From: Lasiodiplodia sp. COLG20
Lineage: Eukaryota; Ascomycota; Dothideomycetes; Botryosphaeriales; Botryosphaeriaceae
DNA: 64,000 nt
Direction: 5' to 3'
NCBI GenBank assembly: GCA_009801085.1
Contig: VNWV01000015.1
Span: forward strand, 186,001 to 250,000
A program made the translations under genes and the position numbers. Under the pieces are notes generated by a model, which saw nothing but the letters and a program-made list of their open reading frames with translations, made no database searches and was not told the DNA's origin. Positions 1 to 64,000 of this stretch are shown here, one piece after another (the stretch's first letter is position 1; every line of letters starts with the position of its first letter).

Positions 1-1383
1 AAAGAAGGAAGAAGAAAGACCAGACAGACAGCAGCGACGAGATACATACAGCAGATAAATATCTGGACGGAAAAGTAAGGCCTCTCAGCAACCACCTTCT
101 CCGCCAGTACCAGCGCAATAGCCTCGGAGATCAGCGTCGGGGCCATTATCGAGAGCCAGACAAAGGTCGATAAACTGGGCATACTGGACAGTGAGACCAA
201 TTCAGCCGCAATAGGCACCACCGTTGCCCAAAAGCAGCCTCCGGTGGCACCGGCGAGGAACGAAAGGGCGCAGACAACGGAGAACCGGCGGGCTACGGCT
301 CCCATGACGATGCACAGGGCTGAGCAGGCAAGCGTGGCGACGGACGCAACGGTGACTCGACCGAACTTGTCACTAATGAGACCGACGGTTGGCCTTCCCA
401 GTCCTTGGCCGAGATTGAAGATGGCGCCGGCGAGCGCGCCCTGCGATGCTGTACCTCCGACAGCCCTGGCGTAGCTGGGAATGCTGAACATCAGGGCGAC
501 GTAGCCGAGCATGCTGAATACGGACCATCCAAGCAAAAGCAAGACATCAGGCCTCTTGAGCAACTTGAACTCAAGTTTACCAAGATTGGATGCCGATTCC
601 TTGTTGCGGTCCCGCACCAGCAACGCGCTGACGGTGTTGACAGCGGTCGTCACACCGCACAAGATCCAGAACGTCTTTTGCAGGGACAGCGATGCGAGCA
701 TCCGTTGTACAGACAGAGCGTATATGAAGCCTCCGATGCCAGCCCCGCCCACGGTTATCGAGTTGGCAAAGCTGCGCCGCTTTTCGAACCACTGTGGAAT
801 GATGCCCGCGACGATGATGAACTGGAATCCGATTCCGAGCCCCAGACATATCCCTTGGGTGAGGATCATGTGCCATTGCTGCTTCGCATACGATGCACCG
901 AGCAGGGCGACGCATTCGAGGATCGTACCGAGTAGGATGACGGGTCGGCTGGCGCCGATAGCATGAGAGAGGTAGTTGGCGAGCGGGGCTACGCCTACGC
1001 AGCAGGAGATGGTCAGGCCGCCGACGAAGGCATACCCGATACTGGAAGCATTGGGAAATACATCATTCGCTTTGTAGTAGGCGAGGAAGACACCGTATGT
1101 CTGGCACCACATCAGCGGATGTTCGGAGAGTTTGGCTAAGGAAACCCACACTTGCAATTCCCCAGGAGTGAGCATATATGAGGAAGGCACACGCCACGCA
1201 GACCCATCCGTAACCGCCTTCCGAGATGTGCTGATCGACTTGGGAGTTGAGACTGTCGATGCATTGTTCTTGGGAAAGGTATGGGTCCTCTTCTGTCGGG
1301 AATCGTGGCTCTTCATGGTGTTTTTCCGACGAACTGGCATTTGCCGCATCTGCGTAGGGTGAATCAGGTTGCTGATTCATCAT
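1..1383 (-). CDS. Monocarboxylate transporter-like MFS permease (3' end beyond window)
   Basis: Exon 1 is 1383-1150 and exon 2 is 1100-1, continuing past the window edge. The 49-bp GT-AG intron (1149-1101) joins GIAS to TYGVFLAYY in phase 0. After an acidic N-terminal tail, the EGGYGWVC segment is the usual start of TM1 in fungal MCT/SLC16-like permeases. Further helices follow: a glycine-rich GGLTISCCVG stretch, the QWFEKRRSFANSITVGGAGIG loop-helix typical of the family, then TM7-TM11. The product should be a plasma-membrane carboxylate or related permease; the substrate cannot be told. The last helix or so and the stop lie outside the window. No frame breaks are seen after splicing. Confidence 0.88.
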
Positions 1384-2302
1384 GCTTGTTGGGAGGCTCT
1401 AGCATCCCGTGGCCAGAGGTGAGAGGTACGCGTTAGGAACAGTATAAGTGATAAGAAACGTAAGGTATTCTAGGAACTTACCCAAGTTCAAATAATCCAT
1501 GAATGTTGTTCGTCGAGAAACGCTCTATCCAGTCTTCCGGAAAGGAGAGACAAACCTTCGGCTTTCGCACTTAAATGCGGTATTTGACAAATAGGATGGA
1601 GCTTTTGCGCTCATTGGTCATGGCTCGAATCTCACATCGCTGTTTTCACATTGTTCGATCTAGATCAAACCCTCGCTAATGAGAACTGGGTAAAAAAGAT
1701 GAAAGTAATCATGTTCCTGGCCCTCGCCATTTGCTAATCTTGAGATGTTCAAGGCTAAAGATTACTTGCCAGAGAGTCAACAACTTGGATGTGGTGATCC
1801 GATCGGAAGGCCGCTGATTGTGTGGTGCCGATATCATGCATGTGGCATTCACTGTAGGCTGGTGGGTTGCCGATCCCCACACCCAGATGCATACGTGTAC
1901 ATGGAGGCTGGTGGGTTGCCGATGCCAATGCATGAGTCGGTCATTTGGTTAAGTAATCCTGCTGACCAATCGCCCATGATTCTTCCAACTCTGACGTCAC
2001 CCCGTCACTCTCCAAAATCAGAAACGAGACGATAATTCATTAACGAAGACGTTTTATCTTATTGCAAAATGCGATGAAGATTAATGGGATTGGATAAACC
2101 GTAAAGAGTGGCATGAGGACTGAGAGAGTGGTTAGCCGGGAGGCGGCTTTACACCCTACCCAGCTGTCTAAGCTAACGATGAAGTTGCTAAGATACACAG
2201 TGCAAAACGAAACTACATGAATATTTGACTTTTCCTACCAAAAGACAGGTCCCGGTCAGAGGTTGAGCTCCGCCGTAAAGTACATCGACTAACGCCCTTC
2301 AA
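1384..2302. other. Intergenic region, about 0.9 kb
   Basis: This lies between the 5' end of the MFS gene and the 3' end of the TPR gene. It is AT-richer than the flanks. The only structure seen is a 19-bp direct repeat (1856-1874 and 1905-1923). No convincing ORF. Confidence 0.6.
1856..1923. repeat. 19-bp direct repeat, 49-bp period
   Basis: AGGCTGGTGGGTTGCCGAT occurs at 1856-1874 and again at 1905-1923. The sequences between and around are not repeated. It could be a small duplication or a paired protein-binding site; nothing shows which. Confidence 0.7.
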
Positions 2303-3988
2303 TCAACAATGGCAAGCATCACGGATCCTCGTGGGGTCTCGGCAGAAGCAAGAAGACTTGACTGGAACATCTGCGCAAGCTACCGCCAAGTCCAACTGTT
2401 GCCGAATGATACGAGCTTCCGTACTGCGCCCCAGTCGTGTGAGGCACTCGTGGTAGCCGTGCAACGCCCAAACATTATTCGGATGCTGACGAGCGCGGGG
2501 TAGAGTGTCGTCAAACCCGAGGTCCGCTGCATACGCCGCCGCAGCCGTCTCGACGTGGCCCTGTTCGAGGAGAAGTGCAGCGTAAGCATGGCGGGTAGGC
2601 TGCATCCAGCCCCACGGCTCACTGTAGACGAGCGAATCGTCGAGCGCAATCGACCTGCGGAGATGCTCGAACGCCACATCGTAGTTGCGTTTGCGGTACT
2701 CCAATTCGCCGTCGAGCATGGCTTTACCGACTTCCAGAAGATCGAGACACTTGTTGGTGTAAGACATGCGTGTTTGCACAACCCGCTTGGCTGCGGCGTG
2801 CAAAAGGGCGCGCTCTTGTTCCGCTTCCTTCACGTACCCAGTCGCCGCCAAAGCAACGCCCTTGGCGTAATGCAACATTGCAGTGGTTACGCAGTAGAGT
2901 TTCTGATCCTTAGGGAGCTTCTGTGCCAGAATATCGTCCCAGCGCCCGAATCGAATAAGGACATGCACCCGTGTAGACAGGAAGCTCTCCAGCCAATCGG
3001 CCATCGGCGGGGATTCCATCTTCAAGAGCTCCTGCGGAATCGAGGCTTCCATGCGTTCGCAGAATTGCAAAGCAACTTCCGATTGTCCGGCGAACATGGC
3101 GGCGTAGATCAGAGAATGATAATCGTGGACTCTGTAGAAGGTGTAGAAGTTCATCCCTCCCTCGCGAGCGAGATACTTGTCATCCGCGGCGATCGCCTCT
3201 GCATTCGACGCTATGGCACGCCTGTAGTCGCCGATGAGGATGTCGAGATGTGAAGGCATGTGGCGCAAATGCCCGGCATCTGGACACATCGCACGCAGGC
3301 GGTCGGCTGCACTCACCGCACGTTCAGGAGTGCCAGACATTTCCCAGAGGTGGATGTACATGTGTAGGAGACCAGGATGGTCACGGCCTCCTTCTTGAGC
3401 CAAGGCGCGGTCAAGGACATCTACTGCCTCCATGGTACGTGCTCCAGGTGCAGGCTCTCCGGTGCGGAGGTCCCATAGTTGCCATGGCGTCAAGTTCATT
3501 AACGCATCGGCGTAGAGTGTGGCAACATCGAGATCGTTGGGGTAATTGTGGTAAACCAGCTTCATGGCGTTGGCGTATGCTTGATTGTAGGCTTCGAAAT
3601 TCTTGTCTGAAGGATCAACCGGGTTCCGAACTTGTACTGCCTCGACAAGCGCCTGCTCAAGCGGAGTAGCCTGCGCAGCGTGTCCCTTTGCTTGTTCAGC
3701 CGCTTGGTGAGTCCGCTCCAAAGTGATCCTCAGATCTTGCTGATCGAAGAGCTCCCAGGGTTTGTTGTAATTGGGGCCCAGAGAATACGCAAGTCCCCAG
3801 TACGCCATTGCGCAAGTAGGGTCGTGTATGAGAGCCTGCTCAAAACATTTGGCTGCCTCTTTGTGGTTGAAGGCGTAGGTCCAGAGGAGGCCGCGGTCGA
3901 ACCAGAGCTGTGAATCACTAGCTGTGGTTGTGACGGAACGGTGGAATGGTCCAAGGTCGTAGTAATCGTCAATCCGGGTGGTGTTCAT
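2303..3988 (-). CDS. Intronless TPR-domain protein
   Basis: A 561-residue protein with an ATG at 3988. It reads as a helical-repeat protein. The N-terminal block (about residues 1-70) has DLGPFHR, WFDRGLLWTYAFNH, CFEQALIHDPTCAMAYWGLAYSLGPNYN, a typical TPR start. Further helix-turn-helix pairs run to about residue 540. No catalytic motif or signal peptide is visible, so it is probably a cytosolic scaffold or enzyme-associated protein of unknown role. It has no intron, unlike nearly every neighbour. From memory, its opening resembles bacterial TPR proteins annotated only by domain; transfer from bacteria is possible but untested. Confidence 0.8.
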   Translation of the reverse strand: MNTTRIDDYYDLGPFHRSVTTTASDSQLWFDRGLLWTYAFNHKEAAKCFEQALIHDPTCAMAYWGLAYSLGPNYNKPWELFDQQDLRITLERTHQAAEQAKGHAAQATPLEQALVEAVQVRNPVDPSDKNFEAYNQAYANAMKLVYHNYPNDLDVATLYADALMNLTPWQLWDLRTGEPAPGARTMEAVDVLDRALAQEGGRDHPGLLHMYIHLWEMSGTPERAVSAADRLRAMCPDAGHLRHMPSHLDILIGDYRRAIASNAEAIAADDKYLAREGGMNFYTFYRVHDYHSLIYAAMFAGQSEVALQFCERMEASIPQELLKMESPPMADWLESFLSTRVHVLIRFGRWDDILAQKLPKDQKLYCVTTAMLHYAKGVALAATGYVKEAEQERALLHAAAKRVVQTRMSYTNKCLDLLEVGKAMLDGELEYRKRNYDVAFEHLRRSIALDDSLVYSEPWGWMQPTRHAYAALLLEQGHVETAAAAYAADLGFDDTLPRARQHPNNVWALHGYHECLTRLGRSTEARIIRQQLDLAVACADVPVKSSCFCRDPTRIRDACHC

Positions 3989-5003
3989 CTTGTGTACGGT
4001 GTAGGAAATCCGACAAGCTGCCGAGAGCCGTGCGTCTCGTTGATCTTTTTATCCTGAATTTGATGCTTTGTGCTACCGGCATCAATAAAAATCTATTCAT
4101 AATCATTCGGCTACCATGAAGCCATCTGGCGGCTTGCCGATGAGATGATGGAGCTATTTCGGCAATGGGTGCAGGGATTGGCTAGTGGCGTGATGATGTT
4201 CAATTAATAATCGCCAATTACATCATACTGAAACACTATAGCGGGCACCGAACCATTTGAGATAGGGCATCCATCCGACATGCTTCTTAGTCGTTGATTA
4301 TTCTTTGTGTGTATTATTCAGGGCTTCTTTGATTCTCTTCGTGAAACTTCGTAGCCCATTAAATAATCAGCAGCTTATGAATGGAGTTAATTCGCTGCCG
4401 GTGGGTTTCCGATCCAATTGAAAGACAGATTCGGTGACCACGATTTCGGCGAAACTTTTCACTAAGACTTTAGTATAACTTGAGCTGCGTATATAACTAT
4501 CTGATATCAAGGATCTGGAGTCTCTAAGCCACACCGGTCTCCTTGAGTGCATGGATAAGCTACCAGAATCACTCGAATCGTCGATTACCTCCAGAGAGAC
4601 TCCAGCATCACCATTGCCGAGACTGGTGCCATCACCAACTACGTCACGGCCAAGTACGGGAATTGAAGGCTTTCGATTCAATCAAACATGCCCAACTTCG
4701 CTCACCTCATCTTCTGGTACCACTGGACCATCGGTTCCTCCAGCTGGTCACGAAGACGCTGATTTTCTCGAGAAGGGGGAGTATTTAGTGGGACTCCCCC
4801 TACATACACGACGTGTAGCGCTAGAACGAAAGGAGGACCCATGTTGAGTCCATTGATCTAATGATCTCTGAGTAACGCATTCTATGGATTTCAAGACAAT
4901 TACTCCACCATTGTGGTTCTAAGGCTAGTGGGGATTTGGCTAATGGAGTAGCCTGAACAGACCAATCCAATTCAATCTAGTCGTATATATCTTAAGGCTG
5001 ACC
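3989..5003. other. Intergenic region, about 1 kb, no supported gene
   Basis: Only short Ser/Pro-rich open frames occur (for example + 4551-4847 and the antisense 4367-4681). None has a recognisable domain or coherent splice pattern, so none is called. Confidence 0.5.
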
Positions 5004-5978
5004 TCAAAGGAAGAACCCATCCTCAGAAGTCTTCCGAAACAACCTATCCCGATCCGGCGCGAGAACCCCCTCCCTCACGTGCTCCTCCATCACAACCTTC
5101 CTCCATGCCTCGACGCTCTCAAAGTACTCTCCCTCACACTCCCTGATAACCCTACACCTTTCCTCCATCGTCCGCGCCGCAGCCACCCTAGCAATCCGCC
5201 TCTCCTCCTCCCGCCTCTCCCTCCTCCGCGCATGCCGGCCCCTCCTCCGCGCCTCATGATCCACAGCATCGCGCCCAATCTCCTCGTCCTCGCGCCACCT
5301 TTCATTTCGCCGCCTGAACTTCGCCTCCTCCCTCTGACCCCAGCGTTCCCGATAAACCCAAACGCCGCCGTCGCTGCCTCCCTCCGCCCCACCAGCAGCC
5401 CCCGCCGCCTCCTCAAATCCCACCGCCACGAGCCGCACCGTCCGCAACCCGCCTATGTCCAGCCCGTCAGCATCGAGGCGGTAGCGCCCTCTCAACGTCT
5501 TCGCCCGGCACATCTCCGCCTCGCCCTCCTTCCACCACTGCGCGCCGAGCAAGCGCATGCGCTCGCAGAACGCCTCTTCTTCCTCTTTCTCTCTCCCCTC
5601 TTCCAGCGGCGGCAGCGGCGGCGGCAGCGGCGGCGGGATCTCTTCAGCCGGGATGGCGGGCAGGCCGAGAAACTCCAGATCCGCCGGCGCCGGGGCGGTG
5701 AGGAGGAGCACGCCGCCGCTCGGGCTCGGCGGGAAGCCGTAGACGTGCGGGGTTGGAGTGAGGGCGAGGCGCATGGGTGGTGGTGGGCGGGTGAGGGAAG
5801 GGCGGGGGAAGAGGGCGAGGAGGTCGTCGACTTCCGAGTCGTCCGAGTCGGTCAGCGTGGGATCGTAGTCCGGGTCGGCGTCGGGCGGGTTGTAGAATAT
5901 GCGGGATTGGGGGATTCGGGGGCGGGGAGCGGCGGGCTGGTGGGAGGGGAAGGGGAGGAGGCGGGTGAGGAAGGACAT
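5004..5978 (-). CDS. Unrecognised low-complexity protein with charged C-terminus
   Basis: A 324-residue intronless ORF with ATG at 5978. I do not recognise it. The N-terminal third is Pro-rich and has an acidic patch (DYDPTLTDSDDSEVDD, about residues 37-52). The middle is Pro/Glu-rich. From about residue 215 to 310 it is dense in Arg and Glu and should form a long, possibly coiled-coil helix. There is no signal peptide or membrane segment. The DNA is very GC-rich and opposite-strand frames are also open, so the call rests on the natural start and stop and on the composition of a conserved-hypothetical fungal protein. Confidence 0.5.
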   Translation of the reverse strand: MSFLTRLLPFPSHQPAAPRPRIPQSRIFYNPPDADPDYDPTLTDSDDSEVDDLLALFPRPSLTRPPPPMRLALTPTPHVYGFPPSPSGGVLLLTAPAPADLEFLGLPAIPAEEIPPPLPPPLPPLEEGREKEEEEAFCERMRLLGAQWWKEGEAEMCRAKTLRGRYRLDADGLDIGGLRTVRLVAVGFEEAAGAAGGAEGGSDGGVWVYRERWGQREEAKFRRRNERWREDEEIGRDAVDHEARRRGRHARRRERREEERRIARVAAARTMEERCRVIRECEGEYFESVEAWRKVVMEEHVREGVLAPDRDRLFRKTSEDGFFL

Positions 5979-6244
5979 TTTGTGGGATGCGGTGGAGGGT
6001 TGATGGAAGAGAACAGAAAGGAGTTGAGATGGGAAAGGAGTTGAGAAGTGGGAGTTGGTTGAATGCCTAATGGTGGATAGCTGGTGGTGCTTTTATCGTT
6101 CGCTGGTGCCTGGTGGTGGGGCATTGTGTGTCGGTGGCTGGCTGCTAGGTACGGACGTGAAGAAAAGCGTTGGTCGGTGCTGTGCCGCAGGGCTGGACTG
6201 ATCTCAATATTGCCACGCGAGAAGGATCCGGATCTGATAGAATT

Positions 6245-6552
6245 TAATGCCCCACAGAAAAACGACCAATCCCTTTGTGATGCTGCGACAGAGGATACAA
6301 CTCATGGGAGTATTCCAAAGAAGAGCCAGCTTTTCAGGAAGCTATTTGCCTTTGTAGTAGTCTTGTATCCTTCTTTATCAAGATTTTCCCATGTCACAGG
6401 ACGGTGAATTTGCTCCACGGACCAGCCCGTTCGGCTCGGGAGAATCAGAAAGTCTCTACGGTCGTAGCCTGAATTAAAAACGTATGCAAGGCGGGGAACT
6501 TCCTTGGCGGAGTCTTTGGGGAGTGGGATAATGTCCATTTTCGCAATTATCG
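6245..6552 (-). pseudogene. Broken N-terminus of a HET-family protein
   Basis: From about 6552 downwards the minus strand reads AKMDIIPLPKD, VPRLAYVFNSGYDRRDF, PSRTGW, KANSFLKSWLFFGILP, a stop (TGA, 6304-6302), then VVSSVAAS in the same frame. From memory, this order (IPLP..., YDGR-F, P-RRGW, FLQTWLFFG) is the conserved N-terminal block of long fungal HET proteins. The TGA could be a C-to-T change of an Arg codon. Homology ends near 6245, and no HET domain follows on this strand. Upstream pieces (6560-6735, two frames) may belong to it but are frame-shifted. I read it as the truncated remnant of a HET gene. Confidence 0.5.
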
Positions 6553-7047
6553 CAGAGACCTTGGGCGTGGGGACGATGTTCGGCTCTTCGCATTCTTGCC
6601 TCGCAGTTTGTGCAGCCTCAAGATAAAGATGCCATACCCGACTGTAGCCTTCTGCGTCTCCAGATCCCAGCGCAGCCTCTTATAGGGAAATAGATCGATG
6701 CATGCACGGCGGATTGGAATGCTTCCGGGGGTCATTCAAGACAATCATACAAATACTGGGCGAGGATATGCTGGTACCGCGCCTCATCCGATCACAAAAA
6801 GAAACACCATTTTATCACCCCCGGTAAAATGCATTTTGGTGAAAGGGGAGGGGCAGAATTGTGGTGAGGCGAGTAAAGGCGGAGAGAACGGGAACGCTAG
6901 TACGAAAAGAGGATCCATGTTCTTCCAGGCAGCAATAGCCATAGCCGAGTTCTTGAATATCCACAATCTCGTGTGCCCCTCATCCTAACCTTTCGAAGCC
7001 CGCAGAACCCACGGAAGTACACGTACACCAGCCCACATCTACTCGGA
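6553..7047. other. Spacer between HET relic and HET gene
   Basis: Minus-strand fragments occur (about 6560-6735 and 6780-6966), but their frames do not join convincingly. They may be degraded upstream parts of the relic. No plus-strand gene is seen before 7048. Confidence 0.4.
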
Positions 7048-9248
7048 ATGGCTCACTTGGTAAGTGTGTTTGATTGGTTGGACTTGGATAGACGCACTAA
7101 GATATTGTGCTCAAGGATGCCGACTTGCGCTTGTGTTCGAGGTGCTCGGCAATCGACTTCGAGACCTTGCTGTCTAAAACGTCCGTGTCTAAAACGGGCG
7201 ACACCGTCCTCAAGCTGGAATCCGCAGCGGACCTTACAAAGGACTCACAATACCCCTTTTGCCAGGCGCTTGCTTTCATCTGCCCTTCATCATGGTTTGG
7301 AGACGAGAAGAAATCGCTCCGATTGGTCGTTTCTGGAAGGACCATGGATCGGGGATTCTGGCCTGAGAAGCACTACAATGTTCATCCAGCAGACATCATT
7401 TTCGCGTTCTCGTTTGCATACAATAATCGTCCTTTGAATCGACATGAACACATTGATACATGGGCCTCAAATTCAACGCATTGGAGTGTACCTGGAACCG
7501 GCTGCCTGAAACAGGCTGCTAGTAAAAAGCATACTGTCCCTCATCTCGCCGACTCGATCCCGGAAAAAATTAGCATGGACATGCTGAAGAGATGGATGAC
7601 ACAATCTGAGTCTGAATCGTTATATGGACTTGAAGCCACGAAACCTGTGGAAAATTTGTGGTTCATCAATTGCGAAACCAGAGAGATTATCCCTGCACCT
7701 CTCAAGGCACAATATGTAGCATTGTCTTATGTTTGGGGCCAATCAACGACTGCTTCGGAAGATATGGACCATGGGATCCTCAAGTCTAACCTTCCAAGAA
7801 CCATCGAGGACGCAATATCAGTCACCAGGAGTTTGGGGCAGCAATATCTCTGGATCGATCGATACTGTATTCCCTCGGATGATCGAGAGCAGCAAATCAG
7901 CCGAATGCATGATATTTACGAGGGCGCTCATTTTACCATCATCGCTGCCGCTGGAGAGGACCCTCATTACGGCCTTCCAGGAGTGAGCTCCAGAGGGCGT
8001 GCCAGGCCGGCACCTCTCCGTATAGGACCCCATTTGCTTGGTGCAACTTTTCCGTGCCCAAAGCTTGTCACGGAGGTATCAAAATGGCACACTCGCGGCT
8101 GGACATACCAAGAAGGCCTACTTTCTCGACGCAAGCTTGTTTTTACCGATCATCAAGCCTTTCTTCAATGCGATCATTCTGCCTTTTTCGAGTCCCCTGA
8201 TCAATACCGGTCGCCCAGACTGGACGAGACCATAGCTCGCCACAAACCTATTGAGAATTTCTTCAACCTAGCCACAAACTACAGAAGTGTAAGAGAAAGT
8301 CCCTGGGACCACATCCGAAACTATACTACTCTGGATCTTACCGACCCGAACGATGCCATCAACGGGATGCTTGGGATTCTCAACTTTTACCGAGACCACG
8401 AATGCAACCCACGCGTGATGGAGATCCTCAAAGGTCATATCACCTCAACCGACCCCAATCGCAACTACCAACTTAGGCACATTGCCGGCCTACCAATCTC
8501 GTGGTGTGAAGATGAAATATGTGCCCTATCGGAAGGGTTGGAATGGGCAATCCCTATTGCTCTGTTTTGGAGATGCAAAAAGCCGTCCGACCGACGTCCA
8601 GGCGTATGTTTCCCAAGCTGGTCATGGGCTGGGTGGCATTGTCAATGCTATGCTGGCCTATATAAATCCCTTGACTACAGGGCGGGACCTTCCCGCCTCC
8701 ACCCCATGGCCTGGGCAGTCGTGGGGCACACTCCCCGCGCCCCATCGATCTTACTGTATGAGAAAGACGACGTAAAGGAGGCCAGAAAGGCGAGTGTTGT
8801 TGAGCTTCGGACACTCGAGGAAATGCTGGACGAGAAATATGATATCTCAGGAGTCAGGTACCTCAAAATCACTGCGCCAACGGTCAGCGCCAAAGTCGTT
8901 CCTTATCCTAGAGACAAAGCAGCCATGATGCCTGACAAAGCACAACTGGACAATACTCGACAAACACTAGCACTCGATTGTGGTGGAATAGCGCCCCTGA
9001 TACCTCTCAACCTCACCTCGAAAGTAATTTTCAAAGAGGCTGTACTGTCGGGGAACTTGAGTTGTCTTGCATTAGCCTTGAATGACGATATCCGAGTCGA
9101 TATAGGGTACTGGCGAGATTCTACAGTCATTTCTCTGCTTATCATGACTGAAAGAGACAACTGCTTTGAAAGAATTGGCGTTGCAATGGTCGGCTTAAAA
9201 GAGTTCAGACAAGCGGGACCGGTGGAATTGAGTATTAAACTCGGCTGA
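7048..9248 (+). CDS. HET-domain protein
   Basis: Proposed exons are 7048-7059 and 7116-9248 (714 residues). The main frame opens with no ATG before residue 100. A 56-bp intron (GTAAGT...CTCAAG, with CACTAAG as possible branch point) links ATGGCTCACTTG to the frame in phase 0, giving MAHL-DADLRLC. After a Cys-containing N-terminus, the HET domain starts near residue 204 with YVALSYVWGQ, then LPRTIEDAI, YLWIDRYCI and RMHDIYEGA. A Trp-rich conserved C-terminal part follows (WHTRGWTYQEG; FPSWSWAGW). HET proteins trigger non-self recognition and cell death on fusion of incompatible strains; the partner is unknown. Confidence 0.85.
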
Positions 9249-9801
9249 TAACAAGTAGCCCACCGGGTTATTTCAGGACTCGGTACCGGCACATAGTTAA
9301 CATAATCGGAAAATGCAGAAGTTTTTCAGCGTAAGCGCCAAATGGCGTCTAAAGAGATGTCTTATCGTGGACGTGCTCCGAAATGCCTTCTCGGAATCAG
9401 CTACGTAAAATTGGTTCAATATAGGTCTTTGCACAATATGGCATAAGTTTTGGTCGGCTTAGGCTGCTCGAGATTTCGTAGAGGCCGACAAAATCCGCCC
9501 CATTCCGCCAGAGTCATTATCGATACAAAAATAATCGTCTAACATGCGCAGGTCACGCCCCGCTGATGCTGGAAAGGTCGCGCAGCCATGGAACCGTCAG
9601 CCTCCCGACCGGTACAATGACGGCCCCCTCCCATTTCCACTTTGGATTCTACGTTCATGTACATAACAACAGCAGTAGCTGAGATCTAGCGGCTATGTGC
9701 ATGCTCGTGGTATTCAGAATTGTGGACAGTCTTAGTAGCTAAATCGACTTCTTTAGGGTACCAACATCAACACTCAAACCAGACGTCCCCTTTCCCCCGT
9801 C
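9249..9801. other. Intergenic region between convergent genes
   Basis: About 550 bp between the 3' ends of the HET gene and the minus-strand gene. Nothing recognised. Confidence 0.6.
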
Positions 9802-10838
9802 TCACTCCCTGTATTCATGCCTTCTATGTTTTCTGTGTTTTCGACGTTTTCTGTGGACTTTCCGAATGTCCTCTGATACGAAAATCTCGTCCTGAATCTC
9901 CTCGTCTTCTGCCTCCCTTTCCTCGTCACTCTGAGACTCTCCAGAGGACTTACACTCCTCACCCAAAGTTCTGGTAGACCGTCTCTCTGCAGAGGAGAAT
10001 ATGCTGGACAATGTATTCCAAACCCCTCCCAAGGTCCACTCATTTGGTAGAGTGGCTTGTTCTCCGATCCCTGAAAGCGTAAGCAACTCATTGGAAACGT
10101 CTGGAAGATTCATCCAAACGTGAGGCATTGAGTTGTGAATGTGCCCTTCGACAGAAAGCGGAAGCAGATCGTTGGAGAAGCGAAGCGGTTCTTCAATGAT
10201 CAACGGCCGGTATGCTGGGATAAGGATGTGGAACTGAGCGCTCTTCCCAGGTTGCACCTTGTTCATCAGGCCACGGAGGAACTTCATCCAAACGCACAAG
10301 GCATCGAGATTCTCCGACAGGCCGAGGAAGTTCGACGGCAACGGATCGCGATCATGGGTGGCGTGGTGGAAGAATTCGGGGTGCCAATCGGTATCAGGGT
10401 GGTAGACGAAGAAGATGTGTGTTGATCCGTCGTTCCTGGTCTCCGCAGAACGCTGCTTGACAAAGCGGTAGACTTGTCTCGCGAATTTCTGCGGGGCTAA
10501 AAGACCAGTCTGAGCATCCATGGTCGCCCCAATCCTCTCGAGTGCCTTTGTCCCTTGGATGACGGTGAGATATTGAGCTACTACCCCTGATGCTTGCAGG
10601 AAGGTGTTGAAGAGAGGCAGGTACTGATTGCGGCCCAGCTGGAAGATCAGGGATGATAGGAATGTATGTATCTTCGGCCATTCTCTCCTGATAGTTTTGG
10701 CAGCCTCCGAATCGCGATACTCTTGTCCCAATTGGATCACCGCCGCGGGCATGGAGATCAAGTCTTGTTTTTGGGTCAGCCTCGTACGGCTGAGTTTGGC
10801 GTGTAGTTCTTACTGTTGACAGTCTTCACATACTCCAT
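9802..10838 (-). CDS. Unrecognised two-exon protein with basic C-terminus
   Basis: Exon 1 is 10838-10814 (MEYVKTVN...) and exon 2 is 10763-9802. A 50-bp intron (GTAAGA...CAAG) joins them in phase 1, giving 328 residues. The intron is supported because the long frame has no ATG at its 5' end and splicing supplies one in frame. The protein is mostly globular. It has hydrophobic helices at about residues 40-75, an HIFFVYHPDTDWHPEFFHH motif near residue 125, an acidic stretch (DEEREAEDEE) and a Lys/Arg/His tail that could be a nuclear-localisation signal. I know no function for it. Confidence 0.6.
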
Positions 10839-11825
10839 GGCTGAGCGATGCGTAATCGAAGCTGACCAGGTATCGTGTTACGTGCAAGTAGTTTCCGAAC
10901 GTGCAAAGAACTTTGTCCAAATGTTAAGTGGGAAATATGTCCTAAAAAAACCCTTTGATGCAACATACCCCGCTCACTTCTTCCTCTGACCTGGCAGTGC
11001 TGTCAGGGCATATGGTAAGTTAGACAGTTGGCATCAAACGGTGCAAAGAAGGTCAAGCATTTGATCTAATCAGTGCAGCCTGCAAACAAATTGACGTGCA
11101 TCATTCCCATTCGCTCAATGATCTGCTGCTCTCCCCTGAATTGATCCTGACTGTGCTTACGCATCTGTAAGCCTTTCGTCGTGCCCTGTTGTGTGACGTG
11201 TCGAGCAGCCCTATTGGTCCATGTCTGCAGCTACAGTTGGCGCATCCGCTGGTAAGAAGGCGCCACGCAACTTTGCGATACACAGTGTGGGAATCGCGCC
11301 TATCATTGTCGCACACAGTTCGAGCCTCGCGCTCCCGCACTGAACCTAGACCCGCACGCATGTTTGTCGGTTAGAGCCTAAACCATATGCCGTTCAAAGA
11401 AAATGAAAGGCTTAATATCGTCTGAGCGTTCCTGTTCTCGTTTAACAAGTGTCTTTTACGAACCATTCCCTGGGGTTATGGTCTGTTTCGCACCAGCCTT
11501 GACTCCCCTTTGATTTGGAAAGATGGGAACTTTCTTACAACAGCGACAGGTTCTTGATGGAAAGACTGCATCAAGCACGCATCATTGGTTCTCGCATTGG
11601 CGGCTGGTTTCTGCTAGAGAGCATACCAGACAGGGTTCTGTAGGTCGCACAATAGCGACACACACACGCTCAGCCTCGGGGGCGGAGTCCGCTGAGCCCC
11701 GCCGCAAGACGCAGGGGGTTATTCATTGTTAAGGCTCCGATCGCAATGCAGGCCAGGCTGTTTCAACCCTCCACTCTTTCAACTTTCCACTGCAATCGCT
11801 ACTGCTGCTGCAACCTCGCTGCCAG
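10839..11825. other. Intergenic and 5' region of the next gene
   Basis: This should hold divergent promoters and the unresolved first exon of the plus-strand gene that follows. No domain-bearing ORF is seen. Confidence 0.4.
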
Positions 11826-13772
11826 CGACGTCCTTCGGCTTCTCTATCGGAGACTTCCTCGCGGTCGGAAAGCTCGTCGCCGATATCATCACCAGCCTCC
11901 AAGATGCCAGCGGCGCAAAATCCGATTACCAAGAGCTGATCCGCGAGCTTGAGTGCCTCGGGCAGGTCCTGCGTCGCCTCGATAAACTTCAAGCGCAGAA
12001 TTTGAACGCAAAGAGCCTGGAATCGATCAAGTTTGCTGCGCTAAGCTGTCAGCGCCCGCTCGAAGACTTTCTGGGGAAAATGAGGCGTTATGAGGATACT
12101 CTGGGTGTGAGGGCCAAGTCAAGCGCATTCGGAAAGTCAAACGTGCACAAGATACGATGGTCTCTCGGTGAAAAAGAAGAGGTAGCAAGGCTCCAGAGCT
12201 ACTTGAGTGTACACATTGGGACCATAAATATTCTCCTCGCTGAACATGGACTGGAATCGCTTCAAGTAGCTTCGCGAGATGCTGAAAATTTTCACGTACA
12301 TGTTCGAGATACACTTGAGGGAATGCAAAGAGCTATGAGTCGCATGGAGGGAAATTCAGGGGCACAGAGGCATGCGGTGGAGTCCAATAACTCCATGCTC
12401 ACCACACTCTACCAAATGGTATGTGGTGATATTTCCAGCGGCTTGAAGTATCTGATGACCATGGCATCAACTGTCTGGTAAGTGTTTAAAACGTCTCACT
12501 GTTCTTGGTGTCTATCTAATTTCAGCACTGCAGCGTGACAACGCAGCAAATGTACGGGATCCTTCTCGAAATCAAGTCTTCCTTTCACGTTGCCGATTCC
12601 CGATGGATTTGGTTCCAAGAGCCGTTCAAGGTCAAGGATGCGTTAGGAATCAAGTTCCCAATTCCTGCTGAGTACGACTTCGACTTAATCGACGCCATTA
12701 TCAAGACGCGATTCAAGAGTGGACCAGGCTCTCGGGACGTACGTCTTGGTAATTATGAACTTGTACAAGCACAAAACAGCAGCCAAGCCATATCTGAAAG
12801 GACCTTCCTCCGTCCTGGAGCCCAGATTATCATGGCGATCATTATCAACAAGCATGACGATGGAGTCGGCAAGATTGCGTGCCCGATGCGGCATTGTGGC
12901 TCAATACAGACTGCACTAGTTTCCGGTGGCGGCAGATTCTGGTAGTTTGAACTTTTACATTGTGGAATATATTTACTAATCATATTCTAGTTTGGAATGT
13001 CAAGTTTGGTTTGGCGAATCGACCCGGAAACGCAAACGCGTCGAAGATTTTGTCGAGCAAGAAAATCGCCAACGTCGACGCTTCTCGACAGAATCATCCA
13101 GCGAAGCTCACCATGTGGGCAACTCTCAGCTCTGCAAAAGATCTTCCCTACCTGATGAGGAAACCGGCGCATACAAAAATGTCCGCTGTGCTAAGCCCAA
13201 CGATGTACCAACTGCTCCGATTGAGGAAGATTCAACTGAATCTAAAGACGATAGCACTAACATCAAATATGCAGAAAAAGACGAGGTGAGCCTCTTCACT
13301 AATTATGAAGCGATTGAGCTGACGCATTAGTGAGGCAGTCTCCACACGCTCTGAGCCTTTGGAACACCAGTGGAAGTCCCTTCATGACCCACACTGTCAA
13401 CTCCTCGCAGAGGTACAGTGGAATCTGCCCCCGCAGAAGATGGACACTAAAGTTGTCACCTTGGACTTTTCCTACGTCCCACTCCCTTACCCTGCTTATC
13501 GTCCGCGGACCCTTAGTAATGCCTCGTTTATCGACTTTTGGACAACGCCAAAAGTGCCAAGCTCGCTTACTTCTACAATGTCAACCCAGTCTTTCTACTG
13601 GCTGGATGATGACGGCGCAGGATTGCAGCAGGGTGGCATATATTCCACGTATACGAACTCGAATGCGTCGGTCTATAGCGACAGCGACCAACAACACTAT
13701 TTTAGCAGCTTCATGAATGTACCTTACCGTAGTTTCGATGATCTGAAAGAAGAAGAATACCATTATAGTTAA
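11826..13772 (+). CDS. Four-exon protein with helical N-terminus and ubiquitin-like domain (5' exon unresolved)
   Basis: Supported exons end or begin at ...12477, 12534-12941, 12991-13285 and 13335-13772, with introns of 56, 49 and 49 bp that keep frame. The N-terminal part (FGFSIGDFLAVGKLVADIITSLQDA) is the helical bundle often found at the start of fungal STAND/NACHT-like proteins. Exon 2 carries DSRWIWFQEPFKVKDALGI and the following strands, which match the fungal ubiquitin-like fold (ULD_2 type), then CPMRHC and CLEC pairs that could bind zinc. The tail is Ser-rich with many acidic residues. No ATG is found in frame at the 5' end; a good acceptor at 11825 implies a short upstream exon I could not fix. 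Function unknown. Confidence 0.68.
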
Positions 13773-15075
13773 AGGGTGAGTGATCAGCGCCATCACCACA
13801 ATCTCCTCGCTGAACCCTAGAGAAGACAGATTAGCATGCTTTTCTCATTCGAGCTTTACCGTCCTTAATGTTGCTCGCCTTAAAGTCAATATCAGCTCTC
13901 CCGCTAGTAATCTGTATTCCCTACATTTTCAGGCATACTTTAGACACATTCCTGACGAATTCTGCATTGTATAGCTGTTCTTAACTGTGACATCCGCGGT
14001 TATTTTGCTATCGGCCGCGTCTTTCTTGTCCCAGTATTTTCTTTATCTAGATATCTTTTTTAGTTACTTAGTTCTGTTAAACAGTTGATAGCTATCAGTC
14101 AGTTCTGGAAAGCTGCTGGAAAAAGGTGCTTTCGGGGTAGATTAAACTCGCCACTCAAAGCCAAAGTGAGTAGTCTCAGCAGTTGTCATAGATACGAACT
14201 ACGATCACTAAGACCCCATGCCTTGAAGCACACATGCACGCCAGCATTGACTACATTGCTGTACCATTCAGCATTACTATGCAATGCGACGGCAAGCGTA
14301 GGCTGCCCGGATCTAGACAGATCCCGAGTGGGTCTCACGTGACGATGGCGCTTAGCCGACGTCGGGTTCTCTTTTTCCCGCTTCTGACGCGTCGACATCC
14401 CACGTATTCTCTCGTCTGCTTTCCTTTGCTGCAAGAGTACCATCCCTGCTCCAACTGTCGACCCTGAGCGCTGTCCCTTGCCGGTACCCTGAAAAGTGCT
14501 TTAGAATATTCCGTCCTGTGGCCGGAGGCCCCTGCAGGATTGCCTCTTGGGTGGCCCCCTCCCGTGCAAGCTTTTGGCCCTAAGGGTTAAGTACTCCGTG
14601 TGTTCTGGAGTCCGTAACAGTTGGGTTACTTTCTGCTCGTAGACGACTGCTTACCATTACTCGTTCCTCTCGCGGGCAACGAACGCCATGGGGGCCATGA
14701 TGCAAGGATTCGCGGGAGAGCAAGCCGTTGATTGGCACACGACTCGCGCAGGGCCAATCGCTAATATGCATTGCGGTCCGTCGCAATGGGTAGGATTCCA
14801 CAAAGCCGCATGTTGCTTGCATCAACATCCTGTTTGTTGCTAGCGAGCGCTTGGAGCTACCAAGCCGTGTCTACTATAGCTACATATGCGTTCAGCCACT
14901 CGGTCTGACGTGCTATCAACCCTTGCATCAGCCTTTTCATTGGGTAGTTGGTTACGATCGGTTGGCGCAGGGGCCAGGCACCGCGCCGCACTTTGTATAA
15001 CGAGGACGGCCGATGCGACGAATACCAACGCTTCCAGAGTAAATCAGACACCGAAATCACTGAGCACAGCAAACC
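13773..15075. other. Intergenic region, 1.3 kb
   Basis: No supported coding region. I searched the part just upstream of 15076 for a Zn(II)2Cys6 exon and found none. Confidence 0.55.
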
Positions 15076-16588
15076 ATGTACCACTGGACGACGGCTGATA
15101 TGGAGGCGACGCTTTCTCACGAGTCGCAATTCGCGTTCCATGGCTATGCCGTTGAGGGCCTCTCGGTGGTCGGCGAACCATTACACGGATCACTGACGGA
15201 GGAGCCCTTGTCTCTTGGCCTGCCTGACAGCTCTCTGGAACGAGAAACGAGTCTCTTAATGCTGTACTTGGACCATGCGTTTCGGCTCCAATTCCCGGCC
15301 TACGAGCCTCCGCTGTCCGCGGGAGGCCGGATCTGGCTGCTTTCCCTGCTGACTTCCACGAAACCCACCTACTACGCTACGCTCAGTCTTGCTGCCAGGT
15401 ACTCGAAGCTCTTACTACCACAAGACGAAGTCTCCGGGGTGCATGAACTATGGCGAGAAGAAGAAATGAAGCATCGGCCCATTGCCATGGAGGAACTGCA
15501 AGCCTGCGTGCTTTCCCTGACAACGAGTGGAAGCCCTCACAACATACGAGCAACCGTCAATGCTCTGGCATGCATGATGCAAATGTTAAGTCTTGACGTA
15601 CGTCCCATGGATATTCATCCTGGAGGATCTGCTAACAATGCTGCAGTCGCTGGAGACCGGAGTAGAGTACTGGACGAGCTCCTTGGATATGGCGGCGCCA
15701 CTACTCATAACCCTCGCCGAGTTCGTAGAGGCGCAACCAGCCTCATCCGAGCCGTCCTTGGCTACTATCCCCGTCCCACCGTCCTTCGACGACCAACCGC
15801 TGTCCTACGAAAGCTCAGCCGCCCTGAAGTTCGTCACCACAGCGTTCATCTGGATCGACGCGCTATCCCGCATCTCGACCGGCTCCACCCCCATCCTCCA
15901 CTCCCACCGCCACCTCCTCTCTACCCACACCAACATCATCCAACTCGACCAGCTAACCGGCTGCGCGAACTGGGTCCTCTCGCACATCCTCGCCATCGCC
16001 GCGCTCGACCACTGGAAGAAAGACCAGCAGCGCACGCACCGCCTCAGCCTGCGCGAGCTCGCCGCCCGCGCCGCCGCCATCGAGACGCAGCTGACGTCGA
16101 CGGCCGGCGCCAGCCTGGGCTCGACCGAGTCGGTGGCGACGCGCATCGGCGCCCTCGACCCGCGCCGCAGTGCCGCCCGCGTCTTCTGCACGACGCACGT
16201 CTTCGCGCTGGCCGCCCTGACGTACCTGCACGTCGTCGTGTCGGGCTTCAACCCGGCGCTCGACGAGGTGCGTGGGAATGTCGACGCCACTGTTGCGGCG
16301 CTGGAGGCGCTGCCGGATGCGGGGCTGCTGCGGCACCTCGCGTGGCCGTTTTGCGTCACTGGTTGCATGGCTGAGCCGCATCAGGAGGATGGGTTCAGGC
16401 GGATGCTTGCGCGGGCGGTGGCGGCGGGAGGGAGCGACGATGGTGGCGGCGACCCGGCGCTGCTGCGGTGCCGCGCTGCGCTGGAAGTCATGGAGGAGGT
16501 ATGGCGGAAGCGGAGGAACGGCTTGCCGCTGCCCAGCAGCTGGGACGGCGCGATGCAGCTGCATGGAGCACCGGTCCTCCTGATATGA
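15076..16588 (+). CDS. Fungal_trans_2-type regulator without visible DNA-binding domain
   Basis: Exons are 15076-15597 and 15647-16588; the 49-bp intron (GTACGT...CTGCAG) joins LSLD to SLETGVEYW in phase 0, giving 487 residues. The protein is the helical regulatory region of the Fungal_trans_2 class: LYLDHAFRLQFPAY near residue 60, TTAFIWIDALSRIS in the middle and WPFCVTGCMAEPHQEDGFRRML near the end, a hallmark of the family. No CxxC zinc cluster lies at the N-terminus or in the 500 bp upstream. It may act through a partner or be a truncated factor. It sits tail-to-tail with the C2H2 gene. Confidence 0.75.
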
Positions 16589-16695
16589 CAATCAGAGCTC
16601 CTTTCCATGGTGTGCCCCGTGATTTGGGGGCGGCAGGTACAATCTACGCCGTCCTCCACAAACTCCGTCATGTACCCGTCAGCATCACCTCCATA

Positions 16696-16698
<3 letters not shown>

Positions 16699-16728
<30 letters not shown>
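16699..16728. repeat. (ATC)10 microsatellite at C2H2 gene 3' end
   Basis: Ten perfect ATC units. On the minus strand they read TGA in one frame, and the stop of the C2H2 gene is the first of these units. Other frames would give Asp or Met runs, so unit changes would not alter that protein. Confidence 0.85.
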
Positions 16729-16729
<1 letters not shown>

Positions 16730-17707
16730 CTGCCCATGCACCCTCCTCACATGATCCTTCATATTATCCAACCGACTAAACACCCTTCCGCACCCCCCAC
16801 CCTCCTCATCACCACCGCGCCACGAACACCGTATCCTCGGACAATGCTTCGCCTCATGCCTATCCCGATCCTTCTTGCTGGCAAACCACCACCGCCGTCG
16901 CCCATCGTCGTCATCATTGCTGCCTCCACCACCACTGCTGCTGCTGCCCACGCCATGAGCTGTCGCCGATCGCGGACACGCGGCGTCGACGCGGCAGAAC
17001 CAGCGCTGCGAGTGCCGCCGGTGGTGCTTGCGCAGGTCGCACCCGCGCGTGAAGGCCACGCGCGACGCGCAGCCGGGAAAGGCGCAGCGCCACGCTCGCG
17101 GAGAAGAAGAGGGGCTGTTCGGGGGCAGTGGTATGCCGAGGGCGGCGAGGACGGCTGCGGATGAGCTTGTTGCTTGCTCGGAGGGGGCGCGCGAGGCGGA
17201 GTGATGAAGAAGAAGAAGCTCGGCGTCGTCGTCGTCGTCGTCGTCGTTCGCGCCTGCTGCGGCCTCGTCTCCTCCGGGCGGTGGTGGTGGTGGTGGTGGT
17301 GCTTGTGCCGGTGCCGGTAGGCTCTCCATCGACGGGGCGCCGGGGCTGTCGTTTGTGCAATAGGGGCTGCTGCTGCTGCTGGCTGATGGTCGGTGGTGCT
17401 GAATGCGCGGTCGTGGTTGTGAGGCAGATGGGGAAGTGGACAACGACAATGTTGCCGCAGCGGGAGGGCTTGGTGTCGTTGTTGTCGTCGTGATTGATGG
17501 AAACGGCGGTGCACCGAGCGTGTTGAAGACGGGCGAAGACGACAACACAGCAGCAGCAGCGTCGTCCGGCCACGAGAAGCCACGGAAAATGCTCGCTGCG
17601 TCGCTGACGGGTGGGAGCTGCGGCGGCGTTTCTACGCGGGCGAAGAGTGGGAGCGCGGACCAAGGCCTCCTGGGCCTGACTGCTGCTGCTGCTGTGGTTG
17701 CTGCCAT
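16727..17707 (-). CDS. C2H2 zinc-finger protein
   Basis: A 326-residue intronless ORF with ATG at 17707. The N-terminal two thirds are disordered: Ala, Ser, Thr and Pro runs, an eight-Pro stretch and an Asp run near residue 155. The C-terminus holds finger-like units: WRCAFPGC...HHRRH, WFCRVDAAC...RHEAKH with a Gly/Ser/Asp insertion, and RCSWRGGDEEGGGCGRVFSRLDNMKDHVRRVH. This is the layout of fungal C2H2 transcription factors that bind non-palindromic sites. It is the nearest DNA-binding candidate to the shared promoter motif at 22-31 kb, but nothing in the sequence links them directly. Confidence 0.78.
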
Positions 17708-18332
17708 CGTGGCTGCTTGGAGCTGTCGATGCTGAATGGTGAGGGGCCAATTTAAGCAGGTGGTCGCGTTTTGTGACAGAGCTAGAGGGCGATATTCCAG
17801 ATTGAGTCTCTGAACCTGCTACTGGTTCACTTCGATACCGGGCAGAAGGATTGATTCATTCCACAGAGCTCTCCACGAATGTTGAAGTCGCCTGATTGGA
17901 TGATTACTGGAATTAACATCCTACCGTCATCTGCGGGGCACTTCGCAAGAACAAACTCCAAAAGGCACGTCTCTCCAAAGATGGGGTGTAGTCGGCCCTG
18001 GTCTCGGAAGGATGCGCCTCCCGGCGCGTGGCGCCGCGAAGGATTCAGCCCCCACATCGGAGTACTGCAAGCCACCTGCAAGCTCGTTATCCGCGGGGTC
18101 AAGCGATGCATTATCGTCATGACATTATTGCATGAGGCCTCCTGTGCGAATATTGCGCGATGAGGCCTGAACCGTAAGCAGACACGCATCTGGTGGGGGC
18201 TGTGGTCTATTGCCCGCAACACTTGTGCCGGCTACTTGAACAATGCTTCATGATCAATCTGCACGGAGAGCACCCCGCGCGCGCAGACTATCAGCATAGA
18301 TTCTCCTTGCGTTGGGCAAAAGCAAGCTCACC
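17708..18332. other. Divergent intergenic region, C2H2 / RNR-like
   Basis: Holds the promoters of both genes. I see no copy of GGAAGCCTGA here; TGAGGCCTGA at about 18162 is the nearest, with several mismatches. Confidence 0.5.
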
Positions 18333-20166
18333 ATGTACGTCATCAAACGAGGTATGTGCACTGGACCCGCCGGTAACTGTCCCAGACCGCTTACACGGGC
18401 ATAGACGGACGCAGCGAACGTTTCTCATTGCACAAGCTCGATGGTTGCATATCAAAATTCACTTTTGGGTTGCACCACCAGTACGTACAAGCCGGGGCAG
18501 TATCACGTAGGGTGGCGGATGCTCTTCAGAACGACATTCAGAGCTGCGAACTTTCGGATCTCGTGAGGCAAACGCCGCCATCTACCAGGAACCCATGCGG
18601 CTGACACGCGCACAGGCCGCCGAGACGGCTGCGTCCTTGGTGGGAGCGCATCCCGACTACGGTATACTCGCAGCCCGGATTTCCATATCGAGCCTTCACA
18701 AACAGACCAAGAAGCGCTTCTCCTCAGTCATCTCGGACCTGTACCACAACAAGCCCACGCCGTTGGTTTCCGAGGAAGTGTTCCGCAATGTCCAACAGCA
18801 CGCCGAAGACTTGGACTCGGCAATCGTGCACGGCAGGGACGAAGAGTACGACTACTTTACTTTCGAGGAGCTCGTGAAGCCGCGACTACTGCCGGGCGAG
18901 CGGCCTCAACACATGCTCATGCGCACAGCCGTGAGCGTGCACGGCGGCGACGTCGCCGACGCCATCCAGACGTACGCCGCCATGTCAAAAGGGCAGTTCC
19001 TGCTCCCTCTGCCCCGCCAGCTCCTCCCCTCCTTCGCGCTCGACATCGCAGACGACAGCGTCGACGGCATCTTCAGCACGCTCAAGACGTGCGCGCAGAC
19101 GCTAGCGCGCGGCAGCGACGTCGGGCTCAGCGTCTCGCGCGTCCGCGCCAACGGCTCGCACATCGGCGGCACCGACGGGACGGCAAAGGGCGTCGTGCCC
19201 ATGCTGCGCGTCTTCAACGACACGGCCCGCCTCGCCAGCCGGGAAGGAAGCCTCGCCGTCTACCTCGAGCCGTGGCACGCCGACGTCTTCGACTTCCTCA
19301 ACCTGGGCCGCAGCTTCGGCAAGGAGGAGCTGCGGGCGCGGGACCTGCGCTACGCGCTGTGGGTGCCGGACCTGTTCATGCGGCGCGTGGACGCGGACGG
19401 TGACTGGACGCTGGTGTGCCCGGCCGAGTGCCCCGGGCTCGTTGACTGCCACGGGGCCGAGTTCGAGACGCTCTACGAGCGGTACGAGCGCGAGGGATGC
19501 GGCCGCCGCACGGTCAAGGCGCGGGAGCTGTGGACTGCCATGGTCGAGGCCCAGCTGGACACGGGCGGGCCGAGCGTGCTGTACAAGGACGCCTGCAACA
19601 GAAAGAGCAACCAGCAGCACCTCGGCCCGGTCCGCGGCTCGGGCCTGCGGTCGGAGGTGATGCTGTCGGCGGCGCCCGGCGTGGCCTCGTCGTGCGCACA
19701 AGCAGCACTACACCTGCCGGCTTTCGTCTCGTCGGGAAGCGAGTTTGACTTCGACGGCCTCCACCACGCAACACAGCTACTCACGCGCAGCCTCGACCGC
19801 ATGCTCGACGATGACACCGCCGCCGTACCGGAAGCAATCCGGCGCGACCGGCCTCTGGGCGTCGGTGCCTCCGGCCTCGCCGAGACCTTCATCGCCCTCA
19901 ACCTACCCTACGACTCGGCCCCGGCCCGCCAACTCAATGTCCGCATCTTCGAAACCATCTACCACGCCGCACTGACCGCGTCGACGCACCTAGCCAAATC
20001 CGCCGGCGCTCCGCACGCGTCCTACGCGGGCAGTCCCGTCGCCAGCGGCCGCCTCCAGTACGACCTGTGGGACGGCGCCGTGCCTACAGAGCAGTGGGAC
20101 TGGAACCAGCTCAAGACCGACATCGCCGCTTACGGCGTCCGCAACGCAGTCCTCGTCGCTCTGCCC

Positions 20167-20239
<73 letters not shown>

Positions 20240-20862
20240 CGTCGTCGCCATCATCGTCGCTGGGCCCCGCGACCTCGCACGTGCGCCTCCTCCGCGGGGG
20301 CCGCTACCACGCCTTCTCCCGGCCCCTCGTGCGCGCCCTCGCCGCGCACGGCCTGTGGACAGCGGACGTGCGCGCGCGCATCATCGCGGATGGAGGCTCG
20401 GTGCGCGGGCTGGACGACCTGCCTGCGCCCGTCAAGCAGCTGTACGCGACGGCAGGCGAGCTCCAAAGCCAGCGCACCGTGCTGCAGCTCGCGGCCGACC
20501 GCGCGCCGTTCGTGGACCAGTCGCAGACGGTCGACATAGCCATGCCGCACCCATCGCCGGCCAAGGTCGCGGCCATGCACTTCTTCGGCTGGCGTGCCGG
20601 CTTGAAGACTGGGTGTAGCGGCCTGCGGCGCGCCGAGCCCCTGCGGCTGCCGCCTGAGTCGCAGGAGGTGGCGCGCGCGGTGCGCGAGGTGCTGGAGGGC
20701 GTGGAGGTGCGCCGGGTCGGTGGGGGGAAGAAGAAGAAGGAGGAGGCGGAGCGGGGGGCTGCTGTTCGTGCTGGGCGGTGGGCGAATGAGCACGTGGCGG
20801 CGGCGGCGGGGGGGACGTATGCTGTCGTTGTGTCGCGCAGCATTTCTACTGCAGTTGTGTAG
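18333..20862 (+). CDS. Ribonucleotide reductase large-subunit paralogue, predicted catalytically dead
   Basis: Exons are 18333-18351, 18405-18562 and 18616-20862 (807 residues). Two 53-bp introns restore an ATP cone: MYVIKRDGRSE at the start, then CELSDL|AAETAASL across intron 2. The ATG at 18595 lies inside intron 2 and is not the start. The fold is clear: GTDGTAKGVVPMLRVFNDTAR, YLEPWHADVFDFL, RARDLRYALWVPDLFM, YKDACNRKSNQ, MHFFGWRAGLKTG. The key residues are not kept: the redox Cys in SSCFLID is Ser198, the radical Cys in NLCTEI is Arg404 (and its Asn is Gly), the Tyr pair in KTGMYYLRT is Ser727-Gly728, PMPTAST is LPG plus a Ser run, and no C-terminal CxxC exists. Cys419 and Glu406 remain. 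Probably a nucleotide-binding pseudoenzyme. Confidence 0.9.
20170..20238. repeat. (AGC)23 microsatellite coding for poly-Ser
   Basis: Twenty-three AGC codons encode Ser578-600 of the RNR-like protein, at the place where active enzymes have the phosphate-binding PTAST loop. Length polymorphism between strains is likely. Confidence 0.9.
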
Positions 20863-21010
20863 GTGCTATTCCTTCTTGTTCTTTGAGAGTACTGGCTGAC
20901 CTGCAGGATAAGGGTGTAACACGCAAGTTCAGGGTTTGTACATATGTTATGATGAATTTTCCTCGAGTCTGAAGCCTGCGCTGAGCCCCAGACCTCGCAC
21001 AACCACTACG

Positions 21011-22021
21011 CTACAGTTGACCCTCCAGCAGTACTGCATTGCCCCAACACACGTCCTTCGCCCTTCTCAGCTCCTGCCGCACAGAATCTCCGTCCGGCCG
21101 GCAGTGCTTGAGTGAATCCACACCGAGCTTCTTCAGCCACCACTCCCTGGGGTACTTCGAGCGCGGCAGGAACGCCTTGAGGCACTCGACCGCCTTATCC
21201 GGCGGATCCCCGACGAGCTGCAGCACAGGTGCCACCCGTTCCGCGATGAACTCGGCGTCAGCGATGTCCTGCAGCGACTTCGCCAGCGCCGAGCGCGACC
21301 TGGCTGCGCAGATCTTGATGATGAACATCTCCTCCGGCGTCGCGTACGGCACCGCGTGTGTAGAAGTCACCGTGTCCGCCGCGGCTGCCGACGACGTCAT
21401 ACCGGTGCCGTAAAGCTCCTAGTCGAAAAACCCGAGGTGTGAGTTATTAGCTCTCGCTAACTACTGGCAAGGGTGCCAGGGGAGGGGGGCGAAAGTGGGG
21501 GCAGGTTGAGGAGGAAGCAAAAAGACTCACGCCGAAATCCACGTACCCGGCGTCCAGGTGTACGCGGCGCCCGCCCGGCTGCTGGCCGTTGTAGTACAGC
21601 AGCTCCTTGTCGTTTTCCCAGCTGAGCTTCCCGCCGCTGCCGGTGACCATGGCCTCGAGGATGGTGTCAAGGCGGAGATCGTAGGGCTCGAAGATGACCA
21701 GGTCCAGGTCCTTACGACTGTGCGTGAGAAAGGTGTGCCAGGGGGCTGGGGGGATCCGGACGGGCGAATGGACGGACTTACCGGCGTGGAGCGGAAGTCC
21801 GGGAAGTGGTTCTTGATGGACGCGGCGCCAAAGACAACAGCTGAGGTTTGGCCGTAGCCCGCGTCCCGCATGCGCGAGAAGAACGTGTACGACGCCTCTC
21901 TGAACTCGGCGAGCGTTGGGTGTGCGGGGTTGTTGGCCGTGGTGGCATTATTGCGGGAGGCGTCCGCCGTCTGGGACCAGACTGGGATGAGGAGTAGCGT
22001 CAGAGCAGCCGGCAAAAGCAT
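21011..22021 (-). CDS. Nucleotidyltransferase-fold protein with signal peptide
   Basis: Exons are 22021-21782, 21710-21531 and 21418-21011 (275 residues; introns 71 and 112 bp, both phase 0). The N-terminus MLLPAALTLLLIPVWSQTADA is a signal peptide. After intron 1 the frame reads VVFGAASIKNHFPDFRSTP|DLDLVIFEP: a Gly-containing helix start followed by R-S-T-P-D-L-D, the metal-binding pattern (R-x-T-x-D-[IL]-D) of small nucleotidyltransferases. A later HLDAGYVDFG may give the third acidic residue. The C-terminal half is helical. A nucleotidyltransferase fold aimed at the secretory pathway is unusual. The shared GGAAGCCTGA site lies 130 bp upstream of the ATG. Substrate unknown. Confidence 0.65.
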
Positions 22022-22500
22022 GGTGAGATTGAGTGTACTCGGAGCATCTCTCCGTGCAGCGAGCGAGCAGGACGGCTCAATGAATGTTCGGTTATCCCAT
22101 ACATCGCAAATATGGCGCCTTACAGCGCGTTGGTGTAGTCACTGCGTGCTGCAGGAAGCCTGATTCCTAAGCCTTGCTGCCTAGCAGCTAGCGAGGCTTG
22201 CATTGCGGCAAGCCCCTGCCGCAGGGTCGGATAAGCTCACGTCAACGCTAGGGTCGGCCCTCGTCCCCGAATGCGGCAGGTAGACACACGACAGCTCCCA
22301 CCCATGCAACAGCAACGCGACCAGGTGCGGGGGCGGCCATCGAAACTCAACCCTCCCCCAGCTCTGCATCGTCCGGACTTATTTCCGCCCGCCCAACGGT
22401 GGGATTCAAAGTTGGCGCGGAATACGGGTCAAGAACGGTTACAGTTGCACCAAGCGCCATGTTATCATCTATCTACGAATTACCTACCCCAGCAGCCCAA
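22022..22500. promoter_or_regulatory. Promoter region of the NTase gene
   Basis: Contains the motif copy at 22151-22163. Just beyond it are two small inverted repeats, AAGCCT...AGGCTT (22169-22199, with an inner GCTGC/GCAGC) and GCGGCA...TGCCGC (about 22205-22222). No ORF of note. Confidence 0.5.
22151..22163 (+). promoter_or_regulatory. Shared cluster motif, copy 1
   Basis: GCAGGAAGCCTGA, 130 bp upstream of the NTase-fold gene start at 22021. Confidence 0.65.
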
Positions 22501-23211
22501 TCACAAATCCGCACCGCCAGCAGGCACCCTCCTCTGCCAGCAGCTCCCAAACGAGACGTGCGCCCACTCGACCGACTCCTCCACACCGGGCGCCTCGAGC
22601 GCCCACTTGAGCAGCACCTTCGCGCAGTGGTGCGCATGGTCCTCCGACCACACCTTCCGATCGTACACGTCGTCGCCGCCCACGGCCCGCGCGACGCGCG
22701 TGTACATGAAGGCGCAGTGCGCCAGGTGTTGGCGCTGCGGGCCCCAGAACCCGACGTCGGCCGTCTCGCGGGAGAAATCGAGGACGGGTTCTTTGTTGCT
22801 GCTGTCGTGAGCAGCATCGCCGCGCCAGTACTCGAACGTGTCGTTGTGGAAGGAGCGGTACGCCTCGTCGCTCGACCGGTCGCACTCGCGTGGCAGCCAC
22901 ATTAGTGTTAGGCGGTCGAAGGTGCAGTTGCGCGCGAGTGCCTCGTCGACGCTGCTGCCGCAGTGGAGTTTCTGCTCTTCGAGGATGCGAGGCGGCGGGT
23001 TGGCGGCCGTGTGGTGGCGGTGGCCGTGCCCCTGGTGGATGCCGGCTGTGTAGCCCAGGCCCAGCGCCGCGAAGAGGGCTAGCGTGATGGAGAAGACGGC
23101 GAGGAGGTGGCGGCGCGTGGGTGCGTAGGACCGTGTTGGCTTGCTGGAGGCTAGGTCTTCGTCGCTGGTGGTGGGGAGTTTCCCGTAGCCTTGCTTTGTG
23201 GCGAAAAACAT
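22501..23211 (-). CDS. UstYa-like single-pass membrane protein with two HxxHC motifs
   Basis: A 236-residue intronless ORF with ATG at 23211. Residues 1-35 are cytosolic and basic, 36-56 form one membrane helix (LLAVFSITLALFAALGLGY), and the rest should be lumenal. The lumenal part starts HCGSSVDEALARNCTFD, then LMWLPREC, and holds HLAHC (162-166) and HAHHC (192-196). Paired HxxHC motifs after one N-terminal helix are the signature of UstYa/DUF3328-type proteins, which oxidatively modify or cyclise ribosomal peptides. This copy fits a common fungal branch with the CGxSxxEA...C-F-D opening, whose chemistry is not known to me. Two motif copies lie 330-360 bp upstream. Confidence 0.68.
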   Translation of the reverse strand: MFFATKQGYGKLPTTSDEDLASSKPTRSYAPTRRHLLAVFSITLALFAALGLGYTAGIHQGHGHRHHTAANPPPRILEEQKLHCGSSVDEALARNCTFDRLTLMWLPRECDRSSDEAYRSFHNDTFEYWRGDAAHDSSNKEPVLDFSRETADVGFWGPQRQHLAHCAFMYTRVARAVGGDDVYDRKVWSEDHAHHCAKVLLKWALEAPGVEESVEWAHVSFGSCWQRRVPAGGADL

Positions 23212-23538
23212 TTTTTTTTGTTGCTGTCTTGGACGTCAGTCTGGGATTTGTCAGATGGATTGGATGTGAGGGCCATTTACGCTGTGTGAGATCTTCAACT
23301 TGGTGTTGTCAAGACACCGTCTCGGTGATGCCGCTATAGCTAACGAGTTGTGATCAGTGGAATCAACAGTGTATCTCAATTGCACAGTTCGCCATGAAGT
23401 AAGCTCGAGAGTGAATCATCCAGTGCCTCTGTGGACTGACCGATCCTTGGGCTCACGCTATTCTCATTACATCACGCCATTGGAAGCCCAAGCGTTTAGT
23501 TGCCAGTAGTCAGTGGTCGAGGTTCCCTTTGTTTAGCT

Positions 23539-23551
23539 GCTGGAAGCCTGA
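23539..23551 (+). promoter_or_regulatory. Shared cluster motif, copy 2
   Basis: GCTGGAAGCCTGA, upstream of the UstYa-like gene. Copy 3 starts 18 bp further on in the same orientation. Confidence 0.65.
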
Positions 23552-23556
23552 ATGCT

Positions 23557-23569
23557 GCGGGAAGCCTGA
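23557..23569 (+). promoter_or_regulatory. Shared cluster motif, copy 3
   Basis: GCGGGAAGCCTGA, forming a tandem pair with copy 2. Confidence 0.65.
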
Positions 23570-23985
23570 TCGACGGCGTGGCATAGTTAGCCTGAGCGGC
23601 GATTTATCTTGCCAGTACTGCAACAGCTCCACAAGCTCTAGGTCTCTAATTGTCCGGCTGACAAATACAAAAATTTCCAAGACACAGCAGTTTGAGACTT
23701 TTCCCAACTTTACTGTCAGTGTTTCATCTGGAAGTGGCCGCTACGAGTGCCCCGTCGTCAGCAAAACTGTTCGGATGCGAATTGTATGGTGATGATGAAT
23801 CAATTAATTTGTACAACCTACGGGAATCTTTGACTTATTTGAAGCATAATCGAATTCATCATAGTCATTATCATCATCATTGACAAATCACTGGAGTCGG
23901 TCCCTCAATGAAAACTGGCATACAAGATAGCTTTCTTCAGTGAAGTGTGTATTCAATCTTATGATAGATATGGAATCCATATTAT

Positions 23986-25020
23986 CTACAGCGCCTTCTT
24001 CTCTCTGAATTTTGTCTCTTGCTCTTGCTGCTGCACGTGCTCCGCCCTCTGCAACCAGCCCTCCGCCATGGCTCCGCCGAAGACGAGGACCAAACCCAAC
24101 CACTGCCACTCTGTGGGGGTTTTCTGGAACCAGAGGATGCTCATAAGCATTGAGAGTGTCTTCCTAACTACACGGATGTTCATTTGAACAAGGCTCGAGA
24201 AGCTAGGAAATGCAACGAAGAGAAGCAGCTGCGAGGCGGCGCCAAGCACAGCATAACCGACGATGTCGTAGAGCACTGCAGGCTGCTGCACGATGAAGCG
24301 GAGAGCCATCAAGAGCTCTCCTCTACTTTCGTGCGCCATTGCTGGCAGGATCGTTTCCGGTAGAAATTGGACTCCGACCAGGTAGATAGCCGTGAATACA
24401 GTGGCGACGATGTTCTGAGCCAGCATCCGCTGGGGACCCCTGAGGCCACCGTAGATGGCGGGAGAACTGACAACATGCTCCAGGACAATATAGGTGGAGC
24501 CTTCCAGGAAGAGGTTGACTAGAAGCAGCGAGAGACCGAAAAGGTGATCTCTGTGGCTCCCGCTCGGGCTGCCGATCGCAGCCAGGGCGAAAGGGCTCTC
24601 GAGTGTGACGAGCAACAAGCCCAGGGTGACTGCGAGGAAAAGTGCATATCGGGAGATTGGATATCGCTTTCGCAGGAAGATGACGTTGAGAGATACTACG
24701 GGTAAGAGCATGCACGACTTTGAGACTACCAGAGCAGAGTAGTCGACATAGCGCAGCGAAGCAGTGCCGAACTGAGAACCAAAATTGCTCGCCCAGCTGA
24801 TGAACATCAACGGAGCAACGCTCGCAAGGGCAGGTATCTCGAGCTTGAATGCAGTTGACTTTCGAGCATGCAGGACTAAGTAGAGGCCGGCGGCCACAGC
24901 GTTGAACAAGGACTGGATTGTGTTGAAGACGACCGGAAACCTGAAGTGCCCTGTGTTCGGGTAGGGTTTGGTGAAAACACGCTCCTGAAACACAGATGAC
25001 GCCAAACTGGTGTTCAACAT
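23986..25020 (-). CDS. UDP-galactose/nucleotide-sugar transporter, SLC35B1/Hut1 family
   Basis: A 344-residue ORF with ATG at 25020. It has about nine hydrophobic helices. Family marks are VFQERVFTKPYPN, FRFPVVFNTIQSLFNA, the SWASNFGSQFGTASLRYVDY stretch and RKTLSMLMSILWFQKTPTEWQWLGLVLVFGGAMAEG near the C-terminus. The tail ends in KKAL, a possible ER-retrieval signal. The protein should move a UDP-sugar into the ER lumen. TM1 looks short against the family, so a small 5' exon may be missing; an acceptor near 25065 could serve. No shared motif is found in its promoter. Confidence 0.85.
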   Translation of the reverse strand: MLNTSLASSVFQERVFTKPYPNTGHFRFPVVFNTIQSLFNAVAAGLYLVLHARKSTAFKLEIPALASVAPLMFISWASNFGSQFGTASLRYVDYSALVVSKSCMLLPVVSLNVIFLRKRYPISRYALFLAVTLGLLLVTLESPFALAAIGSPSGSHRDHLFGLSLLLVNLFLEGSTYIVLEHVVSSPAIYGGLRGPQRMLAQNIVATVFTAIYLVGVQFLPETILPAMAHESRGELLMALRFIVQQPAVLYDIVGYAVLGAASQLLLFVAFPSFSSLVQMNIRVVRKTLSMLMSILWFQKTPTEWQWLGLVLVFGGAMAEGWLQRAEHVQQQEQETKFREKKAL

Positions 25021-25464
25021 TAGTTTCCGGTCTGAGGATCTTTTGAATATCGAGTGGACTCACTAGAAAAGAAAATACCCTCCAGCCAAAGATGATAAAT
25101 CGCGTGCCTGCCGAATGCGATCCCTGGACGGCTGGATCGCCTTCAAGCGTAATACAATTGAGTTCGTATTGAACATAGCGTAATGTCTCTGGAGACGTCG
25201 TCTATCAGTTGTTAGTCTATATTGTAGTGTTGTCGAGTACATAAAACAAAGCACCTGGTAGTCGTTGATGGAGCTTGGGGAGCTCGCGCCACTCCAACCC
25301 GGCGATCAGGCCACACGCATGTATGTTCCACGAGACGCAGCGACATGCCTGCTCTCTACCCCGGCCAGGCCCTCGGGCCGCCCGTCGCCTTATCCAACCC
25401 GCCGTGCTTCTCGCATCGCTCACCTTCCCTCCACCAACCCATATTCGAGACACACCCGCGAATC
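25021..25464. promoter_or_regulatory. Divergent promoter, transporter / ITPase
   Basis: About 440 bp shared by the two divergent genes. An in-frame ATG at 25345 would extend the ITPase by 40 low-complexity residues. No GGAAGCCTGA copy is seen. Confidence 0.5.
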
Positions 25465-26284
25465 ATGTCAGCAACACGGCCCCGCGTGCTGAACTTCATC
25501 ACGAGCAACCGCAACAAGCTTGCAGAAGCGACTGCGATCCTTCGCGGCTGCGTCGAGCTGCGCAGCCAATCCGTGGACGTCCTGGAAATCCAGGGCACCC
25601 CGCGGGACATCGCCGCGGACAAGTGCAGGCGCGCTGCCATTGCCGTGCGTCATTTTTTCTCCCTTTTTTATGCCCCACAGAGAGGCACAGTGGGAGGCCT
25701 TGCTGACAGTTCTACATGGACAGGTTAACGGTCCAGCGCTCGTCGAGGACACGGCGTTGGAGTTCCACGCGCTCAATGGCATGCCGGGGCCTTACATGTA
25801 CGTCATCCCACTCTTGCCCGCAGCTGCATGCCTGACGTCCCATCGTCCTCAGCCGTCCGTTCTTCTCGGCTATCGGCAACGACGGCCTGCGCAACCTTCT
25901 GGCCGCGTATGAGGACAAGTCTGCTACTTCGGTTTGCACCCTTGCGTACTGCCAGGGACCAGGGGAGGAACCCTTGATCTTTGAGGGACAATGTACTGGC
26001 ACGATCGTGCCACCAAGGGGGAGCAATGGTTTCGGTGTGTGAAAGATGTTGAGTTTTTTTTGGCTCCGACAGAAGGAGCTGACATACATACCCTTCCAGC
26101 GTACGATCCGATCTTCGAGCACGAGGGCCAGACCTTTGCGGAGATGGACCCCGCGTACAAGGTAAGTCAGACGCTATGCACTGTACAGGCTGGACCAACT
26201 TCTCATATGTCGTAGAACCAAGTTTCAGATCGGTACAGGGCTCTGCAGAAGCTGCGACAGTGGCTGGAAGATGCGACAGACTGA
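25465..26284 (+). CDS. HAM1: Inosine triphosphate pyrophosphatase
   Basis: Five exons: 25465-25644, 25724-25797, 25853-26034, 26100-26161 and 26216-26284 (188 residues, normal for the family). All four introns (79, 55, 65, 54 bp) keep frame. The Ham1/ITPase motifs are in order: [62 protein letters not shown], and DRYRALQKL near the end. The enzyme hydrolyses ITP, dITP and XTP to monophosphates and keeps deaminated purines out of nucleic acids. GFG-W is GFA-Y here, a mild change. The start at 25465 matches the family length. Confidence 0.95.
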
Positions 26285-26541
26285 TCACGAAGAGGAAGAA
26301 TTGGTGGTAAATGCTACATTCCTCTTAGAACTTTATCTGTATACATCCGGTATTGAAACAGATCCATTTATCTCTTCCATCTTATGTTTCTCTAGAGCCT
26401 CTACGTAGATCCATCATCACAGTAAAAACCCCCCTACGTGTTGAGTTGTTGGTCAGTTGCACAAAAGGAGCGCTGACAAGGGACCCCACTCACAGCTCTC
26501 CCACCACACAAATACCCAGAGGGGCAGCAAATCGAGCCATC

Positions 26542-26696
26542 CTAATCAGGCCCGCAGCAGTACTCGCTCGACCCGCAGTCGGAGACCCCGCTGCATGCCT
26601 GTCGCTAGTTAGCACGTCGCGCGGGCGCCAGGGCTTGACACGCACTGCAGCAATGGAGAACAGGGAAAGAAATACCAAAAAAGCGCGCAGCTGCAT
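26542..26696 (-). CDS. Tiny secreted Cys-rich peptide
   Basis: Exon 1 (26696-26646) encodes MQLRAFLVFLSLFSIAA, a clean signal peptide. A 47-bp intron (26645-26599) starts GTGCGT and ends GCTAACTAGCGACAG, with an ideal branch site, and is phase 0. Exon 2 (26598-26542) adds 18 residues with four Cys spaced C-x5-C-x5-CC and a short C-terminal GPD before TAG, for 35 residues in all. Unspliced, the frame gives a 68-residue Cys-poor product, so the intron is what reveals the peptide. The shared motif lies 130 bp upstream, the same distance as in the NTase gene. The Cys spacing resembles the first half of a knottin, but family and function are unknown. Confidence 0.6.
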
Positions 26697-26825
26697 TTGT
26701 GGTTATTGACGCCGATGCAAGCAGGTGGGGGGGACGGCGCCAAAAAAGAAAATGCTATCATATGGGGCCCGAAGCATGCCATATGTACAGCGAAGCTTTC
26801 TGCCCCGCCGAAGGATTTGCCTGCT

Positions 26826-26838
26826 GCAGGAAGCCTGA
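26826..26838 (+). promoter_or_regulatory. Shared cluster motif, copy 4
   Basis: GCAGGAAGCCTGA, 130 bp upstream of the small secreted peptide start at 26696. It lies between the 3' ends of two larger genes, so the small gene is its only obvious target. Confidence 0.65.
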
Positions 26839-26975
26839 CTCGTTGTAAACGCTGGGGGCGGATTCCCGCAGAGACCCTTGCGGTTGCCCAACTCCGAGAC
26901 TGAATCTGGGATACGAGATCACATACACTAAGTGCCATTTCCTATGACCAGAGGACCAATCAAAACGCACATTCC

Positions 26976-28593
26976 TCAATAGCAGTCCGCGTCAACAAGC
27001 TCCCGCTCCTCCGCCCCCATCTCCGTCGTAAACCCCGTCGTAGCGCTGAGGTCGGCAATCCGGCCCAGCAAGAACTCGAGCTGCCTGAACGCAGCGGCGG
27101 GCTGGTACGCCGGCACCTCGTGCCCGCTCAGCTCCACCGTGCAGAACGTCATCCCGCGCTCCGAGACCCAGCGGCCCAGCACCCCCGATCCCGCCGCACT
27201 CCCTACCCCCCGAGCAGTACGCGGGACGTAGAACGGCGCACTCGGCGCCGCCCTGAAGCCCTGGGCGCCGTTCCACGTCAGGTTCTGCAGCGTGAGCAGC
27301 GAGCCGGCGCTCAGCAGGATCATGTCGCGCGCGCCGTGGGCGACGACGACGTTGCGCGTGGCCTCGACGACGCGCTGCAGCGGGCCGCCGGTCAGGCCGG
27401 ACGGCGGGGAGCGGTCGGTGAAGTTGGCGATGACGGGGGTGGGCGTGCAGAGGTGCCAGGTGGTGTCGAGCGGCGCGTGGATGGCGGATTTGACGGATGT
27501 GCGGTTGAAGTAGGGCTCGAAGTTGGCCGGCACGTGGACGGTCTGGTAGGCCGGGTTGCCGAGGACGTCCCATGCGATGGGGCACAGGGACCCGGCTTCG
27601 TAGATGTTGAAGCACGGGTTGAGGTCTACTGCGGCGGCGTATATTGCGGAGAGCAAGTCGCATTCTTGCGTGACGGTCCCGTTGGAGTCGAGGCCTGGGG
27701 GCGGCGGTAGCGGGCCGGTTGGTGGGAATGAGAGCCCTGCTGAGAGGAAGGAATCGTAGCCGCATGAAGAGCTTCTGTCGTGGATTTCTTTGTTGAATGT
27801 TTCGTTGAATGGGAGGCTATTGATGTTGGTATGACAACGGTACTGAGGCAGATGCGGAGACATACCTTTGCTGATGAGCGTCAGTGAACGCTACAATAGG
27901 GACCTGTTTGGATATTTGTGGCCATCCGAAACTGGGATCGTATATCATGATTCCAGAAACGTTGAAGTAAGACTTGTCATCTTGATCAAGCATAGCTGCG
28001 GCAATGTACGGTACGTATTGCCCGGCAAAACTCTCTCCAGTGATGAAGACCTTGCGGTCATGTAACCCAAAAAGGTCCACAAAGTTCTTCCAAAACGAGA
28101 GAAACTGCACAGCAGCATCTTCAGACGAAGTTGCGTTCGGGGTGCCCTGCGAGAATCCAGTTCCAACAGGCTGGTCAATCCAGACCATGTTTGTCAAGTT
28201 GACCCAAGTCCAGGGATTCCGCAGTGGCATGTAGCTGCCGGGTGGCCAAAGGACAGGACCCTGCTCTCGAAAGAAGCCGTAGAGAGAAGAGCACCCGGGC
28301 CCTCCGTTGAGCCATATGGTTATCTCATCACCGGCTGCTGGATTTTGGCTGGGAGCAAACCAGAAGAAAAGCTCTTTGCCACTTTCATCAACCGGAAGCA
28401 GCCCAGAGTATGTTTCCCCAATATCAAAGTCAACATCTGGTAGAGCTGACCCATTCACAGAGAATGGGAGGGTCTGTTCTGTGAGAAATTCGCTACTACC
28501 TGTTGCATGTCTAGGAGCCCCCTGGTCTGGGTTCTGTGTTGGGGCACTCCAAACAACCGGCAAGTACGAGAAGAATAGCGGAAAGATAATCAT
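26976..28593 (-). CDS. Secreted serine carboxypeptidase, peptidase S10
   Basis: Exons are 28593-27866 and 27816-26976; a 49-bp intron (phase 2) joins HQQ to SLPFNETF, giving 522 residues. Residues 1-17 are a signal peptide. S10 motifs: [10 protein letters not shown] (about 94-103, oxyanion hole), [10 protein letters not shown] with nucleophile Ser188, HGARDMILL carrying the Asp, and [12 protein letters not shown] carrying the His. The triad is complete. Many N-x-S/T sites suggest glycosylation. No C-terminal membrane helix is seen, unlike Kex1. It removes C-terminal residues from peptides in the secretory path or outside the cell. It is transcribed divergently from the repeat-protein gene over a shared motif site. 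Confidence 0.93.
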
Positions 28594-29077
28594 GAGAGAC
28601 AGAAAACCAAGTCCTCGGCAGGGTTACGGGAAAGAAACTCGCAACCACAATCTGGCACGCCGAAACATGTCATGACATCCCAGCAGTGTGAACCACCATG
28701 CAGTACCGTTTGTTACTACGCTTCTAAGGATGCAAGTCAGGTGCTTGAATAAGGCAATGCAGAGGCAGTGGAGGCCTCAATGCATGGGGGCCACGGCAAT
28801 TCCTTGACCTTCTCATGCAGGAAGCCTAAGGCTCCTCCTGACAGTGGGCCCCGGCCATCAACTACCCAATCCGATAGGCCCGAATGAGATAGGCAGAGAG
28901 CTTTCTTCCGCCACAGCAACCCCGCACCTAACACGTCGCGGCGTTCCAAGAGTAGATGGTCGGCTGGCTGTAGTCGATAAGACTGCAAGACGCTGCCGCC
29001 TCTCGGCCCCATAGATAGTTACATGTTCCTTTGAATACGCTTGCACGGTTACGTAGCAGCCGTCAAAGCCAGGAAAA
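28594..29077. promoter_or_regulatory. Divergent promoter, carboxypeptidase / repeat protein
   Basis: A 484-bp region shared by two secreted-protein genes. It holds one near-exact motif copy at 28817, almost in the middle. Confidence 0.6.
28817..28829 (+). promoter_or_regulatory. Shared cluster motif, copy 5 (one mismatch)
   Basis: GCAGGAAGCCTAA, 224 bp from the carboxypeptidase start and 249 bp from the repeat-protein start. Confidence 0.5.
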
Positions 29078-30889
29078 ATGTATCGTGAGTTACCCAACAT
29101 TTCAAAGAAAACCTTTGACACAACTGACATATGGTATGCAGAACTCCCCCTCTTTATTGCCACTTTGATCCTCTCAGGGGGCTCCGCGGCATCACCCCTC
29201 TCTCTCCGTGATGCTGGAGCACCTCTATCCCTCCGGGAAGCTGCGCCTCTATCATTGAGAGACGCTGGAGCACCCCTTTCCCTCCGCGAAGCCGCGCCGC
29301 TATCACTAAGGGATGCTGGAGCGCCTCTTTCTCTTCGGGACGCTGGAGCGCCTCTTTCCCTCCGCGAGGCTGCTCCACTCTCCTTACGAGAGGCGGCTTC
29401 GACTCCATTGTCTTTGCGCGAAGCAGCACCACTATCACTAAGGGATGCCGGGGCGCCTCTTTCTCTCCGTGAAGCTACACCGCTATCCCTAAGGGACGCT
29501 TTGCCACTATCACTAAGGGACGCTGCGCCGCTATCACTAAGAGATGCTGGAGCACCTCTTTCTCTCCGCGAGGCTTCGGCTCCACTGTCTTTGCGTGATG
29601 CAGCACCGCTGTCCCGGAAGGACGCAGCATCAGCACCTCTTTCTCTCCGTGAGGCTGCTCCTCTCTCTCTCCGCGAGGCTGCTCCTCTGTCTTTACGTGA
29701 GGCTGCTCCTTTGTCCCTTCGGGAAGCTGCGCCACTATCACTAAGGGACGCTGGAGCTCCTCTTTCTCTACGGGAAGCTGCTCCACTGTCCTTACGAGAC
29801 ACCGCTTCAGCTCCCCTCTCTCTGCGCGAAGCCGCTCCCCTCTCTCTCCGTGAGGCCGCTCCCCTGTCTTTGCGCGAGGCAGCTCCTTTGTCTCTGCGCG
29901 ATACTGCACCGTTGTCGATGCGGGATGCCACTCCAGTTCCCCTTTCTCTACGGGAGGCCGCGCCTCTCTCTTTGAGAGATACTGCCGCGACACCTTTGTC
30001 ACTACGCGATGCCGCCCCCCTCTCCATGCGAGACGCTTCCACTGCGCCCTTGTCCAGGCGTGACGCCGCTTCAGCTCCCCTATCCCTGCGCGAGGCCGCC
30101 CCGCTGTCCCTCAGAAACGCAGCTCCACTCTCCCTTCGGAATTCCGCTCCTCTGTCCCTCCGAGACGCCTCTCCCGCGCCCCTATCCCGTCGCGACGCGG
30201 CCTCAGTTCCACTCTCCCTCAGGGACACCTCCTCCACCCCGCTCTCCCTCCGGGACACGGCTGCCGCGGCGGCGCCCCTCGCCCGCCGCGTCGACGCGCC
30301 CGCCCCCAACGCCCTCTACGTCCGCTCTGGCGTCCAAGTCTCCTCCGACCACGTCCTGCGCTACCTGCGCTCCCGCAACCTCATCAGCTGGATCCCGTCG
30401 GGCGCCGGCTTCCACGTCGACATCGCGGCGCCGCTCTGGGAGCTGGGGCTGGCCGGCGCCGCGCGGCGCAAGCGGTCGTACGCGCCCATGCCGGCCAAGC
30501 GCGCCGTGCGGCTCGTCGACGACGCTGCTGTCGGGGGGTCGGTTGCGTGCTACGCGCAAGCGGCGACGGTGTCGGTAGCGCGTCTGCAGCAGGTGGCCGA
30601 GGACGCGTGCGAGGCGCTCGCGGAGCCGATGGGGGCGGGTGTTGAGTTTAGGATGTGGGAGGTGGAGGTTGATGTCAGTGATGGGGGAGCGTCGCACTTG
30701 CGGGTTGGTGTGCAGGTGCTTGGTGGTGGTGGTGGCGGGGGGTTGGCTGGCGATGTGGCCGTGTGCCGCGCGACGCTGGCGGCTGTGGGAGAGGCCTGCG
30801 GTGCCGGCAGCGGCAGCGTCGCCAGCGGCGATGTGCTGGTTGATGGCCGCTTCTTGCTCTCCGTGGACCCGGTCCGCGTGCTTCACTGA
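29078..30889 (+). CDS. Secreted protein with about 41 tandem PLSLR-type repeats
   Basis: Exons are 29078-29084 and 29142-30889 (584 residues). The 57-bp intron (GTGAGT...CAACTGAC...GCAG) is a multiple of three, so the unspliced frame is also open. Only the spliced form begins with a signal peptide, MYQLPLFIATLILSGGSAA. Then about 41 units follow, mostly APLSLR-(E/D)-A with spacers AG, AS, ST or none; variants are SRK, SRR and SMR at the third to fifth places. Each unit ends in Arg and the next begins with Glu/Asp-Ala. From about residue 380 a non-repeat domain follows (LYVRSGVQVSSDHVLRYLRSRN; AARRKRSY; two Cys) that I do not recognise. Candidate precursor of a processed secreted repeat peptide. 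Confidence 0.72.
   Translation: MYRELPNISKKTFDTTDIWYAELPLFIATLILSGGSAASPLSLRDAGAPLSLREAAPLSLRDAGAPLSLREAAPLSLRDAGAPLSLRDAGAPLSLREAAPLSLREAASTPLSLREAAPLSLRDAGAPLSLREATPLSLRDALPLSLRDAAPLSLRDAGAPLSLREASAPLSLRDAAPLSRKDAASAPLSLREAAPLSLREAAPLSLREAAPLSLREAAPLSLRDAGAPLSLREAAPLSLRDTASAPLSLREAAPLSLREAAPLSLREAAPLSLRDTAPLSMRDATPVPLSLREAAPLSLRDTAATPLSLRDAAPLSMRDASTAPLSRRDAASAPLSLREAAPLSLRNAAPLSLRNSAPLSLRDASPAPLSRRDAASVPLSLRDTSSTPLSLRDTAAAAAPLARRVDAPAPNALYVRSGVQVSSDHVLRYLRSRNLISWIPSGAGFHVDIAAPLWELGLAGAARRKRSYAPMPAKRAVRLVDDAAVGGSVACYAQAATVSVARLQQVAEDACEALAEPMGAGVEFRMWEVEVDVSDGGASHLRVGVQVLGGGGGGGLAGDVAVCRATLAAVGEACGAGSGSVASGDVLVDGRFLLSVDPVRVLH
29190..30280 (+). repeat. Coding minisatellite, 24-39 bp units
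   Basis: Imperfect tandem units encode the octapeptide-like repeats. The commonest unit is 24 bp, with longer ones carrying 3-15 extra bases in whole codons. Codons vary between units (CTATCA, CTCTCC, TTGTCT and so on for Leu-Ser) while the peptide is kept, which suggests selection on the protein. Confidence 0.85.
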
Positions 30890-31226
30890 ACCCTGACGCA
30901 CGCACTGTCGGCTTTTTCCCGTGGCCCGGATGGCAAACGAGCGGCTAGTTAGAGGCATGGCTGATGGGGGTGGTGTGTGGGATGGTGTGATCAGTGGTTG
31001 GAGAACCATCGATGGCGATGTTGCAGGGGGTGGGTGGGTCGTGAGGCGAGCGGCGGGACTGCAGCAGGACATTGGCGTGTCGATTGGAAGTGGGCCTGGT
31101 TTTCCTTCGAGACGATCTCATCTTTCAATTGGCTTTTCTTTTTCCTTTAGTTTTACGTAGCAAAGAATGTCGCTCTTTACTCAGCAGAAAAGAGGCGTTG
31201 AGAAAGCCAGTGTGAAGCTCGTGTCG

Positions 31227-31239
31227 GCTGGAAGCCTGA
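31227..31239 (+). promoter_or_regulatory. Shared cluster motif, copy 6
   Basis: GCTGGAAGCCTGA, 132 bp upstream of the ABC exporter ATG at 31371. Confidence 0.65.
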
Positions 31240-31264
31240 TCTACGTTTCGTCCCGCTGCCACAT

Positions 31265-31277
31265 GCGGGAAGCCTGA
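31265..31277 (+). promoter_or_regulatory. Shared cluster motif, copy 7
   Basis: GCGGGAAGCCTGA, 94 bp upstream of the ABC exporter start; 38 bp from copy 6. Confidence 0.65.
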
Positions 31278-31370
31278 ACATTCGGCCTGCCTCTTTGGGT
31301 AATTTGTGCGCTGCACTGGATTTAAACGCGTTAACTGCCGTGAGTTTTGCTCTGTGCTCCAGACCACGCC

Positions 31371-34300
31371 ATGGCGACCGACCCGCTGTCTCTGCAGTTG
31401 GACGGCGTGCCTTCGCACCAGTACAAAGCAAAAAGACAGTCCGTCTTTGCGTACGCCACGCTGTTCGACCGTGTTACCGTTGCCATCAGCTGCCTATGCG
31501 CCATCAGTGCCGGCGCTCTGAACCCACTCCTGACCGTCATCTACGGCAACCTCGTCGGTAGCTTCCAAGACTACGCCAATGGATCCACCACCAGCAGCAC
31601 TCTGCGGCAGAACATCTCGCGCTTCACGCTCTTCTTCGTCTACCTCGCCGTGGGAGAGTTCGTCCTGGTCTACGTGGCCACGGTCGGCTTCTTCCACACC
31701 GGCCAACGCATCTCCCAGAGCCTCCGCAAAGCCTACTTCCGCGCACTCTTGCGTCAGAACATGGCCTTCTTCGACCGCCTCGGCACGGGCGAGGTCACCA
31801 CTCGGCTCACCTCGGACATGCACCTGGTGCAGGAAGGCATCTCGGGCCGGATCTCCCTGACGCTGACGGCGCTGGCCACCTTCTGCACCGCCTTCGTCGT
31901 CAGCTTCGTCATGTTCTGGAAGCTCGGCCTGATCCTCGTCCCCGCCGTCGCAGCCATGGCAGCCGCCAACGTCTTCGGCGGCAAGCGCGCTCTGCACCAC
32001 ACACGCCAGGCCACCGCCGCCTCCAGCGCCGCCGCCGCCGTCTCCGAAGAGGCCATCCGGTCCATCAAGCACGTCGCCGCGCTCAACGCCCAGGAGACCA
32101 TGGCGCGGAAGTACCTGGCGCACGTCCGCCGCGCCGAGGGCTTCGGCGTCCGCGCCCGCGTCGTCAGCGCCCTCGGCGTCGCCAGCTTCATGGGCGTCAT
32201 GTATCTCAGCTACGGGCTGTCGTTCTGGCAGGGGTCGCGCTACCTCGTGCGCGGGGACGTGACGGGCGCCGGCGTCGTCACCGCGACCATGGCCGTCGTC
32301 ATCGGCGCCGTGGCCGTGGGCAAGATCGCCCCGAATGCCGAGGCCTTCGTCGCGAGCGTCGCCAGCGCCGAGGGCATCTTCGACACGGTTGGCCGCAGGT
32401 CGCCGCAGGATCCGCTGTCCGAGGAGGGCGACAGGCTTGAGAATGTGGAGGGCCATATCGCGTTTCGCGGCGTGCGGCTGGCATACCCGGCGCGGCCTGA
32501 CGTGACTGTGCTGGACGGCGTTGACTTGGATTTTCCGGCGCGCAGAAAGACGGCTCTGGTCGGGGCTTCCGGCTGTGGCAAGAGCAGCATTGTCGAACTG
32601 ATAGAGAGATTTTACATGCCTCTGGGAGGCCGTATTAGTATGTTCCCACACGCGACCCTTCACGGCCTCGACCTTGACATCATTTTCTCACAGCCTTGGA
32701 CGGCCGGCCGATTGAGTCGTTGAACCTGAACTGGCTGAGGTCTCAGATGGCACTGGTGGGTCAGGATCCTGTACTGTTCAACACGAGCATTCTCAACAAC
32801 ATTTGCTACGGTCTTTCCGGCCAAGAGCCTGAGCTCCAGCGTGACCGAGCTGTTGCCGCAGCAAAAGACGCGGGCGCCCACAACTTCATCGTTGGGCTGC
32901 CTGCCGGCTACGAGACAAGAGTGGGCGAAAGCGGACTTCAGTTGTCCGGCGGCCAAAGACAGCGTATAGCCATTGCGAGAGCACTGATTAGGGACCCGAA
33001 GATTGTCCTTCTGGACGAAGCAACTTCGGCACTGGACTCTGCGTCAGAGGCAGAAGTCCAGAAAGCATTGGATGTCGCCGCCGAGGGTCGGACAACCATT
33101 GTCATCGCTCATCGGCTTTCGACGATTCAAAACGCAGACAACATCATCGTGCTCGCTCATGGTCGTGTCGCCGAGCAGGGGACCCATGAGTATCTCATGC
33201 AACAGAAGGGAACGTACTTCACCATGGTCGAAGGACAGAGGCTTCTATCGGCGAGACAGAAAGAGGGCATGGAAACAAGCCTTGTACGATCATTGTCCGC
33301 AGCATCACTGACCAAGAAGGGAGCAAGCAACGAGCACTGTTCCGAAGTCAATGAAGAAAGCAAAATTGAAGGTCTCTCGCACACAACACCCCCACAAACT
33401 GTATCATACTCACGAGTGAAGCAGGAGACACGATCGAAACGGGCTCGTCTGCCAGGACCGGACCGTCTACTAAAAACCCTTCAAATGCTTCCCTGTGGAC
33501 GCTGATGAAAGTCATCGCCAGATTGAACCGCCCCGAAGCCCTGCTCGTCCTGACAGGCTTGGCCTGCGCAGTCGTCGCCGGCGGAGGAACTCCAGCGTAA
33601 TCGCCAATGGCCGTATATTCGACCATGACAGTGCTGACAAACCGCACTTGCAGGCAGTCCGTCTTCTTCGCCAAGTCCATAGACGCAATGTCGCTACTAC
33701 CGCCCTCCTACGGCCTCCTGCGCCAACGCATGGACTTCTGGGCACTCATGTACCTCACGCTCGGCATCGTCATCTTCGCCGCCTGGCTCGGGCAGGGCGT
33801 CTGCTTCGCCCTCTGCTCCGAGCGCCTGACGCGCCGCGCGCGCGACCAGTCCTTCCGCGCCATCCTGCGCCAGGACACGAGCTTCTTCAACGAGCCGCAC
33901 CACACCGTCGGCGCGCTGACGGCGCTGCTGTCCAGCAGCAGCACGAAGCTGTCCGGCCTGAGCGGCGCCATCCTCGGCGCCATCCTCACCGCGCTGGGCA
34001 CGCTGGCCGGCGGCGTCGCCCTCTCCCTCGCCGTCGGCTGGAAGCTGGCGCTCGTCTGCGCCGCCACCATCCCCGTCGTGCTGGGCTGCGGCTGGGCGCG
34101 GCTGCGCACGCTGTCCCTCTTCGAGCAGGAGCTGCGCCGCTCCTTCCACGACTCGGCGTCGTTCGCGACCGAGGCCGTCGCGGCCGTCCGGACCGTGGCG
34201 TCGACGTGCCTCGAGCGCTGGGCGGCGGAGCGCTACGGCGCGATACTGGATTCGCAGGCTGCTGAGAGTCTGCGGGCGATCCTCAAGGCGTCGGCGCTGT

Positions 34301-35424
34301 ACGCGGCGTCGCAGTCGCTCGTCTTCCTCGTCGCCGCGCTGGGGTTCTGGTACGGCGGTGGTTTGATTGCGGATGACGAGTACACCGTCTTCCAGTTCTT
34401 CATCTGCTTCGCCGCGCTGGTCTCCGGGTCGCAGTCGGTTGGGGCCGTCTTCTCCTTCGCGCCTGACATCAGCCACGCCCTCGAGGCTGGTCGGGAGCTG
34501 ATGGTGCTGTTCGACAGACAGCCAACGATTGACGACAGCGCGAGTGATAGCGATGGTGGTGCGAGCATCAGCCAGTGCGACGGCGCCATCGAGCTGCGCG
34601 ACGTCACCTTCGCGTACCCGTCGCGGCCCGAGCAGGAAGTGCTGCACGGCGTCAGCTTCTCAGTCCGTCCTGGCCAATTCGTCGCGCTGGTCGGGCCGAG
34701 CGGGTGCGGGAAGAGCACCGTCATCGCGCTGCTCGAGCGCTTCTTCGACCCGGCGAGCGGCGAGGTCCTGCTGGACGGCCAAAGCATAGCGCGGCTGAAG
34801 GTACGCGACTACCGCGGACGCGTGTCGCTGGTCGGCCAGGAGCCGACGCTGTACGAGGGGACGATCATGGAGAACCTCGTTCTTGGTGTGGAGGATGGAG
34901 ACGTCTCGGCCGCGGCTGTGGAGAAGGCGTGCAGGGAAGCCAGCATCTACGACTTCATCACTTCTCTTCCGTAAGTCACTTCACTTTTTCCCCAAATCAC
35001 ACCCACGCCGCTCTCTCTCCCCTTCCTCGAAGAACCACCACTGACAACAACCCACAGTGACGCTTTCTCCACCCCCGTCGGCCCCCGCGGCACCCTGCTC
35101 AGCCAGGGCCAGAAGCAGCGCCTCGCCATCGCCGCCGCCATCCTACGCAACCCGCGCGTGCTGCTGCTGGACGAAGCAACATCCGCGCTCGACTCCGCCT
35201 CGGAGAGCGTCGTCCGCCAGGCCCTCGACGCGGCTGCGCGGCACCGCACCACCATCGCCGTCGCGCATCGCCTCAGTACGGTCCGGAATGCGGATCGGAT
35301 TTTTGTGATGGAGCGCGGACGCATCGTGGAGGCGGGGACACATGAGGAGTTGATGGGGAGGAGGGGCGTGTATTTTGGGATGGTTGAGTTGCAGGGGTTG
35401 GAGGGCGGGGAGGGGGGTGGGTAG
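31371..35424 (+). CDS. Full-length ABC-B exporter (MDR/Ste6-like)
   Basis: Exons are 31371-32637, 32694-33371, 33422-33596, 33654-34970 and 35058-35424 (1267 residues; introns 56, 50, 57 and 87 bp). The order is TMD1-NBD1-linker-TMD2-NBD2. NBD1 has Walker [10 protein letters not shown] (about residue 397), signature LSGGQRQR (about 506) and [14 protein letters not shown]2 has GPSGCGKST (about 1054), a changed signature LSQGQKQR (about 1160) and [12 protein letters not shown]. The second intron uses a weak GTCTCT donor and is the least certain; the others fit well. ABC-B pumps export hydrophobic drugs and peptides, including yeast a-factor. Two shared-motif copies precede it, which puts it in the peptide locus. 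Confidence 0.9.
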
Positions 35425-36334
35425 AGAGTGGTGTGGATGCGAAGGGGCGTGGGGGTGAGGGGGCGATGGGGGAGTGTGGATTGGATTAGAGGGGGAATTG
35501 CTAAATAATTCTAGAAGCTCGGCTACGAAGGGAATTCGGCGTAATAGAAGCTGTGGGGAGTAGGTTAGGCTTCGAGGCTAGGCTTGGGCTAGAGACATGC
35601 TTAAGTCGCACGTGAGAGTAAGTATACGCACGCCGTATAGCTATCTTCGGCGGCTAGGACCCTTGGACAGGCCATGTCATCACCATCATGGTGGGAACCA
35701 TGTTACAGTACGGTGCATGAGCACAGCGCCACAGCCGTTTCGAACGTTCGTTGTATTCAATATTCCACCGTAGCTCTAACATTCGTCCAATAGCCTTCGA
35801 GACTTTTATGCGGTGGGGTGGCGGGGTCGATCGACGGTCCTCCGAGGGAACCCGGGTGGCGTTTGATCCCTAAACATGATCGCAGAGGGAATCGTTTCAT
35901 GTTACACGTTCTATTTACAGATTGGCTATTGTCTGAGCCTGGAGCAGCCCAAAATGTGGGGGCCATAGCAGCACCTTATTCCCACTCGTGATGATTGGCT
36001 CCCCTGGACGTAAGCCTGGATCTGCGAAACGCCGTGGGAATTGTCTCAGAGTTAGCCTTCTTGATTGGCTTTGTGTATTTCGGCTCCGCAAATTCCCAGT
36101 TCCTACATCGCTTACGACAGATTCCACAGCCTGATAAGGTCTTTGACCCCAAGTCGTGGGAATCGATCCTGTTTGAAGCGGTAGCCTCAACAATATATTG
36201 AACCCCATCCGCGTCACTCTTATAGCACTCGGTCTATCTCTACTGTCGTCCACAAACATGTCTGCGATCGGCCAATCTCGTCACACCTGACCGAGGTGCA
36301 TCGGACTTCTCCTAAACCCAGCCTGTAGCCTAAA
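35425..36334. other. Intergenic region, 0.9 kb
   Basis: Short open frames only. A hydrophobic 68-codon frame at 35995-36201 has no ATG start and no domain. No shared motif copy. Confidence 0.5.
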
Positions 36335-39300
36335 ATGGCCACCGATGGGCCTACTTTCGCTTCGACCACCCGACATCACAACAACAACAACCATCAGTTG
36401 CCTAGCCTTCCACAGCAATTCAGCGCAGAGGAGGACCAGGCAAGGTAACAAAGATAATCCATCAGATAAATGCAGCTTCGCTCACCATGTGCACAGGGAT
36501 CTAGCACCTATGTATGAGGCGCCTCAATACGACCAACGGGTGGATGCAGAGCCTGAGAGCCTTTGCGACCAGACTTGCATTTGCCGCCATAGTCTCGACC
36601 ATGCCAAAGCCTGCCTCTGCTCATTTACCACAACCAATCGCCATTCATCTACCGGGACAAGCGATCGAAAGAAAAAGGTGCATCACGTAATCGACGTCCT
36701 TCAAAACTCTTACGATTCCGAGACTGGAGATGGCCTGGATGGTAAAACACCACATCAGAGCATTGATTTACAGCATCACTAATTTCTATTCAGATGATGA
36801 AACCACCATGCAAACGGAGCTCGAAGAACATGAAGAAGATCCTGAAACACAACCACAATCTCTCCACGGATCATTCCATGAGCTTCAGCATAATTTTTCC
36901 GGTTCGACATTGGGCGAAATTGCCGGAACAGGATCCGATCTTGGGGTGAAAGAAAACGTCGAATTTCCCATCGAAACAGGAACCAACCAGCCTTTGGATC
37001 ATACACAGTCATCCACTCAATCTTTGAACGAAGAATCACTCTTACTGTCACAAGTACCTCTGATGGATATCAATTATTTCACATTTTCTATGTCGACATA
37101 TCCTAAGTTCCGGCCTCTCGTTTTTGAGTTAACTTCCGCCGTTGGCTCGATCTGGTTTCTGTTCTTCGGCCTAAGGGACTGGTTGCAAGCACTAGAAGGC
37201 CTTCGGCAAAACCATGAGAACCTTGGCCATCTATTCGACGCAAGGGTCCAAGAGCGATTGAGGGGACAACTATGCTTGGTGATTCAGAGGGGATGTTGGA
37301 ATCCCGATGCGCTCAACCGATATGCACGGAGAGTTACTCTGATTCGGCATTCATTGGAAACTGCAGAGGACTCTGATATTGACCACCATCACTTCGGAGA
37401 ACACCTGACTGCTTTGGGTTCCATCAGACGTGCAGTCCAGAGGCAAGATATCGTTCTGTTGCAACTTCTCATTCAACACGGCGCTAATGTCAACTGCCAT
37501 GGACGTTCTCGCCGCACGTCAGAGAAGTTGAAGGGAAAACTTCTCGTGCAGCCTTACACAAGTTTTATCCACTGTCCGCTCATCACCGCTCTAAAAGATG
37601 GCAACGAAGTGTTTGCACGGTTGCTCATCAGGCACGGCGCAAGTTTCGACAACAATTGTCCTTCATGTCACTGCATAGATGGCATTCTGCAAACTGCTAT
37701 CAGGACATGTTCGGATGACTTTGTGCTATGGTTGATCGATCGGGGTGCGAACGTCAACCAGAACAGGTTTTTAACCCATTTCGTGGGAGATACTCCTCTT
37801 ACGGTCGCTCTGAGACATGGCAAAGAGTCCATCGCACAATACCTTGTCCAACGTGGCGCAGATATGGACACGGTGCCGGCACTTTATATCGCCATTGAGA
37901 AGTGCTCAGATGAATTTGTCCTGTGGTTGATTGATCAGGGCGCGAACGTCAACCAGAACAGGTTTTTAACCCATTTCGTGGGAGATACCCCTCTTACGGT
38001 CGCTCCAAAACACAGAAGAGAGTCCGTTGCACAATACCTGATCCGCCATGGCGCGACTTTTGACCCTCCCAGCTTCCAGATGATGCCCTCGCCTATCCAT
38101 ATCGCTCTCAAATCCTGCTCAGAAGACTTCTTCCGTGGACTTGCTCCTCAAAGCAATCCAACGACTGGGGACCAAACTTTGGAGGACTTCCTGAAAGCTT
38201 CTCTTCATGTAGCAGTCTTCGAGAGGTCCATATCTCACATTCGCCTTTTGATCAAACTCGGCGCGGATGTTAATCGGGTTTACGACGGAAAGACCCTCCT
38301 TGGAATGGCATTAACGCAGGGCTCGGAACCCATCATACGATGTCTGATGCTAAACGGAGCAAGCATCCAAAGAGCTATGGAATTATTCCGAGCCGAGTAT
38401 TCACCAATTGAGTGCGACATAATAATCAAATTGCTCAAGGAACAATGGAAGCATCTACTGCAGGAAGCCACCACTGTCAAAAAGAACCTCCGTATGCTTC
38501 GACTTACCTTTGGTGAGCAGCATACGGTTATCATGGCTGCATCTCAGCGTGCTGATGATGGAAACTCGACAAACGACTTTGGTGAAGCCTATCAGACCAC
38601 CTCGAGCTTTGCTGAATTCGCCGAGCTACCGGCCTGTGCGGGGCCCCTCGGTTCATGGAGTCTTACCCTTGACAAGGAACAAGCAAAAGCCTGGAAAACT
38701 GGTTTCGATTCCCTGAGGCGGCTCTGCGATGCTAAGCTACCTGGTGGCCTCAATGAGGTCATTATGTTTCTTGCTTTAGCCAAGGCAATGTCAGAGATTA
38801 TTGGAAAGCAGGACATAGAAAGCCATCAGGCTATGTTCTTGATGGATTTGGGTCGTTGGGAAATACTCTTCCATACAGAACCGCACCTCTTGCGTCTCTT
38901 CCGCTTGGCAATCCGAGCTATCTGGGATGTCGACACAGAGCAAGATCCAGGCCAGTGCATCGACCTAGCGTGCCTGGACATCGAGAGGTTCCAAGAGATG
39001 GCTCTCAGTTTGGTTGCCCATATGGACCATGCTCTTGGGCTCGAAATAGGAAGCGAGATGAGCCTAATGGCTACCCAGGCTCCCTGGACAGACCAGTTAC
39101 CCAACCACGACGCGCAGTTTTCCCAAAGCCAGACGTCATTACCGACACAAAATGGAGTAGATCAGCAAGAATTGGTAGCGGGTGGTACCCCATCTCTACC
39201 AAGCACTGCCAACCTACCGCACTTCCCAGACTGGGGTTTGGATCAGTCCGGCGCTTACTTTGAAGTAACGAAAGGTCTTCAGATTGTATTCCATCTCCTT

Positions 39301-40297
39301 ACTGGAGCCATTTTCTCAATGGTTTTGGCTCTCATCCTAGGTAAGTCTAAGAATACGCCTGCAGATGTCAATGTGAACCCTTTGATGCGTACGACGAGTC
39401 ACATAACATGACGACAAAAAGCCGGGCTATGAACCATGCTAATATATTCAGCAGCCTATGCGTATTCTTCTTCCACAAACCTAGCATCATTCGAGCTGCC
39501 ATTTATGACAGCAGTCCTGAAGGAGGCCCTAGGGAAAGCTATGAGTATGACGGAACAAGCCGCGCGCCAGGCTTTGGAGCATGTACTCAAATACATGATT
39601 GAGGAAAATCATTTCATGAGCTTCGCTAGCCTACAGGAATTCTTATCGGAACCGGCTTTCAGTACAGTACGTACTCATCCTTTCGGAGGTTGTAGTCCAT
39701 TAAAAGAACTCATCTATAAAACAGGACACCTCGATGGACAACCCGGATCTTGACCTGCCTAGGAAGTTTCAAATGGCATATATGATGGAGGTATCATTGC
39801 TTATGATAGCAGTTGTATTTCCTTTCTCTACAGTCAACCCACCTCAAAGCTTTTATGAAACGATGTCTACTGCGGGGCAACGCTACGCGAGCGGACCTTA
39901 TCCAGTTTCGGGAAACAGAGATAGTGAAACTGAAGAAATTCGATCTCTCCAAGATTCAAATTCAAACAGGTTTGAAGAATATCCTACCAGTGCATAGAAA
40001 TTTAGTGCTTACTATGTGCCCAGATCTGTCCCTGCCACCAATCACTCGGCCATGGCCTCGTCCACGAGAGGGCTTCTCGAACAGCAGTCACCACCAAGGA
40101 ATCGAAAAAGACGGTGCAAATATTGCAACATTGAATTTCCAACCGTCTCCAACTGTGGAAGACACGAAAGGGAGCATCATGAGGGGAAACGATTCCCATG
40201 TAGGATTCCGGAATGCGGGAAAGTCTTCCCAAAAGACCACAGACGAAGGGAGCATGAATATCGCATGCATCCCGAGTTCTTTAACCGTGCTCTTTAG
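36335..40297 (+). CDS. Ankyrin-repeat protein with C-terminal C2H2 fingers
   Basis: Six exons: 36335-36444, 36497-36741, 36794-39340, 39452-39666, 39725-39969 and 40024-40297 (1211 residues if all are right). The first two introns (52 bp each) and the last (54 bp) are clear; the 58-bp intron at 39667 is less so. The N-terminus is Asn/Gln-rich and has a short Cys-rich patch. Ankyrin repeats run from about residue 335 to 655 (LLIQHGANVN, WLIDRGANVNQ, LLIKLGADVN). A hydrophobic stretch near 948-968 (LLTGAIFSMVLALIL) could cross a membrane. The end holds two C2H2 fingers (CKYCNIEFPTVSNCGRHEREHH; FPCRIPECGKVFPKDHRRREHEYRMH). Function unknown. Confidence 0.78.
37725..38042 (+). repeat. Recent internal duplication of an ankyrin unit
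   Basis: The segment at about 37725-37850 recurs at about 37917-38042 with few changes; one block of some 46 bp (GCGAACGTCAACCAGAACAG onwards) is identical. It encodes GANVNQNRFLTHFVGDTPLT twice, much closer than the other ankyrin units. Confidence 0.8.
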
Positions 40298-40850
40298 CGG
40301 AGTCAGAAATCGTAGTGAAGGGCTTTTTTTTTTTTGTTTTTCTTGTGACAGTCCTTGCTTTTCTCGTTCAAATTTTAACGGCAGCAAATTCCTTCGCATT
40401 CTTGCGAAGACAAATGAATAGATAAATGTCGATTACTTCCACAGTTCAATATCTAATTCATCAATGCGGTTATTTTTGTCATTCCTTATAAGTTAATTAC
40501 GCGTGATATTGGCTTGAACTGTGCTACCATACAAATCTGGTGTCGTAGTGGAGATATTGTGGTCGATATTTGGCGATGCTAGCTAGAACTTGAAGGGAGA
40601 CGAAGTTTGGGATGGAGGGCTTCGGTGATATAAAGTAATTGGTTATCTTGTTATGTATATATGTCATGTGATGCTTAGGAAAGATTATCTGTTGCTCTAA
40701 ACAAATGGTGAAAATGCCATCGCTGGTATAGGTAACTGCTGTTGTCTAAATCGAGATGCAATTTCTTCGATTGCCAACTATGAACAACTGAGATGATACA
40801 CAATTTAATAGAACTACACACAAGTAGGAGCTTAGAAAAGTTTTGGGCAT
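40298..40850. other. Intergenic region between convergent genes
   Basis: AT-rich, about 550 bp, between two 3' ends. It holds a run of about 11 T near 40326. Nothing else seen. Confidence 0.6.
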
Positions 40851-43041
40851 TCAACCGTTTGCTGTGAGGAATCTTATTTCTCCATCCTCATTCCTGTGTA
40901 GCCGGGCTGGTATAGCCCTCGCCATTGTTTCGATTCCCAACAAAGTTTGGTCTACGCCATCCACCTTATCTGTTCGGTGCTGGATACCATATAGAACAAG
41001 CGGAAGACAGCTCGATTTCCACAAAACGCCTCCATCCTTCTTTCGTGTAGTAACGGCCACAGTGAAGTAGAGAATTGCGACTAAAACACACCCAGCAGGG
41101 TACGCAAACCAGGGCCAGTCCACGATCATGAATGTCTCGTCTCGAAATGCTGTGCCAGAATGACGAACGGATCCCGGGCCCATGCGTATGTAGTTTGTCA
41201 TGCTCTCCGAGAGAAGCTCCGTAAACTCGGTTATGTTCCTGTTGATTAAGAATCTGCTTGGATGGGATTGTTCAGGAGGACGGGTGGGATAGCCATTGTA
41301 GATAGAGAAGTTGAGCATCTCGAGGATGTTTCGTTGGTCCAGGAAGAAATTTCCTTTCTCCTTATTGCCGATGGTGAATGTCCTGGAAGCAAAATTTGAG
41401 AGCGAGTCGGGAAGTGATGCTGGGTTGGATATAAAGAACTCCTGGCAGGAGCCGAAGTCCTCAGCGGATGATCTTATCCAACAGCCACTTCTTTTAAGAG
41501 GATTCAACTTCAAGTTATGAGTAACGCTGGAGTTGATCACTCCATTAACCTATCTATCGGTTAGCCAAATGATGAGCTGCAAGCCATTTATTAATGCCTT
41601 ACTACGTGGACCTTTTCATAAACTTTAGCGCACCAATTCAATTGACATTCCGTCATTTGCATGCTCGTTTTCGTTGATGGGAACTTGTCGTTTCCTTGAT
41701 ATTTGACATCAGAAATGGGGACTGGCTGAGCAACTGCAAATCGAAGCAAAGCTGGTGTTGTGTAATCAGGTACTTTGTTGGGGATTCGTGGGCTCCGGGT
41801 TCCTTGGGAAGCCCAGACTACATCATCCTTTGGTATATATGGCACCAGTTCCTCAGGAGCTAGTGTGTGAGATTGGATTATGGTGTAATTCATCTCCCTA
41901 CTCATGTTGTAGGGGCGGTTGTACGTGCCGTTTTCGATGATAAAAGTGATGTTCTGAGGCGTGTCATATCTCAAACGAGCACAAACCGATGTTGAAGATG
42001 TATTGTCCCGATTGTATTCCCTCTGTCGATGAAGACAAGTTGGCGAAATGGTTGAAACATCTTCGCATGTATGGCAGACTCCAAGAGAAACAAAACCGGT
42101 ATAAGTGCAATTTCCAGTGGAGCAACCGTACTCCAGACGCTTTGGGAGACCAATGAGACTCCCAGAAATTGCACGATCCATATCTGAGACTATGCAGTCT
42201 GTGAGCATTTCTCTACTTTATTTTCATCCAACTTACCGGAGTACATTTGTAAATCAGTTTCTCCGTTATATTCAGGAAAGTATGCGAATGTATATGGCAT
42301 CCAAGTAGCGGGATCTATCTTGTCGACATCCGGTGGCTTGGTTTTGAACGTGAGGATTTGCTGCGCAAATGGATCCATAGCTAGCGCGAGAACTATGATG
42401 AGAGCAGCACCAGATGCCATCAAAGCCTTTCCACGAGTACGATAGGTGAACAGGAGAGCTCCCCAAGGACCACGGGATGCTTCGTTGAAGGCTTCGATAT
42501 TGTAGAGTGGTCGTGTTCGGGGCCGGAAAAAGTCCCACTTGAGTTGGCTCAGAGCTTGAGTGACAGCAACTAGAGCCGATGACTTTGCGACCGTTGTGAA
42601 GATTGACACCAGCGTGTTTGGTGCAATGGTGAATGGCCATTGTGAAAGAGGTTGGTCGTGCACGTTGTATAGTAGGATGGCGACGGCCATGATACACACC
42701 GAGCTGAACAGTAGCGCGAGAATTTCCCAGCCCCACCACTGGTTGACGAAGTAGTTGAGATTCTGGTGAAGCCTCTGGGTCCCACGTTTGAGTCTAGCCA
42801 TGCACCCTCTGCCATGTTTCCCAATATGTTCGTCGAGATGGGTTTCGGGAGGCTTGGAGAGCGTTTGGAGAGATGAGCCAGGACGGCTGCCCTCTTCGGT
42901 ACCGAGAGATAAATAAGGATCGAGATGTGCGTAGCTTCCGTTTCCTGGAGCATCGCCATTGGTTGCTGATGTAACCAGCGGTACCATCACAAATGCCGCA
43001 TCATCGGACCATCCTGCGTTTGACATCCGGTGTCGTGCCAT
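40851..43041 (-). CDS. DUF3176 membrane protein (copy 1)
   Basis: Exons are 43041-42237, 42189-41603 and 41549-40851 (696 residues; introns 47 and 53 bp). After a disordered N-terminus, DUF3176 begins near residue 100 with WWGWEILALLFSSVCIMAVAILL, then APNTLVSIFTTVAKSSALVAVTQALSQLKW, EAFNEASRGPWGALL and a third helix ending ALAMDPFAQQIL. The long outer part is Cys-rich (YGCSTGNCTYTGFVSLGVCHTC; ECQLNWCAKVYE), and a last helix (WPWFAYPAGCVLVAILYFTVAV) lies near the end. The layout suggests a plasma-membrane protein with a large disulfide-bonded external domain; its role is unknown. Intron 2 sits at the same place, before VNG, as in the second copy at 54.7 kb. Confidence 0.85.
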
Positions 43042-44443
43042 CGTTCCTCTGAAGTTAAAGGTAGTAGTGTAAGTTTTGTTGAGAACGAAAAAGAGGAAGA
43101 TCGGACAATGTAAGCGCCACGGCAGCAGGATTCACTGGCCTTGTATATAGCTAGTAAAGTGGATAGTCGGGAAGAAATTCCATTATGACATACACGAATT
43201 TGTTTATCTGCGAGCTATCTCTTGATTGCTAGAACTGGCCTATTGAATTGACCGTAAAATTTAACTCGACCAATCAAAAATATCAAGGCAGCCTTGTCTT
43301 TTGTTGGAGGCTGCTGACAGACCTCCCCGTCTCCCGATTGTGCAACGTTTATTCAGCTGGCCCGGTCTTGGGTTCGCCAGTGTCGAATGGCTTTTCAACG
43401 CCACTCCATGTAATAGTGGCTTGCAGATTTAGTCCAGAGTGGAGCAATCATAACCGAGTGGTCACGCCACTCAACTTTTACATCCCCCATAGCTGCAAGA
43501 GTCGCTACAGTATTGAGCACAATGATGAAAGACCTGAGTTTGATTTTAATGTTGACTTGAAATGCAAAATAAGTGATAAAATACGGTGTTTGATATCAGT
43601 GCAAGACCAAGGGTGATTTCTCAAAAGATTTTTCAGACTGATGCTGATCACAAACTTGCAAACCGAAGCCCAAAATTAGACACACCTGATGTGCATGTTG
43701 GTGCCCGCTCAAAGATAAGGACGTATGCAAACACGCGGCCTGCCAATCTTTGACACGCTTTGAAGTGGCTTTACAGCTCTAATGCCAAGAGTGTATCGCA
43801 TAATTCCTTTGCTCGGCAGAAGCGGGGCACGTATCAAAGCTTGGTAGCACAGCGATAGATAACTTTTTATAGTCCGTGACTGCGTCGTTTGGAATAGTCC
43901 AGCCTTGGGCTCGTGATCGTCGAAGAACTTTCAATTACGTCACATGAAACAGTGGCTTGGGAATCACTCCATAGAAGACTGCAATAGATTACCCGCGGTG
44001 GCTTCGCTTGCGCTCGGCTAAGATTACTCAGGCGCCGCACGGTGGCACATTCACATCCTTCCGAATGGCTGCAATGACATCCAATGCGAATTCGACGATC
44101 TGTAATCCAAGCCACTAATTGCTTGGTCCTTGGCGTGGAGTATCATGCGGTGCTTGCAGAGGGAGTACCACGAGACCTCTTAAGAAGATTCAAACACAGA
44201 GATCATGCATGATACACATTGAGAAATGGCTGTGTTGGATTACGGAAGAGCTTAGTATACTTCAAGTATGTTTGCAGTGCTCCTCGGCCATGACGTCGAC
44301 CAAAACCGGTCTGCAGTCTCCTAGACTGCGCAGTAACAGTAGGTACATGCTCCAGCAGACAAAGGTCTTCGGGTCTCTTATCACGCAGTGAGCTCCCAAC
44401 GGGTCCACGGTACAACAGGATTGGCCTGGCTCTCGGCTCCTTC
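43042..44443. other. Intergenic region, 1.4 kb, with diverged repeat
   Basis: No supported gene. A stretch near 43372-43427 (CTTGGGTTCG...GTGGCTTG) is matched with many C/T and G/A differences near 43908-43963. This may be an old duplicated fragment. Confidence 0.4.
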
Positions 44444-45587
44444 TCACACTGCCGTGATGCCGGGTGAGATCTGTTCCAGGAGAACAAAGAGCTCTTTTCT
44501 AAACCTTTCCTGCAATAAGGTATTTTCCGGACCTTCCACGTTCTTCCCGTTTCTATAGGTACCGTCAGCTGACTGTCGCCATCGACCAATGAAAAAGAAC
44601 AAGGAGTCGAAGAGAACGTTAATGCAACGTACGGCGCAACTTTGCAATCGATCAAAAAGGAACCGTGCACCTCGGGGCCAAGCTCAGGAGAGATGCCATG
44701 CACGAGCGCACGGCTGCCCGCCTCAGTAGAGCGTGCAATCAGGGCTGTGACGACGGCCATTAAAATCGCTGTGAACCAGTTGGTCTGATCACGGAAGATG
44801 TCACTCTTGCACGCGCCAGGTGTAAGGTAGGTGATAAGTACGTCGCTGTCCGGCGTCAGTGGGCTGAGCTGGGCGAACGTGCGCACGCCATACAGCAGCA
44901 GCAGTTTCGACACCTGGTAACTGTAAAGACGTCAACAGAAGGAACTCAAAGTCATGTATTTGAGAGGATATGGCACGCTCACCGATCATGCATATCCGCA
45001 ATCTTTTCATCATTCAGCGCATCAAACAGACTGCCCTCAGGCTTTCTGTCTTTCTCCGCGAACCTGGCGACATAATGCGTATCGCTACCATTGAACGTCA
45101 GACGTCCTCGCAGCCCTGTCTTCCTCGCGCTCTCGCGCAGCTTTGGCAGCACCTCGAGGCCCAAAAGCATCGGGCTGACAACGTTCGTAGTGATGTGGCT
45201 CTCGTTCCCCTCAGCAAGTGTCCATTTCGACGTCAGCACGCCAGCGTTCTGGATCACAGCGTCAAGGCGATCGAGCTCTTGACGGACGCGCTCGCCAAAC
45301 GCTTTGACCGATGCATAGCTCGAGAGGTCGAGTGGCCATACGGAGAGTCGATCAGGGGCGCATTGGGTTGTGGCGATAATATGCTCCGCGGCAGCGGCGC
45401 CTTTGGTAGTAGACCGAACGGCGAGGATAACGTGCGCGGCGTTGAGGCGGATAAGGTGCTTGACGGCTTCGAGGCCGAGGCCGGTGTTGGACCCAGTGAC
45501 GATGATGACTTGATCGGTGAAGTCGGAGGTGGGATAGGGGAGGGTAACGAAGAGTTGCGAGTAGAGGACCGTCAAGGCGTAGTTCAT
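44444..45587 (-). CDS. Short-chain dehydrogenase/reductase
   Basis: Exons are 45587-44983, 44920-44633 and 44552-44444 (333 residues; introns 62 and 80 bp). The Rossmann motif is TGSNTGLG (residues 31-38). NAG follows near 115, a Ser in TFNGSDTHYV, and the catalytic YQVSK (Tyr203, Lys207) spans the first splice. The C-terminus GSFLIDCKVAP|NGKNVEGPEN fits the retinol-dehydrogenase-like branch of fungal SDRs, which reduce carbonyls or oxidise alcohols with NAD(P). Substrate unknown. The short hydrophobic N-terminus could associate with a membrane. Confidence 0.92.
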
Positions 45588-46435
45588 GGTGAACGGTTAA
45601 GCGGTAAATCGGAGCTTTTGCAGAATGTCAGGGTTATAGGGAAGGAGATACCGTCGTGGCGTAAAGTAAATGAAGCTAAGAGTCTTGGTGTTGACTTCTG
45701 GCTTGTGTTTTACACCAAGACCCACCGCGAGAAGGGACGCGAATGCTGAAACGTAGTTCGCGTGCTCGGCCTTTCACAGCGCGGCTTACAAACGGCAGTG
45801 TATCATGCTATCGGACGGATGGTCTCAGCTTCTACTCGGCCCTTTGCAGCCGTATCTGATGCTTGGCATCATGTAGACGGGGATTATCTGTGTTTCGATG
45901 ATATCGGACACGGACCTCCGTCTCCTCCGTCTCCCGAACGCGCTTTGTCAGCGGCCCGTGCTCGGAGGCAGAACTCTACCGTCAAGCATGTCTCTCCATC
46001 CATTAGACTTGTTTTCAACAAGAGTGTTCGCATTTGTGCCTTCCTGTTCACCTGCTAAAATGTCTCTATTGAATGACCCATGCGCTGCTCATCTCATCAA
46101 TCGAGACGTCCGTACGCAACTAGAATCCGGCCGGTCTTCGGCTTTGCCACCACTGCCGAAATAGTATTAGGGTACCGGCACGGGTCCGTCCGTTTTGCCT
46201 CCGCTGAACCAAACCAAATCGAGGGCTCGGTCTTCGCACTTTGGAGAGACGATCGCATAAGCATGTTCCTTCGGCATGTAGTGTATCCGCGAACGACAAC
46301 AACGGTAGACTATCTACATCGTCTATAAAAGTAAATGCAACCACGACACAATATGGTCCAGCAACTCACCAGCCTTCATCCAATTGTCTCAAAACGACCA
46401 TCCAAACCCTCAATTCAAACCTCCCTCCATCCAAA
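45588..46435. other. Divergent intergenic region, SDR / NmrA
   Basis: About 850 bp carrying both promoters. Frames open through it lack domains. Confidence 0.55.
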
Positions 46436-47335
46436 ATGACCAAGACCATCCTCGTCACCGGCGCCACCGGCAAACAAGGCGGCGCCGTCATCAAAGCCCT
46501 CCTCGACACCAGCGCCGACATCACCATCTTCGCCGTAACCCGCGACCCCTCCTCCGCCTCCGCCCAATCCCTCGCCAGCACCTCCCCCAAAATCCAGCTC
46601 ATCAAAGGCGACCTCGCCAACCCCACCGCCATCTTCTCCTCCACCCCCCAACCCATCCACGCCGTCTTCAGCATCCAAACCCCCAACGCCGCGGACAACC
46701 AAAACGCCGACACGGAGTACGAGCAGGGCAAGGCGCTCATCGACGCCGCCATCGCCGCCGGCTCCGTCAAGCACTTCGTCCAAACCTCCGTCGACCGCCA
46801 CGGCGCGCGGTCCGCCTCCAACCCGACGAAGGTGCCGCACTTCATCAGCAAGCACAAGATCGAGCAGCACCTGCTGGCCCACGCGCCGCGCGCCGGCATG
46901 ACGTGGACGGTCGTGCAGCCCGTCGCCTTCCTCGACAACTTCGCGCCGCCGATGGGCGCGGGGTTTGCCGCGATGTGGAAGGTCAAGCTGGGGTGGGAGC
47001 GGCCGCTGCAGCTGGTGTCGACCGTCGACATTGGCCGTGTCGCTGCGAGGGCGTTGGTGGAGAGCGAGAAGTACGCTGGCAGGATGATTCCGCTGGCGGG
47101 CGATGAGATTACGCTGAAGCAGGCGCAGGAGATTTATAAGGAGCAGAAGAAGGGGGAGGAGCTGCCGATGCTGCCGGATCAGGTTGCGACGGGGATTTTG
47201 GAGGGCAACTATGATATGAGGATGATGTTTGAGTTTTTCGTTGAGGAGGGGTATGGTGCGGATGTTGAGGCGCTGAGGCGCGAGTACCCGGGGCTGCTGG
47301 ACTATAAGGCTTGGTTGGCGAAGGAGAGTTCTTAG
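46436..47335 (+). CDS. NmrA-like NAD(P)-binding protein
   Basis: A 299-residue intronless ORF; the start at 46436 gives MTKTILVTGATGKQGGAV, the NmrA-type dinucleotide motif GxxGxxG. Further marks are TRDPSSASAQSLA, the FSIQTPNAADNQNADTEYEQGKALIDAAIAAGSVKHFVQTSV helix-strand block and WTVVQPVAFLDNF. The active-site Tyr of true SDRs is not kept, as usual in NmrA relatives. Such proteins act as redox sensors or as reductases of small carbonyls. A frame upstream of 46436 is open but has no family similarity. Confidence 0.92.
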   Translation: MTKTILVTGATGKQGGAVIKALLDTSADITIFAVTRDPSSASAQSLASTSPKIQLIKGDLANPTAIFSSTPQPIHAVFSIQTPNAADNQNADTEYEQGKALIDAAIAAGSVKHFVQTSVDRHGARSASNPTKVPHFISKHKIEQHLLAHAPRAGMTWTVVQPVAFLDNFAPPMGAGFAAMWKVKLGWERPLQLVSTVDIGRVAARALVESEKYAGRMIPLAGDEITLKQAQEIYKEQKKGEELPMLPDQVATGILEGNYDMRMMFEFFVEEGYGADVEALRREYPGLLDYKAWLAKESS

Positions 47336-48738
47336 GTTGTGTGAGGGATCGAGGTGGTCGAATGCAGGCGTCGATTGTACTAGTAGTTTGAGTTCTCCAT
47401 GTTGGTGCGAAATTGAGTTCTATACAGTACATTTTGCGGAGATCTTGAATTGTGGTCGCCGGTACTCATAGTGCTTCGTACACAGCATATCCACCCTGCT
47501 ATTCAAGAACAAGATCTCCTTCACTGAATCAGTCCACTGTCACCTGAGTGTATTTTGCTGCACCTTCCAATTGGTCCAGTTTTGTGTGAGTAGTCAGTGA
47601 GACGGGTATCTTACTAACACCTTATTCCGGAAGGCTTTAACTGGAAAGAGGTACTGATAGATGTTCCGGTAGATATACCGGTGGTCCGGGCCGGCCAAGC
47701 AGATAACTTTTGGGATGAAAATGGGAGATATCAGCGGCCATATGACGAATTTCCTGTCAGTGGAGCTGAGAATCAGCCAAATAAGTACGTGAGAAGCAAT
47801 TTGAACTCATTGGCTAAAATCTATGGAGTCGCAGCGCAAGAGGGGCATGGAAGTCGGGAATGACATACTATTCTGGAGTTTTCCTCTGCTTACGTTATCC
47901 TAGGGCAGTATCTGTTGTGCGGCGAGGAGTCTGTGTTGGCCCTTCGTTCCTTGGATTCATCTAGGTGGTCTGTGCTACCGGTATCGGGAGACCGATTTCC
48001 GCAAACAACGACGCAAATAATAATCCGATTTGACTCAGTCTGCCATGGCAATCATCGCATCTATGCGGGGAAGAGATTCCAGGAGATAGGAATGACGCAC
48101 GAGGCTGTCTGACGGCGTACAAATCGCCTGAGGGCAGGTTGATCATGGCGGGCGCATATCTGACAGGATGGAGGTTGGATGAATCATAGCGAAGGATGGC
48201 TCGGGCCCGGTCCAGGCACCGGCCGGACACGGCCCGAACCGGAGAGGTTGAGCTGTTTTGAGAAGCGTGGGACAAGCTTTTGCCCCGCAATTTGGAGGAT
48301 TTGCCCCGCTTAGTATATCGTGGGGTTATCTTAATTCGAGCACAGCCTTTCCCCGCAAAATCGTGATTCAAGGGTAAACGTCCCGGGAGCCAGTCGCTTG
48401 CAAGTAGTGCTGATCGAGCTCCATCGAGTGGTTGGGTCGGAGGTCTTGACCTCGCATGTCCGGAGGTCTTTACCCTTTACGTTCGGAAACCGTTACTTTT
48501 TTGGGCCGGGAAGCCTTGCCTTATACGACACCATTTTTCGGGCTTCAGCTTCCACCTCGAGAATATGGTATACTGTTTCTGGTAACTCTGCATTCGTTCC
48601 ACGAACTCACGATGTTGACATTTGCATATGACGATGCCTGTGATTTTTCAGTATTAAAGAAGCTTGCGTCTCGCTCCAAGCTGACCCAACATCCTCTTTG
48701 ATATCGATTCCGTGCAAGCAAAATCACCTGCATCCACG
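47336..48738. other. Intergenic region, 1.4 kb
   Basis: No coding region supported on either strand. Carries the P450 promoter at its right end. Confidence 0.55.
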
Positions 48739-50464
48739 ATGTATGGAATTGCCGTTTTCGTGCTCCTACCACTTTTTCTTTTCTTACGCTTCATCGTTCA
48801 TCCCATCTACCTGTACTACTCGGATCCAAAAGGACTTCGTCGATATCCGAATTTCGCTCCTCTCGCCGGAATCACCAACATTCCGTATATGATAGAGTCT
48901 GCCAGTGGAGAGCGATCAAAACGCCTTACTGAACTGCACAAGAAGCATCCCGTTCTCCGCGTCGGACCAAACGCCCTGTCATACGGCGATGTTCGGGCCA
49001 TCAAGGTGAGCCTCCCCTCATCCCCATCTTCACCTCTGCTAACCATTCCAGGACATCTACGGCCATGGCACCAAGTGTCTCAAGGACGACATGTACGTGC
49101 TGCAATCAGGCACGCACTTCCACCTCGCCGACGTCATCGACAAGGGCGAGCACGCGCGCAAGCGCAAAGTCCTCTCCAGCGCCTACGCCATCAAGAACCT
49201 CGAGGAATGGGAATACAAGATCGCCGACAAAGTGCAGCGCCTCGTGCACGCCTTCGACGCGCGCTGCACCGCGCCCCTCGAACCGGGGCGCCGCCCCGAC
49301 GAGAAGGAGCTGACGGTCGACTACCGGCGGTGGACCAACTTCTTCACCATGGACGCCATCGTCGACATCGGGCTGAGCGAGCGGCTGGGCTGCCTCGACC
49401 GCGGCGACGACGTCGTGGCCAGCGAGGCGATTGACGGGAAGATCACGATGGTGCCGTACATCGACGCGGTCCAGGGCCAGCTCACGGCGCAGTCGCACCT
49501 GGTGTGGGCGTACGGCTGGTACCGCGCGCTGCACCGGCTGGCGCGGTGGCTGTCGCCCAAGTACCGGCGGTGGATTGCCGTGGGGGATCACTTCGACGGC
49601 ATCGTGCTGCACCAGGTGCGCAACCGCATGCGGCGGTACGAGGCGGGCGGGGAGAAGCTGGACGACTTCTTCCAGGCGCTGATGGAGACGAAGGACGGCA
49701 TTCCGCAGATGTTGCCGCTGGGCGAGATCAATGCCGAGTGCTCGATTATGCGTAAGTCCCTCATCATGCCTACCTTCCCGTCCCCCACCACTACTTTCCC
49801 CCCCACCGACCTACCTACCATTCTCAACGCCGACAAAAAAGCCCTTGCTAACAACCCCAATCCAGTCAACGCCGGCTCCGTCTCCACGGCCGTCGCCATC
49901 AACAACGTCCTCTACAACCTCCTCAAACACCCGCACTGCCTCTCCACCCTCCGCACCGAAGTCGACACCGTCGCCGACCCCGACGAAGTCGTCATCCCCT
50001 ACGACAAGCTCAAGAACCTGCCCTACCTCCGCGCCTGCCTGGACGAAAGCATGCGCATCGCACCACCAACTCCCTTCGGCCTGCCCCGCAAAACGCCGCC
50101 CGAAGGCACGACCGTGTTCGGGGAGTACGTGGCGGGCAACACGTCGGTGCACATGTCGTCGTACGTGGCGCACCGGGACGAGAAGGCGTTTAAAGATGCG
50201 GAGGCGTTCCGGCCGGAGCGGTGGTTGGGGCAGGCGGGGAAGGAGCTGCAGCCGTGGTTTATTACGTTTAGCGCGGGGGCGAGGGGGTGTATTGGGAGGA
50301 ATATTAGTTATTTGGAGCAGGTGGTCATGACGGCGTCGATGGTGCATCGGTACGAGTTCGCGCTGCCGTCGGAGAGCTGGGAGCAGAGCAAGTACGAGCA
50401 CTTTAACCTCAATCCGGGGCCGTTGCCGCTGAAGATTTGGAGGAGGGAGGTGGAGGAGAGTTGA
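48739..50464 (+). CDS. Cytochrome P450 with atypical I-helix
   Basis: Exons are 48739-49005, 49052-49751 and 49866-50464 (521 residues; introns 46 and 114 bp). Residues 1-20 are the membrane anchor, followed by basic and Pro residues. The K-helix ExxR is E383-S-M-R386, the PERF-like motif is FRPERW, and the heme loop is FSAGARGCIGRN with Cys464. The I-helix reads NAGSVSTAVA (324-333): the usual AG-x-(D/E)-T becomes AG-S-Val328-Ser329-T. The acid that helps split oxygen is therefore missing. Either this branch uses another residue or the reaction is unusual. It stands alone here, between NmrA and the desaturase. Substrate unknown. Confidence 0.93.
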
Positions 50465-51459
50465 GGGGTGGATGGTGTGGGGTAGTAGCTAGGCTGTTGC
50501 ATGCGAACAAAGAGTATAGTTGGTATGTAGTCGAAGTATTCTCAATTTGGAAGCTGGTTGGATGGCTCTTTCAACACTTACTCAATTGTTGCAGAAACGC
50601 CAAGGTGCATCGTCGTCCTCAATATTCCTTGTTACTCAGCGCTCGAAAGATACGAAAGAATGTTCGATCAGTAAGTGCGACCGGTAATTGTGATATACAT
50701 GGACAAGAAAATCAAGCTAACCGAATCGGGAAGAAATAAACCTGAGCTTGTTCCTGTCTTCGAGGCTTTTCTGCAGTCTCCAGTCCACTGGAAGCTACAA
50801 CACCCTTCGGATTCGTACCATCGCACCAATTAGGTTATCTTGACAAAAATACTTTTTCTCGTTTATTTTTTCGTTGGGGTGGCGCCAAGTAATAAGGACT
50901 GAGTCGCCAAGTTCTCCAGTAGCTGTGCCAGTGGACCCAAGCGAAAAATTCGTGTATCAGCTCTCTCGCTAATCTATTTCGCATCTCCAACAGACCGCGC
51001 AAGCGGATTATCCAATTGGCCGGGTATTGGGGTGGAACATGGCTTGAAGCGTGACTCGAGCACGCGCACTTTGCACGCGATGGTCGGCAACCCGACGCGT
51101 ACGGGCCGCGGCGTCCAAGGGGCCTGGCCAGCCGTTGCGGAGTATTTGGTGTGCCGTGGCGGCAGTGGCACCCGGCTTGGCCAGAAAGACGTACGCCAGA
51201 TTGCCAGGCGACCCCGCCACCCCCTAAGATCAGGCTTTTTCCACGCGACTTCTCTGACGCGGCCGAGGGGCGCAGTTTCAGCTTCACAAGCTCGGTCGGC
51301 GTGCCGCTTGGCACCTGCTGCGAAAGGGGAAGGCAGCCGATCAGGGTCCAAGCAAGAACAGTATATAGCCATGGCGACTGGCGGCTGGCCGTCGCACGAA
51401 AAGCGCAGGTACATTCCCGCGCAGACTCTTCCTCGCCACACCACGACATCCTCCTCACC
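50465..51459. other. Intergenic region, 1 kb
   Basis: No supported gene; frames open on both strands over 51.0-51.5 kb lack domains. Holds the desaturase promoter. Confidence 0.5.
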
Positions 51460-53278
51460 ATGGACCGCAATCGACTCATCTCGGCGCGCGAGGTCGAGCG
51501 CCTCGTCGCCGACGGCCAGCTCATCGTCATCCACGACGGCTACGCGCTGAAGCTGGACAAGTGGATCGACCGTCACCCCGGCGGGCGGCTTGCCATTCTG
51601 CACATGGTGGGCAGAGACGCGACGGACGAGATCAACGTGTAACTATCCCCCTCCCCTCCTCCTCCTCTTGCTCGAGGTGAGTAACGTTGCGTATTCGTAT
51701 GCGTTGCGGGGTGTGGGGCTCACGTCGGCTGACCAATGGCACTGTTGCTGCAGGTACCATTTCGACAAGACCCTGGCGATCATGAAGGGCTACCGTATCG
51801 GCCGCGTGCATCAACCCTGGACGAATCTCGAACCCCCCATTCGGGCCGAACTTCACCGCACCGCCCCCACGGCCCTCCCTGCCCCCGCTGCCGACCCGGC
51901 CTCCTCAGACTCTACCGACGACGACGACAACGACGCCTCGTCCATATTCAGCTCCAAGCCCGACCCACTAAGCTCGAGCAACTCCAGCGTCGGCCAGTCC
52001 GACCACGAGCTCGACTCAGGAGATTGCAGGCGCAGAAACGTCGCCGCTGCCAAGCCCGCCACCTCGGCGCCGCCGCGCTTGCCCACGGAGAAACTGTCGC
52101 GTACCGCATACACAGCCGCCCTCGAGCAGAAGGAAATTGCCGACGGCATTCGCAACTACCCCTCGCTCGACCCGGAGACGCAGCAGGCGATCCGCGACGA
52201 GTACGATGCGCTCCACCAGCTGGTCCAGGCCCAGGGCCTCTACGACTGCCCCTACCGCGAGTACGCCAAGGAGATGGTGCGCTACGCCGCCCTCTTCAGC
52301 CTGTTCTTCTATTTCCTGAACAAGGAATGGTACATGACCTCGGCCATGTTCCTGGGGCTGTTCTGGCAGCAGATCATGTTCACGGCGCACGACGCCGGCC
52401 ACCGCGGCATCACGGGCAACTTCGTCGTCGACACGCTCATCGGCGCCTTCATCGCCGACTTCTGCTGCGGCCTGTCGATCGGCTGGTGGAAGAGCTCGCA
52501 CAACGTGCACCACCTGGTGACCAACATGCCCGAGCACGACCCGGACATCCAGAACATCCCGCTGTTCTCGACGTCGCCCACGTACTTCAAATCCATCCGC
52601 AGCACCTTCTACAACTTCACCTTCATCTGGGACCGCGCGGCAGACATCCTCGTGCCCTTCCAGAAATACACGTACTACCCCGTCATGGCCATCGCCCGCT
52701 TCAACCTCTACCTCCTCTCCTGGCTCCACCTGCTCTCCCCGCGCGCCGCCCAGCTCGGCTCCGCCTGGTGGACGCGCTGGGTCGAAGTCGTCTTCATGGC
52801 GTGCTACTGGGCCCTGTTCGGCTGGGCCCTCCTCCTCAACACGCTCCCCGACTGGCGCACCCGCGTCGCCTTCGTCCTCGTCTCCCACACCATCACCATG
52901 GTCCTGCACGTGCAGATCACCCTGTCGCACTGGGGCATGCCGACGGCGGACCTCGGTCCGACGGAATCGTTCGCCCAGCGCCAGCTGCGCACCACCATGG
53001 ACGTCGACTGCCCCGCGTGGCTGGACTTCCTGCACGGCGGCCTGCAGTTCCAGGCCGTGCACCACCTTTTCCCGCGCATGCCGAGGCACAACCTGCGCGC
53101 GGGCCAGGCGCTCGTCAGGGAGTTTTGCGCGAAGACGGGGATTAAGTATCAGTGCCAGGGGTTCGTGGAGGGGAACAAGGTCGTGTTGACGCGGCTGGAG
53201 GAGGTGGCGAATATGGTGAAGACGCTGGTTGAGTGCCAGATGCACATGGCGGAGACGGGGGAGAGCGGATTGCATTAG
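51460..53278 (+). CDS. Cytochrome b5-fused delta-8 sphingolipid desaturase
   Basis: Exons are 51460-51638 and 51754-53278 (567 residues; a 115-bp intron in the b5 domain). The N-terminal cytochrome b5 has WIDRHPGG (His39). A Ser/Asp/Pro-rich insert (about residues 90-155, with an Asp run) precedes the desaturase. His boxes are HDAGH (272), HNVHH (309) and QFQAVHH (491; Gln replaces the first His, as in all front-end desaturases). Four hydrophobic helices lie between. The enzyme puts the delta-8 double bond in the long-chain base of fungal glucosylceramide in the ER. The fused b5 and box spacing favour sphingolipid over acyl-lipid substrates. Confidence 0.93.
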
Positions 53279-54671
53279 ATGATTAGAGATGATAGACTCA
53301 AGAAACGATAGATATCCTTGTTTTTAGTTTAGCGTTTGCTGATTATTATTGAAAAACGTTATTTTTTACGCTCTCAAGTCCAATATTTCCTGCTGCTGTG
53401 TGTGAACAAAGGAAGGCTCGCTCGGAAAGTATCCCCGCTAGAGCTTGTTGATCAGCTTCGTGTATGTGTGTGTTTTCGTGTTTTCGTGTTCGTAAGTAAC
53501 ACAAAAAACGCCGGCCGGAGAGAGGGAAAAAAAAGCAGCACCGGGCGCATGCTCGTTTCCGCGTCGCGTCGTCGCGCTGCTCGCTCACAATCTCCACCAC
53601 GACCCAATCCAGCGGCAACTCATTTGCGCACCCACGAATTCGTTTCCGTTGTCGATATATTGATCCTGCCGCCGAGGTAGCTTGTTGTGGGAAGTCAGCT
53701 GGCCCGGAGCTGTGCGTCAAGAAAACGGCATTTACAGCTCCCTCTCGCAGCCGATGGCTAGCGCGAACAGCAGGGCTTCCCAGCTCTAGTGCCTTGGGAA
53801 AATTAACATATGTGGGCATTTGAAGCTATCGTCCGGACGAGAATGTCGATTTAAAAATTCTACATACACGTATGGACGATAGCTTCACCTACCCATAACA
53901 AGAGAAAAAAAAAACAAATTCACGCTAGCCATCGGCCGTGAGAGGGGAGACTGTAAAGTTGGAATAGAGGTGTCACGTAACACGAAAGTCTCTCCTTGCT
54001 GCTGCAAAAAACGTCACGGTCGTGCGCGCGAGATCAGCGGGCGCACGTCATCAATGCTGTCATAAGGCAGACCGTCGAGGCAGGCCTGATGAACAAGGAG
54101 TGGAACACCGTGTCTGATGATGACGATCTGGAATGGTGGATTAGGGTGCAGGTGCGGGAGCCTGTCTAAGACAGGGGAGCTTCAGCTTGCGTGGCCGTTG
54201 ATCGGAGTGCGTGTAGGGGTGTAACCTGCAAGGCTATTTTGGGACTGATTAGTTATCGTTTTAAGCCTGATCTTCCGACGCGAAGCGGTGCGGTGCGACA
54301 ACAAGAGCCTTGCATTCACTGGTGCACAACGCTGATTGGTGTCGTACTCGAACTCAGCCTCATCCCTTTCCAACACGCCTATCTGTATGCTTTGACGGCA
54401 AATTCTGCCCTGGTGTTACGGAGACTCCCCAGCCTTGCCCGGTCGGTTGCTGCCTGTTTATTTGCTTCCCAGGCTAAGTCTCACGGTGCCTTGTACAACG
54501 TAATATGGGAGGACACACTGATACCCACCACGGGGTGTGCTTTGGCTGGCTTCAGCCTTGCTTGCACCGAGACATCAGTGTATGGATAGAGATACTCAGC
54601 GCAGCTTTTATAGAGATCGTATACTTCTCTGGACAAATAAATACCAACTATCAAGCCGATCCATCAAGTCA
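53279..54671. other. Intergenic region, 1.4 kb, with hairpin
   Basis: No coding region supported. Carries the 14-bp inverted repeat at 53821-53887. AAGCCTGATC near 54264 shares only part of the cluster motif. Confidence 0.5.
53821..53887. repeat. Perfect 14-bp inverted repeat, 39-bp loop
   Basis: TGAAGCTATCGTCC at 53821-53834 is matched exactly by its reverse complement at 53874-53887. The loop is AT-rich. It lies 540 bp beyond the desaturase stop. It may be a small hairpin, a MITE end pair or an RNA structure. Confidence 0.75.
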
Positions 54672-56852
54672 ATGGAAACCCAATCAGTTCATTCCAACAG
54701 CTCAACGGAGCTTTTCGGAGATGTATCACCTCATTCACCATCTCCTGGAACAGAGGAAGGCCTTGCAACCTATCAACAAGTCTCCATGGACTCGGACGGT
54801 CATGAGTCATCCGACACTGGCTCTTCGAGCTCTACGCTTCGTCCAACCCCAAGCAGACAGCCTTTAGTCCCGATTAAAAGGCAAGAATGGAGGTGGCCCA
54901 GTACCAGCGTTCGAGATCAATGGCGACGTTTCCGTGCCTTTCTCGCATCCACCTGGGCGTGGGAACTAGGAGGTATCTGCCTCAGCATTAGCTGCATGAT
55001 CGCAATCATCGCCATACTCCCAAACTTCAACGGACATCGACTCGCGGATTGGAAGTTCATTCTGTCTCCTAACACCCTTGTCTCGACATTCATCACCGTT
55101 TCAAAAACCTCGATGCTTCTGGTTGTAACCGAGGGGATAAGCCAGCTGAAATGGTCATACTTCTTGACTGATGCACGGGTCATCACCGAACTTCAGCGTT
55201 TCGATGCTGCCAGCAGAGGTCCTTGGAGATCACTGGCCTTCCTATTTGGTGCTAATAGAGGAGCTAGAGTTGCATCTCTTGGAGCTCTTATCACTATAGC
55301 AGCCCTCGCTATGGACCCATTTGGACAGCAGATCGTGTCGTTTGAGACGCGATATGTTCCTCGCAATGATTCGTGTGCTACTACTCCGGTCGCCCATAAC
55401 TATGTGCTTTCATGAGACCATTTAATGGGTGAGTTTATTTGAAACCAGCTCTTTCAACCCACTCAAATGAAGCATTATGCTGATGCTTTCGCACATCTAA
55501 GACGATGCATGGGATGCGAAGGGCGCAATTGTCAACGGTCTCTTCAACTCAGGTTACTCAGCCCCTGCAGTCTGCCCAAGTGAAAAGTGTAATTGGCCAA
55601 CGTTTTCAACCCTGGGTCTTTGCAGTGAGTATGAAAATATGACGCACTCCACTTTTCTATCAAGCTGCAAGCTAAAATTCCGCTATAAGCCATTTGCGAC
55701 AGTAAGCCCACAGCAGAGCACTTGTGTCGTAAATATGACACAAAATGGCCCAAGTACATCAAATTATTCCACGTGGCCGTCCTCTGCATACCCGAATAAC
55801 TTTACCGTTGCGGTTAGCCACTACTACGACACTTCGTATACCACGTTTCCAAGCAGCACCATTAATATTGCCGTATTTTCTCATGGAAACTCGTCTTCGA
55901 GTACCAAGATTCCTTTTCACAAATTTCACGATTATGTGGTAGACGTATCCGCTGGAACACCAGACAGTCACCACGGAGCTCGAACATGGGTTTGATCTTT
56001 CAAATTGTATTTTTACAACTGCAAAGCTCGATGCAGCTCCAAGAGCCGAACTAGACATTGACAATTGCCCGTTGCGGCCTAAGGAGGTCATGAAATGTCG
56101 TATTAACTGGTGCCTCAAGATTTTCAAAGGCGTGGAAATGGTATGAACCTCTCCAACATTTGAATCCTAAGACTAACATAGTATAGGTAAATGGCACCAT
56201 GATGCCTTACAAGGTTGAAAAGGTTCCTGTATGGTTTCGCGCAAATGAAACACAATTCAACGAAGACGAAACCTCCATTATTTCGTTTTATCTGGCCAAT
56301 GACAGTGGCACTCCGTTACCACCAAGTCCTTCAGCTCTGAAAATCAGCACTGCAGCGATACGACTGGTTACATACCTTATACTGGGACTCTTTTCGCAGG
56401 ATTCTCCCTATGAAATTACAGCTTTTCAAGATTCTAGTGCCGACATGAGAGATGCTCTGGCTGCTAACAAAAGTATTACCGGAATAATGGAAAGCATTTC
56501 CCAGAGTATGACAAACAGCATCAGAATGGGACCAAACAGGACCAGTGTATACGGTACTGCGTACTTTGTCGAAATATACGTAGTCATCCGTTGGCCGTGG
56601 CTCCTTCTCCCAGGAATACTAGTCCTCCTCAGCGCAATGTTCCTCTTACTTACCATGCGGATGAGCCGAAAGGGCAGAGGGCCACCCCTTTGGAAATCGA
56701 GAGTCCTACCGTTTCTGTTTGTCGGATTGGACGGATGGGAGGGGAGCGAGCTCAGAGTGTCGGGTGAAGCAGGAATGGATCAAGCTGGCAAGAGGATGAA
56801 GGCACAGCTGCTGAAGAATGAGGAAGGAGATCAGAAGTTCGTTAGAGCTTAG
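54672..56852 (+). pseudogene. DUF3176 membrane protein (copy 2), in-frame stop
   Basis: Exons that fit: 54672-55428, 55502-55872, 55943-56140 and 56187-56852 (introns 73, 70, 46 bp). DUF3176 marks are WAWELGGICLSISCMIAIIAIL, SPNTLVSTFITVSKTSMLLVVTEGISQLKW, FDAASRGPWRSL and LAMDPFGQQIV; the C-terminal helix is WPWLLLPGILVLLSAMFLLL. The last intron falls before VNG, as in copy 1. Just before intron 1 the frame meets TGA (55413-55415) between VLS and DHLM; it could be a CGA Arg codon changed by C-to-T. A different donor near 55372 (intron of about 130 bp) would avoid it but is weaker. So either a recently inactivated paralogue or an unusual splice. Confidence 0.6.
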
Positions 56853-57266
56853 CCGGGAGTTGGTTTCAAGCCGTCGGGGCCTTTAGCCCAAGCCCTGATG
56901 ATGACAATTAATCTTTTCGGGGAGAGATAAGGTAATGAGCTTGGTGTCGAATTAAAATCATTAGACTTCGTTCAATTATAATTAAAGACTATCCCTTCAC
57001 GAGCACTCGACTAGTGAAAACATCAATCAGATTCTGGATCCGAAACAAACTTAGTTCTTCAATGGTACACTAAAATGATTCTCTGACTTATAAATGTAAT
57101 AAATGTAACAATCATTTTTCCTCGAGCACAGATGCTGACCACAATTCCTCCAGCGTTCTCTCCCGCTAGGCCTGCATGTACGCTGGCAGACAGCAGTAGC
57201 AAACCATTCAGTGCCGCTTAGGCATTTTACACCAGGCTAGTGAGTAGATCGTGTCGGATATGTGAG
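56853..57266. other. Intergenic region between convergent genes
   Basis: About 410 bp, AT-rich; nothing recognised. Confidence 0.6.
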
Positions 57267-57602
57267 TCAGACATTATCTTCCCAGCCGCCGTCCAAATGT
57301 ACAGGTCCGTATCCTCGTAGCATTTGGAGTCGTTCTTCTCCTTCTCTCATTACCAAAGACGTAAGACACAGGAAACTGATCAGAGCAACCATAAAAGCGA
57401 TAGCGGGACAAAACGAAGCCCAATCGGAATTCGTAACGTATGCGGCCCAGACAATGGCCCATAAAATGACAAGCGTGGAGAGAGCAAAGTAAGCATAATT
57501 AAGAAATTGAAGCCTGTCAATAATGAACACGGCTGACAGTCCAACGAGGATGAAGGTCAAGAAAGATATGGCAATGGAGAGTTCGTAAAGCCTTGGATGC
57601 AT
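57267..57602 (-). CDS. Small membrane protein with three helices
   Basis: A 111-residue ORF with ATG at 57602. Hydrophobic segments: LSIAISFLTFILVGLSAVFII (about 8-28), YAYFALSTLVILWAIVWAAYV (about 36-56) and PAIAFMVALISFLCLTSLVM (about 66-85). The tail is charged. It looks like a shortened MARVEL-type protein, which would have four helices, but I cannot confirm that. It starts 40 bp after the stop of the next membrane-protein gene on the same strand; the two frames could not be joined by splicing. Confidence 0.5.
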   Translation of the reverse strand: MHPRLYELSIAISFLTFILVGLSAVFIIDRLQFLNYAYFALSTLVILWAIVWAAYVTNSDWASFCPAIAFMVALISFLCLTSLVMREGEERLQMLRGYGPVHLDGGWEDNV

Positions 57603-57641
57603 TGTGAGACCTCATAGCTCTCTCTCCTTTGATTTATGGGC

Positions 57642-58724
57642 TTACCATGTTGTGGATTGATTAGCCTGTCGCAGTTGGAGAACGGCACCGAGTAGCTCCA
57701 GAGAGCTAAGTAAAAGCATTACTGACATTGCCAGTACACAACTAAATGGGAAAGCAGGGCCTTTCCAGAAGCTATGGGACGGATGGGTCCGCATCTGTCG
57801 AGCTGCGAAATAGCTGTACTGTGGTCCCTCAGCGATGATGTCTTCGATAGTGCCAATTGATTCAACCTGATATGGTCAGAATAAGCGAGCGGGAAGGGTA
57901 ACTGGGTTAACCAAACTAACCTCTTCAACCCCGTCTTCGTGCTGGAAGCTGCAGATTGTTTCGAGTGGTATCGGTTGCTGCTCTCTATATACTGCCTCAA
58001 GCAGTGTGGGCTCTTGATCTGTGTGGAACGGATGAAGCAGGATGGGATGTGATGAAGATTCCCGGCGCGTCTCGATGGCTGCTCCCAGCTCAATACCTCT
58101 GTCCCAGGCTACTGCCTCGTAGTGACGTACGGTTGGGTGAGATATGTAGTATATGGTAAACGATATCTTGCAAAGTATTGGAATATGAGATAGAACGAGT
58201 AGACAGAGAAATATGATGCCTCTTGTCAACGAATCAGCCGTCCAAGTATGCAGAGATAGAATAAGCCCCAGACAGATGAGTATTGATTCAGAGACAGCAG
58301 AAAAGCCGAAGAGCACACCTGGAAGGCCTTCGAGGACGATATAGTACACGAGTAGCATCTCTCGAGCTACCACTATAATGAGTCCCAAGGAAAGGCAGAG
58401 ACTTTTATTGTTAGTCAGGCTCTTACTATAAACGAGTAAGCCCTACATTATATCCGAAACCCCTTCATACGTGATTGCTGCGTAGAAAAACCATATGTTG
58501 TCGCAGAAGAATGGCAGGAGAAAGATTATTAGGGAGATTTTGATCTTCTTCGAAAGTAACGGATGCGTTGGGATATCCCGGGATGTCAGGGCCGGTCGTG
58601 TAATTGACGTCATATTTCGATTGGAAACTATTGGGCACAACTGACTGAGACGAGTAAGGCCTCTCATTTTATGAGTTGGCCGGGAAAAAGGATTTGAGCA
58701 GTTGAAAGTGCCTTGCATCGCCAT
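57642..58724 (-). CDS. Three-exon membrane protein, unrecognised
   Basis: Exons are 58724-58471, 58401-57921 and 57866-57642 (319 residues; introns 69 and 54 bp, the first with a CTGACTAAC branch site). Helices: SLIIFLLPFFCDNIWFFYAAI (about 64-84), LCLSLGLIIVVA..., VLEGLPGVLFGFSAVSESILICLGLIL, GIIFLCLLVLSHIPILCKISF, and a last one across FPFSCVLAMSVMLLLSSLELL near the C-terminus. A hydrophilic, His/Glu-rich loop of about 100 residues precedes the last helix. I do not recognise the family. Confidence 0.6.
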
Positions 58725-59096
58725 GTGTCAGTGAATCATGGGATGGGCGTGGCTGTGAATGCAATCAGCCAGGGATGACGCGCGGCGTTTGGTGTGGCTC
58801 ATGACACTCTGGCCTCTTGATTCTGGTGTGTTACTGGTTGCTTTCTGGTATGTTGTGTCTGCGGGGTTGCTTTCGTGTAGCCAAGTCAAACGCCCCGTTC
58901 ACTAAAGGATTCTGCCGTGAAACATTGGCTGATAAACAGGAGAGCATTTCTGTTGCACCATGGATGCCTAGTTAAGCTAGTGCTTATAAGCTACCCCGCT
59001 GTATCTCTCGTCCTCTCCTGATTATCTGCTCGATCACTTTTTGAGGATTCACGAACCGGTCACCGTATTGGATTGGAACAAAGCGGCTCTATTGCA
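58725..59096. other. Divergent intergenic region
   Basis: About 370 bp holding the promoters of the membrane protein and the HET gene. Nothing else seen. Confidence 0.6.
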
Positions 59097-61412
59097 ATGG
59101 CTCTGTGCACTTCTTGCGCAGTCTTTGACCTTCTGAGTTTTGGTCAAGACCCATTCAGCTCACGCGGCTATGAGGTAAAACGACTCATTATCTCGGCAAA
59201 TGCAGGGTGCAGCTTTTGTACCTTTCTCTACGACAGTGTACGGGATGAAATCTTGGAAGCTCAGAAACTATATCACGAAACGGACTGTTGGCTTCATTTA
59301 GTGATGTCCAAGGACTATCAGGCCGTTTCTCCAAACGCACCATTTCCAATTCTTCCATTATCCAAGAAAAGGTCAGAGCTTCAGTTCAACAAGCTTTTTG
59401 TGATACTCGGTCCTCGCCATTTTCGACTGGGGCGGGGCTTTTTGCAATGCTTGCGTTCTCGGTGGGAGTTTTGCGTATTGGCTGATCCAGGTTTGTACTA
59501 ATCTGAATCCAAACTTCGATCATTTCACAGGTCCTAACGCGTTGCAGAGAGTGCCGCAGCCAAAGAAAAGAATGTGATCGGGAGATACCTGGGGGAAAAT
59601 CCGGCTTCCGATGATCATTTTGGAAGAATTGAGCACTGGCTGGAAGAGTGCATCCAGATGCACCCCAAATGCAATGAGACTGCATCAGGTATTCCCATTG
59701 CTAACACCGCGGATGCATTACTACCGTCGCGATGTATTGAGATTGGCGAAGTGGGGCTCACCTTAAGAAACATGAAGAAGGGGGAGACTGGGAGATATGC
59801 AATTCTCAGTCATCGATGGGACCAAGAGACGGAATCCTCTATGACTACCCCGCAAAACCTTAACGCACGTTTGGTGAATCTCCTTCTAAATGACCTTCCC
59901 GATACGTACAGAGATGCTGTTTCCATTTGCAAGCGTCTGAAGGTTCCCTACCTTTGGATTGACTCGATTTGCATCATCCAAGGAAATGAAGAAGAGTGGA
60001 AACGGGAGGCTCCTCGCATGCATGACTACTACCAAACGGCAGTCTTTACAATATCAGCTGATGGAGCCTCATCGGGAACGAGAGGATGCTTATTCGAACG
60101 ACAGTCGGCAATCACTGGACGGCTAGCTCGTCTACCATATCGGGACGAACACGACATCCAGCGCGGCCACATCTACATATTCAGGCGCTCGCAGACACTA
60201 AAGCAGGAGTACATGACATCCGTCCAGGACTGCCCCCTACAGAAACGTGCATGGGTTCTCCAGGAACGTATCTTGAGCCGAAGGATTGTCCACTACACGG
60301 GAACTAAACTTTATTTCGAATGCGCTACTTGCCTTCCCAAAAATGAGTGTGGGGAGGAGGTCTCCCTTGAATCATTTTCAGAGCACGAAAGGACGGATCT
60401 GTCCTTGAAGGTGGACTTTCACTATAGCACCACTCTTATCGATGATCTTTGGTATCGTCTCGTTGAAGTCTACTCTGGCCTCGCCATATCAAAACCGGAA
60501 TCCGATCGACTGGTAGCGGCGCTGGGATTGGCTCAAGTGTTCCAGGATATGCTTAGGAAGAAAGGCTTTGTAGTTGATTTTTCCTCTGGAGTAACCTGTT
60601 CAGCCAATGGAACGCCGGGGTACGCTGCAGCTGGATTATGGCGGCAGGACCTATGCCATGGACTATTGTGGCAGCAAAAGGAACACATTGGCGTCATCAG
60701 GATCTCAAACTGTGAAGCTCCCACGTGGTCTTGGGCTTCGTACATGATGCCAGTCAAATGGCATAACCGACAAGATGCTACGACGGAAGCTTGCCAGATC
60801 GCAGGGGTGGAAACCTACAGGTGCTTCGTTCTCGCGTGCGCAGGAAAACCAGTTTTCAACTATCCAATCTACACCAGTCGCCATAACGTATCCATTCAAG
60901 AACTTGAAGCGTTGTGGCATCGAACTGAACCACATCCTCCCCCGGGAGTTCTCACTATCGCAGCAAAATCCATCCAAGTCCTGAAGATCATCGGGAAGCT
61001 AAAGAAAGTACTGGTGGACCGAAGTTTTCCTGATGACGACACATTGGAGGAGATTCTGGATTCAACCGGTCAGCCATCATTTTGTGCCTCTGAGCTTTGC
61101 AGATACATTCAAGGAACAGGAAAAGGGCACTATGACATTGGATGGGGCTCAATTGAGCGGATGATGGTAGAAAATCATCCTTGCATGCGACCATACAAGG
61201 AAGATGATGATATGTACGCTTTTCATGTGTCTACTTTGGAAGGAGTTTCTGGCGGAGTCGAATATGGGAAGCTGAGTTGGACTCATAGTGTTTATAATGT
61301 TCTATTTTTGAAACGAATCGTGGGAATGAGGTTTGAAAGAGTCGGGGTAGGGAGACTTTTTGAGCAAGACTATTTTGAAGGTGTGAGAGACCGACAGTTT
61401 GAACTAGTTTGA
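59097..61412 (+). CDS. HET-domain protein
   Basis: Exons are 59097-59490 and 59548-61412 (752 residues; a 57-bp intron with CTAACGC branch site). The N-terminus has CTSC and CSFC pairs, common in this HET type. HET begins near residue 215 with YAILSHRWDQE and continues LPDTYRDAVSICKRLKVPYLWIDSICIIQ and EAPRMHDYYQTAVFTISA. The conserved C-terminal part has QKRAWVLQERILSRRIVHY and APTWSWASY. The role would be vegetative incompatibility or other self/non-self reaction. It is a different subtype from the gene at 7 kb, judged by the N-terminus. Confidence 0.9.
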
Positions 61413-61503
61413 ATGGTATTCCGCAACGCTTAGTTTGCACTGAACACATTTTACATTTCAATTCAGTCTTTTCTACAAGTGCAGCCATCTACCTCCACAT
61501 CAT

Positions 61504-61836
61504 CTACTCCGCCAACACGCTATCCAGCGTCCCCATCAAACCTTTCATCAACTCCTTCGCATGCTTCAACCCCACTTTCAACCTAATCATGTCACCAAAA
61601 ATCCCTAAATCCCCCACCTCCCCTCGCCAAGCCCCTGATGCATCATTACTGCCGGCATCTCGCACAAGCTCTCCGCTAGCGCAAACAGCCTCAACCGCCT
61701 TCACCGCGCCACCCTTGGCCCTTAACGCCATCACCCCGCCACTCATGCAGCCGCGGTACTGCCACACGGCGCCTACGCGCTGCGGGTGGGTGTCTTGCTC
61801 TAAATAGGTGACGGCAAGCACGTGCAGCGAGCGGGC
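61504..61836 (-). pseudogene. C-terminal fragment of a Cys/Met-metabolism PLP enzyme
   Basis: The minus strand reads RSLHVLAVTYLEQDTHPQ, YRGCMSGGVMALRAKGG and GDMIRLKVGLKHAKELM with its own stop at 61504. This is the end of a cystathionine gamma-lyase or gamma-synthase type enzyme (S-G-x-(V/L)-x-F-x-L-KGG, then (D/G)-x-I-R-L-x-V-G-(L/I)-E). The PLP lysine region and N-terminal two thirds are absent; upstream the frame hits a stop near 61870 and gives way to the opposite-strand relic. Not functional. Confidence 0.6.
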
Positions 61837-62175
61837 GATGGCGCGGGCACGGTCGGGACGGTGATGGGGCTAGCGAGGGGCTTGCGGAAGAAGAAGGGCA
61901 AGGAGGGCGGCGGTGGCGGCGGCGTAGTTGTGGGCGTGGATTCCAAGAGGTCGGTCTTCGTACTTCCAGAGAGCTTGAATAGGGATATGTGCGAGTACGA
62001 GGCCGAGACGACGGGCTACGACTTCGTGTTGACGATGCTGGGCGGCATCGCGCCGAACGTGTGGGTCAAGACGGGGAATAGTGAGTTCACATCGGGCCGC
62101 GGGCCGGCTAGTGCGCTAATCAAGGCTTGCTGTGCGGTAGGATTTTCTGATGCCACTGTTGCTGGTCTGAGGTAG
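61837..62175 (+). pseudogene. Central fragment of a cystathionine beta-synthase-like PLP enzyme
   Basis: The plus strand reads GAGTVGTVMGLARGLRKKKG, VVVGVDSKRSVFVLPESLN and YEAETTGYDFVLTMLGGIAPNVWVKT. This matches the order AGTGGTITGIARKLK, GVDPxGS, YxVEGIGYDF-PTVL of cystathionine beta-synthase and cysteine synthase. The N-terminal half with the PLP lysine is absent, and after about 62085 similarity ends. There is a Gly run in place of a loop. It abuts the gamma-lyase-like relic head to head. Confidence 0.6.
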
Positions 62176-62425
62176 ATGGTGGAGTAATGGCTGGCACGGA
62201 CATGTTGAGCATTGCAGGAGAAAACAAATAAGTTTGTGTTATTAGAGCATTCTAAGCACATGATCGGGGAAATGCCAACGACTGACAACACTGGCTTCAT
62301 TAGCGTCCAGAAGAACTGTATCTTCAAGGCTAAACCCTCCTTTAATCTACCTGGCACGTAGCTACGTCTGTGGACCGCCCTAGGAATAAGGGTTTACTTC
62401 AAAGCTCAGTGAAAGGAACCTGCCA

Positions 62426-64000
62426 TTACATCAACCATGCTACAAAAAGGACTACCGTTGAAAGCAACATAAGCGGCCAGAGCCGCTTGAATGCAACCCG
62501 CTGTATCCATACCCAGACAACGAACTCGTACAATATGTGCTCGAGCATAGCTCGCAGGCAGAGGGTGAGGCCTACCGCGGCCATTGCGACTCGACTCCAT
62601 GATGTTTGGAGGATTCTTAGGTGATAGTCTCGGACGTTTCCCACCAACCGTGTCAGCTTTTGTTTGAAATTTGTGATCCGCGCTTGCTCAAGCTGAGGTT
62701 TCTCGACCCCAGCAAGTTCCGCCAAGTGATTGAGGATTCTCAGGGCCTCCTCTGGGCAAAATTTCAAGTCATACCCGAAATCCTCGTGAAATCTCGTGTC
62801 TTCTGCTATTGCAGCCAGCTTTGTCCGGCCAATTGAGCCGCCTGCAACTACCAATTCGAGGATGGTGTAGATCAAGACATCTTGAAGCCGTGACACTTCT
62901 TTCGGCTGAAATACGTTTCCTCGAATCCTCATGCCGCTTGATTTCCGCAACTGCCTCTCTTCCCAGCGAGAAACGGGGTCTGGGAAACCTGGTGAATCTG
63001 GCATTGGCACAGAGAAGCGACGGGGGTATTTGGCGTTCAGATGCATTTTTGCCCGGTGAAGCCCCGCTCTCAGCGATGCGTCGTAGTCTGTGAAATTATT
63101 GGCTGCGATCGCCATCAGGAGGACCATATCCACTCTTCCGAGGTCAATACTCCACGTGAGTGCAGTGAGCTGATCATCATAGGGTAAGAATGACGGCCCT
63201 GCATAGTCCAAACTCGCTCCCAAATAGAGCAATCTTCGTACAGCAACAAGTTCTTCGTCCCTGGAAATTGACGCCACTAGAAGTTCAGGACCCAGGAAAA
63301 GCCATCGATGGTAGGGCGGATGGCAGTAACTTCCCAAGCCCCTCTTATAAAGCTCCTTTGCAGAGAAATCCCTCAGGTCAGACTGGTAGAGGAGATTGCT
63401 TCGGCCATACTCCGAGTCGTATGCATGGTCAACGTGACAGTAATCGTACACCACCGAGAATACGAATTCATTTTCTTTTGGTTGGAGTAGAATAGTGTTG
63501 AGTAGTTCTTGCTCCTTCTCGAAGTCGATGGAATTTCCAGTCATTAATGGGTAGACCGGTATCATGATGTCTTGAACCGATAATTGAAGACCTTTTGCCT
63601 TTAACTCCTGAATTACAGGAAAGTTTCGAGCTTGGACGGCGACTTGATAGAGGGAGATGGGGTCGTCAGGATCATTGTTTGCAACTGTGTAGGGGTCATG
63701 ACCGGCATCAAGGAATGGCCGTAAGCATTTCGCAGTGCAGCAGGCATAGACCATGCGGAGGAAGTTTTGCCTCTTGCTATGGCTTGCAGCAAGGACCTCG
63801 TCGACAGTAGCGTTATAATCCAGATAGTCCTTTCCCGTAACGCGCCTCAAAGTTGCAGGAAATTGATCGCCGGACTCGTCGAGATGATACAAGTGTGACT
63901 TAATAGCAGTGCCAAACCGTGAATCCTCATAATTCAGTGCAGACAGCCACCATTTATCTATCGTATCTAGTTCCTCGAATCCGATTGAGTCTAGACAAGG
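62426..64000 (-). CDS. Ankyrin-like protein with C-terminal membrane helix (5' end beyond window)
   Basis: The frame is open from 64000 to a stop at 62426 (at least 524 residues), so the start lies outside. Repeat-like helices include CLRPFLDAGHDPYTVANND, QVAVQARNFPVIQELKAKGLQLS and AVRRLLYLGASLDYAGPSFLPYDDQLTALTWSIDLGRVDMVLLMAIAAN, which fit degenerate ankyrin units. The C-terminus has one or two hydrophobic helices (AMAAVGLTLCLRAML; LWPLMLLSTVVLFVAWLM) and ends there, so it may be tail-anchored. No catalytic motif seen. Similar ankyrin-plus-membrane proteins are common near HET genes in fungi, but the role is unknown. Confidence 0.65.
   Translation of the reverse strand, partial: PCLDSIGFEELDTIDKWWLSALNYEDSRFGTAIKSHLYHLDESGDQFPATLRRVTGKDYLDYNATVDEVLAASHSKRQNFLRMVYACCTAKCLRPFLDAGHDPYTVANNDPDDPISLYQVAVQARNFPVIQELKAKGLQLSVQDIMIPVYPLMTGNSIDFEKEQELLNTILLQPKENEFVFSVVYDYCHVDHAYDSEYGRSNLLYQSDLRDFSAKELYKRGLGSYCHPPYHRWLFLGPELLVASISRDEELVAVRRLLYLGASLDYAGPSFLPYDDQLTALTWSIDLGRVDMVLLMAIAANNFTDYDASLRAGLHRAKMHLNAKYPRRFSVPMPDSPGFPDPVSRWEERQLRKSSGMRIRGNVFQPKEVSRLQDVLIYTILELVVAGGSIGRTKLAAIAEDTRFHEDFGYDLKFCPEEALRILNHLAELAGVEKPQLEQARITNFKQKLTRLVGNVRDYHLRILQTSWSRVAMAAVGLTLCLRAMLEHILYEFVVWVWIQRVAFKRLWPLMLLSTVVLFVAWLM

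What the first reader, a model, noticed from the sequence alone, without database searches (positions are those of the whole stretch)
22151..31277. A shared promoter motif marks a co-regulated peptide locus
GGAAGCCTGA occurs at 22154, 23542, 23560, 26829, 31230 and 31268, plus GGAAGCCTAA at 28820, all on the plus strand and mostly preceded by GC[A/T/G]. I found no other copy in the 64 kb by eye, on either strand. By chance a given 10-mer is expected about 0.1 times here. Each copy lies 90-330 bp upstream of the start of one of six genes on both strands: NTase-fold, UstYa-like, 35-residue peptide, S10 carboxypeptidase, repeat protein, ABC exporter. The housekeeping pair inside (nucleotide-sugar transporter, ITPase) has none. 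The distance is 130 bp for both the NTase and the small-peptide genes. This is what a pathway-specific regulator site would look like.
Basis: partly seen in the sequence, partly recalled or inferred. Interest (0 to 1): 0.92.

Follow-up and report, generated by a model that had tools for sequence, protein, structure and literature searches.

The report
Shared switch marks fungal peptide genes
In a fungal genome, one short DNA sequence that is rare elsewhere sits in front of six neighbouring genes that look like a small peptide-making pathway, which is what a dedicated on-switch for that pathway would look like.

Summary
In detail: GGAAGCCTGA occurs six times at the stated places, plus GGAAGCCTAA at 28820, all on the + strand. 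The 43.5-Mb genome has 114 copies of the 10-mer (reversed control 83), but the extended site TGCNGGAAGCCTGA has only six exact copies, five of them in these 9 kb. The seven sites lie in the 5' regions of six genes and skip the transporter/ITPase pair between them. Best reading: binding sites of a dedicated pathway regulator. The zinc-finger gene at 16.7-17.7 kb is only the nearest candidate; binding and expression were not tested.

The six genes resemble a dikaritin-type peptide cluster: a secreted protein with 42 PLSLR-type repeats, a membrane protein with the double HXXHC motif, an S10 carboxypeptidase, an ABC exporter, a secreted nucleotidyltransferase-like protein and a doubtful small peptide gene. 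Two defining features fail: the UstYa Pfam profile, and Kex2 dibasic sites in 38 of 42 repeats. So I do not file it as a dikaritin cluster. In Diplodia seriata the UstY-like and repeat genes have locus tags four apart, as expected from the gene order here. The near-private site makes the gene set and its regulator directly testable.

The parts
22149..22163 (+). motif copy, 133 bp before the NTase-like ATG
   Evidence: 24.1 bits
23537..23551 (+). motif copy, 331 bp before the UstY-like ATG
   Evidence: 23.6 bits
23555..23569 (+). motif copy, 349 bp before the UstY-like ATG
   Evidence: 23.6 bits
26824..26838 (+). motif copy, 133 bp before the small-peptide ATG
   Evidence: 24.1 bits
28815..28829 (+). 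variant copy (GGAAGCCTAA) in the divergent promoter of the S10 and repeat-protein genes (227 and 249 bp)
   Evidence: 20.8 bits
31225..31239 (+). motif copy, 132 bp before the ABC-exporter ATG
   Evidence: 21.5 bits
31263..31277 (+). motif copy, 94 bp before the ABC-exporter ATG
   Evidence: 22.5 bits
21011..22021 (-). secreted nucleotidyltransferase-like gene, three exons read by hand, lower end approximate
   Evidence: frames; PF08843 AbiEii 21.2 bits against a cut-off of 22.5; no genomic paralogue
22501..23211 (-). UstY-like membrane protein, 236 aa, two HXXHC motifs
   Evidence: no Pfam match at E up to 10
26542..26696 (-). putative small Cys-rich peptide gene, two exons (26696-26646, 26598-26542), in-frame TAG at 26544-26542 taken as its end
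   Evidence: no homologue
26976..28593 (-). S10 serine carboxypeptidase, at least two exons, lower end approximate
   Evidence: PF00450, E 3.8e-50 and 5.3e-14 on the two frames
29078..30889 (+). secreted repeat protein, 584 aa, 42 units P-L-[SA]-[LRM]-[RK], one 57-base intron read by hand
   Evidence: Diplodia seriata relative
31371..35424 (+). ABC exporter with two membrane and two ATP-binding domains, several exons, end approximate
   Evidence: PF00664 and PF00005 on two frames, frames
16727..17707 (-). candidate regulator: zinc-finger protein of C2H2 type, 326 aa
   Evidence: PF00096 19.3 bits, below its cut-off of 25.2; frame
15064..16588 (+). second candidate regulator: Fungal_trans_2 protein, two frames, ends approximate
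   Evidence: PF11951, 51.7 and 141 bits against a cut-off of 21
23986..25056 (-). UAA-family transporter inside the locus, without the motif (frame limits)
   Evidence: PF08449
25465..26284 (+). ITPase (Ham1) gene inside the locus, without the motif, ends approximate
   Evidence: PF01725 on one exon

Best explanation
[AC]TGCNGGAAGCCTGA is the binding site of a dedicated, pathway-specific transcription regulator. Its copies in the 5' regions of six neighbouring genes (NTase-like, UstY-like, small peptide, S10 carboxypeptidase, repeat protein, ABC exporter) let one protein switch them on together while the housekeeping UAA-transporter and ITPase genes between them are left alone. Shown: the sites, their near-exclusivity in the genome, their place in these promoters. 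Inferred: that a protein binds them; that the genes are co-expressed; that the regulator is encoded beside them (C2H2 protein at 16.7-17.7 kb, about 40%; Fungal_trans_2 protein second); and that the genes form a secretory peptide pathway in which the repeat protein is the substrate, the UstY-like protein a lumenal copper oxidase, the S10 enzyme a trimming peptidase and the ABC protein the exporter. The confidence given is for the regulator site, not for the chemistry.
For: 5 of 6 genomic TGCNGGAAGCCTGA and 7 of 18 GCNGGAAGCCTRA lie in these 9.1 kb. The seven sites score 20.8-24.1 bits, while the next place in the window has 13.9 and the best of six control regions 14.2 (the matrix was made from these seven sites). 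0 of 7 cluster sites overlap an open frame of 150 aa or more against 9 of 11 outside sites. The promoter pair between the target genes has none. Three genes have a site 132-133 bp from the ATG. Conserved neighbourhood: UstY-like and repeat genes carry locus tags 007928 and 007932 in D. seriata, both with contig length 275,986.
Against: No expression or binding data. Orthologous promoters could not be read. All copies point the same way on the chromosome although the genes do not. Neither nearby transcription-factor gene has a good copy of the site, so self-regulation is not indicated. The bare 10-mer has 108 other copies in the genome, and one-mismatch 14-mers elsewhere (89) exceed the reversed control (58) somewhat. 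Three of 14 promoter pairs are slightly more alike than the best of 60 shuffles even with the sites masked.
Confidence: 0.7

Rival explanations
1. The site is a regulator site, but for a factor encoded elsewhere in the genome; the neighbouring C2H2 and Fungal_trans_2 genes are bystanders.
For: Neither gene has a good copy of the site near it, and a ribonucleotide reductase paralogue separates them from the first target gene. The C2H2 Pfam match is below cut-off.
Against: A factor of wide use would be expected to have more strong sites in the genome; only one exact 14-mer lies outside the locus.
Confidence: 0.2
2. The copies are traces of a spread or duplicated sequence (small repeat element, copied promoter pieces) without regulatory role.
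For: All seven have one orientation; two places are close pairs (23542/23560 and 31230/31268). Three of 14 masked promoter pairs slightly exceed 60 shuffles.
Against: Flanks beyond the 15 columns are not shared; masked promoters give scores of 18-26 against shuffle maxima of 22-28 (the S10/repeat pair is the same DNA and is left out). The element is nearly absent elsewhere.
Confidence: 0.06
3. Chance: the most repeated 10-mer of a window was picked by eye.
For: The 10-mer has 108 other copies. Other 10-mers of the 64 kb reach 5 copies, as do half of ten 64-kb shuffles.
Against: Genome-calibrated Poisson probability, times all stretches, about 9e-10 for the 10-mer. The flanking GC and T, which were not used in the first count, sharpen the enrichment.
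Confidence: 0.01
4. The six genes are co-regulated but make no modified peptide: the repeat protein is a secreted surface or effector-like protein, and the other genes serve the cell surface or an unrelated pathway.
For: 38 of 42 repeats lack a dibasic Kex2 site; the UstY-like protein does not match PF11807; no tyrosinase or methyltransferase was recognised among the frames scanned in the locus.
Against: The double HXXHC motif is kept in the orthologues and in all four genomic paralogues, and these paralogues lie 0.2-5 kb from PF11807 matches. Within PLSLR, codon changes are mostly silent (3,065 against 306 over all pairs, not independent), so the peptide sequence is kept.
Confidence: 0.35

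Closest known systems
Cluster-specific promoter motifs of fungal biosynthetic gene clusters, the basis of CASSIS (passages of PMC10153163)
   Same: Neighbouring pathway genes share a promoter motif that is concentrated at the locus and lets one factor regulate them.
   Different: The sequence itself matched nothing found in print: of 100 papers that hold the string, the 10 listed have titles unrelated to fungal clusters. Cognate factor unknown.
Dikaritin RiPP clusters such as ustiloxin, phomopsin and asperipin-2a (passages of PMC12048977 and PMC6339444)
   Same: Secreted precursor-like protein with many repeats, four annotated-type genes from a double-HXXHC protein, with a peptidase and a transporter.
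   Different: Repeats joined by Leu-Arg-[Asp/Glu]-Ala in place of Lys-Arg or Arg-Arg; no match to the UstYa profile; a secreted NTase-like protein is present; no tyrosinase or methyltransferase recognised among the frames scanned.
DUF3328/UstYa copper enzymes (CctR; abstract and passages of PMC12435403)
   Same: HxxHC(x)nHxxHC motif near the C terminus and an N-terminal hydrophobic segment.
   Different: Does not match PF11807. Belongs to a side family with fixed CG..EA....C...W....C positions.
Kex2-processed repeat proteins and alpha-factor precursors (passages of PMC6339444)
   Same: Signal-peptide-like start and repeats; [Asp/Glu]-Ala after Arg recalls the KREA/KRDA spacer.
   Different: Single Arg in 38 of 42 units.
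Tri6, a C2H2 regulator of trichothecene genes (passages of PMC3182926)
   Same: A C2H2 gene linked to a pathway; the reverse complement TCAGGCTTCC recalls the proposed YNAGGCC.
   Different: That paper found binding to GTGA repeats and not to YNAGGCC. No homology between the proteins was tested here; a resemblance only.

Membership tests
Cluster-specific promoter motif | Shared by promoters of neighbouring genes | tested here: met
   seven sites, six genes
Cluster-specific promoter motif | Concentrated at the locus relative to the genome | tested here: met
   5 of 6 exact 14-mers; 7 of 18 GCNGGAAGCCTRA
Cluster-specific promoter motif | Co-regulation by one factor | not testable with these tools
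   no expression or binding data
Dikaritin RiPP cluster | Signal-bearing precursor with repeated units near a DUF3328-type gene | tested here: met
   42 units; signal-like start judged by eye, no predictor was run
Dikaritin RiPP cluster | Kex2 dibasic sites between repeats | tested here: not met
   4 of 42 units have RR or RK, 38 have Leu-Arg or Met-Arg
Dikaritin RiPP cluster | Class-defining DUF3328 protein by Pfam profile | tested here: not met
   no PF11807 match
Dikaritin RiPP cluster | Transporter or peptidase in the cluster | tested here: met
   PF00450, PF00664, PF00005
DUF3328/UstYa | Two HXXHC motifs | tested here: met
   HLAHC and HAHHC; all six residues invariant in 8 sequences
DUF3328/UstYa | Match to PF11807 or to genomic PF11807 members | tested here: not met
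   profile comparison probability 0.5% with 4- and 3-sequence profiles, so weak as a test
DUF3328/UstYa | Copper binding and oxidation | not testable with these tools
   structure model unusable, mean pLDDT 39
Nucleotidyltransferase fold (AbiEii-like) | Profile match over cut-off | tested here: inconclusive
   PF08843 21.2 bits against 22.5; only a chance-level PDB match, E 0.8

The most novel reading that the evidence does not exclude
A dikaritin-like peptide class of Botryosphaeriaceae in which a 42-unit precursor is cut at single Arg residues (Leu-Arg, then an alpha-factor-like [Asp/Glu]-Ala spacer), trimmed by the carboxypeptidase to very short Pro-Leu-Ser peptides, oxidised by a UstY relative outside the known profile and possibly nucleotidylated inside the secretory pathway by the NTase-like protein, all under one private regulatory site. 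A variant: the true core is the S[YF]APM peptide bracketed by dibasic sites in the C-terminal domain, kept in both species.
Probability: 0.17. Interest if true: 0.72.

Novelty: new variant of a known kind. Interest (0 to 1): 0.5.

Why it matters
A regulatory site almost private to one locus can outline an unrecognised gene set without expression data. It ties together genes that profile-based cluster finders could miss (a UstY relative outside Pfam, a 42-repeat secreted protein with single-Arg junctions, a secreted NTase-like protein), and it gives direct tests of which regulator and which genes belong together.

Tried and rejected
Chance: rejected on genome-wide counts and controls. Promoter duplication: not supported by masked promoter alignment; a first version was spoiled because mask letters matched each other and is not used. 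Wider regulon: of the 11 GCNGGAAGCCTRA sites outside the locus, 9 lie in frames of 150 aa or more. Of the two others, one (C56:2134147, L025) lies about 185 bp before an ATG of a protein without Pfam match and one (L027) lies between a deaminase-like and an MFS-like frame. The one exact 14-mer outside (C23:1599745, L023) is in short frames downstream of a chitin synthase frame. Contig C36 has three 10-mer copies in 24 kb, two of them inside frames. I saw no pattern; only the first 100 of the 114 10-mer places were listed.

A vitamin-B12 ribonucleotide reductase beside the cluster: rejected, it is class I. The Rfam 5.8S search to name the species found nothing; the fungus is placed near Lasiodiplodia and Diplodia only by protein identity. 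Structure models of the UstY-like protein and of the D. seriata repeat protein were too poor (mean pLDDT 39 and 40), so no fold search was run. Ten literature searches (listings only, five papers then read in passages) showed no description of this locus or site.
Full report
Observation. The window is C7:186001-250000 of a 43.5-Mb genome in 88 contigs; genes and relatives are fungal. The bare 10-mer has 114 copies genome-wide, against 83 for the reversed control; from the other 108 one expects 0.023 in these 9,124 bases. Aligning the seven sites extends the motif to the left: G and C fixed at -3/-2, T in 6 of 7 at -4, any base at -1. GCNGGAAGCCTRA has 18 genomic copies (control 12), 7 of them here. 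TGCNGGAAGCCTGA has 6, 5 of them here. With one mismatch 96 places are found against 58 for the control, 7 of the 96 here. By weight matrix the seven sites score 20.8-24.1 bits, the next place in the window 13.9, the best in six 10-kb control regions 14.2. The matrix was made from these seven sites, so their scores are high by construction; the gap to the rest is the point.

Results that temper this: within 64 kb other 10-mers reach 5 copies, as do half of ten 64-kb shuffles, so the count matters through its concentration in 9 kb. Mismatch counts in the window alone are weak: 10 with one mismatch, reached by 5 of 100 shuffles; 28 with three mismatches in the 14-mer, reached by 30 of 100.

Placement. 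Gene starts read by hand give site-to-ATG distances of 133 (NTase-like), 331 and 349 (UstY-like), 133 (small peptide), 227 (S10), 249 (repeat protein), 132 and 94 (ABC). The S10 and repeat genes share one site in their divergent promoter. With my hand-drawn gene limits, intergenic DNA is 32% of the stretch and holds all seven sites. None of the seven overlaps a stop-to-stop frame of 150 aa or more, whereas 9 of the 11 GCNGGAAGCCTRA sites elsewhere do. The promoter of the UAA transporter and ITPase, in the middle, has none. With the sites masked, 11 of 14 promoter pairs are no more alike than the best of 60 shuffles; UstY/ABC, peptide/S10 and peptide/repeat are so by 1-2 points (the last two involve the same DNA). 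The sites therefore hardly came with a longer copied piece. All share one chromosomal orientation; for five separate promoters that happens by chance about once in 16.

The repeat protein. It has 584 aa after removal of one 57-base intron, a signal-like start judged by eye, and 42 units P-L-[SA]-[LRM]-[RK]; 36 read PLSLR. Codons inside these residues vary freely (all six Arg codons are used). Over all pairs of units there are 3,065 synonymous against 306 amino-acid-changing codon differences (pairs are not independent). The peptide sequence, not the DNA, seems to be kept. Spacers are 3-7 residues and mostly begin with Asp or Glu. Dibasic sites are at residues 161, 308, 352, 384, 444-447 and 455-456. 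The last two bracket SYAPMPA here and SFAPMTS in Diplodia seriata. The only relative of the C-terminal domain found is from D. seriata (62% identity; only the 7,991 candidates sharing most words were scored); its annotated N terminus looks like the repeats read in another frame. The genome has no second copy; the only other match is the reverse strand of the same repeats.

The UstY-like protein. It has relatives in Lasiodiplodia theobromae (89%), D. seriata (72%) and one unnamed record (42%). In D. seriata it is SLS54_007928 and the repeat gene SLS54_007932, both listed with contig length 275,986; this fits the gene order here if the small peptide gene is unannotated there (inference from tags and lengths). 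It carries HLAHC and HAHHC. No Pfam family matches at E up to 10; it is not among the 22 PF11807 matches of the genome; a profile comparison with three genomic PF11807 members, on shallow profiles, found nothing. Its four genomic paralogues keep both motifs, with 13 invariant columns in 8 sequences that include all six motif residues. Three paralogues lie 0.2, 0.9 and 1.2 kb from a PF11807 match and the fourth about 5 kb from one. The DUF3328 protein CctR is described as a membrane-anchored copper enzyme with this double motif (PMC12435403, abstract and passages), and double HXXHC has been proposed as a mark of RiPP-related DUF3328 proteins (PMC12048977, passages). I take it to work like a UstY protein without filing it in PF11807.

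The other genes. The NTase-like protein has a signal-like start, a sub-threshold AbiEii match, no genomic paralogue and only a chance-level PDB match. The S10 carboxypeptidase and the ABC exporter are clear. The small peptide gene is weak: two exons give 35 aa ending ACSGVSDCGSSEYCCGPD, and after the in-frame TAG at 26544-26542 the frame continues with more cysteines. A search with both parts, X at the stop, had one candidate and no hit at E up to 1; Pfam gives only granulin at E 1.4. Whether this is a short peptide, a broken longer one, an alternative splice form or a recoded stop cannot be decided here.

Mechanism. The best-supported reading is a private regulator site. [quoted passage not shown] Candidates for the factor are the C2H2 gene at 16.7-17.7 kb (Pfam match below cut-off; further Cys/His spacings visible by eye) and the Fungal_trans_2 gene at 15.1-16.6 kb. 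Neither has a good copy of the site near it. The resemblance of TCAGGCTTCC to the YNAGGCC motif proposed for Tri6 is only a lead, and the paper seen reports that Tri6 does not need YNAGGCC (PMC3182926, passages).

What the pathway makes is inference. A signal-bearing repeat protein, a double-HXXHC protein, a peptidase and an exporter fit a dikaritin-like route, and precursors are said to lie on average three genes from the DUF3328 gene (PMC12048977, passage); here it is four or five. But Kex2 sites between repeats, usual for such precursors (PMC6339444, passages), are missing from 38 of 42 units. The Arg-[Asp/Glu]-Ala junction recalls the KREA/KRDA spacer of alpha-factor (same passages), with a single Arg. 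A structural or effector role of the repeat protein stays open.

Verdict. The kind (a cluster-specific promoter motif) is known; the gene set it marks is a variant of the dikaritin layout that fails two defining tests.

Noticed in passing
18511-20862 +: A second, diverged class I ribonucleotide reductase large subunit (47% identical to the one at C34:1082867). Against human R1 the first 58 residues are unmatched, the radical-site Cys aligns with Arg, its neighbour Asn with Gly and one of the redox Cys with Ser (residue roles recalled), so it looks like a pseudoenzyme; it also has a poly-Ser insert. A self-protection or decoy role beside a pathway is conceivable.
   Followed up: partly
26400-26696 -: The small peptide frame goes on Cys-rich past its in-frame stop, and a possible second intron with a GTGAGT donor lies beyond; two alternative endings are conceivable.
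   Followed up: partly
30400-30480 +, residues 444-456 of the repeat protein (approximate place): A short peptide S[YF]APM.. bracketed by dibasic sites, kept in D. seriata: a possible hidden core peptide.
   Followed up: no
outside the window: C7:294873-301323, C1:4101423-4103337, C36:81568-88693: Groups of genuine PF11807 UstYa genes, each with a paralogue of the window's UstY-like protein close by. None of the first 100 listed places of the bare motif falls in them.
   Followed up: partly
28858-30315 -: The antisense frame of the repeat array is open for 485 codons, and the D. seriata gene model seems to read part of the array in a wrong frame.
   Followed up: no
7101-9248 +, 59538-61412 +, 42190-43131 -, 54522-55415 +: Two HET-domain genes and two DUF3176 genes flank the locus.
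   Followed up: no
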